Part shown: piece by piece, positions 1 through 60,565 of the stretch | Numbering within the stretch: the stretch's first letter is position 1 | Layout: each line of letters begins with the position of its first letter | Source: an uncultured Oscillospiraceae bacterium | GTDB lineage: Bacteria > Bacillota > Clostridia > Oscillospirales > Oscillospiraceae | Direction of reading: 5' to 3' | NCBI GenBank assembly: GCA_947625285.1 | Contig: CANQNS010000013.1 | Location: 1-60,565 of the forward strand | DNA: 60,565 bases | The notes under the pieces: generated by a model | Told to the model about the DNA's origin: nothing | The model's input: only the letters and a program-made list of their open reading frames with translations | The model's database searches: none | Translations under genes and position numbers: made by a program

Positions 1-123
1 AACTTCACCACCCAGCCCAAGCTGCTGCAGCTGTTCGACAAGGCCACCGGCAACAACCTTATCTGGTACGACAAGGCCTCCGCCGACATCTGCGCTCCCG
101 TCTGCAAGAGCTACGATTTCTAA
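1..123 (+). CDS. C-terminal 40 residues of an unrecognised protein (partial)
   Basis: An open frame runs from the window edge to a TAA at 121-123. The 40 residues end in ICAPVCKSYDF, with two Cys four residues apart near the C-terminus. Codon use (CTG, GCC, AAG, ATC) matches the neighbouring real genes, and a strong terminator follows 15 bp later, so this is a genuine gene end. Too little is present to name a family; the missing upstream part would decide it. Confidence 0.75.
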   Translation, partial: NFTTQPKLLQLFDKATGNNLIWYDKASADICAPVCKSYDF

Positions 124-137
124 GTCCGTTCCAACAG

Positions 138-168
138 GCTCCCGCCCCGCCCGGGGCGGGAGCTTTTT
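138..168 (+). terminator. Rho-independent terminator after the partial first gene
   Basis: An 11-bp perfect GC-rich stem (138-148 with 153-163) with a 4-nt loop is followed directly by five T. It isolates the upstream gene from the polyphosphate operon. Confidence 0.9.
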
Positions 169-228
169 GCGCCCGGGTCCGGCGGGGCCATAAATATTAC
201 AAAAATGTAGAAAAAATGACAGTTTATT

Positions 229-257
229 TTGACAGATCGGCGCATATGTGCTATCTT
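229..257 (+). promoter_or_regulatory. Sigma-A promoter of the polyphosphate operon
   Basis: TTGACA at 229-234 and TATCTT at 252-257 are separated by 17 bp, in an A/T-rich stretch unlike the surrounding coding DNA. The start would fall near 264, about 33 nt before the ATG of the first gene. Confidence 0.8.
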
Positions 258-296
258 ATTTCTATCAATCTAACAATTTAAACGGAGGCGGGAAAC

Positions 297-1871
297 ATGA
301 TCCGGGACTTCAAGAGGAAAGACGACAAGCTGAACAAAGCCGCCCGAAAGGCGGAGATACGGCGGCTGCGTGAGATGCTCGTCAACCAGCAGCAGACCAT
401 CCGGGAACCCAAGCTGCCGGTCATCGTGCTGCTGGAGGGCTGGGACTGCGCGGGCAAGGGCAACCTGATCAACGAGCTGATCTGCGAGATGGACCCCCGA
501 TTCTACTCTGTTACCAATTTTGAAAGGGTGCCGGAGTCGGAGGAGCGGTACCCCTTCCTGAAAAAGTTCTTCGACGTGCTGCCGGAAAACGGGAAATTCC
601 TGTTTATGGACACCGGCTGGATGGAGGACGTGGTGGGGAAGTATCTCCGCCGGGAGATATCCAAGGAGGAATATGAGCGGCGGGTGAAGTCCTGCGGCAT
701 CCTGGAGCGGCAGCTCCGGGACAACGGGTACGTCCTGGTGAAGCTCTTCCTACATATCTCCCGCAAGGAGCAGCTCCAGCGCATCACCGCCCTGCGGGAG
801 AACCGGGACACCCAGTGGCGCATCTCCGGGGACGACCTGTGGCAGCAGCAGGAGTACGACCGGTTTTTGGAGACCTACGACCAGTTCATGGAGGACACGG
901 ATAAGATCGCGCCCTGGCACGTCCTGGACGGGGCCAGCCGGAAGAAGGCCCTGTACGACGCGCTGACCGCCATCACTGAGACCGTGGAGAAGGCCATCGA
1001 GGCGGGCCGGTATGTGGGCAAGCCCACCGGCAAGAAATTCCCGCTGCTGGGCCATCCCTCCCAGAAGGACGCCGATCTCACCGCGGCCATTGACCCGGCC
1101 GAGTATAAGACCGAGCTGAAGCGGCTGCAGAAAAAGCTCGCCAAGCTCCACAACCAGATCTACCGCAAGAAGATCCCCGTGGTGATCTGCTACGAGGGCT
1201 GGGACGCCGCCGGCAAGGGAGGCAACATCCGCCGGCTTGCCTATCCGCTGGACCCCCGGGGCTTCGACGTGATCCCCATCGCCAGCCCCACGCCGGGCGA
1301 GCTGGCGCGGCACTTCCTGTGGCGGTTCTGGACCAAGCTGCCCCGCAGCGGCCATGTGGCTATCTTCGACCGCACCTGGTACGGCCGGGTGATGGTGGAG
1401 CGGATCGAGGGCTTCTGCTCCGAGAACGACTGGAAGCGGGCCTACGGCGAGATCAACGAGTTCGAGCGTGAGCTGACGGACTGGGGCACCGTGGTGCTGA
1501 AGTTCTGGATCCACATCGACCCGGATACCCAGCTGGAGCGGTTCGAGGCCCGGCAGAACACGCCGGAGAAGCAGTGGAAGATCACCGACGAGGACTGGCG
1601 CAACCGGGAGAAATGGCCCCAGTATGAGCAGGCCGTGGAGGATATGCTGCAAAAGACCAGCACCAAGTACGCGCCCTGGTATATCATCGAATCCGTAGAT
1701 AAAAAATACGCCCGTATCCGCACGCTGCAGATCGTCACCGACGCGCTGGAGAAAGCGGTGGAGGATAACGTGGTCCGGGGGATGAAGAGTCAATGGCCGA
1801 AGAAGAAAGAGCAGAAGAAAGAGCCCAAGAAGGAGCAGAAGAAGGAGCCCAAGACCGAGGCGGAGAAGTAA
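297..1871 (+). CDS. pap: Polyphosphate:AMP phosphotransferase (two-domain PPK2)
   Basis: Cytoplasmic kinase of the PPK2 family in the tandem-domain (class II, PAP) form, which moves phosphate from polyphosphate to AMP, giving ADP. It has 524 residues, near the usual size of about 500. Each half carries a Walker-A loop of the PPK2 type: EGWDCAGKG at residues 47-55 and EGWDAAGKG at 300-308. The C-terminal half keeps the Walker-B/lid signature FDRTWYGR (357-364). The N-terminal half has MDTGWMED (104-111) instead, so only the second half looks fully catalytic. The last 25 or so residues are a K/E-rich tail translated from DNA that also encodes the start of ppk1. The start is fixed by ACGGAGGCGGG just upstream. 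Pairing with ppk1 gives the cell synthesis and use of polyphosphate from one transcript. Confidence 0.92.
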   Translation: MIRDFKRKDDKLNKAARKAEIRRLREMLVNQQQTIREPKLPVIVLLEGWDCAGKGNLINELICEMDPRFYSVTNFERVPESEERYPFLKKFFDVLPENGKFLFMDTGWMEDVVGKYLRREISKEEYERRVKSCGILERQLRDNGYVLVKLFLHISRKEQLQRITALRENRDTQWRISGDDLWQQQEYDRFLETYDQFMEDTDKIAPWHVLDGASRKKALYDALTAITETVEKAIEAGRYVGKPTGKKFPLLGHPSQKDADLTAAIDPAEYKTELKRLQKKLAKLHNQIYRKKIPVVICYEGWDAAGKGGNIRRLAYPLDPRGFDVIPIASPTPGELARHFLWRFWTKLPRSGHVAIFDRTWYGRVMVERIEGFCSENDWKRAYGEINEFERELTDWGTVVLKFWIHIDPDTQLERFEARQNTPEKQWKITDEDWRNREKWPQYEQAVEDMLQKTSTKYAPWYIIESVDKKYARIRTLQIVTDALEKAVEDNVVRGMKSQWPKKKEQKKEPKKEQKKEPKTEAEK

Positions 1872-3997
1872 CGCCTCCGGCGGAGCCCGCCGCCGCGCCG
1901 GCGGAGGAGCCCGGCTGCTTTCTGGACCGGGAGCTGAGCTGGCTGCAGTTCAACCTGCGGGTGCTGCACCAGGCGGGGGACGCGGACACGCCGCTGCTGG
2001 AGCGGCTGAAGTTCCTGGGCATCTATCACTCCAATCTGGAGGAGTTTTTCATGGTGCGGGTGGGCTCGCTGACCCACCGGGCCGCGCTGCTGCCAAAGGA
2101 GCGGGACGAAAAGACCCAGATGACCGCCTCCCAGCAGCTTCGGCGGATCATGGACGAGGTGACCGCCCAGCAGGAGACGAAATACCGCGTCTACCGGGGA
2201 CTTTTGAAGGACATGAAGGCCGCCGGGATCGACGTGGTGGATTTTCGCAAGCCCAGCAAGATGGACGAGGTGGCGGCGCGGAAGTTCTTCTCGGAGATAC
2301 GCCCGCTGCTGACGCCCCGGATCGTGGACGCGGAGCATCCGTTCCCCTTCATTGGCAACCGGGAGACCTGGCTGGCCTGCACCATCCGCAAGGGGGACAA
2401 GAGCGACGACGTGCGTCTGGGCCTGGTGCCCATCGTGCGGGTGCCGCCCTACCGGGTCTGCGAGGTGGACGGCCGCCAGAAGGTGATCCTGACGGCGGAG
2501 ATGGCCGCCTATTACGCGCCGTCGCTTTTCAAAAAGCAGGAGGTGCGCCAGAGCGTGCTGTTCCGGGTCACCCGCAACGCGGACGTGTTCATCGAGGGCG
2601 ATCTTGACTCCTTCGACGCGGACCTGCGCGCCTCCATGGAGAAGATGCTCCGCAAGCGCAAACGCCAGCAGCCCGTGCGTCTGGTGTTCAGCGGCAAGCC
2701 CTCCGCGAAGCTGCGCGCCATGCTGGTAAAGGCCCTGAAGGTGCCGGAGCAGAACGTGTTCGTCCAGCGGGTGCCCTTTGACCTGTCCTTTGGCTCCGGG
2801 CTGAAGCGAGGACCGGGGATGAAGTACCCGGAGCGGCCCCCAAGGCGCACGGTGGCTCTGAAAAAGGGCGAGTATTTTGCCTATCTGGAGAAAAAGGACA
2901 TCCTTCTGAGCTTCCCGTTCCAGAGCATGAGCTCCTTTGTGGACCTGCTGTACGAGGCGGCGGACGACCCGGACGTGGTGTCCATTCGGATCACCCTGTA
3001 CCGGCTGGCCGCCAGCAGCCAGGTGGCGGCGGCTCTCGCCTATGCCGCGGACCGGGGCAAGAGCGTGCTGTGCCTGCTGGAGCTGCGGGCCCGGTTCGAC
3101 GAGCAGAACAACATCGACTACTCCGAGGTGCTGGAGGACACCGGCTGCACGGTGATCTACGGCCTGCCGGACCAGAAGATCCACTCCAAGCTGTGTCTCA
3201 TCACCCGCCAGGTGAACGGCAAGATCCAGTACTTCACCCAGGTGGGCACCGGCAATTACAACGAGATGACCAGCGAGCAGTATACGGACCTGTCCGTCAT
3301 GACCTCCCGCCAGGAGGTGGGCCAGGACGCCGCCCAGGTGTTCGAGGCCCTGGCCCTGGGCCAGCTTCCCGGCGAGACGGAGACCATGTGGATCGCGCCA
3401 AACAGCTATCTGACCCGTGTCCTGGAGCTGATCGCCCGGGAGACCGCCAAGGGCCCGGCCGGCCGTATCGCCATCAAGGTCAACTCCCTCAACGACATGG
3501 ACGTGATGCGCGCTCTCATCGCCGCCTCCCAGGCGGGGGTCCGGGTGGAGCTTTTCATCCGGGGCATCTGCTGCCTGCGGCCGGGGGTGGAGGGCTTCAC
3601 GGACAATGTGACGGTCCGCAGCGTGGTGGGCCGGTATCTGGAGCACTCCCGCATCTTCGCTTTCGGCCAGGGGGAGGACCTGCGTGTGTTCGTGGGCTCC
3701 GGCGACCTGCTGAACCGGAACACCCGCCGGCGGGTGGAGGCGTTCATCGAGTGCGTGACGCCGGAGACCCGAAACGGGGCCCTGCGCGTCCTGGACGCCC
3801 TGCGGGGCGACCATGAGCGAAACTGGGTCATGCAGCCGGACGGCTCCTATGTCTGGGATCGGTCCGAGCCCGGCACCGCCAGCCAGGACCGGCTGTATAC
3901 ATATTTCTCCGAGCAGACCGTGGGCGGCGGACCGGTGCCCAGGGAGAGCGGCGGGATTTTGGCAAAGCTCCGCCGGCTGTTCTCGGAGGGGAAATGA
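1793..3997 (+). CDS. ppk1: Polyphosphate kinase PPK1
   Basis: Reversibly makes polyphosphate from the gamma-phosphate of ATP through a phosphohistidine. At 734 residues it is about 40 longer than usual because of an E/A-rich N-terminal extension; family homology starts near residue 42 at FLDRELSWLQFN, the normal PPK1 N-terminal motif. The PLD-like catalytic part holds QKIHSKLCLI with H464 as the likely phosphorylated His, followed by GTGNYNEMTS, and a later HSRIFAFG block. The ATG at 1793 overlaps the end of pap by 79 bp in another frame, which suggests translational coupling. A downstream start cannot be excluded because no ATG near residue 42 has a better ribosome site. A terminator follows. 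Confidence 0.93.
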   Translation: MAEEERAEERAQEGAEEGAQDRGGEVTPPAEPAAAPAEEPGCFLDRELSWLQFNLRVLHQAGDADTPLLERLKFLGIYHSNLEEFFMVRVGSLTHRAALLPKERDEKTQMTASQQLRRIMDEVTAQQETKYRVYRGLLKDMKAAGIDVVDFRKPSKMDEVAARKFFSEIRPLLTPRIVDAEHPFPFIGNRETWLACTIRKGDKSDDVRLGLVPIVRVPPYRVCEVDGRQKVILTAEMAAYYAPSLFKKQEVRQSVLFRVTRNADVFIEGDLDSFDADLRASMEKMLRKRKRQQPVRLVFSGKPSAKLRAMLVKALKVPEQNVFVQRVPFDLSFGSGLKRGPGMKYPERPPRRTVALKKGEYFAYLEKKDILLSFPFQSMSSFVDLLYEAADDPDVVSIRITLYRLAASSQVAAALAYAADRGKSVLCLLELRARFDEQNNIDYSEVLEDTGCTVIYGLPDQKIHSKLCLITRQVNGKIQYFTQVGTGNYNEMTSEQYTDLSVMTSRQEVGQDAAQVFEALALGQLPGETETMWIAPNSYLTRVLELIARETAKGPAGRIAIKVNSLNDMDVMRALIAASQAGVRVELFIRGICCLRPGVEGFTDNVTVRSVVGRYLEHSRIFAFGQGEDLRVFVGSGDLLNRNTRRRVEAFIECVTPETRNGALRVLDALRGDHERNWVMQPDGSYVWDRSEPGTASQDRLYTYFSEQTVGGGPVPRESGGILAKLRRLFSEGK

Positions 3998-4010
3998 TCC
4001 GTAACTGAAT

Positions 4011-4060
4011 AAAAGCGCCGCGCCGTATGCATTGACAGCATACGGCGCGGCGTTCGTTTT
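4011..4060. terminator. Bidirectional terminator between ppk1 and the arabinosidase operon
   Basis: A perfect 15-bp stem (4016-4030 with 4038-4052) and 7-nt loop. T-rich flank TTCGTTTT lies on the plus side and AAAA (T4 on the minus strand) on the other, so it can end both convergent transcripts. Confidence 0.9.
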
Positions 4061-4307
4061 ACCATTTTCCGTAAGGACAGCGGCCCCGCCTGGAGGCGGC
4101 CCGCAGCTCCACATAGCAGCCGCAGGCCAGGCAGGCGCCCCGGGTCAGCCGGTCACAGGCCTGGCAGGTCTCCAGCCGGGCGGCGTATCCCGCCGGGTCG
4201 GCACGGTCCCGGGGCGGGATGCGGTCGATGTGCTCCTGGAGCGTTTCCCGGTACGCCTGGGGGTCGTACTGCCGCAAAAGACAGCGCGTGCACCGGCGGC
4301 CGCTCAC
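4059..4307 (-). CDS. Small Cys-rich protein, DUF6171-like
   Basis: 82 residues with eight Cys, mostly in CxxC-type pairs (CTRC near the N-terminus; CQAC, CLAC and C-Y-V later), typical of a small metal- or cluster-binding protein. The pattern resembles the family I recall as DUF6171, whose function is unknown. It starts with GTG, and the preceding arabinofuranosidase stop overlaps it (GTGA), so the two are translationally coupled and this is the last gene of the operon. No role in sugar use is evident. Confidence 0.7.
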
Positions 4308-5809
4308 GCCAGCTCCAGCCGGACGGAGGCCACGGAGCAGGCGGGCAGACGCACCTTGACTAAGGGCCCCACGCCCATCACGTCCAGCTTCTCCTCCCGC
4401 ACCATGTCGGGCTCGTCAAAGGTGTTGCGGCTGTGAACGTCCCCGGTGAGCAGGGCGCCCTGGCCCCGGTCCACGAAGGCGCCGCCCAGTTGGACGGTCA
4501 CGTCCTGCGCCTGGGTCAGAGACAGGTTGGCCGCCGTCACGGTGACGGCCCCGGCGGTCTCGTCCAGAGAGGCGGAGGCGTGGAGAGCGGGCAGTCCGCC
4601 GTCCGCGGTCCCGGCCCCCTCCACCCGGGCGTCCAGAAGCTGCGCGCCCTGGTGGCGGCGGTACATATGGAACACGTACCAGGTGGGGGTGCGGACCATC
4701 CGGGGCCCTTCCGTCAGCAGCACCGACTGGAGCACGTTCACCATCTGGGCGATGCAGGCCAGCTTCACCCGGTCACAGTGGCGGTTGAAGATGTTCAGCG
4801 TCACCGCCGCCACCAGCGCGTCCCGCATGGTGTTCTGCTGGTAGAGGAAGCCCGGATGGGTGCCCGGCTCCACGTCATACCAGGCGCCCCATTCGTCCAC
4901 CATCAGGCCGATCCGCTTTTCCGGGTCGTACTGGTCCAGGATGCCGCCGTGGAGCTTGATGAGCTCCTCCATCCACAGGGCCTTTTTCATGGTGGCGTAA
5001 TACTCCTCCGGGGAGAAGTCCGTCGCGCTGCCCTTGTGGTCCCAGCCGCCGGGGTGGACGTAGTAGTGCAGGCTCAGCCCGTCCATGAAGCCGTGGAAAT
5101 CCTCCGGCGGATGGGGCCTGGCGTAGCAGGTCTGGAGCACCCGGCGGGTCCAGTTGTCGTCGTCCACGTTGGGCCCGCCGCATATCTTGGCGATGGGGGC
5201 GGCGGGGTCGTACTGGCGCACATAGGTCTGGTAGCGACGGTAGAGATCGGCGTAGTACTCCGGCGTCATGTTGCCGCCGCAGCCCCAGTTTTCGTTGCCC
5301 ACGCCGAAGTAGTCCACCCGCCAGGGCTCCGGGTGGCCGTTTTGGGCCCGCAGCTCCGCCAGGGGGGAGACGCCGCCAAAGGTCATGTACTCCACCCATT
5401 CGCTCATCTCCCGGACCGTGCCGCTGCCCACGTTGCCGTTGACGTAGGTCTTACAGCCAAGCTGGCGGCACAGCTCGAAGTACTCATGGGTGCCGAAGGA
5501 GTTGTCCTCCACCACGCCGCCCCAGTTGGTGTTTACCATCCTTTTGCGGCTCTCCCGGGGGCCGATGCCGTCCCGCCAGTGGTACTCGTCGGCAAAGCAG
5601 CCGCCGGGCCAGCGCAGCACGGGCACCCGGATCTCCCGCAGGGCCTCCACCACGTCCCGGCGCATACCGTTCTCGTTGGGGATGCCGCTGTCCGGCCGGA
5701 CGAATATGCCCTCGTAGACGCACCGGCCCAGATGCTCGGAAAAGTGGCCGTATATCTCCGGGGAGATGCGGCCCTGGCGCGTGGCGGTGTCGATGTGGAT
5801 CGTGGCCAT
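4304..5809 (-). CDS. GH51 alpha-L-arabinofuranosidase (first paralogue)
   Basis: Retaining exo-glycosidase that removes L-arabinofuranose from arabino-oligosaccharides. It has 501 residues from the ATG at 5809, the normal GH51 length. The acid/base Glu is E173 in GNENWG and the nucleophile E306 in VDEWGAW; the N-terminal [12 protein letters not shown] block and RWPGGCF are also family hallmarks. There is no signal peptide, so it acts in the cytoplasm. The start is chosen over an upstream ATG because AAAGGAG lies 8 nt before it and GH51 homology starts there. It follows the GH43 gene by 17 bp. It differs clearly from the second GH51 at 13541, suggesting different oligosaccharide preferences. 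Confidence 0.93.
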
Positions 5810-5826
5810 AAGTGTGTCTCCTTTTG

Positions 5827-6777
5827 TCAGTCGTCGTAGGAGAACAGGGGCCGGCCCGCCTGGTCCCACCGCAGGCGCATCAGCATGGCGTGGCGGTTGG
5901 GGTTATACAGGGGGTTGCCCACGATCTTCTCCTCGGTCCGGGCGTGATAGACCATGATGTCGTTTCCCTGCTCGTCGGTGGTGAAGCAGTTGTGGCCGGG
6001 ACCGTATATGCCCTTACCATAGTCGCTTTGCAGCACGGGCCAGCGCTCCTTTTTCCAGTTCAGCGGGTCCAGCAGATCCGTCCCCTCCCTGGCCGTCAGC
6101 ATGCCCATGCAGTACTTGGCCCCCGTCTCGGAGGCGGAATAAGTCAGATAGATATGGCCGGCGTGGTGGATGGCCGCCGGGCCCTCGTTGACCCAGAAGC
6201 CCACCCGCTCCCAGTCGTAGTCGGGGCCGGACAGCAGCACCTGGACCGTCTCCAGGCTGGTGGGGGAGCTCATCCTGGCGATGTAGAGGTTGGCGATCTG
6301 CTTGCCCACGCCCACCTTTTCCGACCAGACGTAATACCGCCGGCCGGCGTCCTCAAAGACCGTGCCATCCAGCGAGAAGGCCTCAAAGGAGAAATCGTCC
6401 CCCGCCGCCGGGGTCAGCTTGCCCCGCTCCGCCCAGGGACCGGCCATGGGATCGGGGCCCAGGCACTCTAGCACATAGGGCCGGATCTCCCAGATGTCGT
6501 CCTTGTCGCCGCCGGAATAGTAAAGATACCACTTTCCGTCCAGATAGTGCAGCTCCGGGGCCCAGATGTGGATGGACATGATCCCGCTGTCGTGCTTGTG
6601 CCAGACCTCCGTCTCCGGGGCTTGGGCCAGGCCCGCCAGGGTAGAGGCATGGCGCAGGCGGATGCCGTCGTATTCCGGCACGGAGGCGGTGAAGTAGTAG
6701 GTCCCGTCCGTGTGGCGGTATACGTAGGGGTCCGCCCGCTGGGGTATCCAGGGCTGGTTGAAGATCAGGTCAGGCAT
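5827..6777 (-). CDS. GH43 glycosidase, probable intracellular alpha-L-arabinofuranosidase
   Basis: A five-bladed propeller hydrolase of GH43, 316 residues and without a signal peptide. The N-terminal ADPYVYR supplies the catalytic base Asp, [11 protein letters not shown] is the usual second blade signature, and NEGPAAI gives the general-acid Glu. Single-domain intracellular members commonly remove arabinose or xylose from imported oligosaccharides. The ATG at 6777 is preceded by GGAGGAG. It is the first gene of a three-gene operon with GH51 and a small Cys-rich protein. Exact specificity (arabinofuranosidase against xylosidase) cannot be read from sequence; the neighbours favour arabinose. 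Confidence 0.88.
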
Positions 6778-6830
6778 ATGTCGCTCCTCCGGCCGTTATG
6801 ATTTACAAAGCGGCGTGTTTTGCGCTGTCC

Positions 6831-6859
6831 ATTCTATCATGCGGGCCGCCTGATTGCAA
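6831..6859 (-). promoter_or_regulatory. Promoter of the GH43-GH51 operon
   Basis: On the minus strand TTGCAA (6854-6859) is followed after 17 bp by TAGAAT (6831-6836), placing the start near 6825 and leaving a leader of about 48 nt to the ATG at 6777. Confidence 0.7.
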
Positions 6860-6898
6860 GCGGCCTGCGGCGGCCCGTATCGGTCCGCCCGACGGAGA

Positions 6899-8269
6899 TC
6901 ACTCATATTCTTTCGTCACGTTGTTCAGCCATTTGCGGCTGCGGTAATGCGCGATCACCCAGGGCCATTTGACAAACTCATCCGTGCAGAGCAGGAAGTA
7001 GACGACCAGATGCGGGAGCTTCAGCACAAAGGCGGAGATCAGTCCGAGGGGCACGCCGTAGCACCACATGTCGATCGTGTCGCAGATGAACCCAAAACGG
7101 CTGTCGCCGCCCGCCCGGAAGACGCCGGCGATCAGCGTCGTGTTCACGGCGGTGCCCATGATGTAGTAGGTGTTGATCAGCAGCATATATTTCAGGTAGC
7201 GCATGGCCTGCCCGGTCAGGGATGCGTGGGAGAGCACGAACGGGGAGGCGGCCAGCACGAAGAGCCCGCCGAAAAAGCCGGCGGCGACGCTCAGCCAGAG
7301 GAGCCGGCTCGCGTCTTTTTTCGCCCCTTCCATATCGTTCTGCCCCAGCTGCTTGCCGAGCCAGATCGTGGACACGCTTGCCAGGCTGTAGCAGAGGACG
7401 GTGGCGAAATTGCGGACGACCACGACGATGGAGTTGGCGGCCACCATATCGCTCCCAAGGTGTCCGAGAATGGCGGAGTAGACAGAGAACGCCACGCTCC
7501 AGGAAAGATCGTTCCCCAGCGCCGGGACGGAGAGCCGCAGAAAGTCTTGAAAGAGCACCTTGTTGCGCACGAATATGTAAGCGAACCGCATCTTGACGTT
7601 TGGGGAGAAGCAGGATGTCACGACGCAGCAGATGAGCTGGACGCCGCGGGCGATGCTGGTGGCGAGCGCCACGCCCGCGACGCCGAGCTTTGGCGCGCCG
7701 AACAGACCGTAGATGAACACGGCGTTCAGGAACACGTTCAGACCAAGCGCCAGCGCGTTCAACACGGTGCTGATCGTGACGCGCTCCACGCTGCGCAGAG
7801 CGGCCAGGTAGATCTCGGAGGCGCTCCAGAACAGGTAGCTGAAGCTCACGATGCGCAGATAGGTCGTGCCGAGCGCGATCAGCTCCGGGTCGTTTGTGAA
7901 GAGCTTCATCATCATCTGCGGCACAGTCAGCGCGCCGAGCGTGAAGACGCAGGCGATCACGAGAGAGAAGCGAAGGGCGATCCCTTCGATGAGCTCGATG
8001 GCACGGATGTCTTTCTTGCCCCAGTACTGGGCGCTCAGCATGGTCGCGCCCGTTCCGAGACCATAGAAGATCATGAAGAGGACGCTTGCATACTGAGCGG
8101 CAAGCGACACCGCGGAGATCGCGGACTGCCCGACGCTGTTGAGCATGACGACGTCGGCGGAGCTGACGGCCGCGCTCAGCAGATTCTGCACTACGATCGG
8201 CAGGGTCAGTTTCCCGATCTGCCGGTAAAACGGATCGTTCCGGTCGATGTGGAGCATGGGATCAAACAC
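6899..8269 (-). CDS. MATE family efflux transporter
   Basis: A 456-residue membrane protein with about twelve hydrophobic segments in two similar halves, as expected for MatE-domain antiporters that expel cationic drugs or metabolites using Na+ or H+. The N-terminal IGKLTLPIVVQNLLSAAVSSADVVML is cut here only for description; the key features are the LPIV entry and the SADV-MLN turn. I choose the GTG at 8269, which has AAAGGA 3 nt upstream; an ATG four codons later has no well spaced site. Leu is often CTC and Ala often GCG here, unlike the CTG/GCC-rich neighbours, so the gene may have a different history. It has its own promoter and lies between the two arabinose operons without an obvious functional link. 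Confidence 0.9.
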   Translation of the reverse strand: MFDPMLHIDRNDPFYRQIGKLTLPIVVQNLLSAAVSSADVVMLNSVGQSAISAVSLAAQYASVLFMIFYGLGTGATMLSAQYWGKKDIRAIELIEGIALRFSLVIACVFTLGALTVPQMMMKLFTNDPELIALGTTYLRIVSFSYLFWSASEIYLAALRSVERVTISTVLNALALGLNVFLNAVFIYGLFGAPKLGVAGVALATSIARGVQLICCVVTSCFSPNVKMRFAYIFVRNKVLFQDFLRLSVPALGNDLSWSVAFSVYSAILGHLGSDMVAANSIVVVVRNFATVLCYSLASVSTIWLGKQLGQNDMEGAKKDASRLLWLSVAAGFFGGLFVLAASPFVLSHASLTGQAMRYLKYMLLINTYYIMGTAVNTTLIAGVFRAGGDSRFGFICDTIDMWCYGVPLGLISAFVLKLPHLVVYFLLCTDEFVKWPWVIAHYRSRKWLNNVTKEYE

Positions 8270-8304
8270 CTGTCCTTTGATTTTTTGTATTTCTGACCGA
8301 TGTC

Positions 8305-8333
8305 ATTGTAGCAGAAGAAACGCGCCCGGACAA
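8305..8333 (-). promoter_or_regulatory. Promoter of the MATE transporter gene
   Basis: Minus-strand TTGTCC (8328-8333) and TACAAT (8305-8310) are 17 bp apart. The start would be near 8298, about 29 nt before the GTG. Confidence 0.7.
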
Positions 8334-8427
8334 GGGAAAAAGGTTAGTCTTGCACCTGACGGCAGCGCGGGAGACGCCATTGTATAGCGATCCTATAGTA
8401 TTTGCGGAAATAACTAAACAAAAAGGG

Positions 8428-8457
8428 TTGACGGGGGGGCTTTTTGTGTGTTATGCT
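8428..8457 (+). promoter_or_regulatory. Promoter of the arabino-oligosaccharide transport operon
   Basis: TTGACG (8428-8433) and TATGCT (8452-8457) are 18 bp apart. The non-coding stretch 8334-8594 holds this promoter and a roughly 130-nt leader; I see no gene in it and no clear riboswitch fold. Confidence 0.65.
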
Positions 8458-8594
8458 TGCGTTGGTGGGGCACCGGTGAAAAACGGGCTGCGCCGGTTTT
8501 ACATAGTTTTCGCGCCGCCCGCGGCGATAACGACGGAATATTGCTGGGTGCGAGAGCCCATCAATATAAATTTTATCAGGAGGGAATATCCAAA

Positions 8595-9890
8595 ATGAAG
8601 AGAGTCTTTGCTATGGTTCTGGTCCTGTGCATGGTTCTCACCCTGGCCCCGGTGGCTTTCGCCGACGACGGCGGAGCGACCAAGCTCACGATGTGGACGT
8701 TCATCGCCCAGCATCAGGAGTTCTTTGAAAAGGCCGCCGAGCGGTGGAACGCCGAGAATCCCGATCGGAAGATCGAGATCGAAGTGACTACCCTGGGTTA
8801 CGACGACATGCACAACAAGCTGAAAGTCGCCCTGCAGGCTGACGAAGGCGCGCCCGACATCTGCGACGTGGAGCTGGGCCAGTTCCCCAACGTGCTGGCG
8901 TACAGCGACAAGCTGGTCGACCTGACCGACGCCCTGAGCCCCTACATGGACGATCTGGTCAAGGCCCGTCTGGAGATCTACGCCAAGGACGGCAAGTACT
9001 ATGGCGCTCCTCTGCACGTGGGCGCGATGGTCTCCTTCTATGACAAGGAGCTGCTGGAGTCCGCCGGCGTCAACTATGAAGACATCAAGACCTGGGACGA
9101 CTGGTACAACGCGGGCGTCGCCCTGAAGGAAGCCGATCCCGACGCCTGGATGGGCACCGTGGAGACCAGCACCCAGTGGGTCGCCTCCCTGATGCTCGCC
9201 CAGCTTGGCACCGACTGGCAGGATGAGACCGGCACCGAGGCCCTGATCAACACCGAAGAGGTGGCCAAGGTCGTCGACACCCAGAAGTCCTGGCTGGAGG
9301 CCGGCATCTGCGAGACCTGCCCCGGCGGTCAGCCCGACACCGAGGAGGGCAAAGCCTACATCGCCAACAACAAGATCGCCAGCGTCATCATGCCCTTCTG
9401 GTTCATGAGCCGCTTCACCGATGAGATCGGCGAGTCCTGCAAGGACCGCTACGTCGTGGCCCCCGCCCCCGTGTTCGAGGAAGGCCAGATGCGCTCCATC
9501 GGCCAGGGCGGTACCGGCACGGTGGTCTATGCCAACGGCACTGACCCCGATCTGGCCGCTGAGTTCCTGGTCTACGCCAAGATCGCTCCCGAAGGCGAGG
9601 CGCAGATCTGGGAGGTCCTGGGCTTCGACCCCTGCAACACCTCCATTTGGGACGATGACTCCATCATGAAGACCGACGACAACAAGTTCAACCAGTACTT
9701 CATCGGCTATCCCATCGACGCGCTGCTGCCCATGAAGGACGAGATCGGCTACATCCAGTCCACCAGCATCAGCCCCACCATCAACAACTACCTTGGCACC
9801 ACCCTGTGGAACGAGGTCTATGTTGACGGCGTGGACACCGCTGAGGCTCTGGAAGAAGCGCAGGACGCCATTGAGAGCGACCTGTTCTGA
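8595..9890 (+). CDS. ABC transporter sugar-binding protein (AraN-like)
   Basis: Extracytoplasmic binding protein of the family 1 extracellular solute-binding type (MalE/UgpB/AraN), 431 residues. A signal peptide covers about residues 1-23 (basic MKR, hydrophobic core, AFA before DDGG). The mature part starts with TKLTMWTF, the common first strand of this fold. No lipobox Cys is present at the cleavage site, which is odd for a Gram-positive binding protein. The start has AGGAGGG 10 nt upstream; an in-frame extension further 5' overlaps the promoter and is not used. It is followed by a hairpin and then two permeases. Neighbouring arabinanase and GH51 genes point to arabino-oligosaccharides as ligand; this is inference. 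Confidence 0.9.
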   Translation: MKRVFAMVLVLCMVLTLAPVAFADDGGATKLTMWTFIAQHQEFFEKAAERWNAENPDRKIEIEVTTLGYDDMHNKLKVALQADEGAPDICDVELGQFPNVLAYSDKLVDLTDALSPYMDDLVKARLEIYAKDGKYYGAPLHVGAMVSFYDKELLESAGVNYEDIKTWDDWYNAGVALKEADPDAWMGTVETSTQWVASLMLAQLGTDWQDETGTEALINTEEVAKVVDTQKSWLEAGICETCPGGQPDTEEGKAYIANNKIASVIMPFWFMSRFTDEIGESCKDRYVVAPAPVFEEGQMRSIGQGGTGTVVYANGTDPDLAAEFLVYAKIAPEGEAQIWEVLGFDPCNTSIWDDDSIMKTDDNKFNQYFIGYPIDALLPMKDEIGYIQSTSISPTINNYLGTTLWNEVYVDGVDTAEALEEAQDAIESDLF

Positions 9891-9905
9891 TCCTTAGAAA
9901 ACCTG

Positions 9906-9938
9906 GCGCATGGGAGCCTTTGCGCTCCCATGCGCTTT
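9906..9938 (+). terminator. Intercistronic hairpin after the binding-protein gene
   Basis: A perfect 12-bp stem (9906-9917 with 9924-9935), 6-nt loop and a short TTTAT tail. Such leaky terminators after a binding-protein gene usually let it be expressed above its permeases. Confidence 0.7.
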
Positions 9939-10016
9939 ATTGGCGAGGCTCGCCGTTTCGGACGCCCCGCGAGAATCTGCGCATGAGGAGAGTGCGCGTG
10001 GAAAGGGGAAGAAACG

Positions 10017-11213
10017 ATGCAAGATCAATCGATCGCAACGATCAAAAAGAAAGAAGGCCATCGGGCGACTTTACTTTTGATCCTGGGCCTTATCGTGTTC
10101 GTCGTCGGTCTTGTGGCCCTGTTTTCCCTTCAGGGCAAGGCCGTCCGCTTTGACGCGGCTTACGACGAGCACGGCGATCTCAGCGGCTATTTCTTCGGGC
10201 AGCTGGAGGAGGGCCAGAGCTATACGGCCCTGCAGAGCCTCTGGCTGGCCGTGGTCCGCAGGCGTCTGTGGGTCATGCTGCTGGGGCTTGCCATGGTGGT
10301 GGGATATGTGACGCTGAACCGGGAGCTTCTGTATAACCAGAAGATCGCTCCTTTCGTATTCATCGCGCCTTTCATCATCACGTTCCTGCTGTTCTTTACA
10401 TACCCGCTGCTCACCACCATCAAGATGAGCTTCCATGAGGTAACAGGCGCTGGGAGCCACTTCGTGGGTGTGGAGAACTATAAAAACCTGTTTGCCAACA
10501 AGAACTTCCACACGGCAGTGAAAAACTCCGTGATATACATGGTCCTCACCTGCGCCATCCTGGTCCCGGTGCCCATGCTGCTGGCATACCTGACCGAGTC
10601 CAAAATGGCGAAGACCGGGGGACTTTTCAAGACCGTGGCCTTCATGCCGGTGCTGTGCTCCGTCGTGGTGGCCGGTATCATCTTCCGGATGATGTTCTCC
10701 GAGCTGGACGGAGCCATGATGAACCAGCTCCGGGGCCTGTTCGGCCTGAAGCCCATCGCCTGGCTCAAGACCGCCAGCGGGTCCATGTTCGCCATGGTGC
10801 TGCTGTGCTTCTGGCGGTGGACCGGCATGAACATGCTGTACTATATGGCCGGCCTGAAATCCATCCCCACGGAGCTTTATGAGGCGGCCACGCTGGACGG
10901 CTGCACCAACTGGCAGAAGTTCACCAAGATCAGCCTGCCGCTGCTGAAACCCACCACCATCTATGTGCTGACTATCTCCATCTACGCGGGCCTGTCGATG
11001 TTCACCGAGAGCTACATGATCTTTGGCGGCAACAACTCCCCGAAGAACTACGGCCTCACCATCGTCGGCTACCTGTACCGCTACGGCTTCGAGCAGGTGG
11101 ACCGCCTCGGCTTCGCGTCCGCGGTGGGCCTGGTGCTGCTGGTCGGCGCCATGATCGTCACCGTGCTGCAGTTGTGGGTCACCGGCACGATCGGTAGGAA
11201 GAAGGAGGACTGA
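10017..11213 (+). CDS. ABC transporter permease, MalF/AraP-like
   Basis: Inner membrane permease of the binding-protein-dependent sugar type, 398 residues. It is longer than the usual 290-310 because two additional N-terminal membrane segments (about residues 20-45 and 78-100) precede the core that starts at APFVFIAPF, an arrangement like MalF. The EAA loop that docks the ATPase is ELYEAATLDGC followed by IPLL-type ISLPLLKPT. The ATG is preceded by GAAAGGGGAAG. The second permease starts 3 bp after its stop, so both are co-translated. Confidence 0.92.
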   Translation: MQDQSIATIKKKEGHRATLLLILGLIVFVVGLVALFSLQGKAVRFDAAYDEHGDLSGYFFGQLEEGQSYTALQSLWLAVVRRRLWVMLLGLAMVVGYVTLNRELLYNQKIAPFVFIAPFIITFLLFFTYPLLTTIKMSFHEVTGAGSHFVGVENYKNLFANKNFHTAVKNSVIYMVLTCAILVPVPMLLAYLTESKMAKTGGLFKTVAFMPVLCSVVVAGIIFRMMFSELDGAMMNQLRGLFGLKPIAWLKTASGSMFAMVLLCFWRWTGMNMLYYMAGLKSIPTELYEAATLDGCTNWQKFTKISLPLLKPTTIYVLTISIYAGLSMFTESYMIFGGNNSPKNYGLTIVGYLYRYGFEQVDRLGFASAVGLVLLVGAMIVTVLQLWVTGTIGRKKED

Positions 11214-11215
11214 AC

Positions 11216-12085
11216 ATGAACGAGAAAGTTGGAAGACGTCCCGTAGGCACGTTTTTGCTGACGGTATTCTTCGCCATTTTGTGCGTGCTGTTCCTGATCC
11301 CTCTGTACGCGCTGCTGCTGGGCACCTTCAAGGGCGGCGCGGAGCTGTTCGTCAGCGGCCTGAACCTGAATCCCACGTTCGAGCTGCTGCATGTGAAGGC
11401 ATGGCGGTATCTGTTCACCGGCGTCATGTCCAACGGCGAGTACAATCCCCACAACTACTTCATCTGGTACCGCAACAGCCTGATGATCGTTCTGGTCCAG
11501 GGCGGCCTGACGCTGCTGCTGTCGTCCATGGTGGCTTACGGATTCGCCAAGTACGACTTCAAGGGCAAGAACGCCCTGTTCATGTGCGTGCTGCTGGTGA
11601 TGATGGTGCCTCTGGAGATCCTGATGCTCCCCATGTACACCCAGATCAACGCCATGGGCCTGCGCAACACCTACGCGGGCGTCATGCTGCCGTTTCTGGT
11701 GAACATGAGCGCGGTGTTCTTCTTCCGGCAGTTTTTGACTAACGTGCCCAAGGACCTGCTGGAGACGGCCCGTCTGGACGGCTGCACGGAGTACGGCATC
11801 TTCTTCCGCATCGTGATGCCCATCATGAAGCCGGCTTACGCCTCCATGGCGGTGCTGACCGGCATGGGCGCGTGGAACGCCCTGCTGTGGCCCATGCTGG
11901 TGATATCCGACGCCAACAAGTACACCGTCCCCATCGGCCTGAACACCCTCTGGTCCCCCTATGGCAACAACTATGACCTGATGATCACCGGTTCCTGCTT
12001 CGCCATACTGCCGCTGCTGCTGATCTATCTGTTCGCCCAGCGGTTCATCGTGGAAGGCATGACGGCCGGCGCGGTCAAGGGGTGA
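11216..12085 (+). CDS. ABC transporter permease, MalG/AraQ-like
   Basis: Second permease half, 289 residues and six predicted membrane segments, normal for the family. The EAA loop reads DLLETARLDGCTEYG...VMPIMKP. It partners the permease ending at 11213, and its end nearly touches the secreted arabinanase gene. No ATP-binding subunit is encoded in the operon; related systems in Bacillota share an MsmX-type ATPase encoded elsewhere. Confidence 0.92.
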   Translation: MNEKVGRRPVGTFLLTVFFAILCVLFLIPLYALLLGTFKGGAELFVSGLNLNPTFELLHVKAWRYLFTGVMSNGEYNPHNYFIWYRNSLMIVLVQGGLTLLLSSMVAYGFAKYDFKGKNALFMCVLLVMMVPLEILMLPMYTQINAMGLRNTYAGVMLPFLVNMSAVFFFRQFLTNVPKDLLETARLDGCTEYGIFFRIVMPIMKPAYASMAVLTGMGAWNALLWPMLVISDANKYTVPIGLNTLWSPYGNNYDLMITGSCFAILPLLLIYLFAQRFIVEGMTAGAVKG

Positions 12086-12090
12086 GCCCC

Positions 12091-15052
<2,962 letters not shown>

Positions 15053-15069
15053 GACGGGATGATAAACTG

Positions 15070-15115
15070 CGCGGGCCCGGAATGGTAACATTCCGGGCCC
15101 GCGTTTCTTTTTTTC
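15070..15115 (+). terminator. Terminator of the arabinan transport operon
   Basis: A perfect 15-bp stem (15070-15084 with 15089-15103), GTAA tetraloop and a long T-rich tail. Confidence 0.93.
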
Positions 15116-15119
15116 TGTC

Positions 15120-15782
15120 TCAAGCCTGTGCGTTCTGCTCCTCCGCCGGGGCCTGATCCTTTTCCAACTGGGCCATGACGGGCCGCAGCAGCAGGCTGCA
15201 AAGGTAGTTCAAGCCGGAAAAGCCGATGATGGAAAACAGCAGCGATATCCGCAAAAACGACGCCAGCGAGAAGTAGGCGAGGGCGGCGGGCAGCAGCGTG
15301 AGCGCCACCAGGCACACGGTCCGGGGCAGCTTCGCGCCGGCCAGTATGAGCGCGTTGCGGCAGTGGGCGATCAGGGTGTTGTCATAGCGGACCAGGAGCG
15401 GGAACATATAGCAGGCCACCGCCACCACCACCACCGCGAACATGACAAGCAGCGCCCGCAGCATCTGGGCCACCGTGCCGGCAAGATAGGTGTCGATCAG
15501 GATCATATCGAAGATCGTGCAGACGAAAAACGCCGCCAGGATCAGCCACAGGACGGTGGCCTGCCGGAAGTTGGACCGGAACGAGCGGAAGAACGCCTTG
15601 GCCGGCCCGGAGCCCGTCTCGCGCACGATGTCCTGGGTCACCTTCGTCATGCCGGCCAGGGAGGCGCCGAAGGTCACCACCGGCAGAGAACAGACCAGAA
15701 ACAGCACGTTGGCGATCATCAGATCGTACAGCTTGCCCAGGGCCCGCATGACGGGGTTGTCCAGATCGAATAGTCTTTTCAT
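15120..15782 (-). CDS. YesL family (DUF624) membrane protein
   Basis: 220 residues with about five to six hydrophobic segments (for example VLFLVCSLPVVTFG and MLRALLVMFAVVVVAVACYMF), matching YesL/DUF624 proteins. These are often encoded beside plant polysaccharide transporters and hydrolases, but their function is unknown. Here the gene lies between the arabinan operon and GH127, which fits. The ATG at 15782 has only a weak AAAGAGA ribosome site. A consensus promoter with a possible operator lies just upstream. Confidence 0.87.
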   Translation of the reverse strand: MKRLFDLDNPVMRALGKLYDLMIANVLFLVCSLPVVTFGASLAGMTKVTQDIVRETGSGPAKAFFRSFRSNFRQATVLWLILAAFFVCTIFDMILIDTYLAGTVAQMLRALLVMFAVVVVAVACYMFPLLVRYDNTLIAHCRNALILAGAKLPRTVCLVALTLLPAALAYFSLASFLRISLLFSIIGFSGLNYLCSLLLRPVMAQLEKDQAPAEEQNAQA

Positions 15783-15821
15783 GGCTCGTCTCTTTTCGTA
15801 AGATGGTTGCTCTTTCGCACG

Positions 15822-15837
15822 TTAAATGCGCTTACAT
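15822..15837 (-). promoter_or_regulatory. Possible LacI-family or cre-like operator at the yesL start point
   Basis: On the minus strand the stretch reads TGTAAGCGCATTTAA, close to the TGTAAGCGCTTACA pattern of LacI-family and CcpA sites, with one or two mismatches in the second half. It overlaps the predicted transcription start, where binding would repress. Confidence 0.4.
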
Positions 15838-15841
15838 CCGC

Positions 15842-15870
15842 ATTATATCCCCGTTTCAGACCGTTGTCAA
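15842..15870 (-). promoter_or_regulatory. Consensus promoter of the yesL-like gene
   Basis: Minus-strand TTGACA (15865-15870) and TATAAT (15842-15847) with a 17-bp spacer, a perfect sigma-A match. Such strength usually needs repression, consistent with the operator-like sequence next to it. Confidence 0.85.
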
Positions 15871-15879
15871 ACGGCCGGC

Positions 15880-17820
15880 TCAGGAACAGGTCCTGGTCCA
15901 GACCTGCATCTCCCCGGGGCCCCGGTTGCCCCAGAAGCAGTAGGGGACGAAGGTGAGCTCCGCCGGCGTCTCCGCCGGGGGCGCGTCCCGGTAGAGAGGG
16001 CCCTCTGCCGGGGCGGTCAGCCGTCTGCCCCTGGCCCGGATAAGGACCGTGCCGCCCAGAAGGTCCGGGTCGTACCGCTCCGAGAGCCCGGCGGACACGT
16101 CCACGGACAGAGCCGCCAGATCCTCCCCGTTGTCGATCTGCTCCAGGCAGTAGACCAGCGGGCCCTTCATCACGGCGGCCCGGCCCACGTCGGCCCGGAG
16201 CCGGGGATCGGCCCAGACGAAACGGGCCGGCATGGCGAAGCTGTACTGGATGGTGTCCTCCTGCCAGGGGCCATCCAGATAGAGATAGCCCTTTTCCAGC
16301 CGGGGGGCGGCGTCCGCGCCGTTTCTGAGGACCGACGGGCCCTGGGCGTAGGCGGGCAGCCGCAGGGCGATGGTCCCGGCGGCGGGGGAGGAGGCGTGGA
16401 CGCGGAGGGTGAGGCGTCCTTCAAAGGGGAAGCCGGTGTCGCATTCGATCTCCACCGTCTGGCCGCCCAGCTTTGCGGTGAACCGGCCGGAGAAGAACAG
16501 GTCCAGCCATATCCCCTCCGGGGCGGTCATCACGGCGTACTGGCCCAGAGAGGCGAAGGTGCGGGCGATGTTGGGCGGGCAGCAGGCGCAGCCGAACCAC
16601 TTCTGCCGCACGGGCTTGACGTGGGCCATGGAGGTGTCCTCCAGGCAGTTGTCCGGCCAGACGGCCAGGGGGTTGACGTAGAAGAAGGCGTCCCCGGTCA
16701 GGGCCACCCCGGCGGTGACGGTGTTCATCAGGGCCCGCTCCATGGTGTCCGCGTAGCGGCCGTCACGGGTGTTCTGCGCCATCCGGCGGCAGAACATGGC
16801 AAGGCCGATGGAGGCGCAGCTCTCCGCGTAGGCGGCGTCGTTGGGCAGGTCGAAGTCCGCAGTGAACCGCTCCATGACGCCGGAGGAGCCGATGCCGCCG
16901 GTGATGTACATCCGCCGCTGGGTGATGTTCTCATAAAGCCGCTGGCAGGCTCCGGCCAGACTCTCGTCCCGGTACTCCCAGGCCAGGTCCGCCATGGCGG
17001 CCAGCAGGTATACCGCCCGCACCGCGTGGCCCTCGGCGGCGGTCTGCTCCCGGACCGGCAGGTGGCACTGGTGGTATTTCGTGTCCACCGGCTCCTCCCG
17101 GCTCTGGCCGAAGAAGGGTATCCAGTCCGGGTGGGCCGCCTCATGGGCGAAGTAGTCCGGGTCCACGCCCCGACGGTCCACGAATTCCCGGGCCATGTCC
17201 AGGTAATCCCGCTTGCCGGTGACGGCATACAGCCGGATCAATGCCAGCTCTATCTCCTCATGGCCGGGGTAGGCGGCCTGAAACTCCTCTGTGCGAAAGA
17301 CCCGGCAGATCAGGTCCGCGGTGCGGCACATGATATCCAGAAACCGCCGCTTGCCCGTGACCTGGTAATAGGCCACCGCCGCCTCGGTCATGTGCCCGGC
17401 GGTGTACAGCTCATGGCCGTAGCGCAGGTTGCGGAACTTGCTCTTGGGGGCCTCGATGGTGAAATAGGTGTCCAGATAGCCGTCCGGCTCCTGGGCCCGG
17501 CCGATGAGCTCGATGGCCTGGTCGGCCAGGGCCTCCAACGCCGGGTCCGGCCGCCAGGCCAGGGTGTACGCCGCCGCCTCCAGCCATTTGGCGATGTCCG
17601 TGTCCTGGAACACGAAGCCGTGGAAATGGCCCTGCGCCTCGCCGGCGGCGATGCGCAGGTTCTCGATGCAGTGGCTGGGCTCCGCGTCCGGCACCAGGTC
17701 GTTGAGGGCCTGCCACTGATAGGGCAGCATCTTCTCCGGCACCAGGCGCATATAGCGGTCCCAAAAGGCGTCATGGATGGTGATATCTCTCGCTCCGATG
17801 GGCTCCGGGCGTGCGTGCAT
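15880..17820 (-). CDS. GH127 beta-L-arabinofuranosidase (HypBA1-like)
   Basis: 646 residues, close to the 658 of Bifidobacterium HypBA1, which removes beta-L-arabinofuranose using a zinc-bound Cys nucleophile. The known key residues all appear at matching positions: E317 (acid/base), E333 and C335 in YAESCAS, and C413/C414 in CCPPNIAR. No signal peptide, so it is intracellular. Start at the ATG with GGGGAGG 7 nt upstream. The frame stays open far upstream on the minus strand, but that extension lies opposite the activase gene and has no homology. It extends the island to beta-linked arabinose found in plant extensins and arabinan side chains. Confidence 0.92.
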   Translation of the reverse strand: MHARPEPIGARDITIHDAFWDRYMRLVPEKMLPYQWQALNDLVPDAEPSHCIENLRIAAGEAQGHFHGFVFQDTDIAKWLEAAAYTLAWRPDPALEALADQAIELIGRAQEPDGYLDTYFTIEAPKSKFRNLRYGHELYTAGHMTEAAVAYYQVTGKRRFLDIMCRTADLICRVFRTEEFQAAYPGHEEIELALIRLYAVTGKRDYLDMAREFVDRRGVDPDYFAHEAAHPDWIPFFGQSREEPVDTKYHQCHLPVREQTAAEGHAVRAVYLLAAMADLAWEYRDESLAGACQRLYENITQRRMYITGGIGSSGVMERFTADFDLPNDAAYAESCASIGLAMFCRRMAQNTRDGRYADTMERALMNTVTAGVALTGDAFFYVNPLAVWPDNCLEDTSMAHVKPVRQKWFGCACCPPNIARTFASLGQYAVMTAPEGIWLDLFFSGRFTAKLGGQTVEIECDTGFPFEGRLTLRVHASSPAAGTIALRLPAYAQGPSVLRNGADAAPRLEKGYLYLDGPWQEDTIQYSFAMPARFVWADPRLRADVGRAAVMKGPLVYCLEQIDNGEDLAALSVDVSAGLSERYDPDLLGGTVLIRARGRRLTAPAEGPLYRDAPPAETPAELTFVPYCFWGNRGPGEMQVWTRTCS

Positions 17821-17860
17821 GGCGTTGCCTCCCCGTTCGTTATTCTCGTTATTTATATCC

Positions 17861-17889
17861 AGCCTACAGGATTCCGGCGGCTTTGTCAA
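17861..17889 (-). promoter_or_regulatory. Probable promoter of the GH127 gene
   Basis: Minus-strand TTGACA (17884-17889) followed after 17 bp by TAGGCT (17861-17866). The -35 is perfect, the -10 weak, as at activated or regulated promoters. Confidence 0.5.
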
Positions 17890-17924
17890 TGAAAAATGCC
17901 GGAGGCCGTCCGGGGCAAATGGGC

Positions 17925-17952
17925 TTGCAATCTCGCATAAAAATGATATAGT
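17925..17952 (+). promoter_or_regulatory. Probable promoter of the large activase gene
   Basis: TTGCAA (17925-17930), 16-bp spacer, TATAGT (17947-17952). The transcript would have a leader of about 70 nt before the ATG at 18031. Confidence 0.6.
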
Positions 17953-18030
17953 ATGAATCGGCGGCGGTCGAACCCTGTCGAGGACCATCGCCGGGATAAC
18001 CATACAGCAGATCGGAGAGGGAAAGCATCC

Positions 18031-21000
18031 ATGCCCCAAGCAGCAAGACCATACGCACTCGGGATCGACATCGGTTCCACCACAGTCAAGATAGCCATTT
18101 TGCGCGCCTCGGACGGCAAGATGGTCTTTTCCGATTATGAGCGTCACCACGCCAACATCCAGCGGACCCTGTCCGGCCTTCTGCGGAAGGCGGAGGCCGC
18201 CCTGGGGGATGGGAACGTGACCCCCGTCATCACAGGCTCCGGAGGCCTGACTATGGCGGGGCTTTTGGGCGTGCCCTTCACCCAGGAGGTGGTGGCCGTT
18301 GCCACGGCCCTGCGGGACTACGCGCCCCAGACGGACGTTGCCATCGAGCTGGGCGGGGAGGACGCCAAGATCATCTACTTCACCGGCGGCATCGACCAGC
18401 GCATGAACGGTATCTGCGCCGGGGGCACCGGCTCCTTCATCGACCAGATGGCGGCCCTGCTGCAGACGGACGCGGCGGGGCTGAACCGCTACGCGGCGGG
18501 CTATAAGGCCATCTATCCCATCGCCGCCCGGTGCGGGGTCTTTGCCAAGAGCGATATCCAGCCCCTCATCAACGAGGGGGCCACACGGGAGGACCTGGCC
18601 GCGTCGGTGTTCCAGGCGGTGGTGAACCAGACCATCAGCGGCCTGGCCTGCGGCAAGCCCATCCGGGGCAACGTGGCCTTCCTGGGCGGACCGCTCCACT
18701 TCCTGCCGGAGCTGAAAAACGCCTTCGTGCGGACATTGCGCCTGACGCCGGAGCAGACCATCGCCCCGGAAAACGCCCACCTGTTCGCCGCCGCCGGCGC
18801 GGCCATGACCGCCGAGCGGGACGCGGCGGCCATATCCCTGGCCGCCCTGCGGGAGAAGCTGGAGGCGGAGCGGCAGATGCGCTTTGAGATCAAGCGGCTG
18901 GAGCCGCTTTTCAAAAGCCGGGAGGAGTATGACGAGTTCCGGGCCCGGCACGCGCTCCACCAGGTCCGCAAGGGCGACCTGGCGTCCTATTCCGGCAACT
19001 GCTTTTTGGGCATCGACGCCGGCTCCACCACCACCAAGGCGGCCCTGATCGGCCAGGACGGGAGCCTTCTTTACAGCTTTTATTCCAACAACAACGGCAG
19101 CCCTCTCGCCACGGCCATCCGGGCCGTCGGGGAGATCAAAGACCGCCTGCCGGACACGGCCCATATCGCCTATTCCTGCTCCACCGGCTACGGGGAGGCC
19201 CTCATCAAAGCGGCCTTGCTGCTGGACGAGGGCGAGGTGGAGACCATCGCCCACTACTACGCCGCCAGCTTTTTCGAGCCGGAGGTGGACTGCATCTTGG
19301 ATATCGGCGGCCAGGACATGAAGTGCATCCGCATCCGGGACAAGGCTGTGGACAGCGTGCAGTTGAACGAGGCCTGTTCCTCCGGCTGCGGCTCCTTTAT
19401 CGAGACCTTTGCCGTCTCTCTGGGCTATACCGCCCCGGAATTTGCCAGGGAGGCCCTGTTCGCCGAAAACCCCATCGACCTGGGCACCCGCTGCACGGTG
19501 TTCATGAACTCCAACGTGAAGCAGGCCCAGAAGGAGGGCGCGCCGGTGGCGGACATCTCGGCGGGCCTGGCCTATTCCGTCATCAAAAACGCGCTTTACA
19601 AGGTCATGAAGATCGCCGGGCCCGAGGACCTGGGCGCCCACACGGTGGTCCAGGGCGGGACCTTCTATAACGACGCGGTGCTGCGGAGCTTTGAGCGCAT
19701 CAGCGGCTGCCAGGCGGTCCGGCCGGACATCGCCGGCATCATGGGCGCCTTCGGGGCCGCCCTGGTGGCCCGGGAGCGGTGGCACGGTCAAAAGACCTCC
19801 ATGCTGGGCCTGGACGATATCCTGTCCCTGCGCTACGACACCCGCATGACCCGCTGCCAGGGCTGCAACAACCACTGTATGCTGACGGTGAACATCTTCG
19901 ACGGCGGGGCCCGGCGGTATATCTCCGGCAACCGGTGCGAAAAGGGCCTGGGGGCGGAGAAGAAGAGCGACGCGGATAAGGTGCCGAACCTGTTCGAGTA
20001 CAAGCTCAAGCGGGTGTTCGACTACGAGCCTCTGCCCCTGGAGAAAGCCCCAAGGGGCACGGTGGGCATCCCGCGGGTGCTCAATATGTATGAGAACTAC
20101 CCCTACTGGGCGACGTTTTTCCGGGAGCTGGGCTTCCGGGTGGTGCTGTCCCGGCCGTCTACCCGGAAGATATACGAGATGGGCATCGAGTCCATCCCCA
20201 GCGAGTCGGAGTGCTACCCGGCCAAGCTGGCCCACGGCCACGTCCAGTGGCTGCTGCGCCAGGGGATCAAGTTTATCTTCTACCCATGCCTGCCCTACGA
20301 GCGCAACGAAACGCCCGGGGCCGCCAACCACTATAACTGCCCCATCGTCACCTCCTATTCGGAGAATCTGAAAAACAACGTGGAGGAACTGGCGGACCCC
20401 TCCGTTCGGTTCATGAATCCCTTTTTGCCCTTCTATGACGAGACGCCCCTTTCCCACCAGCTGGTGAAGGAATTCGGCGCGGCCTTCGGCATCCCGCCGG
20501 CGGAGGTGGGGGCCGCCTGCCACAAGGCGTGGCGGGAGCTGGACCGGGCCCGGCACGACATCGAGCGCAAGGGGGAGGAGGTCCTGCGGTACATGGAGCG
20601 GACCGGCCGGCACGGCATCGTGCTGGCGGGCCGGCCCTACCATGTGGACCCGGAGATCAACCACGGCATCCCGGACCTGATCGCCTCCTACGGCCTGTGC
20701 GTGCTGACGGAGGACTCCGTGTCCCACCTGGCGGAGCCGGAGCGGCCGCTCATGGCGGTGGACCAGTGGATGTACCACTCCCGGCTGTACCGGGCGGCGG
20801 AATATGTGAAGGGCCGGGACGATCTGGACCTGGTGCAGCTCAACTCCTTCGGCTGCGGCCTGGACGCCGTCACCACCGACCAGGTCAGCGATATCCTGAC
20901 CCGGTCCGGGAAGCTCTATACGGTGCTGAAGATCGACGAGATGAACAACCTGGGCGCGGCCCGCATCCGCATCCGCTCGCTGATCTCCGCGCTGCGGCTG

Positions 21001-22302
21001 CGGAGCGAGCGGCACGCCATGCGCAGAGTCGTGTCCTCCGGCTACCATCGGACCGAGTATACCAAGGCCATGAACGAGGCGGGCTATACCATTTTGTGCC
21101 CCCAGCTCTCGCCCATCCACTTCAAGCTGCTGCGGGCGGCGGTGGGCTCTTTCGGCTACAACATCGAGCTGCTGGAAAGCCCCCGGCAGACCTCCGTGGA
21201 CGTGGGGCTCCGATACGTCAACAACGACGCCTGCTACCCCTCCATGCTGGTGGTGGGCCAGATCATGGAGGCGTTGCAGTCCGGCCGGTACGACACGGAA
21301 AAAACGGCGGTGTTCATCACCCAGACCGGCGGCGGCTGCCGGGCCACCAACTACATAGGCTTCATCCGCCGGGCCTTGGAAAAGGCCGGCATGGGCCATG
21401 TGCCCGTCATATCCGTCAGCGTCCAGGGGCTGGAGACCAACGAGGGCTTCCACTTCACCGCCACCATGCTGCTGAAGGCCATGCAGGCGTTGGTGTACGG
21501 GGACCTGTTCATGCGGGTGCTGTATCGGATGCGGCCTTACGAGGTGACGGCCGGCTCCGCCGACGCGCTGCACGAAAAGTGGGAGCGGCAGTGTATCGAG
21601 GCGTTGGAGGGGCCCTTCTCCATGGCACGGTTCAACAAAAACGTGGAGGACATCGTCCGGCAGTTCGACGCGCTGCCCATCCATGAGGACATGGTAAAGC
21701 CCCGGGTGGGCATCGTGGGGGAGATCCTGGTAAAATTCGACCCGGAGGCCAACAACCACCTGGTGGAGCTTTTGGAGAGCGAGGGCGCGGAGGCGGTGGT
21801 GCCGGATCTGGCGGACTTCCTCATGTACTGCTTCTATAACGCCAACTTCAAGGCGGAGCACCTGGGGGGCAAGGCGTCCACGGCAAGGCTCTCCAACCTG
21901 GGCATCGCCGCGGGGGAGCGGTTCCGCAGCCACGCCCGCCGGGCCCTGGAGCGCAGCCGCCACTTCACCGGCCTGTCCCGGATCGGCCAGCTTGCCGACT
22001 ACGCCAAGGACTATGTGTCCCTGGGCAACCAGACCGGGGAGGGGTGGTTCCTGACCGGGGAGATGCTGGAGCTGATCCACAGCGGCACCACCAACATCAT
22101 CTGCACCCAGCCCTTCGCCTGTCTGCCCAACCATATCGTGGGCAAGGGCGTCATCAAGGAGCTGCGGGCCAGCTACCCCCAGGCCAACATCATCGCCGTG
22201 GACTATGACCCCGGCGCCAGCGAGGTGAACCAGCTCAACCGCATCAAGCTCATGCTGTCCGCCGCCCGGGAAAAGCTCCGGGACGACCGGCAGGTCAGTT
22301 GA
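18031..22302 (+). CDS. Large acyl-CoA dehydratase activase (two BadF/BcrA ATPase domains plus DUF2229 and dehydratase-like region)
   Basis: 1423 residues. Two ASKHA ATPase domains of the HgdC/BcrA activator type lie in tandem: GIDIGSTTVK near residue 11 and GIDAGSTTTK near 326. Each has cluster-ligand Cys of this family (CAGGTGSF and AARCGVF in the first; CSSGCGSF and GTRCTVF in the second). A Cys-rich linker CQGCNNHC follows near 609, then a DUF2229-type region from about 677 and a C-terminal part resembling 2-hydroxyacyl-CoA dehydratase subunits (NDACYPSM, TGGGCRATNY). Activators of this type inject a high-energy electron at the cost of ATP. Start by GGAGAGGGAAAG 6 nt upstream. The protein is common in Clostridia but its substrate is unknown, and no separate dehydratase is nearby. 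Confidence 0.87.
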   Translation: MPQAARPYALGIDIGSTTVKIAILRASDGKMVFSDYERHHANIQRTLSGLLRKAEAALGDGNVTPVITGSGGLTMAGLLGVPFTQEVVAVATALRDYAPQTDVAIELGGEDAKIIYFTGGIDQRMNGICAGGTGSFIDQMAALLQTDAAGLNRYAAGYKAIYPIAARCGVFAKSDIQPLINEGATREDLAASVFQAVVNQTISGLACGKPIRGNVAFLGGPLHFLPELKNAFVRTLRLTPEQTIAPENAHLFAAAGAAMTAERDAAAISLAALREKLEAERQMRFEIKRLEPLFKSREEYDEFRARHALHQVRKGDLASYSGNCFLGIDAGSTTTKAALIGQDGSLLYSFYSNNNGSPLATAIRAVGEIKDRLPDTAHIAYSCSTGYGEALIKAALLLDEGEVETIAHYYAASFFEPEVDCILDIGGQDMKCIRIRDKAVDSVQLNEACSSGCGSFIETFAVSLGYTAPEFAREALFAENPIDLGTRCTVFMNSNVKQAQKEGAPVADISAGLAYSVIKNALYKVMKIAGPEDLGAHTVVQGGTFYNDAVLRSFERISGCQAVRPDIAGIMGAFGAALVARERWHGQKTSMLGLDDILSLRYDTRMTRCQGCNNHCMLTVNIFDGGARRYISGNRCEKGLGAEKKSDADKVPNLFEYKLKRVFDYEPLPLEKAPRGTVGIPRVLNMYENYPYWATFFRELGFRVVLSRPSTRKIYEMGIESIPSESECYPAKLAHGHVQWLLRQGIKFIFYPCLPYERNETPGAANHYNCPIVTSYSENLKNNVEELADPSVRFMNPFLPFYDETPLSHQLVKEFGAAFGIPPAEVGAACHKAWRELDRARHDIERKGEEVLRYMERTGRHGIVLAGRPYHVDPEINHGIPDLIASYGLCVLTEDSVSHLAEPERPLMAVDQWMYHSRLYRAAEYVKGRDDLDLVQLNSFGCGLDAVTTDQVSDILTRSGKLYTVLKIDEMNNLGAARIRIRSLISALRLRSERHAMRRVVSSGYHRTEYTKAMNEAGYTILCPQLSPIHFKLLRAAVGSFGYNIELLESPRQTSVDVGLRYVNNDACYPSMLVVGQIMEALQSGRYDTEKTAVFITQTGGGCRATNYIGFIRRALEKAGMGHVPVISVSVQGLETNEGFHFTATMLLKAMQALVYGDLFMRVLYRMRPYEVTAGSADALHEKWERQCIEALEGPFSMARFNKNVEDIVRQFDALPIHEDMVKPRVGIVGEILVKFDPEANNHLVELLESEGAEAVVPDLADFLMYCFYNANFKAEHLGGKASTARLSNLGIAAGERFRSHARRALERSRHFTGLSRIGQLADYAKDYVSLGNQTGEGWFLTGEMLELIHSGTTNIICTQPFACLPNHIVGKGVIKELRASYPQANIIAVDYDPGASEVNQLNRIKLMLSAAREKLRDDRQVS

Positions 22303-22321
22303 CATAATTTCCAAATGCGCA

Positions 22322-22358
22322 AGAAAGAGCGGCGTCCATGAGGACGCCGTTCTTTTTA
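22322..22358. terminator. Bidirectional terminator between activase and HxlR genes
   Basis: An 8-bp stem (22330-22337 with 22342-22349), 4-nt loop, TTCTTTTT on the plus side and AAGAAAG on the other. It overlaps the hxlR stop codon. Confidence 0.85.
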
Positions 22359-22703
22359 TGTTTCCGCCTCTTGCGCCAGCTTGGCGGCGCGGTATTCCTC
22401 GCCCCAGGCCCGCATGGCGTCCAGGATGGGCTGGAGGCTCCGGCCCAGGTCGGTCAGCGAATACTCCACCCGTGGGGGCACTTCGGGAAACACGGTGCGG
22501 GTGACGAGCCCGTCCGCCTCCATGGACCGCAGGCTGTCGGTGAGGACCTTCTGGCTCACGCCGTCCAGGTCCCGATGCAGCTCGTTGAACCGCCAGGGGC
22601 GGACCATGAGGTTTCGTATGATGAGCAGCTTCCACTTGTTGCCTATGAGCTGCACGGTGGTGGCTACGGGGCATTCGGGCAGCAGTTCGGCCTTTGTTTT
22701 CAT
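22356..22703 (-). CDS. HxlR family transcriptional regulator
   Basis: 115 residues with the compact winged helix of HxlR/YodB regulators: CPVATTVQLIGNKWKLLIIRNL is the usual first helix with an N-terminal Cys (C12), then FNELHRDLDGVSQKVLTDSLR as recognition helix and RVEYSLTDLG as the wing. Many relatives sense aldehydes or quinones through that Cys. GGAGG lies 6 nt before the ATG. It is transcribed away from the Cys-repeat peptide gene, with repeats in the shared region, so it is a good candidate regulator of that cluster and of itself. Confidence 0.9.
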   Translation of the reverse strand: MKTKAELLPECPVATTVQLIGNKWKLLIIRNLMVRPWRFNELHRDLDGVSQKVLTDSLRSMEADGLVTRTVFPEVPPRVEYSLTDLGRSLQPILDAMRAWGEEYRAAKLAQEAET

Positions 22704-22779
22704 ATCGCGCCTCCATACAGTCAGAATCGAATGTTACACTTGGATGATACTGCGCCGCCGGGCCCTATGTCAATCAGTT

Positions 22780-22814
22780 ACAAAAAGGTGCGTACCCCAC
22801 CTTTTTGTGCGTAC
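22780..22814. promoter_or_regulatory. Candidate HxlR operator: inverted and direct repeats
   Basis: An 11-bp inverted repeat ACAAAAAGGTG / CACCTTTTTGT (22780-22790 and 22798-22808) is interleaved with an 8-bp direct repeat GTGCGTAC (22788-22795 and 22807-22814). It adjoins the -35 of the peptide promoter, so a bound regulator would block it. Confidence 0.6.
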
Positions 22815-22842
22815 TTGTGGAGGACGAAAATGTCCCTATAAT
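22815..22842 (+). promoter_or_regulatory. Promoter of the ACGX peptide cluster
   Basis: TTGTGG (22815-22820), 16-bp spacer, perfect TATAAT (22837-22842). The start would be near 22849, giving a leader of about 46 nt with AAGGAGGAC before the ATG at 22895. Confidence 0.75.
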
Positions 22843-22894
22843 GGAAGCCACAGGAGGCGGACAGCTTTCTGAATCTGACAAGGAGGACAGCACG

Positions 22895-23080
22895 ATGGCA
22901 CTTTCTGATCTGGCCGGATGGACTGAGGACAAGGTCCCTTCCGCCTGCGGTACGGCCTGTGGCGCGGCTGACAAACCGGAAGAGAAGCCCGCGGCCTGCG
23001 GTACGGCGTGTGGCGCGGCTGACAAGCCCGCGGAGAAGCCCGCGGCCTGCGGTACTGCCTGCGGCGCGGGGGACAAGTAA
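22895..23080 (+). CDS. Cys-repeat RiPP precursor peptide, ACGX-repeat type
   Basis: 61 residues: a short leader MALSDLAGWTEDKVPS, then three copies of a 17-residue unit that each contain ACGTACGA (or G) followed by DK and a P/E/K-rich spacer. The six Cys are at 18, 22, 35, 39, 52 and 56, every pair spaced four residues, with strict 17-residue periodicity. AAGGAGGAC gives a very strong ribosome site. A radical SAM/SPASM enzyme follows after a hairpin. Peptides built from A-C-G-X units next to such an enzyme are what I recall being catalogued as the ACGX system; the modification has not been reported to my knowledge. It lacks a signal peptide. An alternative reading, a metal-binding small protein, fits the Cys pattern but not the neighbours as well. 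Confidence 0.85.
   Translation: MALSDLAGWTEDKVPSACGTACGAADKPEEKPAACGTACGAADKPAEKPAACGTACGAGDK
22943..23077 (+). repeat. Three in-frame 51-bp repeats encoding the ACGT-ACGA units
   Basis: Units begin at 22943, 22994 and 23045 (the last is cut short after 33 bp by the stop). The DNA is well conserved with mostly silent changes, so the peptide sequence is under selection rather than the repeat being fresh slippage. Confidence 0.9.
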
Positions 23081-23085
23081 TACCC

Positions 23086-23114
23086 GGCCTCCGGCGGACG
23101 ATCCGCCGGGGGCC
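23086..23114 (+). terminator. Intercistronic stem-loop between precursor and maturase genes
   Basis: A 13-bp stem (23086-23098 with 23102-23114, one G-T pair) with a CGA loop, and only a weak T-tract (CCCTTTTGG). It probably terminates part of the transcripts or protects the short mRNA, so the peptide is made in excess over its enzyme, a common RiPP arrangement. Confidence 0.7.
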
Positions 23115-23135
23115 AAACCCTTTTGGAGCGACGAT

Positions 23136-24167
23136 ATGAGCGAGTATTTTTCCTTCCAGTGGCACATCACAGACCAGTGCGACCAGCGGTGCAAGCACTG
23201 TTATATCTTCTCCGGCGGCGAGCATCAGCATCTGGACTCCATGACTTGGGCGCAGATGGAGGACACGTTTTATAACTGCCTGGACTTCTGCCAGGTCTAC
23301 GATAGGCTGCCTTACTTTTACATCACCGGCGGGGACCCCATCCTGCACCCGGACTTCTGGCGGCTGCTGGAGCTGCTGCATGAGCATGACGCGCCCTTTA
23401 CCATCCTGGGCAATCCCTTCCACCTGAACGACCAGGTGTGTCGGGAGCTGAAGGGGCTGGGCTGCGAGAAGTACCAGCTATCCCTGGACGGCCTTCGCCA
23501 GACCCACGACTGGTTCCGAAAGCCCGGCTCCTATGACTGCACACTGGAGAAGATCGGCTGCATCAAGCGGGCGGGCATCCGCGCCGTCATCATGACTACC
23601 GTGTCCAAGACCAACCGCATGGAGGTGCCGGGCATCATCGACGCGGCGGTGGCGGCCGGTGCTGACGTGTTCGCCTTCTCCCGCTATGTCCCCAGCGGCG
23701 GGGACCTGGACGGGTCCATGACGGCCCGGGAGTACCGGGAGCTGCTGGCGGTGTGCGACAGGAAATTCAAGGAATATGAGGCCCAGGGCTGCCGGACCTG
23801 GTTCAACAAAAAGGACCATCTCTGGACCCTTTACGAGTACGAGACAGGCGCGTTCACCATCCCGGAAAACGCCAAAGCGGGCGTGATCTACGGCGGCTGC
23901 AACTGCGGCAACTGCCACATCACCATCCTGCCCACCGGGGACGTGTATGCCTGCCGCCGGGTAGCTGACAGCCGAGTGGGGAACGTGCTGGAGGACCGGC
24001 TGGCGGACGTGTGGGTGTGCCAGATGGAGCGGTACCGGGATTACGGAAAGTTTGAAAAGTGCGCCAGGTGCGAACTTATGCCCTGGTGCCGGGGCTGCCC
24101 CGCCGTGGCGAAGGGGACCAGCGGCGATTTTTATTCCCCTGACCCCCAATGCTGGAAGGAAGTGTGA
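23136..24167 (+). CDS. Radical SAM/SPASM peptide maturase of the ACGX system
   Basis: 343 residues. The radical SAM cluster motif CDQRCKHC has C15, C19 and C22. ITGGDPIL (63-70) is the glycine-rich SAM-binding strand. The C-terminal SPASM region carries the auxiliary-cluster Cys: C255, C257, C260, C273, then C309, C312, C318, C321 and C339, as CARCELMPWCRGC plus a final Cys. SPASM enzymes with two auxiliary clusters mostly modify small Cys-rich peptides, forming thioether or carbon-carbon links. GGAG 7 nt before the ATG at 23136 fixes the start; the frame is open further 5' but that part overlaps the precursor gene. No separate RiPP recognition domain is evident. The likely substrate is the preceding repeat peptide. 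Confidence 0.9.
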   Translation: MSEYFSFQWHITDQCDQRCKHCYIFSGGEHQHLDSMTWAQMEDTFYNCLDFCQVYDRLPYFYITGGDPILHPDFWRLLELLHEHDAPFTILGNPFHLNDQVCRELKGLGCEKYQLSLDGLRQTHDWFRKPGSYDCTLEKIGCIKRAGIRAVIMTTVSKTNRMEVPGIIDAAVAAGADVFAFSRYVPSGGDLDGSMTAREYRELLAVCDRKFKEYEAQGCRTWFNKKDHLWTLYEYETGAFTIPENAKAGVIYGGCNCGNCHITILPTGDVYACRRVADSRVGNVLEDRLADVWVCQMERYRDYGKFEKCARCELMPWCRGCPAVAKGTSGDFYSPDPQCWKEV

Positions 24168-24171
24168 TATA

Positions 24172-24756
24172 ATGGAACTGCTGGAATTGATGAAGCACCG
24201 GCGGGCCATCCGCCGGTTCGACGCCCGGCAGATAGACGAGAACGCTCTGGAGCAGATACTGGAGGCGGGGCTGTACGCCCCCAGCGCGGGGGGACGGCAG
24301 GGGGTGCTGTTCGCGGTGTGCCAGGACCGGGCGGTAAATGAGCGGCTGGGGAAGATCAAGCGGGCCAACTCCCATCCCAGCATGGCTACGGCCACGCGCT
24401 ATGTGTCCAAAGAACAGCCCAGCATCGCGGACGATCCCGCTCTTGTCAACGCCTTTTATGACGCGCCCACGGTCGTCACTTTTTTCGCGCCGAAGAACTT
24501 TCTGTTTGCGGCGGAGGACTGCGCCTGCGCGGCGGAGAACATGATGCTCATGGCGGACGCGCTGGGGGTGGGTTCCTGTTACATCGGCCAGGGCTGGACG
24601 GCCTTCGCGGACAGCTACGGCCAGGAGATATTGAAAAAGTGGGTCGTCCGCCCGGACTATTATGCGGTGATGCAGCTCCTGCTGGGCTATCCCAAAGAGG
24701 GTGACGCCCACCCAACGCCCAAGCCCCGAAAAGATGGGCGCGTACTGCGGTTTTGA
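24172..24756 (+). CDS. Nitroreductase family FMN protein
   Basis: 194 residues. The N-terminal MKHRRAIRRFD supplies the phosphate-binding Arg pair and APSAGGRQ the flavin-contacting turn; LGVGSCYIGQG and LLLGYPKE are the conserved C-terminal blocks. Family members reduce or oxidise organic substrates with NAD(P)H and FMN; some distant relatives oxidise azoline rings in peptides. The ATG lies 4 bp after the radical SAM stop and uses GGAAGGA inside that gene, so the two are one translational unit. A role in peptide maturation is plausible but inferred only from this coupling. Two Cys in DCACAAEN are unusual. Confidence 0.88.
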   Translation: MELLELMKHRRAIRRFDARQIDENALEQILEAGLYAPSAGGRQGVLFAVCQDRAVNERLGKIKRANSHPSMATATRYVSKEQPSIADDPALVNAFYDAPTVVTFFAPKNFLFAAEDCACAAENMMLMADALGVGSCYIGQGWTAFADSYGQEILKKWVVRPDYYAVMQLLLGYPKEGDAHPTPKPRKDGRVLRF

Positions 24757-24777
24757 ATGGAAGCGGAGCCCTGAGCC

Positions 24778-24945
24778 TTATTCGTGCGAGTCCTTATCGG
24801 CTTTGCTGGACGGCAGTACACGAACGACTGGCTCCGGGTCGCTGATATACATTTCTTCACAATCCCGCTGAGCCGCTATCAGGATATTGATGGCCTCCTC
24901 AGCGGCACGAAACATTTTTAAGTACATTTCCTTATAGTCCGGCAT
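24778..24945 (-). CDS. Small conserved protein paired with an XRE regulator
   Basis: 55 residues starting MPDYKEMYLKMFRAAEEAIN and largely alpha-helical, with an acidic ending. Small proteins with this MPDYKEMYLKMF start occur widely in Clostridia beside XRE repressors, often in mobile or defence regions; the function is unknown. I use the ATG at 24945, preceded by GGAGGTGAG, rather than an upstream start that would lie inside the promoter. It is divergent from the XRE gene and shares its operator. Confidence 0.75.
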   Translation of the reverse strand: MPDYKEMYLKMFRAAEEAINILIAAQRDCEEMYISDPEPVVRVLPSSKADKDSHE

Positions 24946-24964
24946 ATTCTCACCTCCAACGCAA

Positions 24965-24993
24965 ATGATAGGACATATTGTCCAATCCGTCAA
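24965..24993 (-). promoter_or_regulatory. Promoter of the small gene with a palindromic operator in its spacer
   Basis: Minus-strand TTGACG (24988-24993), 17-bp spacer, TATCAT (24965-24970). Inside the spacer is GGACA-TAT-TGTCC (24971-24983), a 13-bp palindrome. A dimer there would cover both promoter elements; the divergent XRE protein is the obvious candidate. Confidence 0.7.
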
Positions 24994-25035
24994 TATGACC
25001 CGACCTGCTGTTGTATATTGGCGGTGGTGATGAGT

Positions 25036-25248
25036 ATGCGTCTACGGATACGCGACTTGCGAGAGGATGCGGATCTGACACAACGCCAGGTGGCGGATGA
25101 ATTGATGTGCGACCAGTCCCTGTACTCCAAGTACGAGCGCGGCGAGCGGCCCCTCCCCTTGGAGATGGCGGTAAAACTGGCGCTCTTCTACAAGACGAGC
25201 CTGGATTACTTGGTCGGCCTTACCGACGATCCCGCACCGAGAAGCTAA
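25036..25248 (+). CDS. XRE family (Cro/C1-type) regulator
   Basis: 70 residues forming one helix-turn-helix domain: RDLREDADLTQRQVADEL, SLYSKYERGERPLPLEMAVKLALFY and the closing TSLDYLVGLTD typical of SinR/Xre-like proteins. No effector domain. Start uncertain: ATG 25036 follows a GGTGGTGAT stretch; ATG 25030 is equally in frame. It probably represses the divergent small gene through the palindrome at 24971. A terminator follows at once. Confidence 0.85.
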   Translation: MRLRIRDLREDADLTQRQVADELMCDQSLYSKYERGERPLPLEMAVKLALFYKTSLDYLVGLTDDPAPRS

Positions 25249-25284
25249 AAAGTGGCAGGAAATGGACTTCCTGCCGCTTTTTGC
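25247..25284 (+). terminator. Terminator of the XRE gene
   Basis: A 15-bp stem (25247-25261 with 25268-25282, one G-T pair) ending in TTTTT; the A-run on the left pairs with the T-tract. Confidence 0.85.
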
Positions 25285-25319
25285 TGCTTCACCATTTTTT
25301 CTAAAGAGGTATATAAACG

Positions 25320-25934
25320 ATGGACGCACAGACTTGTCTCAAAAAATTGGAATATGTAGGCGTGCTGGCCTTCGCCACGGTGGACGCATCCGGCGCGCCG
25401 CAGATACGCAATATCTCCGCTATCCACTATGAGCCGGACCGGATCATATTTTTCACCGCCAAGGGAAAGGATTTTTGTCGGGAACTGCTTGCGGACGGGC
25501 GGGTGCAGGTGTTAGGATATACCCGGTATAAGGAGATGATCCGGCTGGCCGGCAGAGCGGTCCCCGTACCGGACGGTGAGCAGAAGAGATGGATCGACAC
25601 GATATTTGCCGAACAGCCCTATCTTTCCAACGTCTATCCCGGCGACACAAGGAAGCTGGCGGGCATCGTCTTTGAGATACGGGACGGCCAGATCGAGTAT
25701 TTCAACTTGGGCGTCAACCCCATCTTCCGGGAGAGCTATGCCATCGGGGCGGGAAACGTCACGAAAAAGGGCTATGTCATTTCCGATGCGTGCGTGGGCT
25801 GCGGCAGGTGCCTGAAAAACTGCCCACAGCGGTGCATCGAACCGGGGACGCCCTATCAGATACGGCAAACCAACTGCCTGCACTGTGGCAGCTGCTATGC
25901 GGTATGCCCGGTCCATGCGGTGAAACGGAGATGA
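25320..25934 (+). CDS. PNPOx-like flavin protein fused to a 2[4Fe-4S] ferredoxin
   Basis: 204 residues. The first 130 or so form the split-barrel of the pyridoxamine-phosphate-oxidase superfamily (LAFATVDASGAPQIRN and IIFFTAKGKDF), which binds FMN or related cofactors. The last 60 carry two cluster motifs, CVGCGRCLKNCPQRC and CLHCGSCYAVCP. Such fusions suggest an internal electron path from ferredoxin clusters to flavin; the substrate is unknown. AAAGAGG lies 10 nt before the ATG. The sirtuin gene starts right after the stop, so they form an operon. Confidence 0.85.
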   Translation: MDAQTCLKKLEYVGVLAFATVDASGAPQIRNISAIHYEPDRIIFFTAKGKDFCRELLADGRVQVLGYTRYKEMIRLAGRAVPVPDGEQKRWIDTIFAEQPYLSNVYPGDTRKLAGIVFEIRDGQIEYFNLGVNPIFRESYAIGAGNVTKKGYVISDACVGCGRCLKNCPQRCIEPGTPYQIRQTNCLHCGSCYAVCPVHAVKRR

Positions 25935-25936
25935 CT

Positions 25937-26788
25937 ATGGAGAGCTTTGGGGAGAATATCAAGAAGCTGCGGGAGGCCCTGGAGGGGGCGGAGGCCGTGG
26001 TGGTAGGGGCCGGGTCCGGCCTGTCCACGGCGGCGGGCTTCGTCTACGACGGGGAGCGGTTTTACGAGCATTTTGCCGACTTCGCCCAAAAATACGGCTT
26101 CCGGGATATGTACTCCGGGGGCTTTTACCCCTTTGAGAGCCCGGAGGAATTTTGGGCCTATTGGAGCCGGTACATCTTCATCAACCGCTACATGGACCCG
26201 CCGAAGCCGGTGTATGAGAAGGTCCTGGAGCTGGTGCGGGGCAAGGACTACTTCATCCTCACCACCAACGTGGACCACTGCTTCCAGAAGGCCGGCGCGG
26301 ACAAGGACCGGCTTTTCTACACCCAGGGAGATTACGGGCTTTTCCAGTGCTCGGAGCCCTGCCACGACGCCACCTACGACAACGAGGCCGTGATCCGGGC
26401 CATGGTGGAGCGGCAGCGGGATATGCGGGCGCCCACGGAGCTTCTGCCGAAGTGCCCCCGGTGCGGGAAGCCCATGACCGTGAACCTGCGGGCGGACGAC
26501 AAATTCGTGGAGGACGCCGGCTGGCACGCCGCGGCGGAGCGATACGGCGCGTTTTTGCGGGCGCATCAGGGGCGGGCGGTCCTCTTTTGGGAGCTGGGGG
26601 TGGGATTCAATACCCCCGGCATCATCAAATACCCTTTCTGGCGCATGACGGCGGAAAACCCCAGGGCGGTCTATGCGTGTTTGAACCGCAGCAAGGCCTT
26701 CGCGCCGGAGCCGATCGCCCGCCGGGCGATCTGTATCAACGGGGACGTGGGAGAGATCGTGACGCGCCTTTGCGCCGGCGGGCGATAG
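25937..26788 (+). CDS. SirTM-type (class M) sirtuin, probable protein ADP-ribosyltransferase
   Basis: 283 residues with the sirtuin NAD fold: GAGSGLSTAAGF near residue 24, TTNVDHCF replacing the usual TQNID, and a zinc site from CSEPC and CPRCGK. At the position of the catalytic His (normally LHG) the sequence is YTQGDYGLFQC, so Gln replaces His. That Gln and the flanking QGxYGLxQCS pattern are those I recall for SirTM enzymes of Streptococcus and Staphylococcus, which ADP-ribosylate lipoylated GcvH-L rather than deacetylate. Those are encoded with a macrodomain hydrolase, GcvH-L and LplA2, none of which is in this window. Start at ATG 25937 by GGAG 6 nt upstream; ATG 25931 overlaps the previous stop and is an alternative. 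Confidence 0.85.
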   Translation: MESFGENIKKLREALEGAEAVVVGAGSGLSTAAGFVYDGERFYEHFADFAQKYGFRDMYSGGFYPFESPEEFWAYWSRYIFINRYMDPPKPVYEKVLELVRGKDYFILTTNVDHCFQKAGADKDRLFYTQGDYGLFQCSEPCHDATYDNEAVIRAMVERQRDMRAPTELLPKCPRCGKPMTVNLRADDKFVEDAGWHAAAERYGAFLRAHQGRAVLFWELGVGFNTPGIIKYPFWRMTAENPRAVYACLNRSKAFAPEPIARRAICINGDVGEIVTRLCAGGR

Positions 26789-26808
26789 ACGGCATATCCA
26801 CGCCGCGT

Positions 26809-26851
26809 AATAAGGGACCGGGACTTCGGATGAAGTTCCGGCCTCTTATTC
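26809..26851 (+). terminator. Terminator after the sirtuin gene
   Basis: An imperfect 19-bp hairpin (26809-26827 with 26832-26850), AATAAG outer arms pairing with CTTATT; T-rich on both sides, so probably shared with the convergent GNAT gene. Confidence 0.7.
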
Positions 26852-26888
26852 TGTATTTTGTCCGCTCAGCCCGGCAAATGGGAAGTTG

Positions 26889-27401
26889 TCAATCGATTCC
26901 AAAGGCAGGATCATATTTGACCATGCCTTTAACTTGAGGCGCATCGCTTTGTAATTTGAACGCCATGAAGTATTCGTCCTGCACTTCAAAAGGCGCTTCT
27001 ATTCCGTATAAGCTCGCCGGAAGATAACCAGCACGCGGATAATATGCTGGGGAACCCAATACCACCGAGTAGTCATACCCCAACTGTTTTGCAATACGGT
27101 GTCCCTCTCGGATAAGTGACAGCCCGATCCCTCTCCGCTGATATGCCGGAAGAACAGAAAGGGGCGCAAGAGCAAGTTCGATGTGTTCTCCTATGGTGAT
27201 TTTGGTAAAGAGGATATGCCCCACGATCTTGCCATCTTCCACTGCCACAAGGGAAAGTTCTGGAATAAAGGATGAAGTGGCCCTCAACAGGGTCACAAGC
27301 TCCTGCTCGTTTCCATCGCTATGCTCAGCGCTAGAAAATGCTTCTGTTACGACCTGAAAGACTGAATTATGATCGCCTGCTTGCTCTTGCCTTATTTCCA
27401 T
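26889..27401 (-). CDS. GNAT family N-acetyltransferase
   Basis: 170 residues. The acetyl-CoA binding segment is APLSVLPAYQRRGIGLSLI with the Q/RxxGxG/A signature, followed by VVLGSPAYYPRAGY, a motif common in YhbS-like acetyltransferases. The acceptor is unknown. GGTGG lies about 10 nt before the ATG. The gene is visibly richer in A and T, with codons such as AAA, TTT, GAT and ATA, than everything around it, which suggests recent acquisition. Confidence 0.9.
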   Translation of the reverse strand: MEIRQEQAGDHNSVFQVVTEAFSSAEHSDGNEQELVTLLRATSSFIPELSLVAVEDGKIVGHILFTKITIGEHIELALAPLSVLPAYQRRGIGLSLIREGHRIAKQLGYDYSVVLGSPAYYPRAGYLPASLYGIEAPFEVQDEYFMAFKLQSDAPQVKGMVKYDPAFGID

Positions 27402-27571
27402 ACATGCGCACCACCTTTTTAGAAAAAACCTTATACAGTCAAATCCCGATCTGCCGCGCTATAGGGAAGGCGGCGCCGCCCGCGGTGATAGTATAGCACG
27501 ACAAAGCCGTGGCTGGCAAGGCGCGGCATAGCGCGGGGCGGGCCCTGTGAGGCGGCGTCAAAAAATTTTAA

Positions 27572-27619
27572 AAGGTACCTTGACAAATGGTGTGGGCCGT
27601 GGTATAGTCAAGGTACCTC
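27572..27619 (+). promoter_or_regulatory. MarR gene promoter flanked by two AAGGTACCT operators
   Basis: TTGACA (27580-27585) and TATAGT (27603-27608), 17 bp apart. AAGGTACCTT (27572-27581) overlaps the -35 and AAGGTACCTC (27610-27619) lies just after the -10, 38 bp centre to centre; with flanks they form AGGTACCTTGA...TCAAGGTACCT. This is a layout for tight autorepression. The remaining stretch 27402-27571 holds nothing I can name. Confidence 0.8.
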
Positions 27620-27643
27620 AATAATTTTGAAAGGAGAAAGGCC

Positions 27644-28486
27644 ATGTTTGACGATAGAGTTTTTGACCGTCCCATACCCGCCCCGGAGGAGGGCGCGCCC
27701 CAGGAGCGGCCTGTTCCGCCTCCGCCCCCACCGCACGAGGAGCCCCACGGGCATCCCGTGCCGCCGCCCCCGCCGCCTCCGCACCACGGTCCCCACGGGC
27801 CCGGCGGGCCTCACCACCCCGCGCCGCCGCCTCCGCCGCCTCTCGGCCACCACGCGCCGCCCCCGCCGCCCCCGCACCATGGGCCTCACGGGCCCCACAT
27901 CGACCCGGAGCGGTATGCGGAGCTGGACACGGACGGGAAGCTGATGGCCCTGATCCTGGCGTTGGGCCACGCGGGCCGGTTCCACTTTGACGAGCGGGGC
28001 GGCCAGCGGCGGGCCCTGGGCCTGCTGCCGGCGGAGGGGCCCATGACCCAGCGGGAGCTTACGGAGCGGCTGGGCATCCAGCCCGGCTCCGCCAGCGAGC
28101 TGGTGGGCAAGCTGGAGCGGGCGGGCCTCATCGCCCGGACACCCAGCGAGACAGACCGGCGCACCGCCGACATCCGGCTCACCGAGGCGGGCCTGGCCCG
28201 GCGGCAGGAGCAGGAACAGGAGCGGTCCGGCCGGGAGAGCCTGTTCGCCGTGCTGTCGGAGGAGGAGAAGCAGACCCTGCTCGCGCTGCTGGAAAAGCTC
28301 CACCAGGCCTGGCTCGCCATGCCCAAGCCGGAGCCGCCCAGACCCGGACCCGGCCCCAGGCCCGAACCCGGTCCCAGGTCGGAGCCCAGCCCCGCGCCGG
28401 AGCCGGAGCCGCCCAGACCGGGACCCGGCCCCAAGCCTGAACCGCCCGAGCCGGGACCCGGTCCGGCGGAGATGGAGGACATCTGA
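27644..28486 (+). CDS. MarR family regulator with a His/Pro-rich N-terminal arm and Pro-rich C-tail
   Basis: 280 residues, about twice a normal MarR. The central part (about residues 95-220) is an ordinary winged helix: GPMTQRELTERLGIQPGSASELVGKLERAGLI followed by the wing TPSETDRRTADIRLTEAG. It is preceded by about 85 residues almost wholly of Pro, His and Gly (runs such as PPPPPPHHGPHGPH) and followed by about 55 residues of P/G/E/R. The His-rich arm looks like a Ni, Zn or Cu binding tail. The promoter has paired operators that this protein probably binds. No partner gene follows; a terminator comes 10 bp after the stop, so it is alone. What it regulates elsewhere cannot be read here. Confidence 0.85.
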   Translation: MFDDRVFDRPIPAPEEGAPQERPVPPPPPPHEEPHGHPVPPPPPPPHHGPHGPGGPHHPAPPPPPPLGHHAPPPPPPHHGPHGPHIDPERYAELDTDGKLMALILALGHAGRFHFDERGGQRRALGLLPAEGPMTQRELTERLGIQPGSASELVGKLERAGLIARTPSETDRRTADIRLTEAGLARRQEQEQERSGRESLFAVLSEEEKQTLLALLEKLHQAWLAMPKPEPPRPGPGPRPEPGPRSEPSPAPEPEPPRPGPGPKPEPPEPGPGPAEMEDI

Positions 28487-28495
28487 AACGCGAAA

Positions 28496-28525
28496 GCCCC
28501 GCTGCCAACGGCAGCGGGGCCTTTT
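28496..28525 (+). terminator. Terminator of the MarR gene
   Basis: A perfect 11-bp stem (28496-28506 with 28510-28520) with AAC loop and CTTTTG tail. Confidence 0.88.
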
Positions 28526-28587
28526 GCTATGTTGTCGGTCGATCCGCGAAGCCCGGTCAGGGCGAGCCGCGCGGCATTCCCGCGCGT

Positions 28588-28624
28588 GAAGTCAAAAGCC
28601 GCTGTATGACAGGCTTTTGACTTC
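28588..28624. repeat. 13-bp inverted repeat in the intergenic region
   Basis: GAAGTCAAAAGCC (28588-28600) and its exact complement (28612-28624) flank an 11-nt loop. It lies downstream of the convergent MarR and transhydrogenase genes. Neither side has a T-tract, so it may be an mRNA 3' end stabiliser or a weak terminator. Confidence 0.6.
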
Positions 28625-28656
28625 CTGCCGGCGGGATTCACTTCCGCCGAGCAGTT

Positions 28657-30684
28657 TCAATCTAATATCTTTAACGCGCCAGTGGGGCAGGCCTGGGCGC
28701 ACTTTTTGCAACTGGCGCAGACCTTGATGCGGTCGCTGTCCCGGAACTCCGGCTTGACTACGGTGCCGAAGCCGCGGCCCACCAGGCCCAGCAGGCCCTC
28801 GCCGGCCACCTCGTCGCAGACCCGGACGCACAGGCCGCACAAAATGCACTTGCCCTGGTCCCGCTCGATGACTACCAGCTTCCGCTCCAGGTCCTTGTGC
28901 CGCTTCTCCCCGGCGAACCGCTCCGGGTGGATCTCGTAGCGGTTGGCGTGCTGGATGAGAGAGCACTCGCCATAGTCGTGGCAGCCGCACTCCAGGCACC
29001 GGCTGGCCTCTTTCATGGCCTCCTCGGCGGTGAAGCCGTCGTTGACGGGCTCGAAGTCGTGCTTGCGCTCCTGGGCGGGGCGGTTGTTCACATGGACACG
29101 GGGCTTCTTCTCCCGGTCGGCCAGGTCCTGGGCGGTGACGGTGCGCTTGCTGACGAAGGGGGGCTTATAGGGGACGATGGCTCCCCGCAGGTAGCTGTCC
29201 ACCACGTCGGCGGCCTTGCTGGCCTCACCGATGGCGGCGATGGCGATGCCCGCGCCCTTATTGGTGGCGTCGCCCACGGCGAACACGCCCTCCAGATCGG
29301 TGCGGAAGGTGGTCTCGTCGGCGGCGATGATGCCCCGCTTGTTCAGCTCCACGTCGAAGCCGGCGGGGTCCACCTTCTGGCCGATGGCGGCGATGACGCT
29401 GTCCACTGCCAGGGTCTCGAACTTACCCTCCACGGGCACCGGGGACCGGCGGCCGGAGGCGTCCGGCTCGCCCAGCTCCATGACCTGCAGCTTCACGGCC
29501 GCGGCCCGGCCGTTGCTTCCGATGATCTCGGCGGGGTTGGTGAGGAACTTGAACTGCACGCCCTCTTCCTCGGCTTCCTCGATCTCGTCCAGGTTGGCGG
29601 GCATCTCGTTCTTGGTCCGGCGGTAGATGACGTACACGTTCTCCGCCCCCAGGCGCACGGCGGTGCGGCAGGCGTCCATGGCGGTGTTGCCGCCGCCCAC
29701 GATAGCCACGCTCTTGCCGATGGGCAGGGGGTCGTGCAAAGCGACGGAGCGCAGAAAGTCGATGCCGCCGTAGACCCCCGGCAGATCCTCGCCGGGGCAG
29801 CGCAGGGGCGTGCTGCTCCAGGCGCCGATGGCGATCACCACCGCGTCATATTTGGCCCGGTAGTCGGCAAAGGAGATATCCCGGCCGATCTTCACGTTGT
29901 TTTCCATCTTCACGCCGGTCTCAGCGATCTCGGCCACCTCCGCGTCCACCACGTCCTTGGGAAGCCGGTACTGGGGGATGCCGTAGCGGAGCATGCCGCC
30001 CATCTGGGGCATGGCGTCGGTCAGGGTCACGTCATGGCCGTGCAGGGCCAGGTAATAGGCCGCGGTCAGGCCGCCGGGGCCGCCGCCGATGACGCCGACG
30101 GTCTTTCCGGTGGCGGGCTCCTTTTCCGGCTTCCAGCGGTCGGGCGCGTGGAGCTGGTCCATGCTCATGAACCGCTTTATGAGGGCGATGGAGATGGGCT
30201 CCTCCACCAGACCCCGCCGGCAGTCCTTCTCACAGGGGTGGGGGCACACGTGGCCGATGCTGGCGGGCAGAGGCAGCCGCTCCTTGACGATGCGCACGGC
30301 CTCCTTGGTGTTGCCAAGAGCCACCTGCTTCACATAGGCCTGGCAGTTGGTGCCGGCGGGGCAGGCCAGCCGGCAGGGACCCATGCAGTCCCCGTCGTGG
30401 TCGCTCATGAGAAGCTCCAGAGCGATCTTCCGGGCCTGGACGGCCCGCTCCCCCTCGGTGTTGATCACCATGCCGTCGGCGGCCAGGGTGGAGCAGGAGC
30501 GCAGCAGCTTGGGCGAGCCCTCCGCCTCCACCACGCACAGGCCGCAGGCGCCGTAGTGGGCCACGGTGTCGTTATGGCACAGGGTGGGGATGTCGATGCC
30601 GTTTTCCCGGGCGATATCCAAAATGGTCTGGCCGGACTTGCCGGCGCAGAGCTTGCCGTTGATAGTCAGTTTGATGTCACTCAT
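28657..30684 (-). CDS. NfnB/GltD-like subunit with flanking iron-sulfur domains (StnC-like)
   Basis: 675 residues in three parts. The first 90 or so form a [2Fe-2S] domain (C-H-N-D...YGACGLC...RSC) like the start of NuoG/HydA. The middle is a GltD/NfnB-type oxidoreductase with an N-terminal 4Fe-4S part (CMGPCRLACPAGTNC), FAD site VIGGGPGGLTAAYYLA and NAD(P) site VAIVGGGNTAMDACRTA. The C-terminus has CILCGLCVRVC and CASCKKCAQACPTGAL, again HydA/NuoG-like. A NfnB core between hydrogenase-type cluster domains is the design I recall for StnC of the Sporomusa-type Nfn complex, an electron-bifurcating transhydrogenase linking NADPH, NAD and ferredoxin. GAGGGGG lies 7 nt before the ATG; 13 bp separate it from the NuoF-like gene. 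Confidence 0.87.
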   Translation of the reverse strand: MSDIKLTINGKLCAGKSGQTILDIARENGIDIPTLCHNDTVAHYGACGLCVVEAEGSPKLLRSCSTLAADGMVINTEGERAVQARKIALELLMSDHDGDCMGPCRLACPAGTNCQAYVKQVALGNTKEAVRIVKERLPLPASIGHVCPHPCEKDCRRGLVEEPISIALIKRFMSMDQLHAPDRWKPEKEPATGKTVGVIGGGPGGLTAAYYLALHGHDVTLTDAMPQMGGMLRYGIPQYRLPKDVVDAEVAEIAETGVKMENNVKIGRDISFADYRAKYDAVVIAIGAWSSTPLRCPGEDLPGVYGGIDFLRSVALHDPLPIGKSVAIVGGGNTAMDACRTAVRLGAENVYVIYRRTKNEMPANLDEIEEAEEEGVQFKFLTNPAEIIGSNGRAAAVKLQVMELGEPDASGRRSPVPVEGKFETLAVDSVIAAIGQKVDPAGFDVELNKRGIIAADETTFRTDLEGVFAVGDATNKGAGIAIAAIGEASKAADVVDSYLRGAIVPYKPPFVSKRTVTAQDLADREKKPRVHVNNRPAQERKHDFEPVNDGFTAEEAMKEASRCLECGCHDYGECSLIQHANRYEIHPERFAGEKRHKDLERKLVVIERDQGKCILCGLCVRVCDEVAGEGLLGLVGRGFGTVVKPEFRDSDRIKVCASCKKCAQACPTGALKILD

Positions 30685-30697
30685 TGCACACGCCCCC

Positions 30698-32455
30698 TCA
30701 TTCCACGTTCACCGCACCGAAGCGGCAGGTGTTGTGGCACGCGCCGCAGCGGATGCAGACGTTCGGATCGATGGTAAAAGGTTTCTTGACCTGGCCGCTG
30801 ATGGCCTGGACCGGGCACTTTTTGGCGCAGGCGGAACAGCCCTTGCACTTGTCCGGGTCGATGGAGTAGGTGAGCAGGGCGGGGCAGGCCTTGGCGGGAC
30901 ACTTTTTGTCCCGGATGTGGGCGTCGTACTCGTCCCGGAAGTAGCGGATGGTAGTCAGCACCGGGTTGGGCGCGCTCTGGCCCAGGCCGCACAGGGCCCC
31001 GGCCTTGACGGTGTTGCACAGCTCCTCCAGGAGCTCCACGTCGCCCTCCTTGCCCTGGCCGTTGACGATGCGGGTAAGGATCTCGCCCAGCCGCTTGGTG
31101 CCGATCCGGCAGTGGACGCACTTGCCGCAGCTCTCCTTGGTGGTGAAGTCCAGGAAGAACTTGGCGATGCCCACCATGCAGGTGGAGTCGTCCATGACCA
31201 CCATGCCGCCGGAACCCATGATGGCCCCGGTGGCCTGCAGGCTCTTGTAGTCGATGACCGTGTCCAGCAGACTCTCGGGGATGCAGCCGCCGCTGGGGCC
31301 GCCCAGCTGGACCGCCTTGAACTTCCGGCCGTCCCGGATGCCCCCGGCGATGCCGAAGATCACGTCCCGGAGGGTCATGCCCATGGGGATCTCCACCAGG
31401 CCGCCCCGGCGGACCTTGCCGGTGACGGCAAAGACCTTGGTGCCCTTGCTGTTCTCGGTGCCCATGGCGGCGAAAGCCGCGCCGCCGTGGTTGATGATCC
31501 AACTGACGTTGGCGTAGGTCTCCACGTTGTTGATGTTGCTGGGCTTGTGCCAGTAGCCGGCCTCGGCGGGGAAGGGGGGCTTCAGGCGGGGCATGCCCCG
31601 GCTGCCCTCCAGCGACTCGATCAGAGCCGTCTCCTCGCCGCAGACGAACGCGCCCGCGCCGGCCTTGATGCGGATGTCGCAGCTAAAATCGGAGCCCAGT
31701 ATGTTTTTGCCCAGATACCCCCGCTCCCGGGCCTGCTTGATGGCCTTGGTGAGCCGGACGATGGCGAGAGGATACTCCGCCCGGACGTACACCACCGCCT
31801 CCACGCAGCCGATGGCGTAGGCGGCGATGAGCATACCTTCGATCAGGTTGTGAGGGTCGGACTCGATGACCGCCCGGTCCATGAACGCGCCGGGGTCGCC
31901 CTCGTCCGCGTTGCAGATCAGGTACTTCTCCGTGCCCGCGCTGGCGCGGGCGGCGTTCCACTTGAACCAGGTGGGGAAGCCCGCGCCGCCCCGGCCGGCC
32001 AGGCCGGAGATCTTGATCTCCTCGATGACCTGCTCCGGCGTCATGGTCTTCAGGACTTTCTCCAGGGCCTGATAGCCGTCGTCCGCCAGGTACTCGTCGA
32101 TGCTCTCCGGGTCGATGACGCCGCAGTGGCGCAGGGCGATGCGGGTCTGCTTGGAGAGGAACTGCTCGTCCTCCGGCTGGATGGCGATGCCGGCCAGCCC
32201 TGCGTAATCACCGGTGGCGACGGCGGAGACGATGGCCGGAGCGTTCTCCGGGGCCACGTGTACGCACCGGTGCAGGACGCCGTCGGCGTCGTACACATCC
32301 ACGATGGGCTCCAGATAGCAGGCGCCCACGCAGCCGGTGATGGAGAGCCTGGCGTCCGCGTCGGCCGGCAGGGCCTTTTGCAGCGCGTCGTATACGGCCG
32401 CCGCGCCGGCGGCCAGACCGCAGCTGCCTTCTCCTACAACGATACGGGCCGTCAT
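30698..32455 (-). CDS. NuoF/HydB-like NADH-binding subunit (StnB-like)
   Basis: 585 residues. An N-terminal thioredoxin-like [2Fe-2S] part (GSC...TGCVGACYLEP) leads to the flavin core: GRGGAGFPTWFKW for FMN, GAGAFVCGEETALIESLEG for NADH and ESCGKCVHCRIGT for the 4Fe-4S cluster. Two ferredoxin motifs, CKGCSACAKKC and CIRCGACHNTC, close the protein. This is the extended form in bifurcating hydrogenases and transhydrogenases rather than complex I. The ATG at 32455 overlaps the NuoE-like stop (ATGA); an open frame further 5' only overlaps that gene. It would hold the bifurcating flavin in current models of the family. Confidence 0.9.
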   Translation of the reverse strand: MTARIVVGEGSCGLAAGAAAVYDALQKALPADADARLSITGCVGACYLEPIVDVYDADGVLHRCVHVAPENAPAIVSAVATGDYAGLAGIAIQPEDEQFLSKQTRIALRHCGVIDPESIDEYLADDGYQALEKVLKTMTPEQVIEEIKISGLAGRGGAGFPTWFKWNAARASAGTEKYLICNADEGDPGAFMDRAVIESDPHNLIEGMLIAAYAIGCVEAVVYVRAEYPLAIVRLTKAIKQARERGYLGKNILGSDFSCDIRIKAGAGAFVCGEETALIESLEGSRGMPRLKPPFPAEAGYWHKPSNINNVETYANVSWIINHGGAAFAAMGTENSKGTKVFAVTGKVRRGGLVEIPMGMTLRDVIFGIAGGIRDGRKFKAVQLGGPSGGCIPESLLDTVIDYKSLQATGAIMGSGGMVVMDDSTCMVGIAKFFLDFTTKESCGKCVHCRIGTKRLGEILTRIVNGQGKEGDVELLEELCNTVKAGALCGLGQSAPNPVLTTIRYFRDEYDAHIRDKKCPAKACPALLTYSIDPDKCKGCSACAKKCPVQAISGQVKKPFTIDPNVCIRCGACHNTCRFGAVNVE

Positions 32456-32946
32456 GTACCTTCCGCCTCCTTTCGCAAGTCTCTCAGGATCTGCCGGGCC
32501 TTGTCCGGGGTGAGAGAGCCGTATGTGGTGCCGTTGATCATCATGACCGGGGCCAGGGAGCAGCAGCCCAGGCACGCCACCACGGACAGGGAGAAGAGCC
32601 CGTCCGCCGTAGTCTCGTTGTTGCCGATGCCCAGCTCGTCCGACACGGCGTCCAGGATGCGCTCCGCGCCGTTGACGTAGCAGGCCGTGCCCTTGCACAG
32701 CATGATGAGGTATTTTCCCACCGCCTGGAAGCGGAACTGGGAATAGAAAGTGGCTACGCCCAGGATCTTGGCCGGACTGTCTCCCGTCCGCTCCGAGATG
32801 CGGTACACCGCGTCGATGGGCACATAGCCGTAGATCTCCTGGGTCTTTTGCAGAATGGAGATGAGGCTGCCTTTGACGCCGGCGTACTCCGCCAGCGTAT
32901 CCTCCAGCAGCGTCAGGTCCACGCTCGGGTGGTTGCAGCTTTGCAT
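32452..32946 (-). CDS. NuoE-like [2Fe-2S] subunit (StnA-like)
   Basis: 164 residues of the 24-kDa thioredoxin-like family: YGYVPIDAVYRISERTG and ATFYSQFRF in the helical N-terminus, then the four cluster Cys as CKGTAC and CLGCC. It is the first gene of the three-gene operon and is coupled to the next by an ATGA overlap. AAGGAGAGGAG precedes the ATG. In such complexes it pairs with the NuoF-like subunit to carry electrons to or from NAD. Confidence 0.9.
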   Translation of the reverse strand: MQSCNHPSVDLTLLEDTLAEYAGVKGSLISILQKTQEIYGYVPIDAVYRISERTGDSPAKILGVATFYSQFRFQAVGKYLIMLCKGTACYVNGAERILDAVSDELGIGNNETTADGLFSLSVVACLGCCSLAPVMMINGTTYGSLTPDKARQILRDLRKEAEGT

Positions 32947-32977
32947 GAGTCTCCTCTCCTTACATACTGGTTAAACC

Positions 32978-32991
32978 GCTGTAAATACAGC
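32978..32991. promoter_or_regulatory. Palindrome GCTGTA-AA-TACAGC near the transhydrogenase start point
   Basis: A perfect 14-bp dyad a few bases downstream of the predicted start of the minus-strand operon. It is a candidate repressor site; it does not match the Rex box that I would expect for an NAD-linked operon. Confidence 0.5.
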
Positions 32992-33003
32992 TACACAAAC
33001 CTA

Positions 33004-33032
33004 ATTATACTTATGCTCTTTTACCATGTCAA
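33004..33032 (-). promoter_or_regulatory. Consensus promoter of the Stn-like operon
   Basis: Minus-strand TTGACA (33027-33032) and TATAAT (33004-33009), 17-bp spacer. All twelve bases match the sigma-A consensus. Leader about 50 nt. Confidence 0.88.
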
Positions 33033-33062
33033 GAAGCAGACGACAGGATATGACGAAGTTTT

Positions 33063-33099
33063 CATCCGCGTTGCATCCGCAGGGCGGATGGGGTATGAT
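33063..33099 (+). promoter_or_regulatory. Promoter of the leader ORF and EFR1-like gene with a dyad in its spacer
   Basis: TTGCAT (33071-33076), 17-bp spacer, TATGAT (33094-33099). CATCCGC (33074-33080), AGG and GCGGATG (33084-33090) form a perfect dyad across the spacer, and a third CATCCGC lies at 33063-33069. This looks like a repressor site. Confidence 0.65.
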
Positions 33100-33123
33100 G
33101 TAGAAAAAAAGGAGCGCGGCGGT

Positions 33124-33189
33124 ATGGAAAGACCCCAGCGGCGCGTTGTCGGCGTCTATCCGCTTTGCGTGAGGCATTGCGCGTTATGA
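33124..33189 (+). CDS. 21-codon leader ORF overlapping the ferredoxin gene
   Basis: ATG at 33124 has a strong AAGGAG 9 nt upstream, better than the site of the main gene. It encodes 21 residues beginning MERPQRRVVGVYPLC with two Cys, and its TGA overlaps the next ATG (ATGA at 33186). Translation would deliver ribosomes to the next start, so it probably serves coupling; a function of the peptide itself is not indicated. Confidence 0.6.
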   Translation: MERPQRRVVGVYPLCVRHCAL

Positions 33190-34007
33190 AGAAGGTCTGC
33201 AGTCTCTATTTCAGCCCCTGCGGGAACGTGGAAAAAGTGGTCCGCGCCATGGCGGAGGCCGCGTCGGCCCGGCTGGGGGTCCCGGCGGAGCACCTGGACG
33301 CGACGCTGCCGGAGGCCCGGCGGCGGGAGTATGCTTTCGGGCCGGAGCAGCTGGTGTTCGTGGGCGCGCCGGTGTATGCCGGCCGGGTGCCCAACAAGAT
33401 CGCGCCCTTTTTCCGGGAGGCGGTCCGGGGCGGCGGAGCGGCCGCCGTGGCGGTGGTGTGCTTCGGCAATCGGAGCTTCGATAACGCCCTGGCGGAGCTT
33501 TTCGACATCCTGACCGCCGGCGGCTTCGCGGTCCCGGCGGCCGCCGCCGTCCCCACGGAGCACAGCTTCACGAACGCGCTGGCTCCGGGCCGGCCCACGG
33601 CGGCGGAGCTGGCCGCCGCGTCGGCCTTCGCAGTCCGGGCGGCGGAGAGATGCGCCGGAGCGGGGCCGTTCCCGTCTTTGGAACCGGGCCGGGTGCCCGG
33701 GGACGGGTCCGCGCCCTACTATACGCCCCTGGGCGCAGACGGACGGCCCGCCATGTTTTTAAAGGCGGTCCCGGCGGTGGACCGGGACAGGTGCCTCCGC
33801 TGCGGGACCTGCGCGGCGGTGTGCCCCATGGGCAGCGTGGACAGGGCGGACCCGGCGAAGATGAACGGCGTGTGCATCAAGTGCCACGCCTGCGTGCAAA
33901 AGTGCCCCGCCGGGGCCCGGAGCTTCACCGACCCGGCCTTTTTGTCCCACCGGGCCATGCTGATCGACCATTATCAACGCCCCGCCCAGGCGGCGTACAT
34001 AGAGTGA
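33186..34007 (+). CDS. EFR1-like flavodoxin-ferredoxin fusion protein
   Basis: 273 residues. The N-terminal half is a flavodoxin-like fold starting CSLYFSPCGNVEKVV, where the SPCGN turn replaces the usual S-T-G-N-T FMN loop, with VFVGAPVYAGRVP as the second loop. The C-terminal quarter has two 4Fe-4S motifs, CLRCGTCAAVCP and CIKCHACVQKCP. Such proteins are common in anaerobes and carry electrons between ferredoxin pools and unknown partners. The ATG overlaps the stop of the leader ORF; a TTG at 33165 is possible but poorly spaced. Confidence 0.87.
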   Translation: MKKVCSLYFSPCGNVEKVVRAMAEAASARLGVPAEHLDATLPEARRREYAFGPEQLVFVGAPVYAGRVPNKIAPFFREAVRGGGAAAVAVVCFGNRSFDNALAELFDILTAGGFAVPAAAAVPTEHSFTNALAPGRPTAAELAAASAFAVRAAERCAGAGPFPSLEPGRVPGDGSAPYYTPLGADGRPAMFLKAVPAVDRDRCLRCGTCAAVCPMGSVDRADPAKMNGVCIKCHACVQKCPAGARSFTDPAFLSHRAMLIDHYQRPAQAAYIE

Positions 34008-34033
34008 AAAAAGAGGAAACGAGGACCAGCGAC

Positions 34034-34600
34034 ATGGATGATATGCAGCCGAAAGATACTAGGACGGAAGACAGAAAGCCCCAGTTCGACGTGATCCTCC
34101 GCTTTGAACCGCATACGGAGGAGCTTTTGAACGAGCTGATAAATAAGCTGGCCCGTGTCACCGGGAACACCGCCCGGGCCGGCAGCGGGCAGCCGCCCCA
34201 TATCTCGATGGGGATCTTTGACGTCGTGGACAAGTCCGACCCGGTCCGGGTGATGGAGGGCGTTCTGCAGGGCCTGAAGCCTTTCGACGTGTCCTTCGTG
34301 ACCTTGGCGGCCTTTTTGCCGGGGACCCTCATCGTCACGCCTGTGGTGACGGATGAGATGATCGCCATGAACAGGGCCATCCATTCGGTGGCGGACCGGG
34401 TGTTCGTCCCGTCCAGCCAGTATGTTTACGGCTCATGGGTGCCCCATCTCACGCTGGCGTTGGAGCTGACGCGGGAGGAGCTGACAATGGCCTTCGACGC
34501 GGCCGGACAGGACTGGAAGCCCTTTTCGACCCGCACCGCCAGCGTGTCTCTGGTGCATCAATCTCCCTATACGGAGCAGCTCGTGGTGCCGCTGGCGTGA
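34034..34600 (+). CDS. 2H phosphoesterase (LigT / 2'-5' RNA ligase-like)
   Basis: 188 residues with the two HxT/S catalytic tetrads of the family: PHISMGIF near residue 55 and PHLTLALE near 135. Bacterial relatives hydrolyse or form 2'-5' or cyclic phosphodiester bonds in RNA or small molecules; the substrate is unknown. The first 25 residues are charged and probably disordered. ATG 34034 has GAGGA 8 nt upstream; a GTG at 34004 would lengthen it by ten residues. Confidence 0.85.
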   Translation: MDDMQPKDTRTEDRKPQFDVILRFEPHTEELLNELINKLARVTGNTARAGSGQPPHISMGIFDVVDKSDPVRVMEGVLQGLKPFDVSFVTLAAFLPGTLIVTPVVTDEMIAMNRAIHSVADRVFVPSSQYVYGSWVPHLTLALELTREELTMAFDAAGQDWKPFSTRTASVSLVHQSPYTEQLVVPLA

Positions 34601-34628
34601 GCGGCGCGGCAGAATGACATTTGATAAC

Positions 34629-34658
34629 GCAAGAGCCCGCCGGAGGCGGGCCCTTGCG
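34629..34658. terminator. Hairpin between convergent LigT-like and TtcA-like genes
   Basis: A 13-bp stem with one A-C mismatch (34629-34641 with 34645-34657) and 3-nt loop; no clear T-tract, so it may act as a weak shared terminator. Confidence 0.6.
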
Positions 34659-34662
34659 CTGC

Positions 34663-35502
34663 TTATTGCTCTTTGTCGTACCCATCCAGGAAGGAGTGGA
34701 GCTCCCCATGGGATTTGTAGGCGGGGAAGGTGTCCAGGCACACCGCGTGCAGGGCGGTGAAGATGCTCTTTTCAATGTTGGGGTCGTCCTTTCGGAGCGT
34801 GCGCAAAAGCTCCTTCACCTGCTGCCGCTTGGAGGCCAGCTCCCCTGTGGCAGCGCCCTCGGTGAGCCGGCAGGCGCAGCGCAGGAAGGTGAGGCCGTTG
34901 TACCGGGCCCAGGCGATGATATCATCCTCATGGACGCAGTACAGAGGCCGTATCAGCTCCATGCCGGGGAAATTCGTGCTGTGCAGCTTGGGGGGCATGG
35001 CCTGCAGCTGCGCGCCCCAGAACATGGCGATCAGGGTGGTCTCGATCACGTCGTTGAAATGGTGGCCCAGGGCGATCTTGTTGCAGCCCAGCTCCCGGGC
35101 CTTGGCGTACAGGTGGCCCCGGCGCATCCGGGCGCAGAGGTAACAGGGGTTTTCCGTCACGCTGTCCGCCGCGGCGAAGATGTCCGAGTCGAAGATGGTG
35201 ACGGGGATGCCCAAAAGGGCGGCGTTGTCCTCGATGAGCCGCCGGTTGGGCGGGCTGTAGCCCGGGTCCATGACAAGGAACGTCAGATCGAAGGGCACGT
35301 CCGAGTGCCGGTGCAGCTCCTGCATGAGCTTTGCCAGGACCATGGAGTCCTTGCCCCCGGAGATGCACACGGCGATCCGGTCCCCGGCCTGGACGAGCCG
35401 GTAGCGTTTCACTGCCTCCACGAAGGGCCGCCACAGGACCTTGCGGTATTTGGTTATGATGCTCCTTTCGATTAGTTGGGAGCGTGTCAGTTCCCTGGCC
35501 AT
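34663..35502 (-). CDS. TtcA-family PP-loop protein
   Basis: 279 residues. SGGKDSM near residue 49 is the ATP pyrophosphatase loop, and PCYLCARMRRG the Cys pair that binds a cluster or carries sulfur in TtcA; GHHFNDVIETTL is the third family block. TtcA makes 2-thiocytidine-32 in tRNA; Gram-positive relatives of this subgroup are less certain in target. ATG 35502 has AAAGGAG 6 nt upstream; a longer frame would overlap its own promoter. Confidence 0.88.
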   Translation of the reverse strand: MARELTRSQLIERSIITKYRKVLWRPFVEAVKRYRLVQAGDRIAVCISGGKDSMVLAKLMQELHRHSDVPFDLTFLVMDPGYSPPNRRLIEDNAALLGIPVTIFDSDIFAAADSVTENPCYLCARMRRGHLYAKARELGCNKIALGHHFNDVIETTLIAMFWGAQLQAMPPKLHSTNFPGMELIRPLYCVHEDDIIAWARYNGLTFLRCACRLTEGAATGELASKRQQVKELLRTLRKDDPNIEKSIFTALHAVCLDTFPAYKSHGELHSFLDGYDKEQ

Positions 35503-35534
35503 AGCTGTCTCCTTTGCCCGGAAGTCCGCCCGCC

Positions 35535-35564
35535 AGTATACCATTTCCCGCCGGGGGCCGTCAA
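35535..35564 (-). promoter_or_regulatory. Promoter of the TtcA-like gene
   Basis: Minus-strand TTGACG (35559-35564), 18-bp spacer, TATACT (35535-35540) with an extended TGG just before the -10. Confidence 0.7.
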
Positions 35565-35577
35565 TGGCGCGGGCCGC

Positions 35578-35606
35578 TTGCATTTTTCCGGCAAGTATGG
35601 TAATAT
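35578..35606 (+). promoter_or_regulatory. Promoter of the uppP-ftsK operon
   Basis: TTGCAT (35578-35583), 17-bp spacer, TAATAT (35601-35606) in an A/T-rich stretch; leader about 60 nt. Confidence 0.6.
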
Positions 35607-35672
35607 ACTTGTTTGGTAAACATAATCCATCACTATACTATGCGCTCCGCGGCGGCGGAGGAAGGAGAGGCC

Positions 35673-36521
35673 ATGACGATCGTTTACGCGGCTCTGCTGG
35701 GACTGGTGCAGGGCGTGGCGGAATTTTTGCCCATCTCCAGCTCGGGGCATCTGGCTCTGCTGGAAAACATCCTGGGAGGCAGCGGCCTCATGGAGCTGGA
35801 CAGCAGCGCGTTTTTCAACATCATGCTGCATCTGGCTACCCTGGTGGCGGTGGTGATCGCCTACTGGAAGGACATCGCGGCCATGCTCTGCGAGGTGGGG
35901 CATATGGCGGGGGACCTGGTCCATGGCCGGGGGCTGTCCGCCAAGGGCCGGCCCGCCCGGAAGATGATCTATATGCTGATCCTGGCAACGCTGCCGCTGT
36001 TCGTGATCGTGCCCTTCAACGACGCCATCGAGAGCCTTAACGCCATCCCCTGGTTCATCGGCGCGGCTCTGATCCTGACGGGCACGCTGCTGTACATAGC
36101 GGACCGGCTGCCCAAGGGCCGCAAGACGGTGGAGGACATGACCGTGGTGGACGCGCTGGTGATCGGTCTGGCTCAGGGCCTTGCCACCATCCCCGGCCTG
36201 AGCCGGTCCGGCACCACCATCTCCGCCGGCATGGGCCGGGGCCTGAAGCGGACCTTCGCGGTGCGGTTTTCGTTCCTCATGAGCCTGCTGTCCGTCACCG
36301 GCGCGGTGATACTGCAGGTGTTCGACGTGCTGGGGGAGGGGATCGACACGGCCATGCTCCCGGCCTACGGGGTGGGGATGCTGGTGGCCGGCGTGACCGG
36401 GTATCTGTCCATCCGGCTTTTGCAGCGCATCGTCCGCAAGGGGCGGTTTGGCGGCTTTGCCTACTACTGCTGGTTCGTGGGCGTATTGAGCATCCTGGTG
36501 TGGTTCAGACTGAGCGCGTGA
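35673..36521 (+). CDS. uppP: Undecaprenyl-diphosphate phosphatase
   Basis: 282-residue membrane enzyme of the BacA/UppP type, which recycles the lipid carrier for wall synthesis. Both signatures are present: EFLPISSSGHL near residue 17 and the PGLSRSGTTIS loop near residue 178. Seven to eight hydrophobic segments, normal length. AAGGAGAGG precedes the ATG at 35673; an upstream in-frame ATG would lie at the transcription start. ftsK begins 14 bp after its stop. Confidence 0.95.
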   Translation: MTIVYAALLGLVQGVAEFLPISSSGHLALLENILGGSGLMELDSSAFFNIMLHLATLVAVVIAYWKDIAAMLCEVGHMAGDLVHGRGLSAKGRPARKMIYMLILATLPLFVIVPFNDAIESLNAIPWFIGAALILTGTLLYIADRLPKGRKTVEDMTVVDALVIGLAQGLATIPGLSRSGTTISAGMGRGLKRTFAVRFSFLMSLLSVTGAVILQVFDVLGEGIDTAMLPAYGVGMLVAGVTGYLSIRLLQRIVRKGRFGGFAYYCWFVGVLSILVWFRLSA

Positions 36522-36535
36522 GCAAGAGGTAACAT

Positions 36536-39500
36536 ATGGCACAGCAGAAGAAAACATCGTCCTCCGGCCGGAGCGGGACCAAAAGATCCTCCGGCTCCCG
36601 GAGCACATCCGCAAAAAAGAAGACCGCCTCCACGGCCCGGAAGAGCGCCGGCAGCCGGACGTCCGCCAAAAAAACACCGTCCCGCTCCGCCAGCGCCTCC
36701 CGGAGCCGCAGCGCGTCCGCCTCCAGCCGCAGCCGGGCCAAGAGCGGCTCCGGCCGCAGCCGGTCCGCCTCCGCGCCGGTCCGGGCCAGCCAGATCGCGG
36801 ACGACATCATCCCCCGCCAGCCGGCGGTCCGGCAGGCGGGATGCGTGGGGCTGCTGTTTTTGGGCCTCATCACCGGCATCGCCTATTTCCCGGTGGACGC
36901 CTGGCTGGTCCGTATGGTACGCACGCTGTTTTTCGGCCTGTTCGGCTGGGGCTTTTACCTGATCCCGGTGTGCTTTTTGTGGTGCTCCGGCATCCTGGGC
37001 CTGCGCCGGGACCGGCCCGTGGCCTCCCAGGTCGCCTGCGTGCTGCTGCTGCCGCTGGTGTTCGGCGCGTTCATCCATATGCTCCTGTGCGCCCAGGATA
37101 ACTTCTTCGTCATCAGCTTTGGCGACGGGGTGAAAAAGCTCTGGCGCACGGGCCAGTTCGTGTCGGAGCACTGCGGCGGCGTGCTGGGCGGCACGGTGGG
37201 CATCGCGCTGAAAAAGTCCATCGGCATCATCGGCAGCTTCCTGGTGCTGACGGTGGCCTTCGTGCTGCTGCTTCTGCAGGGCATGAGCCTGTCTGCGGCG
37301 GAGCTGGCGGCCCGGCTGAAGGACCGGCCCTATCCGACCCCCCGCAGGGAGGATGTGGACGTCGACGAGTATGACGACGCCTACGCCGAGGAGCGGGGCG
37401 GCGGGGCCTACGAGCCGCTGCCCCATGAGGAGGAATTCTTCTCCCCGGAGGAGTATCTTCACCCGGCCCGGAGCGGACGGCCCGCCCGGAAGATCGAGCC
37501 GCCTCCCGCCGATATGCCTCTGTCCGACCGGCCCGCCAAGGGCCCCCGGCAGAGCGGGAAAAACGGCGGCGGCAAGGGGGGCAGGAGCGAGGCGAAGCCC
37601 GTCCGGCGGAGCTTTTACGACCAGAGCAAGGAGGAGGCCAAAGACGCCCTCTTTGCGGAATTTGACGTGGATCCGGCGGCCATGGCGGCGGTCACGGCGG
37701 CTCTGGAGGCCCAGAAGGCCCACAAGAGCGCGCCTCCCGCTCCGGCGGCGGAAAAGCCCGCCCGGACCCGGAGCCGGGACGCCGCGCCCAAGGCCCCGTC
37801 CGCAGACTTCACCAAGGACTTGCAGCCCATGACGCCGGAGGAAGCGGCGGACATCGCCGGCGTGCAGATCCACTCCGCCGACATGGACGAGGCCGCCGGC
37901 CCCAAGGCCCCGGAGAAGATCAAGATCGACAAGGACGCCGAGGCGGCCGCCGTGGCGCAGGAGATAGAGGCCGCCGCCGAAGAGGACAAGCCCGAATACA
38001 TCTACCCGCCGGTGGAGCTCCTCAACTGCAGCGGGGACGCGGCCTACGGCCAGGACGAGGACCTGGACGAGACAGAGCGGCAGCTGGAAAGCGCCATCCG
38101 CAGCTTCGGCGTGGGGGCCAGCATCGTGGGCGCGGTCCACGGCCCCACCATCACCCGCTATGAGCTGAAGCTGGAGCAGGGCGTGAAGCTGAACAAGATC
38201 ACCAACCTGGCCGGGGACATCGCCCTGAGCCTGGGTGTGGTAAGCGTACGCATCGCCCCCATCCCGGACAAGATATCCACCGTGGGCGTGGAGGTGCCCA
38301 ACAAGAGCGTGCGGACCGTGTGGCTGGGGGACCTGATCGACTCCGACACCTTCCGCAGCGCCAAGAACAAGCTGAGCGTGGCCTTGGGCAAGGACATCGG
38401 CGGCAACATCATCGTGGGCAACATCGCCAAAATGCCCCATGTGCTCATCGCCGGCACCACCGGCTCCGGCAAATCCGTCTGCATCAACTCGCTCATTTTG
38501 AGCCTTCTCTATAAATCCACCCCCGAAGAAGTCCGGATGATCATGATCGACCCCAAGATGGTGGAGCTGGGCATCTACAACGGTATGCCCCACCTGTACG
38601 TGCCGGTAGTCACCGACCCCAAGAAGGCGGCGGGGGCCCTGCAGTGGTCCGTGGTGGAGATGCTCAAACGCTACCGGCTGTTCTCCGAGGCCGGGGTCCG
38701 GGACCTGGCGGGCTACAACGCCATCCGCAGGACCCAGGGGGAGGAGACCTTGCCCCAGGTAGTCATCATCATCGACGAGCTGGCGGACCTGATGATGGTG
38801 GCGTCCAAGGAGGTGGAGGAATCCATCTGCCGTGTGGCCCAGATGGGCCGCGCCGCCGGGATGCACCTGGTAGTGGCTACCCAGCGTCCCTCGGCGGACG
38901 TGATCACGGGCCTGATGAAAGCCAATATCCCCAGCCGCATCGCCTTCGCGGTGTCCAGCGCGCTGGAGAGCCGCATCATCTTGGACCAGCAGGGCGCGGA
39001 GAAGCTGGTGGGCTCCGGCGATATGCTGTACTCGCCCATCGGCAGCAAGCCCATCCGGGTCCAGGGGGCCTTCGTCACCGACGAGGAGCGGGAGGAGATC
39101 ATCAACTTCGTGAAGAAAGAAGCGGAGGCGGAGTACTCCGACGAGATCCTGGCGGAGATCGAGAAGGCCGCCGTGGACAAGCCCGCCAAGGGCGAGGCGG
39201 AGCCGGAGCCCGACAAGGGCAAGAGCGACTATGACGAGCTGCTGCCCCAGGCGGTGGACGTGATCTTCGAGACAAAGCAGGCATCCGTGTCCATGCTCCA
39301 GCGGCGGCTGAAGCTGGGCTATTCCCGGGCCGCCCGGCTCATCGACCAGTTGGAGGAGGTGGGCGTGGTGGGCCCCTACGAGGGCTCCAAGCCCCGGCAG
39401 ATCGTCATCACCAAGGAACAGTGGCAGGAGATGCAGTACTCCCACGGCACCGCGCCTGTGGACACCATCGCCCATGAGTTCGCCCAGGTGGCGGAGAGCG

Positions 39501-39604
39501 ACCAGTTCGCCCCCGTCCCGGAGGAGAACGGCGGGGCGGAGGAGGCCGGCGGCGAGGACGGCGGCATGGACTTTGTCTCCGACGAGGAGGACCAGCTGCT
39601 GTGA
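36536..39604 (+). CDS. ftsK: DNA translocase FtsK/SpoIIIE
   Basis: 1022 residues. A very basic S/K/R-rich start (about residues 1-90), four membrane segments (about 100-260), an acidic/Pro linker, then the motor: alpha domain, Walker A GTTGSGKSV near 642 and Walker B VIIIDELADLMM near 745, ending in the gamma winged helix (SMLQRRLKLGYSRAARLID). It pumps chromosomal DNA at the septum in division, or into the forespore if the organism sporulates. An acidic tail ends the protein. mrnC overlaps its stop. Confidence 0.95.
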   Translation: MAQQKKTSSSGRSGTKRSSGSRSTSAKKKTASTARKSAGSRTSAKKTPSRSASASRSRSASASSRSRAKSGSGRSRSASAPVRASQIADDIIPRQPAVRQAGCVGLLFLGLITGIAYFPVDAWLVRMVRTLFFGLFGWGFYLIPVCFLWCSGILGLRRDRPVASQVACVLLLPLVFGAFIHMLLCAQDNFFVISFGDGVKKLWRTGQFVSEHCGGVLGGTVGIALKKSIGIIGSFLVLTVAFVLLLLQGMSLSAAELAARLKDRPYPTPRREDVDVDEYDDAYAEERGGGAYEPLPHEEEFFSPEEYLHPARSGRPARKIEPPPADMPLSDRPAKGPRQSGKNGGGKGGRSEAKPVRRSFYDQSKEEAKDALFAEFDVDPAAMAAVTAALEAQKAHKSAPPAPAAEKPARTRSRDAAPKAPSADFTKDLQPMTPEEAADIAGVQIHSADMDEAAGPKAPEKIKIDKDAEAAAVAQEIEAAAEEDKPEYIYPPVELLNCSGDAAYGQDEDLDETERQLESAIRSFGVGASIVGAVHGPTITRYELKLEQGVKLNKITNLAGDIALSLGVVSVRIAPIPDKISTVGVEVPNKSVRTVWLGDLIDSDTFRSAKNKLSVALGKDIGGNIIVGNIAKMPHVLIAGTTGSGKSVCINSLILSLLYKSTPEEVRMIMIDPKMVELGIYNGMPHLYVPVVTDPKKAAGALQWSVVEMLKRYRLFSEAGVRDLAGYNAIRRTQGEETLPQVVIIIDELADLMMVASKEVEESICRVAQMGRAAGMHLVVATQRPSADVITGLMKANIPSRIAFAVSSALESRIILDQQGAEKLVGSGDMLYSPIGSKPIRVQGAFVTDEEREEIINFVKKEAEAEYSDEILAEIEKAAVDKPAKGEAEPEPDKGKSDYDELLPQAVDVIFETKQASVSMLQRRLKLGYSRAARLIDQLEEVGVVGPYEGSKPRQIVITKEQWQEMQYSHGTAPVDTIAHEFAQVAESDQFAPVPEENGGAEEAGGEDGGMDFVSDEEDQLL

Positions 39605-40014
39605 GCGGGCTCTGCTCACCGATGGACGAGGCCGCTCTCCGGCAGCTGGGGCCCCTGGAGCTGGCCCATGTGGGGGACGGGGTCTATGAGCTGCTGGTGC
39701 GGACCCACCTGGCCCGGCGGGCCAACGCACGGGTGGGCCGGCTGCACCGGGAGGCGGTGGCCTATGTGTCCGCGCCGGCCCAGGCCGCCGCGCTGGAGCG
39801 GCTGACGCCCCATTTATCGGAGGAGGAGCGGCAGGTGTGCCACCGGGGCCGCAACGCCCACGTCCACGGCTGCCCCGCCGGGTGCGCTCCCGCCCAGTAC
39901 CACGCCGCCACGGCCCTGGAGGCCCTGTTCGGCTGGCTGTGGCTGGGAGGACAGACCCGGCGGATCGAGGAGCTTTTCGCCGTCGTTTTGGAGGAGCGGG
40001 ATCATGCCTCTTGA
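39601..40014 (+). CDS. mrnC: Mini-ribonuclease III
   Basis: 137 residues, an RNase III catalytic domain without a dsRNA-binding domain; in Bacillus it matures 23S rRNA ends. LAHVGDGVYELLVR carries the catalytic Glu/Asp helix and ATALEALFGWLWL the second acidic helix. GTG 39601 has GAGGAGG 10 nt upstream and overlaps the ftsK stop (GTGA); ATG 39622 lacks a good site but coincides with the usual protein start. The next gene overlaps its end by 11 bp. Confidence 0.88.
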   Translation: MSGLCSPMDEAALRQLGPLELAHVGDGVYELLVRTHLARRANARVGRLHREAVAYVSAPAQAAALERLTPHLSEEERQVCHRGRNAHVHGCPAGCAPAQYHAATALEALFGWLWLGGQTRRIEELFAVVLEERDHAS

Positions 40015-41590
40015 CGCCATTTTCATAGGAGAGCTGGCCGGAGAGCTGCGGGAAAGGCTCGCCGGCAGCAAGATCGACCGTGTCCGCCAGCCGGAAAAGG
40101 ACACGGTCGTGCTGGCTTTGCGGGGCTCTGCCGGCAGCGACAGGCTGCTCATATGCTTTGGCTCCGGCTCGGCGCGGGTGTGCCTGACCCGGGCGGAATA
40201 TGAAAATCCGCCCCAGCCGCCCATGTTCTGTATGCTCCTGCGAAAGCACCTGCTGGGCGCCCGGATCGTGGACGTGACCCAGCCGGAGGGGGAGCGGATG
40301 CTGCTCATCCGGCTGACCGGCGCCGACGAGCTGGGCCGGAGCGCGGAAAAGACCCTGGCGGTGGAGCTTCTGGGCCGGAACGCCAATCTCATACTGGTGG
40401 ACGGCACCGGCCATATCCTTGACGCGGCCCGGCGGGTGGACAGCGAGATGAGCCCTCTGCGGCAGCTTCTGCCGGGGCTTATGTACCGTCTGCCCCCCAA
40501 GCCCGCGCCGGGCAGATTTTCCGGCCTGTCGCCCCTGATCAGCCGGGAGATGGAGTGGCGGGGCCTGCCGCCGGTGCCGGAGAGCCTGGCGGGCCTGGAG
40601 AGGACCCCCACCATGCTGACAGAGGGCGGAAAGAGCGTGGACTTCACCTTTATGCCCATATTGCAGTACGGCCCCGGCACGGAGAGCGTGACCTATCCGG
40701 GCTGGTCCGCGCTGCTGGAGGCCTTTTACGCGGAGAAGGACCGGACGGAGCATCTGAAAAGCCGGGCCAGGTCCCTGATAAAGCTGGTCCGCAGCGCGAA
40801 GAACCGAACGGAGAAGAAGCTGGCTCTGCGGATGCAGGAGCTGGCCGCCACCGCCGACCGGGAGACGGACAAACGCCGGGGCGACCTCATCACCGCCAAC
40901 ATCTGGCGGATGCGGCCGGGGATGGACAGCGTGACGCTGGAGGATTTTTACGAGCCGGACAGCCCCCTGACGGACGTGCCCCTGGACCCCCGCAAGAGCC
41001 CGGCCCAGAACGCCGCGGCCTATTATAAGCGATACAATAAGAAAAAGACGGCCCGGGAACACCTGACCGCGCTCATAGAGGAAAATCGGACGGAGGCGGC
41101 GTACCTGGCCTCCGTGGCGGTGGAGCTGGACCGGGCCCAGACCCAGGCGGACCTGGAGGCCATACGCCAGGAGCTGGTCCGCTCCGGCTATGTCCGGGAG
41201 CAGAAGGGAAAGGGCAAGCGCAGGGAGAGGCCCGCCCAGCCCCTGCGGTTCGTCACTGCCGCCGGGCTGGAGGTGCTGGTGGGCCGGAACAACCTGCAAA
41301 ACGACGAGCTGACGTTCCGTACCGCCCGGCGGACGGACCTGTGGCTGCACGCCCAGAAGCTCCACGGCGCCCATGTGATACTGCGGTGCGAGGGGGCGGA
41401 GCCAGACGAGCGGAGCGTGTACGAGGCGGCGTGTCTGGCGGCCTTCTGGTCCGAGGGGGGCCAGGCGGGCCATGTGGCGGTGGACGTCACCCAGGTCCGC
41501 AGCGTGAAAAAGCCGAAGGGTGCCAGGCCCGGCATGGTGATCTACACGGACCAGCGCACTATCCAGGCCGAGCCGAAAAAGGAGATATGA
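40004..41590 (+). CDS. rqcH: RqcH/NFACT family ribosome quality control protein
   Basis: 528 residues. The NFACT-N domain starts PLDAIFIGELAGELRERL, a coiled-coil middle follows, and the NFACT-R block VLVGRNNLQNDELTF...DLWLHAQKLHGAHVIL lies near residues 420-465. RqcH adds alanine tails to chains stuck on 50S subunits, marking them for ClpXP. Earlier annotations call it a fibronectin-binding protein. GGAGGAGCGGG lies 9-14 nt before the ATG, inside mrnC. Confidence 0.92.
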   Translation: MPLDAIFIGELAGELRERLAGSKIDRVRQPEKDTVVLALRGSAGSDRLLICFGSGSARVCLTRAEYENPPQPPMFCMLLRKHLLGARIVDVTQPEGERMLLIRLTGADELGRSAEKTLAVELLGRNANLILVDGTGHILDAARRVDSEMSPLRQLLPGLMYRLPPKPAPGRFSGLSPLISREMEWRGLPPVPESLAGLERTPTMLTEGGKSVDFTFMPILQYGPGTESVTYPGWSALLEAFYAEKDRTEHLKSRARSLIKLVRSAKNRTEKKLALRMQELAATADRETDKRRGDLITANIWRMRPGMDSVTLEDFYEPDSPLTDVPLDPRKSPAQNAAAYYKRYNKKKTAREHLTALIEENRTEAAYLASVAVELDRAQTQADLEAIRQELVRSGYVREQKGKGKRRERPAQPLRFVTAAGLEVLVGRNNLQNDELTFRTARRTDLWLHAQKLHGAHVILRCEGAEPDERSVYEAACLAAFWSEGGQAGHVAVDVTQVRSVKKPKGARPGMVIYTDQRTIQAEPKKEI

Positions 41591-41596
41591 ACGAGA

Positions 41597-41630
41597 CCGC
41601 CCGCGGGCATCATGCGATGCCCGCGGGCGG
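41597..41630. terminator. Perfect 15-bp hairpin between convergent rqcH and XRE genes
   Basis: Stem 41597-41611 with 41616-41630, ATGC loop, GC-rich. No T-tract on either side, so termination would be Rho-like or weak; it may instead shield 3' ends. Confidence 0.55.
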
Positions 41631-41643
41631 CGGCCTGTACGCG

Positions 41644-41886
41644 CTAGTTTATCTCCTGTTCCAGCCCGTCGAAAAGGGGGCTGTCGAAAAATTCCCGGAT
41701 GGAGATGTCCAACCCGTCGCAGAGCTTTTGCAGGGTGACTACGCCGGGATTCATGCTCTTGCTGTTGAGGATGCTGTACACAGTGGAGGAGGGGACGCCG
41801 GATAAGTTGGCAAGGGCGTTGATCGCCAAGGACCGTTCCTGGCATAGCTGTATGATGCGTGCGGCAACGGCCTGCTTGATGTGCAT
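41644..41886 (-). CDS. XRE family (Cro/C1-type) regulator
   Basis: 80 residues: helix-turn-helix RIIQLCQERSLAINALANLSGVPSSTVYSIL and TLQKLCDGLDISIREFFDS, a compact single-domain repressor. ATG 41886 has GAGAGGTG 5 nt upstream; a TTG further up lies in the operator. It is divergent from a 54-codon gene across an array of CGATATATCG palindromes, which it probably binds to control both. Confidence 0.88.
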   Translation of the reverse strand: MHIKQAVAARIIQLCQERSLAINALANLSGVPSSTVYSILNSKSMNPGVVTLQKLCDGLDISIREFFDSPLFDGLEQEIN

Positions 41887-41900
41887 ACGAACACCTCTCA

Positions 41901-41994
41901 ACGATATATCGTAAAAATTCTAACCAAATTTGCGATATTTCGTGTGGGATATATCGCAAAAATCAAAAGTGTGCTATAATTTGCGATATATCGC
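41901..41994. promoter_or_regulatory. Array of four CGATATATCG operators
   Basis: Sites: ACGATATATCGT (41901-41912), GCGATATTTCGT (41932-41943), GGGATATATCGC (41946-41957) and GCGATATATCGC (41983-41994). The first and last are perfect palindromes, the middle two have one or two changes. Start-to-start spacings are 31, 14 and 37 bp. The first covers the XRE gene start region, the last lies just after the -10 of the divergent gene. Confidence 0.8.
41972..41980 (+). promoter_or_regulatory. Extended -10 promoter of the 54-codon gene
   Basis: TGC-TATAAT (41972-41980) without a convincing -35; flanked by operators 3 and 4, so repression would be direct. Confidence 0.65.
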
Positions 41995-42013
41995 GTAAAG
42001 AGAGGGTGGGAAG

Positions 42014-42178
42014 ATGGATCGAGCGAGGGAGGAGCATCTGCGGCGGCTGCCGGCGGAGAGGCTGGAGAGGCTTCTGGTGTTCAACGCGGGGCTGCCCCGG
42101 GAGCTGCGTATGGATGACGAGCTGTTCCGGCGCATATGCGCCATACTGGCGGACAGGGCGGAGCAGAAAACGCAATAA
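42014..42178 (+). CDS. 54-residue charged protein of unknown function
   Basis: ATG 42014 with GAGGGTGGGAAG immediately upstream, ending TAA at 42176-42178. The sequence (MDRAREEHLRRLPAERLERL...) is helical, rich in Arg, Glu and Leu, with one Cys. Promoter, operators and ribosome site all support expression. Not recognised. It could be an anti-repressor, toxin or small adaptor by analogy with other XRE-linked small genes; nothing in the sequence decides. Confidence 0.75.
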   Translation: MDRAREEHLRRLPAERLERLLVFNAGLPRELRMDDELFRRICAILADRAEQKTQ

Positions 42179-42204
42179 AAAAGGGGCGCGCCGCGGCGCG
42201 CCCC
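42177..42204 (-). terminator. Terminator of the SLH-protein gene
   Basis: A perfect 10-bp stem GGGGCGCGCC/GGCGCGCCCC (42183-42192 with 42195-42204), followed on the minus strand by six T (42177-42182). Confidence 0.85.
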
Positions 42205-42220
42205 GTGTGGGTCATATAGT

Positions 42221-43324
42221 TTACCGGCCGGTGATGAGGCCGATGGCGTTGGCGAGAAGCTCCGCCGCGCCGGCGCGGGTGAGGACCGCGTCGATGTCCT
42301 CCCAGCTGCGGGGCATCACGCCGCAGGCAGTGAGATTCGCCACGGCCTGGGCCCAGTCCTCGCCGCTGTTTTCCTCGCCCACATAGCTGGCCGCGCTGAC
42401 TACGTTAGTCACGCCCAGCACGTTGTTGAGCGTGACGCAGGCCTCCTGGACGGTGATATCGCCGTTGGGGTCGAAGGCCGCGCCCGCGCCTACGGACTGG
42501 CCCTGGATATAGCCGTTCATCAGGGCGGTGGCCACATAGGGCTTCAGCCAGGGGCCGATATCGCTGTCGTCCTCAAAGCCGGTGGTGCCCACGCCCTGGA
42601 GCACCCGGCAGTTCGCCGCGGACATGCACATGGAGAGGAATTCTCCCCGGGTGACGGTCTCGTCCGGGTCAAAGACATAACTGGAGCCCACGCTCTCGCC
42701 GGTGAACACGCCGTTTTCCGTCAGCACCACGGCGGCGTACTCGCTGCCGCTGCCGGTCAGGTCGGAATAGGTGACCTTGGACTTCTGCTTCACCAGCTTG
42801 ATGATAACGGTGGCCTCCTGGGACTGGTTGCCCGCGCTGTCGGTGGCCCGGTAGCCGAAGTAATCCTTGCCCCGCTTGCCCTCCTTGGGGGTATAGACGA
42901 AGTAGCCCTGGGCGGTGAGCTGGACGGTGCCCTTCATGGGCTGGGTGGATATCTCAAAGGTGAGATCGTCGCCCTCCGCGTCGTAGGCGGTGAGCTGTCC
43001 GCCCACGGACACGCCCCGGTAGGTCTGGATCTGCTGATTTTCGGCCACGGGGGCGGTATTGCCGGCAGAGCCGGGCTTCGCGCCGCTCTTGTCCTTATCC
43101 TCTGCGGCCGCTCTGCCGCTGACAGAGACCACGGACTGGGTGGGGCCGGCGTTCTCGTTCAGCACGCCCATATCCTCGTTCACGGTGTCCGCGTCCGCGC
43201 CGGCGGCGACAGCGGCGGACTGGCTCCAGTCCATGACGTCCCGGGCGGGTGCCGCGGCCAATGCCGGCGTGGCGCCCAGGACCATCACCAGCAGCAGGGC
43301 CCATGCGATCATAGTTCGTTTCAT
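42221..43324 (-). CDS. Secreted protein with Ig-like and S-layer homology domains
   Basis: 367 residues. Signal peptide ends near residue 24 (ATPALAAAP). After a linker comes a cadherin/Ig-like domain (about 90-180: AVENQQIQTYRGVSVGGQL..., TAQGYFVYTPKEGKRGKDYFGYRATD), then SLH-like repeats (FDPDETVTRGEFLSMCM, FDPNGDITVQEACVTLNNVL, VLTRAGAAELLANA), which usually bind pyruvylated wall polymers. It should sit on the cell surface; partner or ligand unknown. GGAGGTC precedes the ATG. Confidence 0.87.
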   Translation of the reverse strand: MKRTMIAWALLLVMVLGATPALAAAPARDVMDWSQSAAVAAGADADTVNEDMGVLNENAGPTQSVVSVSGRAAAEDKDKSGAKPGSAGNTAPVAENQQIQTYRGVSVGGQLTAYDAEGDDLTFEISTQPMKGTVQLTAQGYFVYTPKEGKRGKDYFGYRATDSAGNQSQEATVIIKLVKQKSKVTYSDLTGSGSEYAAVVLTENGVFTGESVGSSYVFDPDETVTRGEFLSMCMSAANCRVLQGVGTTGFEDDSDIGPWLKPYVATALMNGYIQGQSVGAGAAFDPNGDITVQEACVTLNNVLGVTNVVSAASYVGEENSGEDWAQAVANLTACGVMPRSWEDIDAVLTRAGAAELLANAIGLITGR

Positions 43325-43482
43325 GAGAGACCTCCATGTAGATTGATACCGTTATTGTGTACGGCGGCAGGCAAATTATTCCCGGGCGGCCGGATGCGGG
43401 CCGGGCAAAGCCCTGCCATATCATAATCGGGGACGGGGGCGGATATTCCTGTTTTTTACCCCGGAGCGGGGGGCGAAATGGC

Positions 43483-43511
43483 TTGACAAAGAGGGGGAAG
43501 GCATATATAAT
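43483..43511 (+). promoter_or_regulatory. Consensus promoter of tRNA-Leu
   Basis: TTGACA (43483-43488), 17-bp spacer, TATAAT (43506-43511); start about 8 nt later, close to the mature 5' end at 43527. The rest of 43325-43482 shows nothing I can name. Confidence 0.88.
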
Positions 43512-43526
43512 TATCAGGCGCTGCAG

Positions 43527-43613
43527 GCGGGGATGCTGGAATAGGCAGACAGGCAGGCTTGAGGTGCCTGTGTCCGTCAGGACGTGTGGGTTCAAGTCCC
43601 ATTCCCCGCACCA
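43527..43613 (+). tRNA. tRNA-Leu(GAG)
   Basis: 87 nt including an encoded CCA. The acceptor stem GCGGGGA pairs with TCCCCGC. The anticodon arm is CAGGC-TTGAGGT-GCCTG with GAG at 43561-43563, reading CUC/CUU. A long variable arm (TGTCCGTCAGGACG) marks the class II Leu type, and GGTTCAAGTCC is a normal T arm. Confidence 0.95.
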
Positions 43614-43614
43614 G

Positions 43615-43653
43615 CGGCCCCGGAGGCAAGACTTCCGGGGCCGTTATTTTTTA
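43615..43653 (+). terminator. Terminator of tRNA-Leu
   Basis: A perfect 10-bp stem (43615-43624 with 43634-43643) and a TTATTTTTT tail, two bases after the CCA. Confidence 0.88.
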
Positions 43654-43673
43654 GGAGAGAGAGGCGGAGCGAT

Positions 43674-44195
43674 ATGCGGCGAGACCACGATCTGGCCGAG
43701 GACGAAAAGCTCATCATGATGGCCCGGTCCCGGTGGACCAGCTGCATCCTGCCGGCCGCGCTGCTGGCGGCTTACGCGGGGGCGTGGTATATGGCCCGGC
43801 AGACCGGGGAGGACACCCTGACGTTCCATGTGCTGATGGCGGCGGCGGGGATCTGGGGCGTGCGGTTTTTCGCCCGGCGGCTGTCCACGTACCTGATGCT
43901 GACCGACAAGCGCATCTACGGCGAGGCGGGGGTGTTCGTGACCCGCACCCTGGACGTGCCTTTGGACAAGGTGGGCGGGGTGTACATCGAGCAGACCCTG
44001 CCGGGCCGTATCACCGGCCGGGGCACCGTCACCATCACCACCGCCGGCAGCCAGTTCGAGTTTCCCAGCATCCCGGAGGCGGTCAAATTCCGCGCCGCCT
44101 TGATGGAGGAGGTCGAAAACGCCCAGGAAGAGGCGGACCGCCGGCAGTCCCAGGCCTTGGCGGAGGCCATCGCCGCGTCTCTGCGGTCCCGCTGA
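43674..44195 (+). CDS. Membrane protein with bacterial PH domain (YdbS-like)
   Basis: 173 residues. Two hydrophobic segments (about 22-40 and 50-65) precede a bPH2-type domain with LSTYLMLTDKRIYGEAGV and RTLDVPLDKVGGVYIEQTLPGRITGRGTVTI, the usual PF03703 signature. An acidic/Gln helix ends it. Function of such proteins is mostly unknown; some take part in envelope stress. GGAGAGAGAGGCGGAG precedes the ATG. It lies just behind the tRNA terminator, so read-through may supply part of its expression. Confidence 0.82.
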   Translation: MRRDHDLAEDEKLIMMARSRWTSCILPAALLAAYAGAWYMARQTGEDTLTFHVLMAAAGIWGVRFFARRLSTYLMLTDKRIYGEAGVFVTRTLDVPLDKVGGVYIEQTLPGRITGRGTVTITTAGSQFEFPSIPEAVKFRAALMEEVENAQEEADRRQSQALAEAIAASLRSR

Positions 44196-44220
44196 CGCGG
44201 CCGGCCGCGCAAAGGGCGTC

Positions 44221-44268
44221 GCCACCCGGACATTCCATCGCGGGAATGTCCGGGTGGCAATATTTTAT
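44221..44268 (+). terminator. Terminator after the PH-domain gene
   Basis: A perfect 16-bp stem (44221-44236 with 44243-44258) with 6-nt loop and an AATATTTTA tail, A/T-rich but not a pure T-run. Confidence 0.75.
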
Positions 44269-44270
44269 AC

Positions 44271-44299
44271 TTGATTTTTGCCCGGGGCGGCTATAAAAT
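44271..44299 (+). promoter_or_regulatory. Probable promoter of the GIGG-repeat surface protein
   Basis: TTGATT (44271-44276), 17-bp spacer, TAAAAT (44294-44299); leader about 95 nt. Confidence 0.55.
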
Positions 44300-44400
44300 C
44301 ATATTTATATTGGGAAATTAGTTTCATTCGGAGGAGCGGACCGTACGGCCTGGACCGGCACGGCGCGCTCCGTGACAGATATGCATGAGGGCGAACCAGG

Positions 44401-47220
44401 ATGGACCGAAAGATATACAGTATTTTTATAGCGGCGGCTTTGTGCCTCTCCCTGCTGTGCGGCGCAGCCCCCGGCGTCCTGGCCGCGCCAGAAGATACGG
44501 TTGCGCCGGAAGAGACGGCTGTGCCGGAGGAAACGGTCACGCCGGAAGAGACGGCCGCGCCGGAGGATACAGCAGAACCGGAGGAGACGCCTGCGCCGGA
44601 GGCGGCGGAGGACGATCCGGAGGCGGATCTCCAAACGCCGGACGGCGATGTTCCCATGCCGGAGACGCTTGGGTCCGAGCCTGTTCCCGTTTCCTATGTG
44701 GACGCCGAGGGCCGGTCGCAGACCGTGAACGCCGTCCCGGTGGACAGCGGGAGCGTCGTGTGGGAGACCGGGTGGTATGTTGTCAACAGCGATGTGACGA
44801 TCCCCGCGCCCGTCACGGTCAGCGGCGAGGTCTGCCTCATCCTGGCGGATGGGTGCGCGCTGGGGGACAGCTATGGCATCACGGTCGAGGCGTCCGGCAG
44901 CCTGACGGTCTACGGCCAGAGTCAGGGGACCGGGACGCTGGCGGCGGACCTGAGCGGCGACGGCGCGGATCGAAGCGCCGCCATCAGCGGCGGGCGGATC
45001 GCCCTCATGGGCGGCACGGTGACCGCCGACGGGGGCCCGGACCGCGCCGGCATCGCGGGGGACCTCATGGCCGGGGGAAACGTTTTTATCGACGCCAGCA
45101 GCATTGAAACTGCGGCGGACAGGACCGGCTGGTCCGGCGTGGTTTTTGACGGGGCCGCGGGCCGGGTATACGGCAATGTGACCCTGAGCGGGAGCCGTCA
45201 GATCCCGGACGGCAAGAGCCTGACCGTCCCCGCCGGGGCATCGCTGACCGTCTCTGAGGGGGCTTCGCTGACTGTTCCGGCGGGCGCGAAGCTGACCGTG
45301 GAGCCGGGGGCTGCGCTGCAAAATAACGGCTCCATCCTGGACCGGGGGGAGATCGTCGGATACGACGGCCCGCTGGAGGGTGAGCCTGTTGAAAGCGGTA
45401 TCGCCCCCTATGCCCTGACCGACCCCTGGGGGGATTTCTCGGTCACGGGGAATGGGGCGAGCTATGATGAAGTTTCCGGTCTGCTGACCGTCTCTGACGG
45501 GGCGGACGTCACCATCGCCATGGCAGCGGGTGTGGAGAAGACCACAGATTGCCGTATCGTCGTGAAGGAAGGGGCCAATGCTACCATCACCCTGAACGGG
45601 GTGCATATCGACATGAGCGACAAGTCCTGTGCCGCTTTTGACATCCTGGGGGGCGGCAGCGTCACCGTCAAGCTGGAGAAAGACAACACTCTCGTCAGCG
45701 GCGAGAACTGCGCCGGCCTGCAGAAAAACGGCGGCCCCGGGTCGGGCGCGCTTATCATCCAGGGACCGGGCAGCCTGACCGCGACCAGTGGCTTCTATGG
45801 TGCTGGTATCGGCGGCGGCAAAAATAGTGATGGCAGCCACATCACAATCGAGGGTGGTACGGTGACTGCCATCGGCGGGACCGGGGAGCTCGTGGCTGGC
45901 AATATCGGCGCTGGTATCGGCGGCGGTTACCTGGGAGCCGGCAGCGACATCACCATTAGCGGCGGCAACGTGACCGCCATCGGCGGCTTGGATAGCGCAG
46001 GGATCGGCGGCGGACAGGGCCGGGACGGCAGCAATATCACCATCTCCGGCGGTACCGTGACTGCCACCGGCGGCAACGAGGCTGCTGGCATCGGCGGCGG
46101 ATATGAGGGGAACGGCGTCAATATCACCATCTCCAACGGAAAAGTCGACGCCACCGGCGGGGAGCATGGCGCGGGGATCGGCGGCGGCGAGTTCGATATA
46201 AGTATTGGCAACAGCCATGACATCGCCATCTCCGGCGGAGAAGTGACCGCGCAAGGCGGACAGAACGGCGCGGGGATCGGCGGTTATGGCGTCAGCGGCG
46301 TCATCATCTCCGGCGGTACGGTGACCGCCACCGGCGGCGAACATGCCGCGGGCATCGGCGGCAGCTATATGGGAGACGCCAGCAATATCACCATCTCCGG
46401 CGGCGACGTGACCGCCACCGGCTGCGGAGGCGGCGCGGGCATCGGCGGCGGCGACGGCGGAGCCGGCAGCGGCATCACGGTCCAAAGCGGTACGGTGGAA
46501 GCGCATGGCGGCGGCATGGGCGGCGCGGGTATCGGCGGCGGCAACGGCGGAGCTGGCAGCGGCATCACGGTCCAAGGCGGAACGGTGGAAGCGCAGGGCG
46601 GCACCGACGGCGGCGCGGGTATCGGCGGCGGCGACGGTGGCAACGGCAGCGGTATCACCCTCAAAGGCGGTTCGGTGAACGCCATCGGCGGCATGGGCGG
46701 CGCGGGGATCGGCGGCGGCTTCGGCGGGTCCGGCAGCGGCATTGCCGTCCAAGACGGTACGGTCACGGCTACCGGCACGGAAGGCGGCGCGGGTATCGGC
46801 GGCGGCTATAGAGGAGCCGGCGGAGACATCACCATCGCCGGCGGGGAATTGTCCGTGGAAGGCAGCGATGGGGCCGTGGGCATCGGCGGCGGCCTGGATG
46901 GCTCGTCCGGCCGTATCACCCTCTCCGGCGGCAGCGGCCGCGTCACCGGCGGGGACGCGCCCGCCTTCGGCAGCGAGCCGGTCCTGACGGGCGCTTACGC
47001 CGGGGCTTCCCTCGGATGGAACGACTACAGCGTTCTGCTCCAGCCGCCTCCGCCAAAGCCCGCCGCGCCAAAGCCCGCCCAGCCGGAGGCTTCCCCGGCG
47101 GTGGGCCGCAGCCCCAACACCGGCGACCGGGAGCGGCCCGGCCTATGGGCGGCCGCGCTGGCGGCGGGCCTGGTGGGCCTGGCGGCGGTATGGCGGCGGA
47201 AAAGACGGTCCGTGCCGTGA
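44401..47220 (+). CDS. Wall-anchored Gly-rich repeat protein with SPNTG sorting signal
   Basis: 939 residues. Signal peptide to about residue 28 (GVLAAPED), then a P/E/T-rich stalk with PEET repeats (30-75), a beta-rich region (90-330) and a domain resembling the carbohydrate-binding Cthe_2159 family (about 340-460: YDEVSGLLTVSDGADVTI...TITLNGVHIDMSD). From about 466 to 835 come 13 repeats built on GAGIGGG...ITISGGTVTATGG, about 29 residues each, likely a beta-helix. The end is a Pro-rich spacer, SPNTGD, a hydrophobic stretch and RRKRR, a sortase signal with Ser in place of Leu. It should be a surface adhesin or glycan-binding fibre. GAGGG before the ATG is modest. Confidence 0.88.
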   Translation: MDRKIYSIFIAAALCLSLLCGAAPGVLAAPEDTVAPEETAVPEETVTPEETAAPEDTAEPEETPAPEAAEDDPEADLQTPDGDVPMPETLGSEPVPVSYVDAEGRSQTVNAVPVDSGSVVWETGWYVVNSDVTIPAPVTVSGEVCLILADGCALGDSYGITVEASGSLTVYGQSQGTGTLAADLSGDGADRSAAISGGRIALMGGTVTADGGPDRAGIAGDLMAGGNVFIDASSIETAADRTGWSGVVFDGAAGRVYGNVTLSGSRQIPDGKSLTVPAGASLTVSEGASLTVPAGAKLTVEPGAALQNNGSILDRGEIVGYDGPLEGEPVESGIAPYALTDPWGDFSVTGNGASYDEVSGLLTVSDGADVTIAMAAGVEKTTDCRIVVKEGANATITLNGVHIDMSDKSCAAFDILGGGSVTVKLEKDNTLVSGENCAGLQKNGGPGSGALIIQGPGSLTATSGFYGAGIGGGKNSDGSHITIEGGTVTAIGGTGELVAGNIGAGIGGGYLGAGSDITISGGNVTAIGGLDSAGIGGGQGRDGSNITISGGTVTATGGNEAAGIGGGYEGNGVNITISNGKVDATGGEHGAGIGGGEFDISIGNSHDIAISGGEVTAQGGQNGAGIGGYGVSGVIISGGTVTATGGEHAAGIGGSYMGDASNITISGGDVTATGCGGGAGIGGGDGGAGSGITVQSGTVEAHGGGMGGAGIGGGNGGAGSGITVQGGTVEAQGGTDGGAGIGGGDGGNGSGITLKGGSVNAIGGMGGAGIGGGFGGSGSGIAVQDGTVTATGTEGGAGIGGGYRGAGGDITIAGGELSVEGSDGAVGIGGGLDGSSGRITLSGGSGRVTGGDAPAFGSEPVLTGAYAGASLGWNDYSVLLQPPPPKPAAPKPAQPEASPAVGRSPNTGDRERPGLWAAALAAGLVGLAAVWRRKRRSVP
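45796..46905 (+). repeat. Thirteen tandem GIGG-repeat units in the surface protein gene
   Basis: In-frame degenerate units of about 80-100 bp, each coding an AGIGG(G/S/Y) turn followed by an ITISGG strand and TATGG strand. Units in the second half (from 46430) share longer stretches of DNA, for example two near-copies coding GSGITVQ(S/G)GTVEA, implying more recent duplication there. Confidence 0.88.
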
Positions 47221-47241
47221 GCGGTCTTTCCATAAGACGAT

Positions 47242-47278
47242 AAAAAACATCCCCGCCGTTCGCGGCGGGGATATTTTT
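47242..47278. terminator. Bidirectional terminator with TTCG tetraloop
   Basis: A perfect 10-bp stem (47249-47258 with 47263-47272) closed by TTCG, with ATTTTTG on the plus side and A6 on the other. It serves the two convergent genes. Confidence 0.92.
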
Positions 47279-47290
47279 GTCCTGTTCGAT

Positions 47291-48541
47291 CTATTCCTCC
47301 AACGTGTCCGGCGGGGCCTCCGCCGGCGCGGGGTCCTTCTTCCAAAGCTGCCATGCCGTATACCCGGCGGCCAGCACCAGCGCGGCCAGCATGGCCGCCC
47401 CGCCGTATTTCATGGGCATGAGATAGCGCATCTTCAAATAGGCGTGATAGCCCAGCAGCGAACCGAAATTGACGCCCACCGCCGCCAGCAGCAGCCTGGG
47501 CTCCACGATAGCCAGCGCCAGCGACAGCATATCCGCGATGAAGAAATACCGGTCGTGCATATGGGGCAGGAAAAAGGGGACCCCGATGGCGAACAGCAGA
47601 CAGGCCCCGAACAGGGCCCTGTCCCGCCCGGCCTGCTTCCGCCGGATAAGGAACAGCGCGTACACCCCGCAGCAGAACACCGCCGCCAGCACGATGCCGA
47701 TCCGGGCCGCCGCGGCGTTGTCTATGCGGGTGAAGTCGATAAGGGCGTAAAGGGAGGAGGAGTTGTAGTTGAGGCCGTCGCCAATGGTGCCGGTGTTGCG
47801 TACATACAGCGTCAAAAGCTCCCAGAACCCCCGCCCGGCCAATACCGCCGGCAGTATGGAGGCGACGTACACCGCCGGGAACACCAGCACGTGCTTCCAC
47901 TTGATCTTCCCCGTTACCAGGAAGAGGAAGTATACCGGCAGCAGGAATATGCCCTGCAATTTAAAGGATACGCTCAGGGCGATGGCCGCCACGGACAGGC
48001 CCGGCCGGCCGTCCAACGCCAGATACACCGCCAGCACCGCGAAGGCGGCGTAGATCACGTCGCACTGGCCCCACAGGGCCCCGTTCAGCACCACCGAGGG
48101 AAGCCACAGCGTCAGCACGAAGGCAAAGAGCTTTTTCGTCTCGCTTCCGGTCAGCAGCCCCACCAGCCGCATGAGGGCCCAGGCCATCACCACGTCAAAG
48201 AAGATGCTCAGGAGCTTGACGAGATACAGGTCGTATATGTCGCTCAGGGTGAACAGGCTCAGAAAATAGAGATACGGCACATTGTAGTTGCAGCTCCATA
48301 TCTCCCGGCCCAGTCCCTTCCAGGGGCCCGCCTGGCGCAAGGCGTCCAGCCAAACGGTCAGCCAGTCCTGATAATCCAGCGTCTCATAGGTGAGCAGGCA
48401 GTAGCGCAGCACGAAGGCCAGCGGCACCAGCACAAGGACCGTGACCTGCTGGGCCCGGTCCCGGAAAAGCCCCTCCCGCCACAGCAGCCACAACGCCAGC
48501 ACGAGCTCCCCGTACAGCAGTATCGTCGCCCGGTAGTCCAA
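47291..48541 (-). CDS. GT-C fold membrane glycosyltransferase (Gpi18-like)
   Basis: A polytopic protein of 416 residues from the TTG at 48541, with about ten to twelve hydrophobic segments. The lumenal-type motifs YQDWLTVWLDAL, LNGALWGQCDVIYA and HMHDRYFFIADM (the H-x-H-(D/E)-R-Y-F block) are those of Gpi18/COG5542-like mannosyltransferases using lipid-linked sugars. TTG 48541 has GAGGTG 6 nt upstream and directly precedes the first membrane segment. A longer version from GTG 48643 lacks a ribosome site and would run through the rpoB promoter, so I reject it. Likely role: glycosylation of a wall polymer or surface protein. Confidence 0.8.
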   Translation of the reverse strand: MDYRATILLYGELVLALWLLWREGLFRDRAQQVTVLVLVPLAFVLRYCLLTYETLDYQDWLTVWLDALRQAGPWKGLGREIWSCNYNVPYLYFLSLFTLSDIYDLYLVKLLSIFFDVVMAWALMRLVGLLTGSETKKLFAFVLTLWLPSVVLNGALWGQCDVIYAAFAVLAVYLALDGRPGLSVAAIALSVSFKLQGIFLLPVYFLFLVTGKIKWKHVLVFPAVYVASILPAVLAGRGFWELLTLYVRNTGTIGDGLNYNSSSLYALIDFTRIDNAAAARIGIVLAAVFCCGVYALFLIRRKQAGRDRALFGACLLFAIGVPFFLPHMHDRYFFIADMLSLALAIVEPRLLLAAVGVNFGSLLGYHAYLKMRYLMPMKYGGAAMLAALVLAAGYTAWQLWKKDPAPAEAPPDTLEE

Positions 48542-48608
48542 GGAAAACACCTCGCAGAAAGAAAGCGGCGAGACCGGCTCGCCGCTGTGATTTTTTATAA
48601 AAATTGTC

Positions 48609-48638
48609 TTGACAAGCGCACCTGGAAAATGATAGAAT
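48609..48638 (+). promoter_or_regulatory. Promoter of rpoBC
   Basis: TTGACA (48609-48614), 18-bp spacer, TAGAAT (48633-48638). Start near 48645, giving a leader of about 140 nt. Confidence 0.8.
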
Positions 48639-48652
48639 AACACGCTATGCGC

Positions 48653-48681
48653 AAAGATGGACCCAAAGAGCCATCTTTTTC
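48653..48681 (+). promoter_or_regulatory. Hairpin with T-tract at the start of the rpoB leader
   Basis: AAAGATGG (48653-48660) pairs with CCATCTTT (48671-48678), 10-nt loop, followed by TTCT. Its place 8 nt after the predicted start suggests an attenuator or start-proximal pause site rather than the end of a gene. The rest of the leader to 48785 shows no gene. Confidence 0.5.
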
Positions 48682-48785
48682 TACCATCCCTATTTTACCA
48701 CCTGAACAGAAAAAGTCAAGACAGCTGACAAAATTTTTATCAACTTGCCCTGGCGTATCATTTACCGAAGGAGTGATCGAATTTC

Positions 48786-51700
48786 ATGCCGAAGGAAGTC
48801 TACTATGGCAAGACTCTCCGAAAGAGCTTTGCCCGTGTCGATGAGATCCAAGACATGCCCAACCTGCTGGAGATCCAGAAAAACTCCTACAAGTGGTTTT
48901 TGGAGGAGGGCCTGCGGGACGTGTTCCGGGACGTGGCTACGGTCACGGACTACTCCGGGAATCTGGAGCTGTCGTTCGTGGACTATACCATGGACGAAAA
49001 GCCCAAGTATTCCGTTCAGGAGTGCAAGAGCCGGGACGCCAACTACGCCGCCCCCTTAAAGGTCTCGGTCCGTCTGCGCAACAAGGAGACGGAGGAGATC
49101 AAGGAGCAGGAGATCTTCATGGGCGACTTCCCCCTGATGACGGACAGCGGTACGTTCATCATCAACGGCGCGGAGCGCGTCATCGTCTCCCAGATCGTCC
49201 GCTCCCCGGGCGTGTATTTCGACGTGCACCAGGACAAGGCCGGTCAGGACCTGTACGGCGCCACCACCATCCCCTATCATGGCGCGTGGCTGGAGTATGA
49301 GACCGACGCCAACGACATCTTCTATGTCCGCATCGACAAAAACCGCAAGATCCCCGTGACCTGGCTGCTGCGGGCCCTGGGCGCCTACGACGCCGGCAAG
49401 CCCCACACCTGGCTCACCTGCGCGCCGGACCTGGAGGAAGGCGCGGTGACCGACGAGCAGCTCAAGGCCATCTTCGGGGACGATCCTCGTATCGCCAGCA
49501 CCCTGGAGCGGGACACCTGCCACAGCCGGGAGGAGTCCCTTTTGGAGATATACCGCAAGCTGCGCCCCGGCGATCCCCCCACGGTGGAGACCAGCGAGGC
49601 CATGCTGGACGGGCTGTTCTTCGACCGGCGGCGGTATGAGCTTTCCAACGTGGGCCGGTACAAGCTCAACAAGAAGCTGGCCGCCTGGAGCCGGATCATC
49701 GGCTTCGAGCTGGCGGAGCCCATCGCGGACCTGCAGACCGGCGAGATCATTGCCGAAGCCGGCGAGAAGATAGACCGGGCCAGGGCGGAGGAGCTGGAGG
49801 CCCGGGGCCTGCTGGCCGCCGTGGTGGTAAACGAGCACGGCCAGAACGTGAAGGTCTTTGGCAACGGCATGGTGCCCATGAAGGCGTTCGTGTCCTTCGA
49901 CCCGGCGGAGCTGGGCGTGAAGGAGAACGTGCGGTATCTGGTCCTGCGCCAGCTTCTGGAGCAGTTCGGGGACGACGAGGCCGCCCTGCGGGACGCCATC
50001 GTGGAGAATATGGACGTGCTGGTGCCCAAGCACATCGTGGCGGACGACGTGTTCGCCTCGGTGAATTACCTCAACTGCCTGGCCGCCGGCGTGGGCAGCG
50101 CGGACGACATCGACCACCTGGGCAACCGGCGGGTCCGCAGCGTGGGCGAGCTTTTGCAGAACCAGTTCCGTATCGGCTTCGCTCGCATGGAGCGGGTGAT
50201 CCGGGAGCGGATGACCCTGCAGGACCTGGACGTGATCACCCCCCAGAGCCTGATAAACATCCGGCCGGTCTCCGCGGCCATCAAGGAGTTTTTCGGCTCC
50301 TCGCCTCTGAGCCAGTTCATGGACCAGACCAACCCTCTGGCGGAGCTGACCCACAAGCGGCGTATGTCGGCCCTGGGCCCCGGCGGCCTGAGCCGGGAGC
50401 GGGCCAACTTCGACGTGCGTGACGTGCATTACAGCCACTATGGCCGTCTGTGCCCCATCGAGACCCCCGAAGGCCCCAACATCGGCTTGATCTCCTACCT
50501 TGCCAGCTTTGCCCGGGTGGATGAATACGGCTTTTTGGTGACCCCCTACCGGCGGGTGGACAAGGCCGCCGGCCTTGTCACCGGGGACGTGGACTATCTG
50601 ACCGCCGACGTGGAGGACCGGTTCTTCGTGGCCCAGGCCTCCGAGGTGGACGAGGAGGGCCATTTCATCCACAACCGTGTCACCTGCCGGCACCGGGACG
50701 AGATCATAGCCGTGCCGCCCGAGCAGGTGGACTATGTGGACGTGAGCCCCCGGATGATGGTGTCCATCGCCACGGCCATGATCCCCTTCCTGGAGAACGA
50801 CGACGCCAACCGCGCCCTGATGGGCGCCAACATGCAGCGGCAGGCCGTGCCTCTGCTGACCACCGAGGCCCCCATCGTGGCCACCGGCATCGAGCACAAG
50901 TGCGCCATCGACTCCGGCGTGTGCGTGCTGGCGGAGGACGACGGCACGGTGCTTTCGGTGGACGCGGACCACATCACCGTCAAATACGACGGCGGCGAGG
51001 TGAAGGATTACACCCTCATCAAGTTCGCCCGCTCCAACCAGTCCACCGCCTTCAACCAGCGGCCCATCGTCAGCGCCGGCGAGAAGGTGAAAAAGGGCGA
51101 CGTGCTGGCGGACGGCCCCTCCACCAAGGACGGGGAGCTGAGCCTGGGCAAGAACATCCTGGTGGGCTTCATGACCTGGGAGGGCTACAACTACGAGGAC
51201 GCCATCCTGCTCTCCGAGCGGGTAGTCATGGAGGACGTATATACCTCCATCCACGTGGAGGAGCATGAGTGCGACAGCCGGGACACCAAGCTGGGCCCCG
51301 AGGAGATCACCCGGGACATCCCCGGCGTGGGCGACGAGGCTTTGAAGTATCTGGACGAGCGGGGCATCATCACCATCGGCTCCGAGGTCCGCTCCGGCGA
51401 TATCCTGGTGGGCAAGGTGACCCCCAAGGGCGAGACCGATCTGACCGCCGAGGAGCGGCTGCTCCGGGCGATCTTCGGTGAGAAGGCCCGGGAGGTCCGG
51501 GACACCAGTTTGAAGGTGCCCCACGGCGAGAGCGGCATCGTGGTGGACGTGAAGGTGTTCACCCGCAAAAACGGCGACGAGATGAGCCCCGGCGTCAACC
51601 AGGTGGTCCGGGTCTACATCGCCCAGAAGCGGAAGATCTCCGTGGGCGACAAGATGGCCGGCCGCCACGGCAACAAGGGCGTTGTCAGCCGCATCCTGCC

Positions 51701-52540
51701 CCGGGAGGATATGCCGTACCTGCCTGACGGCACGCCGCTGGACATCGTTTTGAACCCCCTGGGCGTGCCCTCCCGTATGAACATCGGCCAGGTGCTGGAG
51801 GTCCATCTGGGCTACGCGGCCCACGCCCTGGGCTGGAAGGTGGCTACGCCCGTGTTCAACGGCGCCAACGAGGAATCCATCCGCGCCTGCCTGAAGGACG
51901 CGGGGCTCCGGGAGGACGGCAAGATCCAGCTTCGTGACGGCCGCACCGGCGAGCCCTTTGACAACGACGTCACCGTGGGCTGGGTGTACTTCCTGAAACT
52001 GCACCATCTGGTGGACGACAAGATCCACGCCCGCTCCACCGGCCCATACAGCCTGGTGACCCAGCAGCCTCTGGGCGGCAAGGCCCAGTTCGGCGGCCAG
52101 CGGTTCGGCGAGATGGAGGTCTGGGCCCTGGAGGCCTATGGCGCGGCCTATACCCTGCAGGAGATCCTGACGGTCAAGAGCGACGATGTGACCGGCCGCG
52201 TGCGGACCTATGAGAGCATCGTCAAGGGCCACAACATCCCCCAGCCCGGCGTGCCCGAGTCCTTCAAGGTGCTGGTGAAGGAGCTGCAAAGCCTCTGCCT
52301 GGACGTGAAGGTGCTGGACAAGGCCGGCGAGGAGATCGAGCTGAAGGACGACGAGGACGACGACTTCACCCCCACCTTCGGGGCCGTGGAGAACAGCCGC
52401 TCCGACGACCGGGAGTTCGAGCGCAGCGGCTACAGCATCGACCAGATAGACGAGAGCGAGCTGGAGCTGGATTTCGGCAGCGACAACGGAACGCTGGAAG
52501 ACGATTATACGGACGACGATGGAGAGGAGGACTTTGAATC

Positions 52541-52544
<4 letters not shown>
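48786..52544 (+). CDS. rpoB: RNA polymerase subunit beta
   Basis: 1252 residues, full length. The rifampicin region [18 protein letters not shown]...[14 protein letters not shown] (about 505-537) keeps the D, H and S equivalent to E. coli 516, 526 and 531, so no classical resistance change; the Gln of GSSQLS is Pro. [15 protein letters not shown], the [12 protein letters not shown] block and the C-terminal [24 protein letters not shown] are normal. An acidic C-terminal tail of about 60 residues is present. The ATG follows GAAGGAGTGA. It overlaps rpoC by ATGA. No rplJ-rplL precede it. Confidence 0.97.
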
Positions 52545-56323
<3,779 letters not shown>

Positions 56324-56337
56324 CAAGCAAGACCATC

Positions 56338-56374
56338 CATCCGCCCCGTGCAAGCGGGGCGGATGCGTATTTTT
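56338..56374 (+). terminator. Terminator of rpoBC
   Basis: An 11-bp perfect stem (56338-56348 with 56355-56365), 6-nt loop and CGTATTTTT tail. Confidence 0.9.
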
Positions 56375-56396
56375 GGGATAAAAAGGGGGAAAGGCT

Positions 56397-57185
56397 ATGC
56401 AGAGCGGATGGGAGGAGCTGGGCCGGTACCGCTACGCCCACCGGGGCCTGCACGACCGGGCCGCCGGCCGGCCGGAAAATTCCCTGTCCGCCTTTCGGGC
56501 GGCGGCGGAGGCCGGGTTCGGGGCGGAGCTGGACGTGCATCTCATGGCCGACGGGACCCTGGCGGTGGTCCACGACAGCGACCTGATCCGGGTCTGCGGC
56601 CGGCCGGGGATCGTGGAGTCCCTGCGCCGGGAGGATCTGGCGGCCTGGCCGCTGCTGGGCTCCGGGGAGACCATCCCCGCGCTGGAGGACGTGCTGGCGG
56701 TCTTTGCGGACCGGGGTCCGCTGATCGTGGAGCTGAAGCCCCGCCGGGGAAACGTCCGTGCCCTGACCGACGCGGCCATGGCGCGGCTGGCGGCCTGGCG
56801 GGGGACATACTGCGTGGAGAGCTTCCACCCGGCGGTGCTGATGCGGCTGAAAAGGAAGTGGCCCGGCGTGGTCCGGGGCCAGCTGAGCCAGCGGTACGGC
56901 CATGGACGGCGGAGCGGCTTCGGCTGGCTGGCGGACCGGGCCATGACGAAGCTTCTGGTGTGCGCCCTGGGCCGGCCGGACTTCATCGCCTACCGCTGGC
57001 AGGACCGGGACGAGCCCGCCCTGGGCCGGGCATTGGAGCGGTACCGGGCCCGCGAGGTATCCTGGACCGTCCGGGACCGGCGGACCATGGAACGGCTGGA
57101 GGCGGCGGGCTCCACGGTCATTTTCGAGGGTTTTTTGCCCGACAGCCCCTTTCGGGGGCCGGCGGATGGCAAAATACCCAAATGA
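56397..57185 (+). CDS. Glycerophosphodiester phosphodiesterase
   Basis: 262 residues of the GDPD TIM barrel. AHRGLHD...PENSLSAF supplies the first His/Glu-Asn set, ELDVHLMADGTLAVVHDSDL the metal Glu/Asp and second His, and LIVELKPR the third acidic site. No signal peptide, so it would act on glycerophosphodiesters inside the cell, releasing glycerol-3-phosphate. The ribosome site is AAAGGGGGAAAGG. Its position between rpoC and rpsL, where Bacillota often carry an L7Ae-like gene, is unusual. Confidence 0.9.
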   Translation: MQSGWEELGRYRYAHRGLHDRAAGRPENSLSAFRAAAEAGFGAELDVHLMADGTLAVVHDSDLIRVCGRPGIVESLRREDLAAWPLLGSGETIPALEDVLAVFADRGPLIVELKPRRGNVRALTDAAMARLAAWRGTYCVESFHPAVLMRLKRKWPGVVRGQLSQRYGHGRRSGFGWLADRAMTKLLVCALGRPDFIAYRWQDRDEPALGRALERYRAREVSWTVRDRRTMERLEAAGSTVIFEGFLPDSPFRGPADGKIPK

Positions 57186-57210
57186 AATGAGGGAAATGGC
57201 GATTTTTCCT

Positions 57211-57239
57211 TGACACGTCTGGTTTTTTCTGTTAAAATC
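57211..57239 (+). promoter_or_regulatory. Promoter of the str operon
   Basis: TTGACA (57211-57216), 17-bp spacer, TAAAAT (57234-57239); start near 57246, leader about 60 nt. Confidence 0.85.
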
Positions 57240-57306
57240 CTGTTTTGCGTGAAAGCGTGGATATCCCGCGCCCAAAACGCAGTTTTCAAGGAAAGGAGGA
57301 AAATGG

Positions 57307-57720
57307 ATGCCTACTTTTAACCAGCTGGTCCGCAAGGGCCGCCAGAAGGTGACCTACAAGTCCACGTCTCCCGCCATGCAGAAGGGCCTGAACACCCTGA
57401 AGAACCGTGAGACCGACCTGAGCTCGCCCCAGAAGCGCGGTGTGTGCACGGCGGTGCGTACTTCTACGCCCAAAAAGCCCAACTCCGCTCTGCGGAAGAT
57501 CGCCCGTGTGCGGCTGACCAACGGCTACGAGGTGACGGCCTATATCCCCGGCATCGGCCACAACCTGCAGGAGCACTCCGTGGTGATGATCCGCGGCGGC
57601 CGTGTGAAGGACCTTCCCGGCGTGCGTTACCACATCATCCGCGGTTCTCTTGACACCCAGGGTGTGGACGGCCGCCGTCAGGCCCGCTCCAAGTACGGCG
57701 CGAAGCGTCCCAAGAAGTAA
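57307..57720 (+). CDS. rpsL: 30S ribosomal protein S12
   Basis: 137 residues. The decoding-site loops [11 protein letters not shown] and [12 protein letters not shown] are unchanged, including the two Lys whose mutation gives streptomycin resistance. AAAGGAGGAAAA precedes the ATG. First gene of the str operon. Confidence 0.97.
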
Positions 57721-57728
57721 AGCGAGAC

Positions 57729-57806
57729 CCCAACAGCGTCCCTGTTGGTTCCTATATAAATGTAGGGAGCGTCAGGGCGCGAACGGAAGTCGAAAGACAC
57801 TTTCGA
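57729..57806 (+). promoter_or_regulatory. Two hairpins in the rpsL-rpsG intercistronic region
   Basis: CCAACAG/CTGTTGG (57730-57736 with 57742-57748) and TCGAAAG/CTTTCGA (57790-57796 with 57800-57806) lie in a 124-nt gap, long for this operon. In E. coli S7 binds this gap to control its own translation; the hairpins may do the same here. Confidence 0.5.
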
Positions 57807-57844
57807 GTACCGGTGAATTCATTTTTATGAAGGAGGGAAGTTAA

Positions 57845-58315
57845 GTGCCCAGAAGAGGTAACGTTCCCAAAAGAGAGATCTTGCCGGACCCCGTGTACCA
57901 CTCCGTCCTGGTGACGAAGCTGGTAAACCAGATCATGCTGGACGGCAAGAAGGGCGTGGCACAGAAGGTCGTGTACTCCGCCTTTGACATCATCAAGGAA
58001 AAGAGCGGCAAGGACCCCATGGAGGCCTACACCGAGGCCCTGAACAACATCATGCCCAGCCTGGAAGTGAAGGCCCGCCGCGTGGGCGGCGCCACCTACC
58101 AGGTGCCTATCGAGGTGCGTCCCGTCCGGCGTCAGACCCTGGGTCTGCGCTGGCTGGTGGGCTATGCGCGCAAGCGCGGCGAGAAGACCATGAAAGAGCG
58201 TCTCGCCGGCGAGATCATGGACGCCTGCAACAACACCGGCGCAGCCGTGAAAAAGCGCGAGGATACCCACAAGATGGCCGAGTCCAACAAGGCCTTCGCG
58301 CACTTCCGCTACTAA
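57845..58315 (+). CDS. rpsG: 30S ribosomal protein S7
   Basis: 156 residues with the normal start [19 protein letters not shown] and [16 protein letters not shown], the 16S rRNA binding loop. GTG start with AAGGAGGGAAG 4-10 nt upstream. It lies 21 bp before fusA. Confidence 0.97.
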
Positions 58316-58336
58316 TCCCCTTAAGGAAGGAAAACC

Positions 58337-60418
<2,082 letters not shown>

Positions 60419-60423
60419 AACTG

Positions 60424-60452
60424 TTGCAAAATATCCCCGCATAAGGTATAAT
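60424..60452 (+). promoter_or_regulatory. Separate promoter of tuf
   Basis: TTGCAA (60424-60429), 17-bp spacer, TATAAT (60447-60452) directly behind fusA. It lets EF-Tu be made in excess of EF-G. Confidence 0.75.
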
Positions 60453-60505
60453 CCCTACAGTATGCAGAATTTTTAATTTTTTCTACTTTTTAGGAGGACA
60501 ATGCA

Positions 60506-60565
60506 ATGGCAAAGCAAATGTTCAACCGCACCAAGCCCCATGTGAACATCGGCACCATCGGCCAC
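60506..60565 (+). CDS. tuf: Elongation factor Tu (5' part, cut by window edge)
   Basis: The first 20 residues, MAKQMFNRTKPHVNIGTIGH, match the EF-Tu start up to the beginning of the G1 loop. AGGAGG lies at 60492-60497. The rest of the gene is outside the window. Confidence 0.95.
   Translation, partial: MAKQMFNRTKPHVNIGTIGH

Follow-up and report, generated by a model that had tools for sequence, protein, structure and literature searches.

The ACGX system, a repeat peptide encoded beside a radical SAM enzyme, is already catalogued in NCBIfam (TIGR04341 and TIGR04340), and no mention of the system or of either model was found in the literature searched. What such a peptide may do in the cell is the question raised by the locus described here, which lies in a stretch of 60,565 nucleotides from an uncultured Oscillospiraceae bacterium (GenBank assembly GCA_947625285.1, contig CANQNS010000013.1; hereafter the window). 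The NCBIfam models name the peptide-enzyme pair only, and the window pair are members of both families. To this pair we add a divergent HxlR regulator, an oxidoreductase, a PNPOx-type domain fused to ferredoxin motifs (PNPOx-ferredoxin), a Zn-macrodomain and a class M sirtuin (SirTM).

An earlier note on this DNA had described a 61-residue peptide of three 17-residue modules with six cysteines, a SPASM radical SAM enzyme after it, a nitroreductase-fold gene 4 nt behind that enzyme and a divergent HxlR gene, and had identified the first two as the ACGX pair. This layout is borne out throughout (Table 1): the ORF and its 51-nt repeat give six cysteines in three ACGTACGA modules, peptide and maturase genes are spaced by 55 nt, both proteins score above their curated cut-offs, and the nitroreductase gene does start 4 nt past the maturase stop. 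The description was incomplete, because the operon appears to continue to position 26788, beyond the span then covered. The less expected part lies there, namely the PNPOx-ferredoxin and SirTM genes in the window and a Zn-macrodomain gene in many relatives.

Table 1. Features of the ACGX operon and its surroundings in the window.
Feature	Position	Strand	Basis
HxlR/DUF24 regulator, divergent	22356..22703	-	PF01638, 113 bits; N-terminal CPV Cys
Putative operator GTTACAAAAAGGTGCGTAC ... GTGCGTACTTG	22777..22817	+	TGCGTACT in 96/107 upstream regions
TATAAT, candidate -10 box	22837..22842	+	By eye
ACGX-repeat precursor peptide, 61 aa	22895..23080	+	TIGR04341, 67.5 bits (cut-off 28); 51-nt direct repeat
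Radical SAM/SPASM maturase, 343 aa	23136..24167	+	TIGR04340, 594 bits (cut-off 400); CX3CX2C and SPASM cysteines
Nitroreductase-fold protein, 194 aa, lineage nitA	24172..24756	+	PF00881, 87 bits; nearest solved structure 3ek3
Apparent insertion within operon	24778..25248		ORF table
71-aa ORF of apparent insertion	24778..24993	-	Similar 71-aa ORF in L010 and L051
Small XRE-like ORF of apparent insertion	25018..25248	+	XRE label by eye
PNPOx-type FMN-binding domain fused to 4Fe-4S motifs	25320..25934	+	PF01243, 45.8 bits; PF00037
Class M sirtuin (SirTM), 285 aa	25931..26788	+	QGDYG and TTNVD motifs; ATGA overlap with preceding stop
Terminator-like hairpin after SirTM	26818..26841	+	10-bp stem, T-rich tail; consensus match only

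Recurrence was counted in two sets. Of 332 confirmed relatives the best 80 were used, a choice by which this set leans to close kin; genome samples yielded the other set, of 31 ACGX genomes. Many of the relatives come from MAG contigs, the taxon titles of which may be mistaken. The set overlaps the 31 genomes, L044 and G239 having contigs of equal length, the samples overlap one another, and G000 is counted among the 31. Maturase matches below the cut-off (G112, G180, G348 and G760) were excluded from the ACGX counts, and none of these four genomes has a SirTM match. SirTMs were accepted at E ≤ 1e-40, or 1e-30 in the phylum sample.

The window peptide is not a chance ORF, since it recurs in relatives and sampled genomes alike. 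Among the relatives (best 80 of 332), 70 have 1 kb or more of upstream sequence, and a script found the peptide gene in 69 of these and in 30/31 sampled ACGX genomes; in both cases that it missed, L002 and G395, the peptide is visible on reading by eye. The earlier note had proposed conserved linkage as a test of its claim; run on the relatives, the test found peptide and enzyme genes kept together, and the claim was not refuted. Three CX3D/E motifs are present in the window peptide. Across 99 distinct peptides (of 107; a few with doubtful starts), Asp stands at +4 in 340 of the 389 cysteines that have no Cys there, Glu in 11 and neither in 38, a count biased towards CX3D because the finder needed at least one ACG-x-x-D and so left G395 and L002 outside it. 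The motif is not strict, given those 38 cysteines and the repeats of G395, which read CGAAAPE/D.

CX3D is the thioether motif of PapB, the enzyme of the ranthipeptide freyrasin, as PMC9413430 describes it. The ACGX system resembles PapA/PapB in its repeated CX3D motifs and its radical SAM RiPP maturase, whereas a further Cys is frequent in its units (CX3CX3D) and the window maturase, at 57 bits, falls far under the PapB family cut-off of 340. The second-best NCBIfam model for the maturase is that of the SbtM thio(seleno)oxazole maturase (TIGR04082), on which it scores 159 bits, under that model's cut-off of 350. We infer that the SPASM radical SAM enzyme would cross-link the repeat peptide, and the motif suggests that the cross-links are most likely thioethers from Cys to the Asp beta-carbon in C-G-x-x-D (CX3D).

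The sirtuin at the end of the operon is, judged by its motif, of the ADP-ribosylating (class M) type, as QGDYG carries the QG that replaces the catalytic HG; the best match of the SirTM family profile is 5a3a (284 bits). By pattern, QG is present in 67/71 ACGX-linked SirTMs and HG in 0/71, three of the four misses being truncated before the motif and the fourth, G395, reading QGNYG. Of 53 relatives with sufficient flanks (from the best 80 of 332), 32 have a Zn-macrodomain no more than 5 kb downstream of the maturase. The zinc-binding loop motif of that family is found in 60/63 macrodomains, the L065 protein scores 348.5 bits on NF003163 (cut-off 272), and the best solved match is 8rsi. The window operon is without a Zn-macrodomain, and the same genome has one on another contig. 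Of the 53 relatives having 5 kb or more of flank, again from the best 80 of 332, 44 carry PNPOx-ferredoxin downstream on the same strand.

The operon link between ACGX and SirTM is very probably real. The class sample of 391 genomes contains 16, counting that of the window, above the maturase cut-off; all 16 have a SirTM, against 50/375 others (Fisher p 8e-14), and in 13/16 it lies no more than 4 kb away on the same contig and strand. Within family f21 SirTM is linked in 11/11 ACGX genomes and present in 4/27 others, while family f15 gives a contrast that is weak alone (4/5 against 22/65, p 0.06); the contig of its fifth ACGX genome, G440, ends at the linked macrodomain, so a SirTM may be cut off there. 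When the overlapping samples are pooled, 28/31 ACGX genomes have a SirTM, which is linked (same strand, 4 kb or less) in 23/31 and unlinked in five (G316, G296, G332, G696 and G786), and G732 and G498 have no SirTM match. The SirTM matches read in G786 (30% identity) and one of those in G696 (32%) are distant, though with QG. Of the two, SirTM is by far the more common and does not depend on ACGX.

Two other accounts of the linkage were considered. A single frozen origin was rejected on a tree of 112 SirTMs (thinned from 120), where the linked state needs 18 changes, nine of them forced by starred branches; this quick tree carries a long-branch warning, and among the long branches is G395, in which the SirTM beside the ACGX genes is remote (41% identity) and the gene order flipped. 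If the genes were neighbours by chance, 13/16 would have a probability of 4e-29 by a rough binomial that takes 8 kb in 2 Mb, a value that is too strong because the genomes are related, the within-family contrasts and the tree being fairer.

The N-terminal Cys of the window HxlR aligns with that of HypR (4a5m), and the CPV Cys is present in 97/101 HxlR proteins by pattern and in three further by eye, the remaining one (G498) looking like a different HxlR. The B. subtilis DUF24 regulators HypR and YodB have an N-terminal sensing Cys, and their targets include the nitroreductase YodC and the flavoenzyme HypO (PMC6943732). The ACGX operon is like HypR-HypO and YodB-YodC in its DUF24 regulator, N-terminal Cys and nitroreductase. 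The HxlR protein may be regarded as a putative thiol-switch regulator that would control the repeat peptide, and a stress role for the operon seems reasonably probable. The promoter scan did not list the TATAAT that we noted by eye in the window. To our knowledge, the HypR-HypO and YodB-YodC regulons include no RiPP and no ADP-ribosylation genes.

Another parallel is the SirTM extended operon of Staphylococcaceae and Lactobacillales, which also contains a carrier, the carrier's modifier and two oxidoreductases (PMC4518038), namely GcvH-L, LplA2, OYE and LLM (PMC4518038, PMC11490716), with the carrier GcvH-L as substrate (PMC4518038). Both operons have a class M sirtuin with QG and adjoining redox enzymes, and the ACGX relatives share the zinc macrodomain. 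They differ in that ACGX peptide and radical SAM enzyme replace GcvH-L and LplA2 in the window, neither of which was found among the operon proteins (22356-26788), so that this is not a lipoyl-type extended operon; ACGX operons have nitroreductase or MDR proteins and PNPOx-ferredoxin, not OYE and LLM, and a divergent HxlR.

One explanation, which we favour tentatively, is a redox or electrophile-stress operon of a cross-linked peptide, an NAD(P)H reductase and a SirTM acting with ADP-ribose. Peptide and maturase would then stand in place of the lipoyl-GcvH-L and LplA2 of the Staphylococcaceae and Lactobacillales operon; the dedicated NAD(P)H oxidoreductase and PNPOx-ferredoxin would keep the matured peptide, or an electrophile that it met, reduced; and SirTM would attach ADP-ribose and the Zn-macrodomain take it off, the peptide being the simplest target. 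That the genes are kept together in many relatives hints that the modified peptide is part of an ADP-ribosylation-controlled stress response. It is possible, at rather less than even chances, that the peptide is ADP-ribosylated or a redox carrier. A fuller version is doubtful. In it the matured peptide would be a ribosomal counterpart of lipoyl-GcvH-L: a multi-repeat carrier of thioether/thiol type, able to reduce or trap electrophiles, which SirTM and the Zn-macrodomain would turn off and on through ADP-ribosylation at its Asp or Cys residues. We know of no earlier RiPP that is a target of reversible ADP-ribosylation; if the proposal is true, the ACGX peptide would be the first, and would supply the substrate that is missing for SirTM systems lacking a lipoyl carrier. 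The operon singles out one testable peptide, with which maturase, transferase and, in relatives, hydrolase are clustered.

A shared regulon could also account for the arrangement, and we consider this possible without expecting it: the peptide-maturase-oxidoreductase module would have joined an HxlR-run stress operon of SirTM, Zn-macrodomain and PNPOx-ferredoxin more than once for its promoter, with separate targets. In favour of this, the 51 SirTM loci without ACGX (from 39 of the 50 class genomes having SirTM without ACGX, five f15 and six phylum genomes, and the second SirTM of G104; L262 left out and several cut by contig ends) include 19 with a comparable divergent HxlR nearby and 15 with PNPOx-ferredoxin. 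ACGX loci with SirTM unlinked or absent fit separate targets too, as does a remnant, L155, in which PNPOx-ferredoxin, macrodomain and SirTM are retained but the maturase and the greater part of the oxidoreductase are gone. However, promoter sharing leaves unexplained that SirTM is present in so many ACGX genomes, five times unlinked, and the gene set parallels the GcvH-L operon, whose carrier is the substrate (PMC4518038).

The oxidoreductase bears on the stress operon with a reduced peptide that we favour and on the view of the earlier note, a metal or redox peptide that acts inside the cell and is formed by a radical step and then flavoenzyme tailoring, a view under which SirTM would be incidental. 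Its coupling of flavoenzyme to maturase is recurrent: an intact NAD(P)H oxidoreductase lies within 3 kb downstream of the maturase in 30/31 ACGX genomes (within 200 nt in 29/31), G316 having it only as a fragment, and in 66 of the 77 relatives for which 1.2 kb or more of downstream sequence is available (best 80 of 332). Among the 51 ACGX-free SirTM loci it is intact in none, with a fragment in L155, so it belongs with the peptide module. It is dispensable, as besides the G316 case the other 11/77 relatives have a fragment or weak match (seven) or nothing (four). The specific second tailoring step is less well supported, since the slot may hold a nitroreductase, from one of two diverged lineages, or else an MDR protein similar to PIG3 quinone oxidoreductases; unrelated families are hard to reconcile with one specific reaction, and their exchange is more in keeping with an interchangeable NAD(P)H reductase. 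With the SirTM association also unaccounted for, we regard the two-step view as improbable.

An ordinary secreted RiPP, whether bacteriocin or signal, that leaves the cell by way of housekeeping exporters would suit the ranthipeptide-like CX3D motifs and is nevertheless very unlikely, as the genes that recur next to the pair are of redox and ADP-ribosylation type and no transporter or peptidase family was matched among the window proteins scanned in 15120-30684, a subset of the ORFs. To that extent the earlier remark that no exporter or protease is nearby holds, and intracellular action of the product is still plausible; intracellular redox stress instead of antibiosis would be a plausible setting for this RiPP family. 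An anti-phage defence locus pairing a radical SAM enzyme with an NAD-using sirtuin is the most improbable reading: the maturase does match the viperin model weakly (46.7 bits), but no PADLOC model (E ≤ 0.01) was found for the peptide, nitroreductase, SirTM, macrodomain or MDR protein, the PADLOC matches of HxlR and PNPOx-ferredoxin are weak, and TIGR04340 scores far above all other NCBIfam models listed for the maturase.

The earlier note placed an ACGX-repeat peptide, a radical SAM/SPASM enzyme and a nitroreductase at 22704..24756, with a divergent HxlR regulator; its coordinates and features were correct, but its end falls short of the last two genes, a PNPOx-ferredoxin and a sirtuin.

Features of the extended operon and its surroundings in the window
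Feature	Positions	Strand	Remarks
Acyl-CoA dehydratase activase-type protein, 1449 aa	17953-22302		adjoins HxlR, convergent with it
HxlR regulator	22356-22703	-	divergent
ACGX-repeat peptide	22895-23080		
Radical SAM/SPASM enzyme	23136-24167		
Nitroreductase-fold protein	24172-24756		
Apparent insertion of two ORFs	24778-25248		between nitroreductase and PNPOx-ferredoxin; 71-aa ORF (-), small XRE-like ORF (+)
Fusion of an FMN-binding PNPOx domain with ferredoxin motifs	25320-25934		
Sirtuin	25931-26788		ATG overlaps stop of PNPOx-ferredoxin gene
Terminator-like hairpin	26818		3' of sirtuin
MarR-type protein	27644-28486		N-terminal stretch Pro/His-rich, tail Pro-rich

The peptide/enzyme pair is already catalogued as ACGX (TIGR04341, 67.5 bits, cut-off 28; TIGR04340, 594 bits, cut-off 400). 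Conservation was counted in the best 80 of 332 relatives, restricted to loci with enough flank. The divergent HxlR was present in 70/70 and the peptide in 69 of the 70 by script, the last being found by eye. An intact oxidoreductase lay within 3 kb of the maturase in 66/77 (36 nitroreductases of lineage B, 17 MDR proteins and 13 nitroreductases of lineage A, as in the window), 58 of them at most 200 nt away, while a fragment or weak match was found in 7/77 and none in 4/77. Further downstream, PNPOx-ferredoxin occurred in 44/53, macrodomain in 32/53 and class M sirtuin (SirTM) in 36/53, and two further loci (L012, L019) carry macrodomain and SirTM on the opposite side, upstream. The maturase is followed by a nitroreductase reduced to a fragment in L023, L029, L039, L040, L042, L080 and L135, and the 71-aa ORF of the insertion was found again in L010 and L051, loci without a detected oxidoreductase. 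Some genomes hold two ACGX loci, namely one MAG (L002, L007) and G265 (L138, L139), where macrodomain/SirTM come after one locus and DUF1848 after the other.

By motif, the window sirtuin is assigned to class M, as it carries TTNVD (Asn) and QGDYG, with Gln in place of the deacylase His, the feature described in passages of PMC4518038 and PMC11490716. A profile of seven such sirtuins matched in the PDB, at E<=1e-8, only 5a3a and its kin (284 bits), listed as a SIR2 family protein, and 8rsn (103 bits), a macrodomain-SirTM fusion. We take 5a3a to be SpySirTM. A macrodomain precedes SirTM in many relatives; that of locus L065 matches protein-ADP-ribose hydrolase NF003163 (348.5 bits, cut-off 272), and a profile built from six such macrodomains hits protein-ADP-ribose hydrolases of known structure. 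The window genome's own Zn-macrodomain (L194, G000:C21:19846-20616) lies on a different contig, apart from its SirTM. A DUF1848 protein recurs beside the macrodomain/SirTM pair, with ACGX or without it, and several loci have, 3' of SirTM, a DUF5131 protein with weak similarity to radical SAM mobile pair protein A (for both, L013, L022, L142, L160, L161, L065, L049 and others). Tandem SirTM copies occur in L183 (G085) and G295:C12.

The association was also counted in whole-genome samples, which overlap. In the class sample the maturase exceeded its cut-off in 16/391 genomes and SirTM was present in 66/391, that is, in 16/16 ACGX genomes versus 50/375 others, with both at most 4 kb apart on one contig and strand (linked) in 13/16. 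Two family samples gave ACGX 11/38, SirTM 15/38 and linkage 11/11 (f21), and 5/70, 26/70 and 4/5 (f15); in the phylum sample ACGX was found in 9/398 and SirTM in 19/398, together in 7/9 and linked in 5/9. The union of these overlapping samples holds 31 ACGX genomes, 28 with SirTM and 23 with linkage. No SirTM match was found in G498 (99% complete), G732 (95%) or G440; in the last, a linked macrodomain stands right at the contig end. Distant sirtuins, with 32% and 30% identity to the seed, were read in G696 (C91) and G786 (C14), yet both have QG.

The peptide accompanies the maturase in all 31 ACGX genomes (30 by script, G395 by eye), and an intact oxidoreductase follows in 30. Among 51 SirTM loci without ACGX maturase, with neighbours counted within 4 kb, 47 have the macrodomain, 19 a divergent HxlR of the same kind and 15 PNPOx-ferredoxin, but intact ACGX-kind nitroreductase or MDR was found in 0/51, the sole trace being a 36-residue fragment in L155. 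A peptide-maturase-oxidoreductase module therefore sits before an HxlR-PNPOx-macrodomain-SirTM module. The modules can part, since in L155 (G197, about 7400-7650) the peptide start and repeats run into the nitroreductase fragment; the SirTM module is kept, but no maturase remains. The linked state requires 18 changes on a tree of 112 SirTMs, 9 of them forced by starred branches, versus a mean of 37 with shuffled labels; linkage is clustered, yet with many gains or losses, and single placements are unsure because this is a quick tree with long branches. In G395 the linkage is to a remote SirTM, with gene order flipped.

A known extended operon offers a parallel: according to passages of PMC4518038 and PMC11490716, GcvH-L is lipoylated by LplA2 and ADP-ribosylated by SirTM, the macrodomain undoes the latter, two oxidoreductases lie alongside, and the lipoyl group may, the authors suggest, scavenge oxidants. 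In the ACGX operon a sulfur-rich peptide would replace the carrier GcvH-L, its own radical enzyme the ligase LplA2, and nitroreductase or MDR, plus PNPOx-ferredoxin, the two oxidoreductases. By this parallel, the ACGX peptide is the first candidate target of the linked SirTMs. The main rival, that two modules merely share one regulator, is a serious possibility that we consider slightly less probable. That regulator, HxlR, carries a CPV Cys, recognised by pattern in 97/101 cases and by eye in three others, and aligns with HypR; 96/107 loci share a site, TGCGTACT, upstream of the peptide. HypR, YodB and CatR detect HOCl, quinones and diamide with N-terminal Cys residues, and their targets include the nitroreductase YodC (passages of PMC6943732). 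From the Cys, the alignment, this known DUF24-type sensing and the shared site, we infer a probable stress control of the operon.

A full-text search returned no paper with the names of the ACGX pair, nor any joining SirTM with radical SAM, radical SAM with macrodomain and HxlR, or radical SAM with macrodomain, sirtuin and nitroreductase, which proves little because the search covered few subscription journals and no bioRxiv preprints.

The 99 distinct peptides contain 617 Cys, of which 228 are followed by Cys at +4; the other 389 have Asp (340), Glu (11) or neither (38) there, and 340/438 Asp stand at +4 of a Cys, a CX3D count biased towards the motif because the peptide finder demanded one copy. 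The motif is absent from the G395 repeats. Within CX3D, PapB joins the sulfur of Cys to the beta carbon of Asp; it accepts other spacings too (passages of PMC9413430). ACGX peptides share CX3D with the PapB substrate, a comparison by motif, whereas the window maturase is by model not a PapB; it is from the motif that we infer likely thioether formation. The SPASM cysteine pattern is present in 111/111 maturases and CX3CX2C in 110/111. The exception, in G536 (L253), has Arg for the first Cys, either a sequencing error or a dead enzyme; the locus is otherwise complete-looking, with SirTM present.
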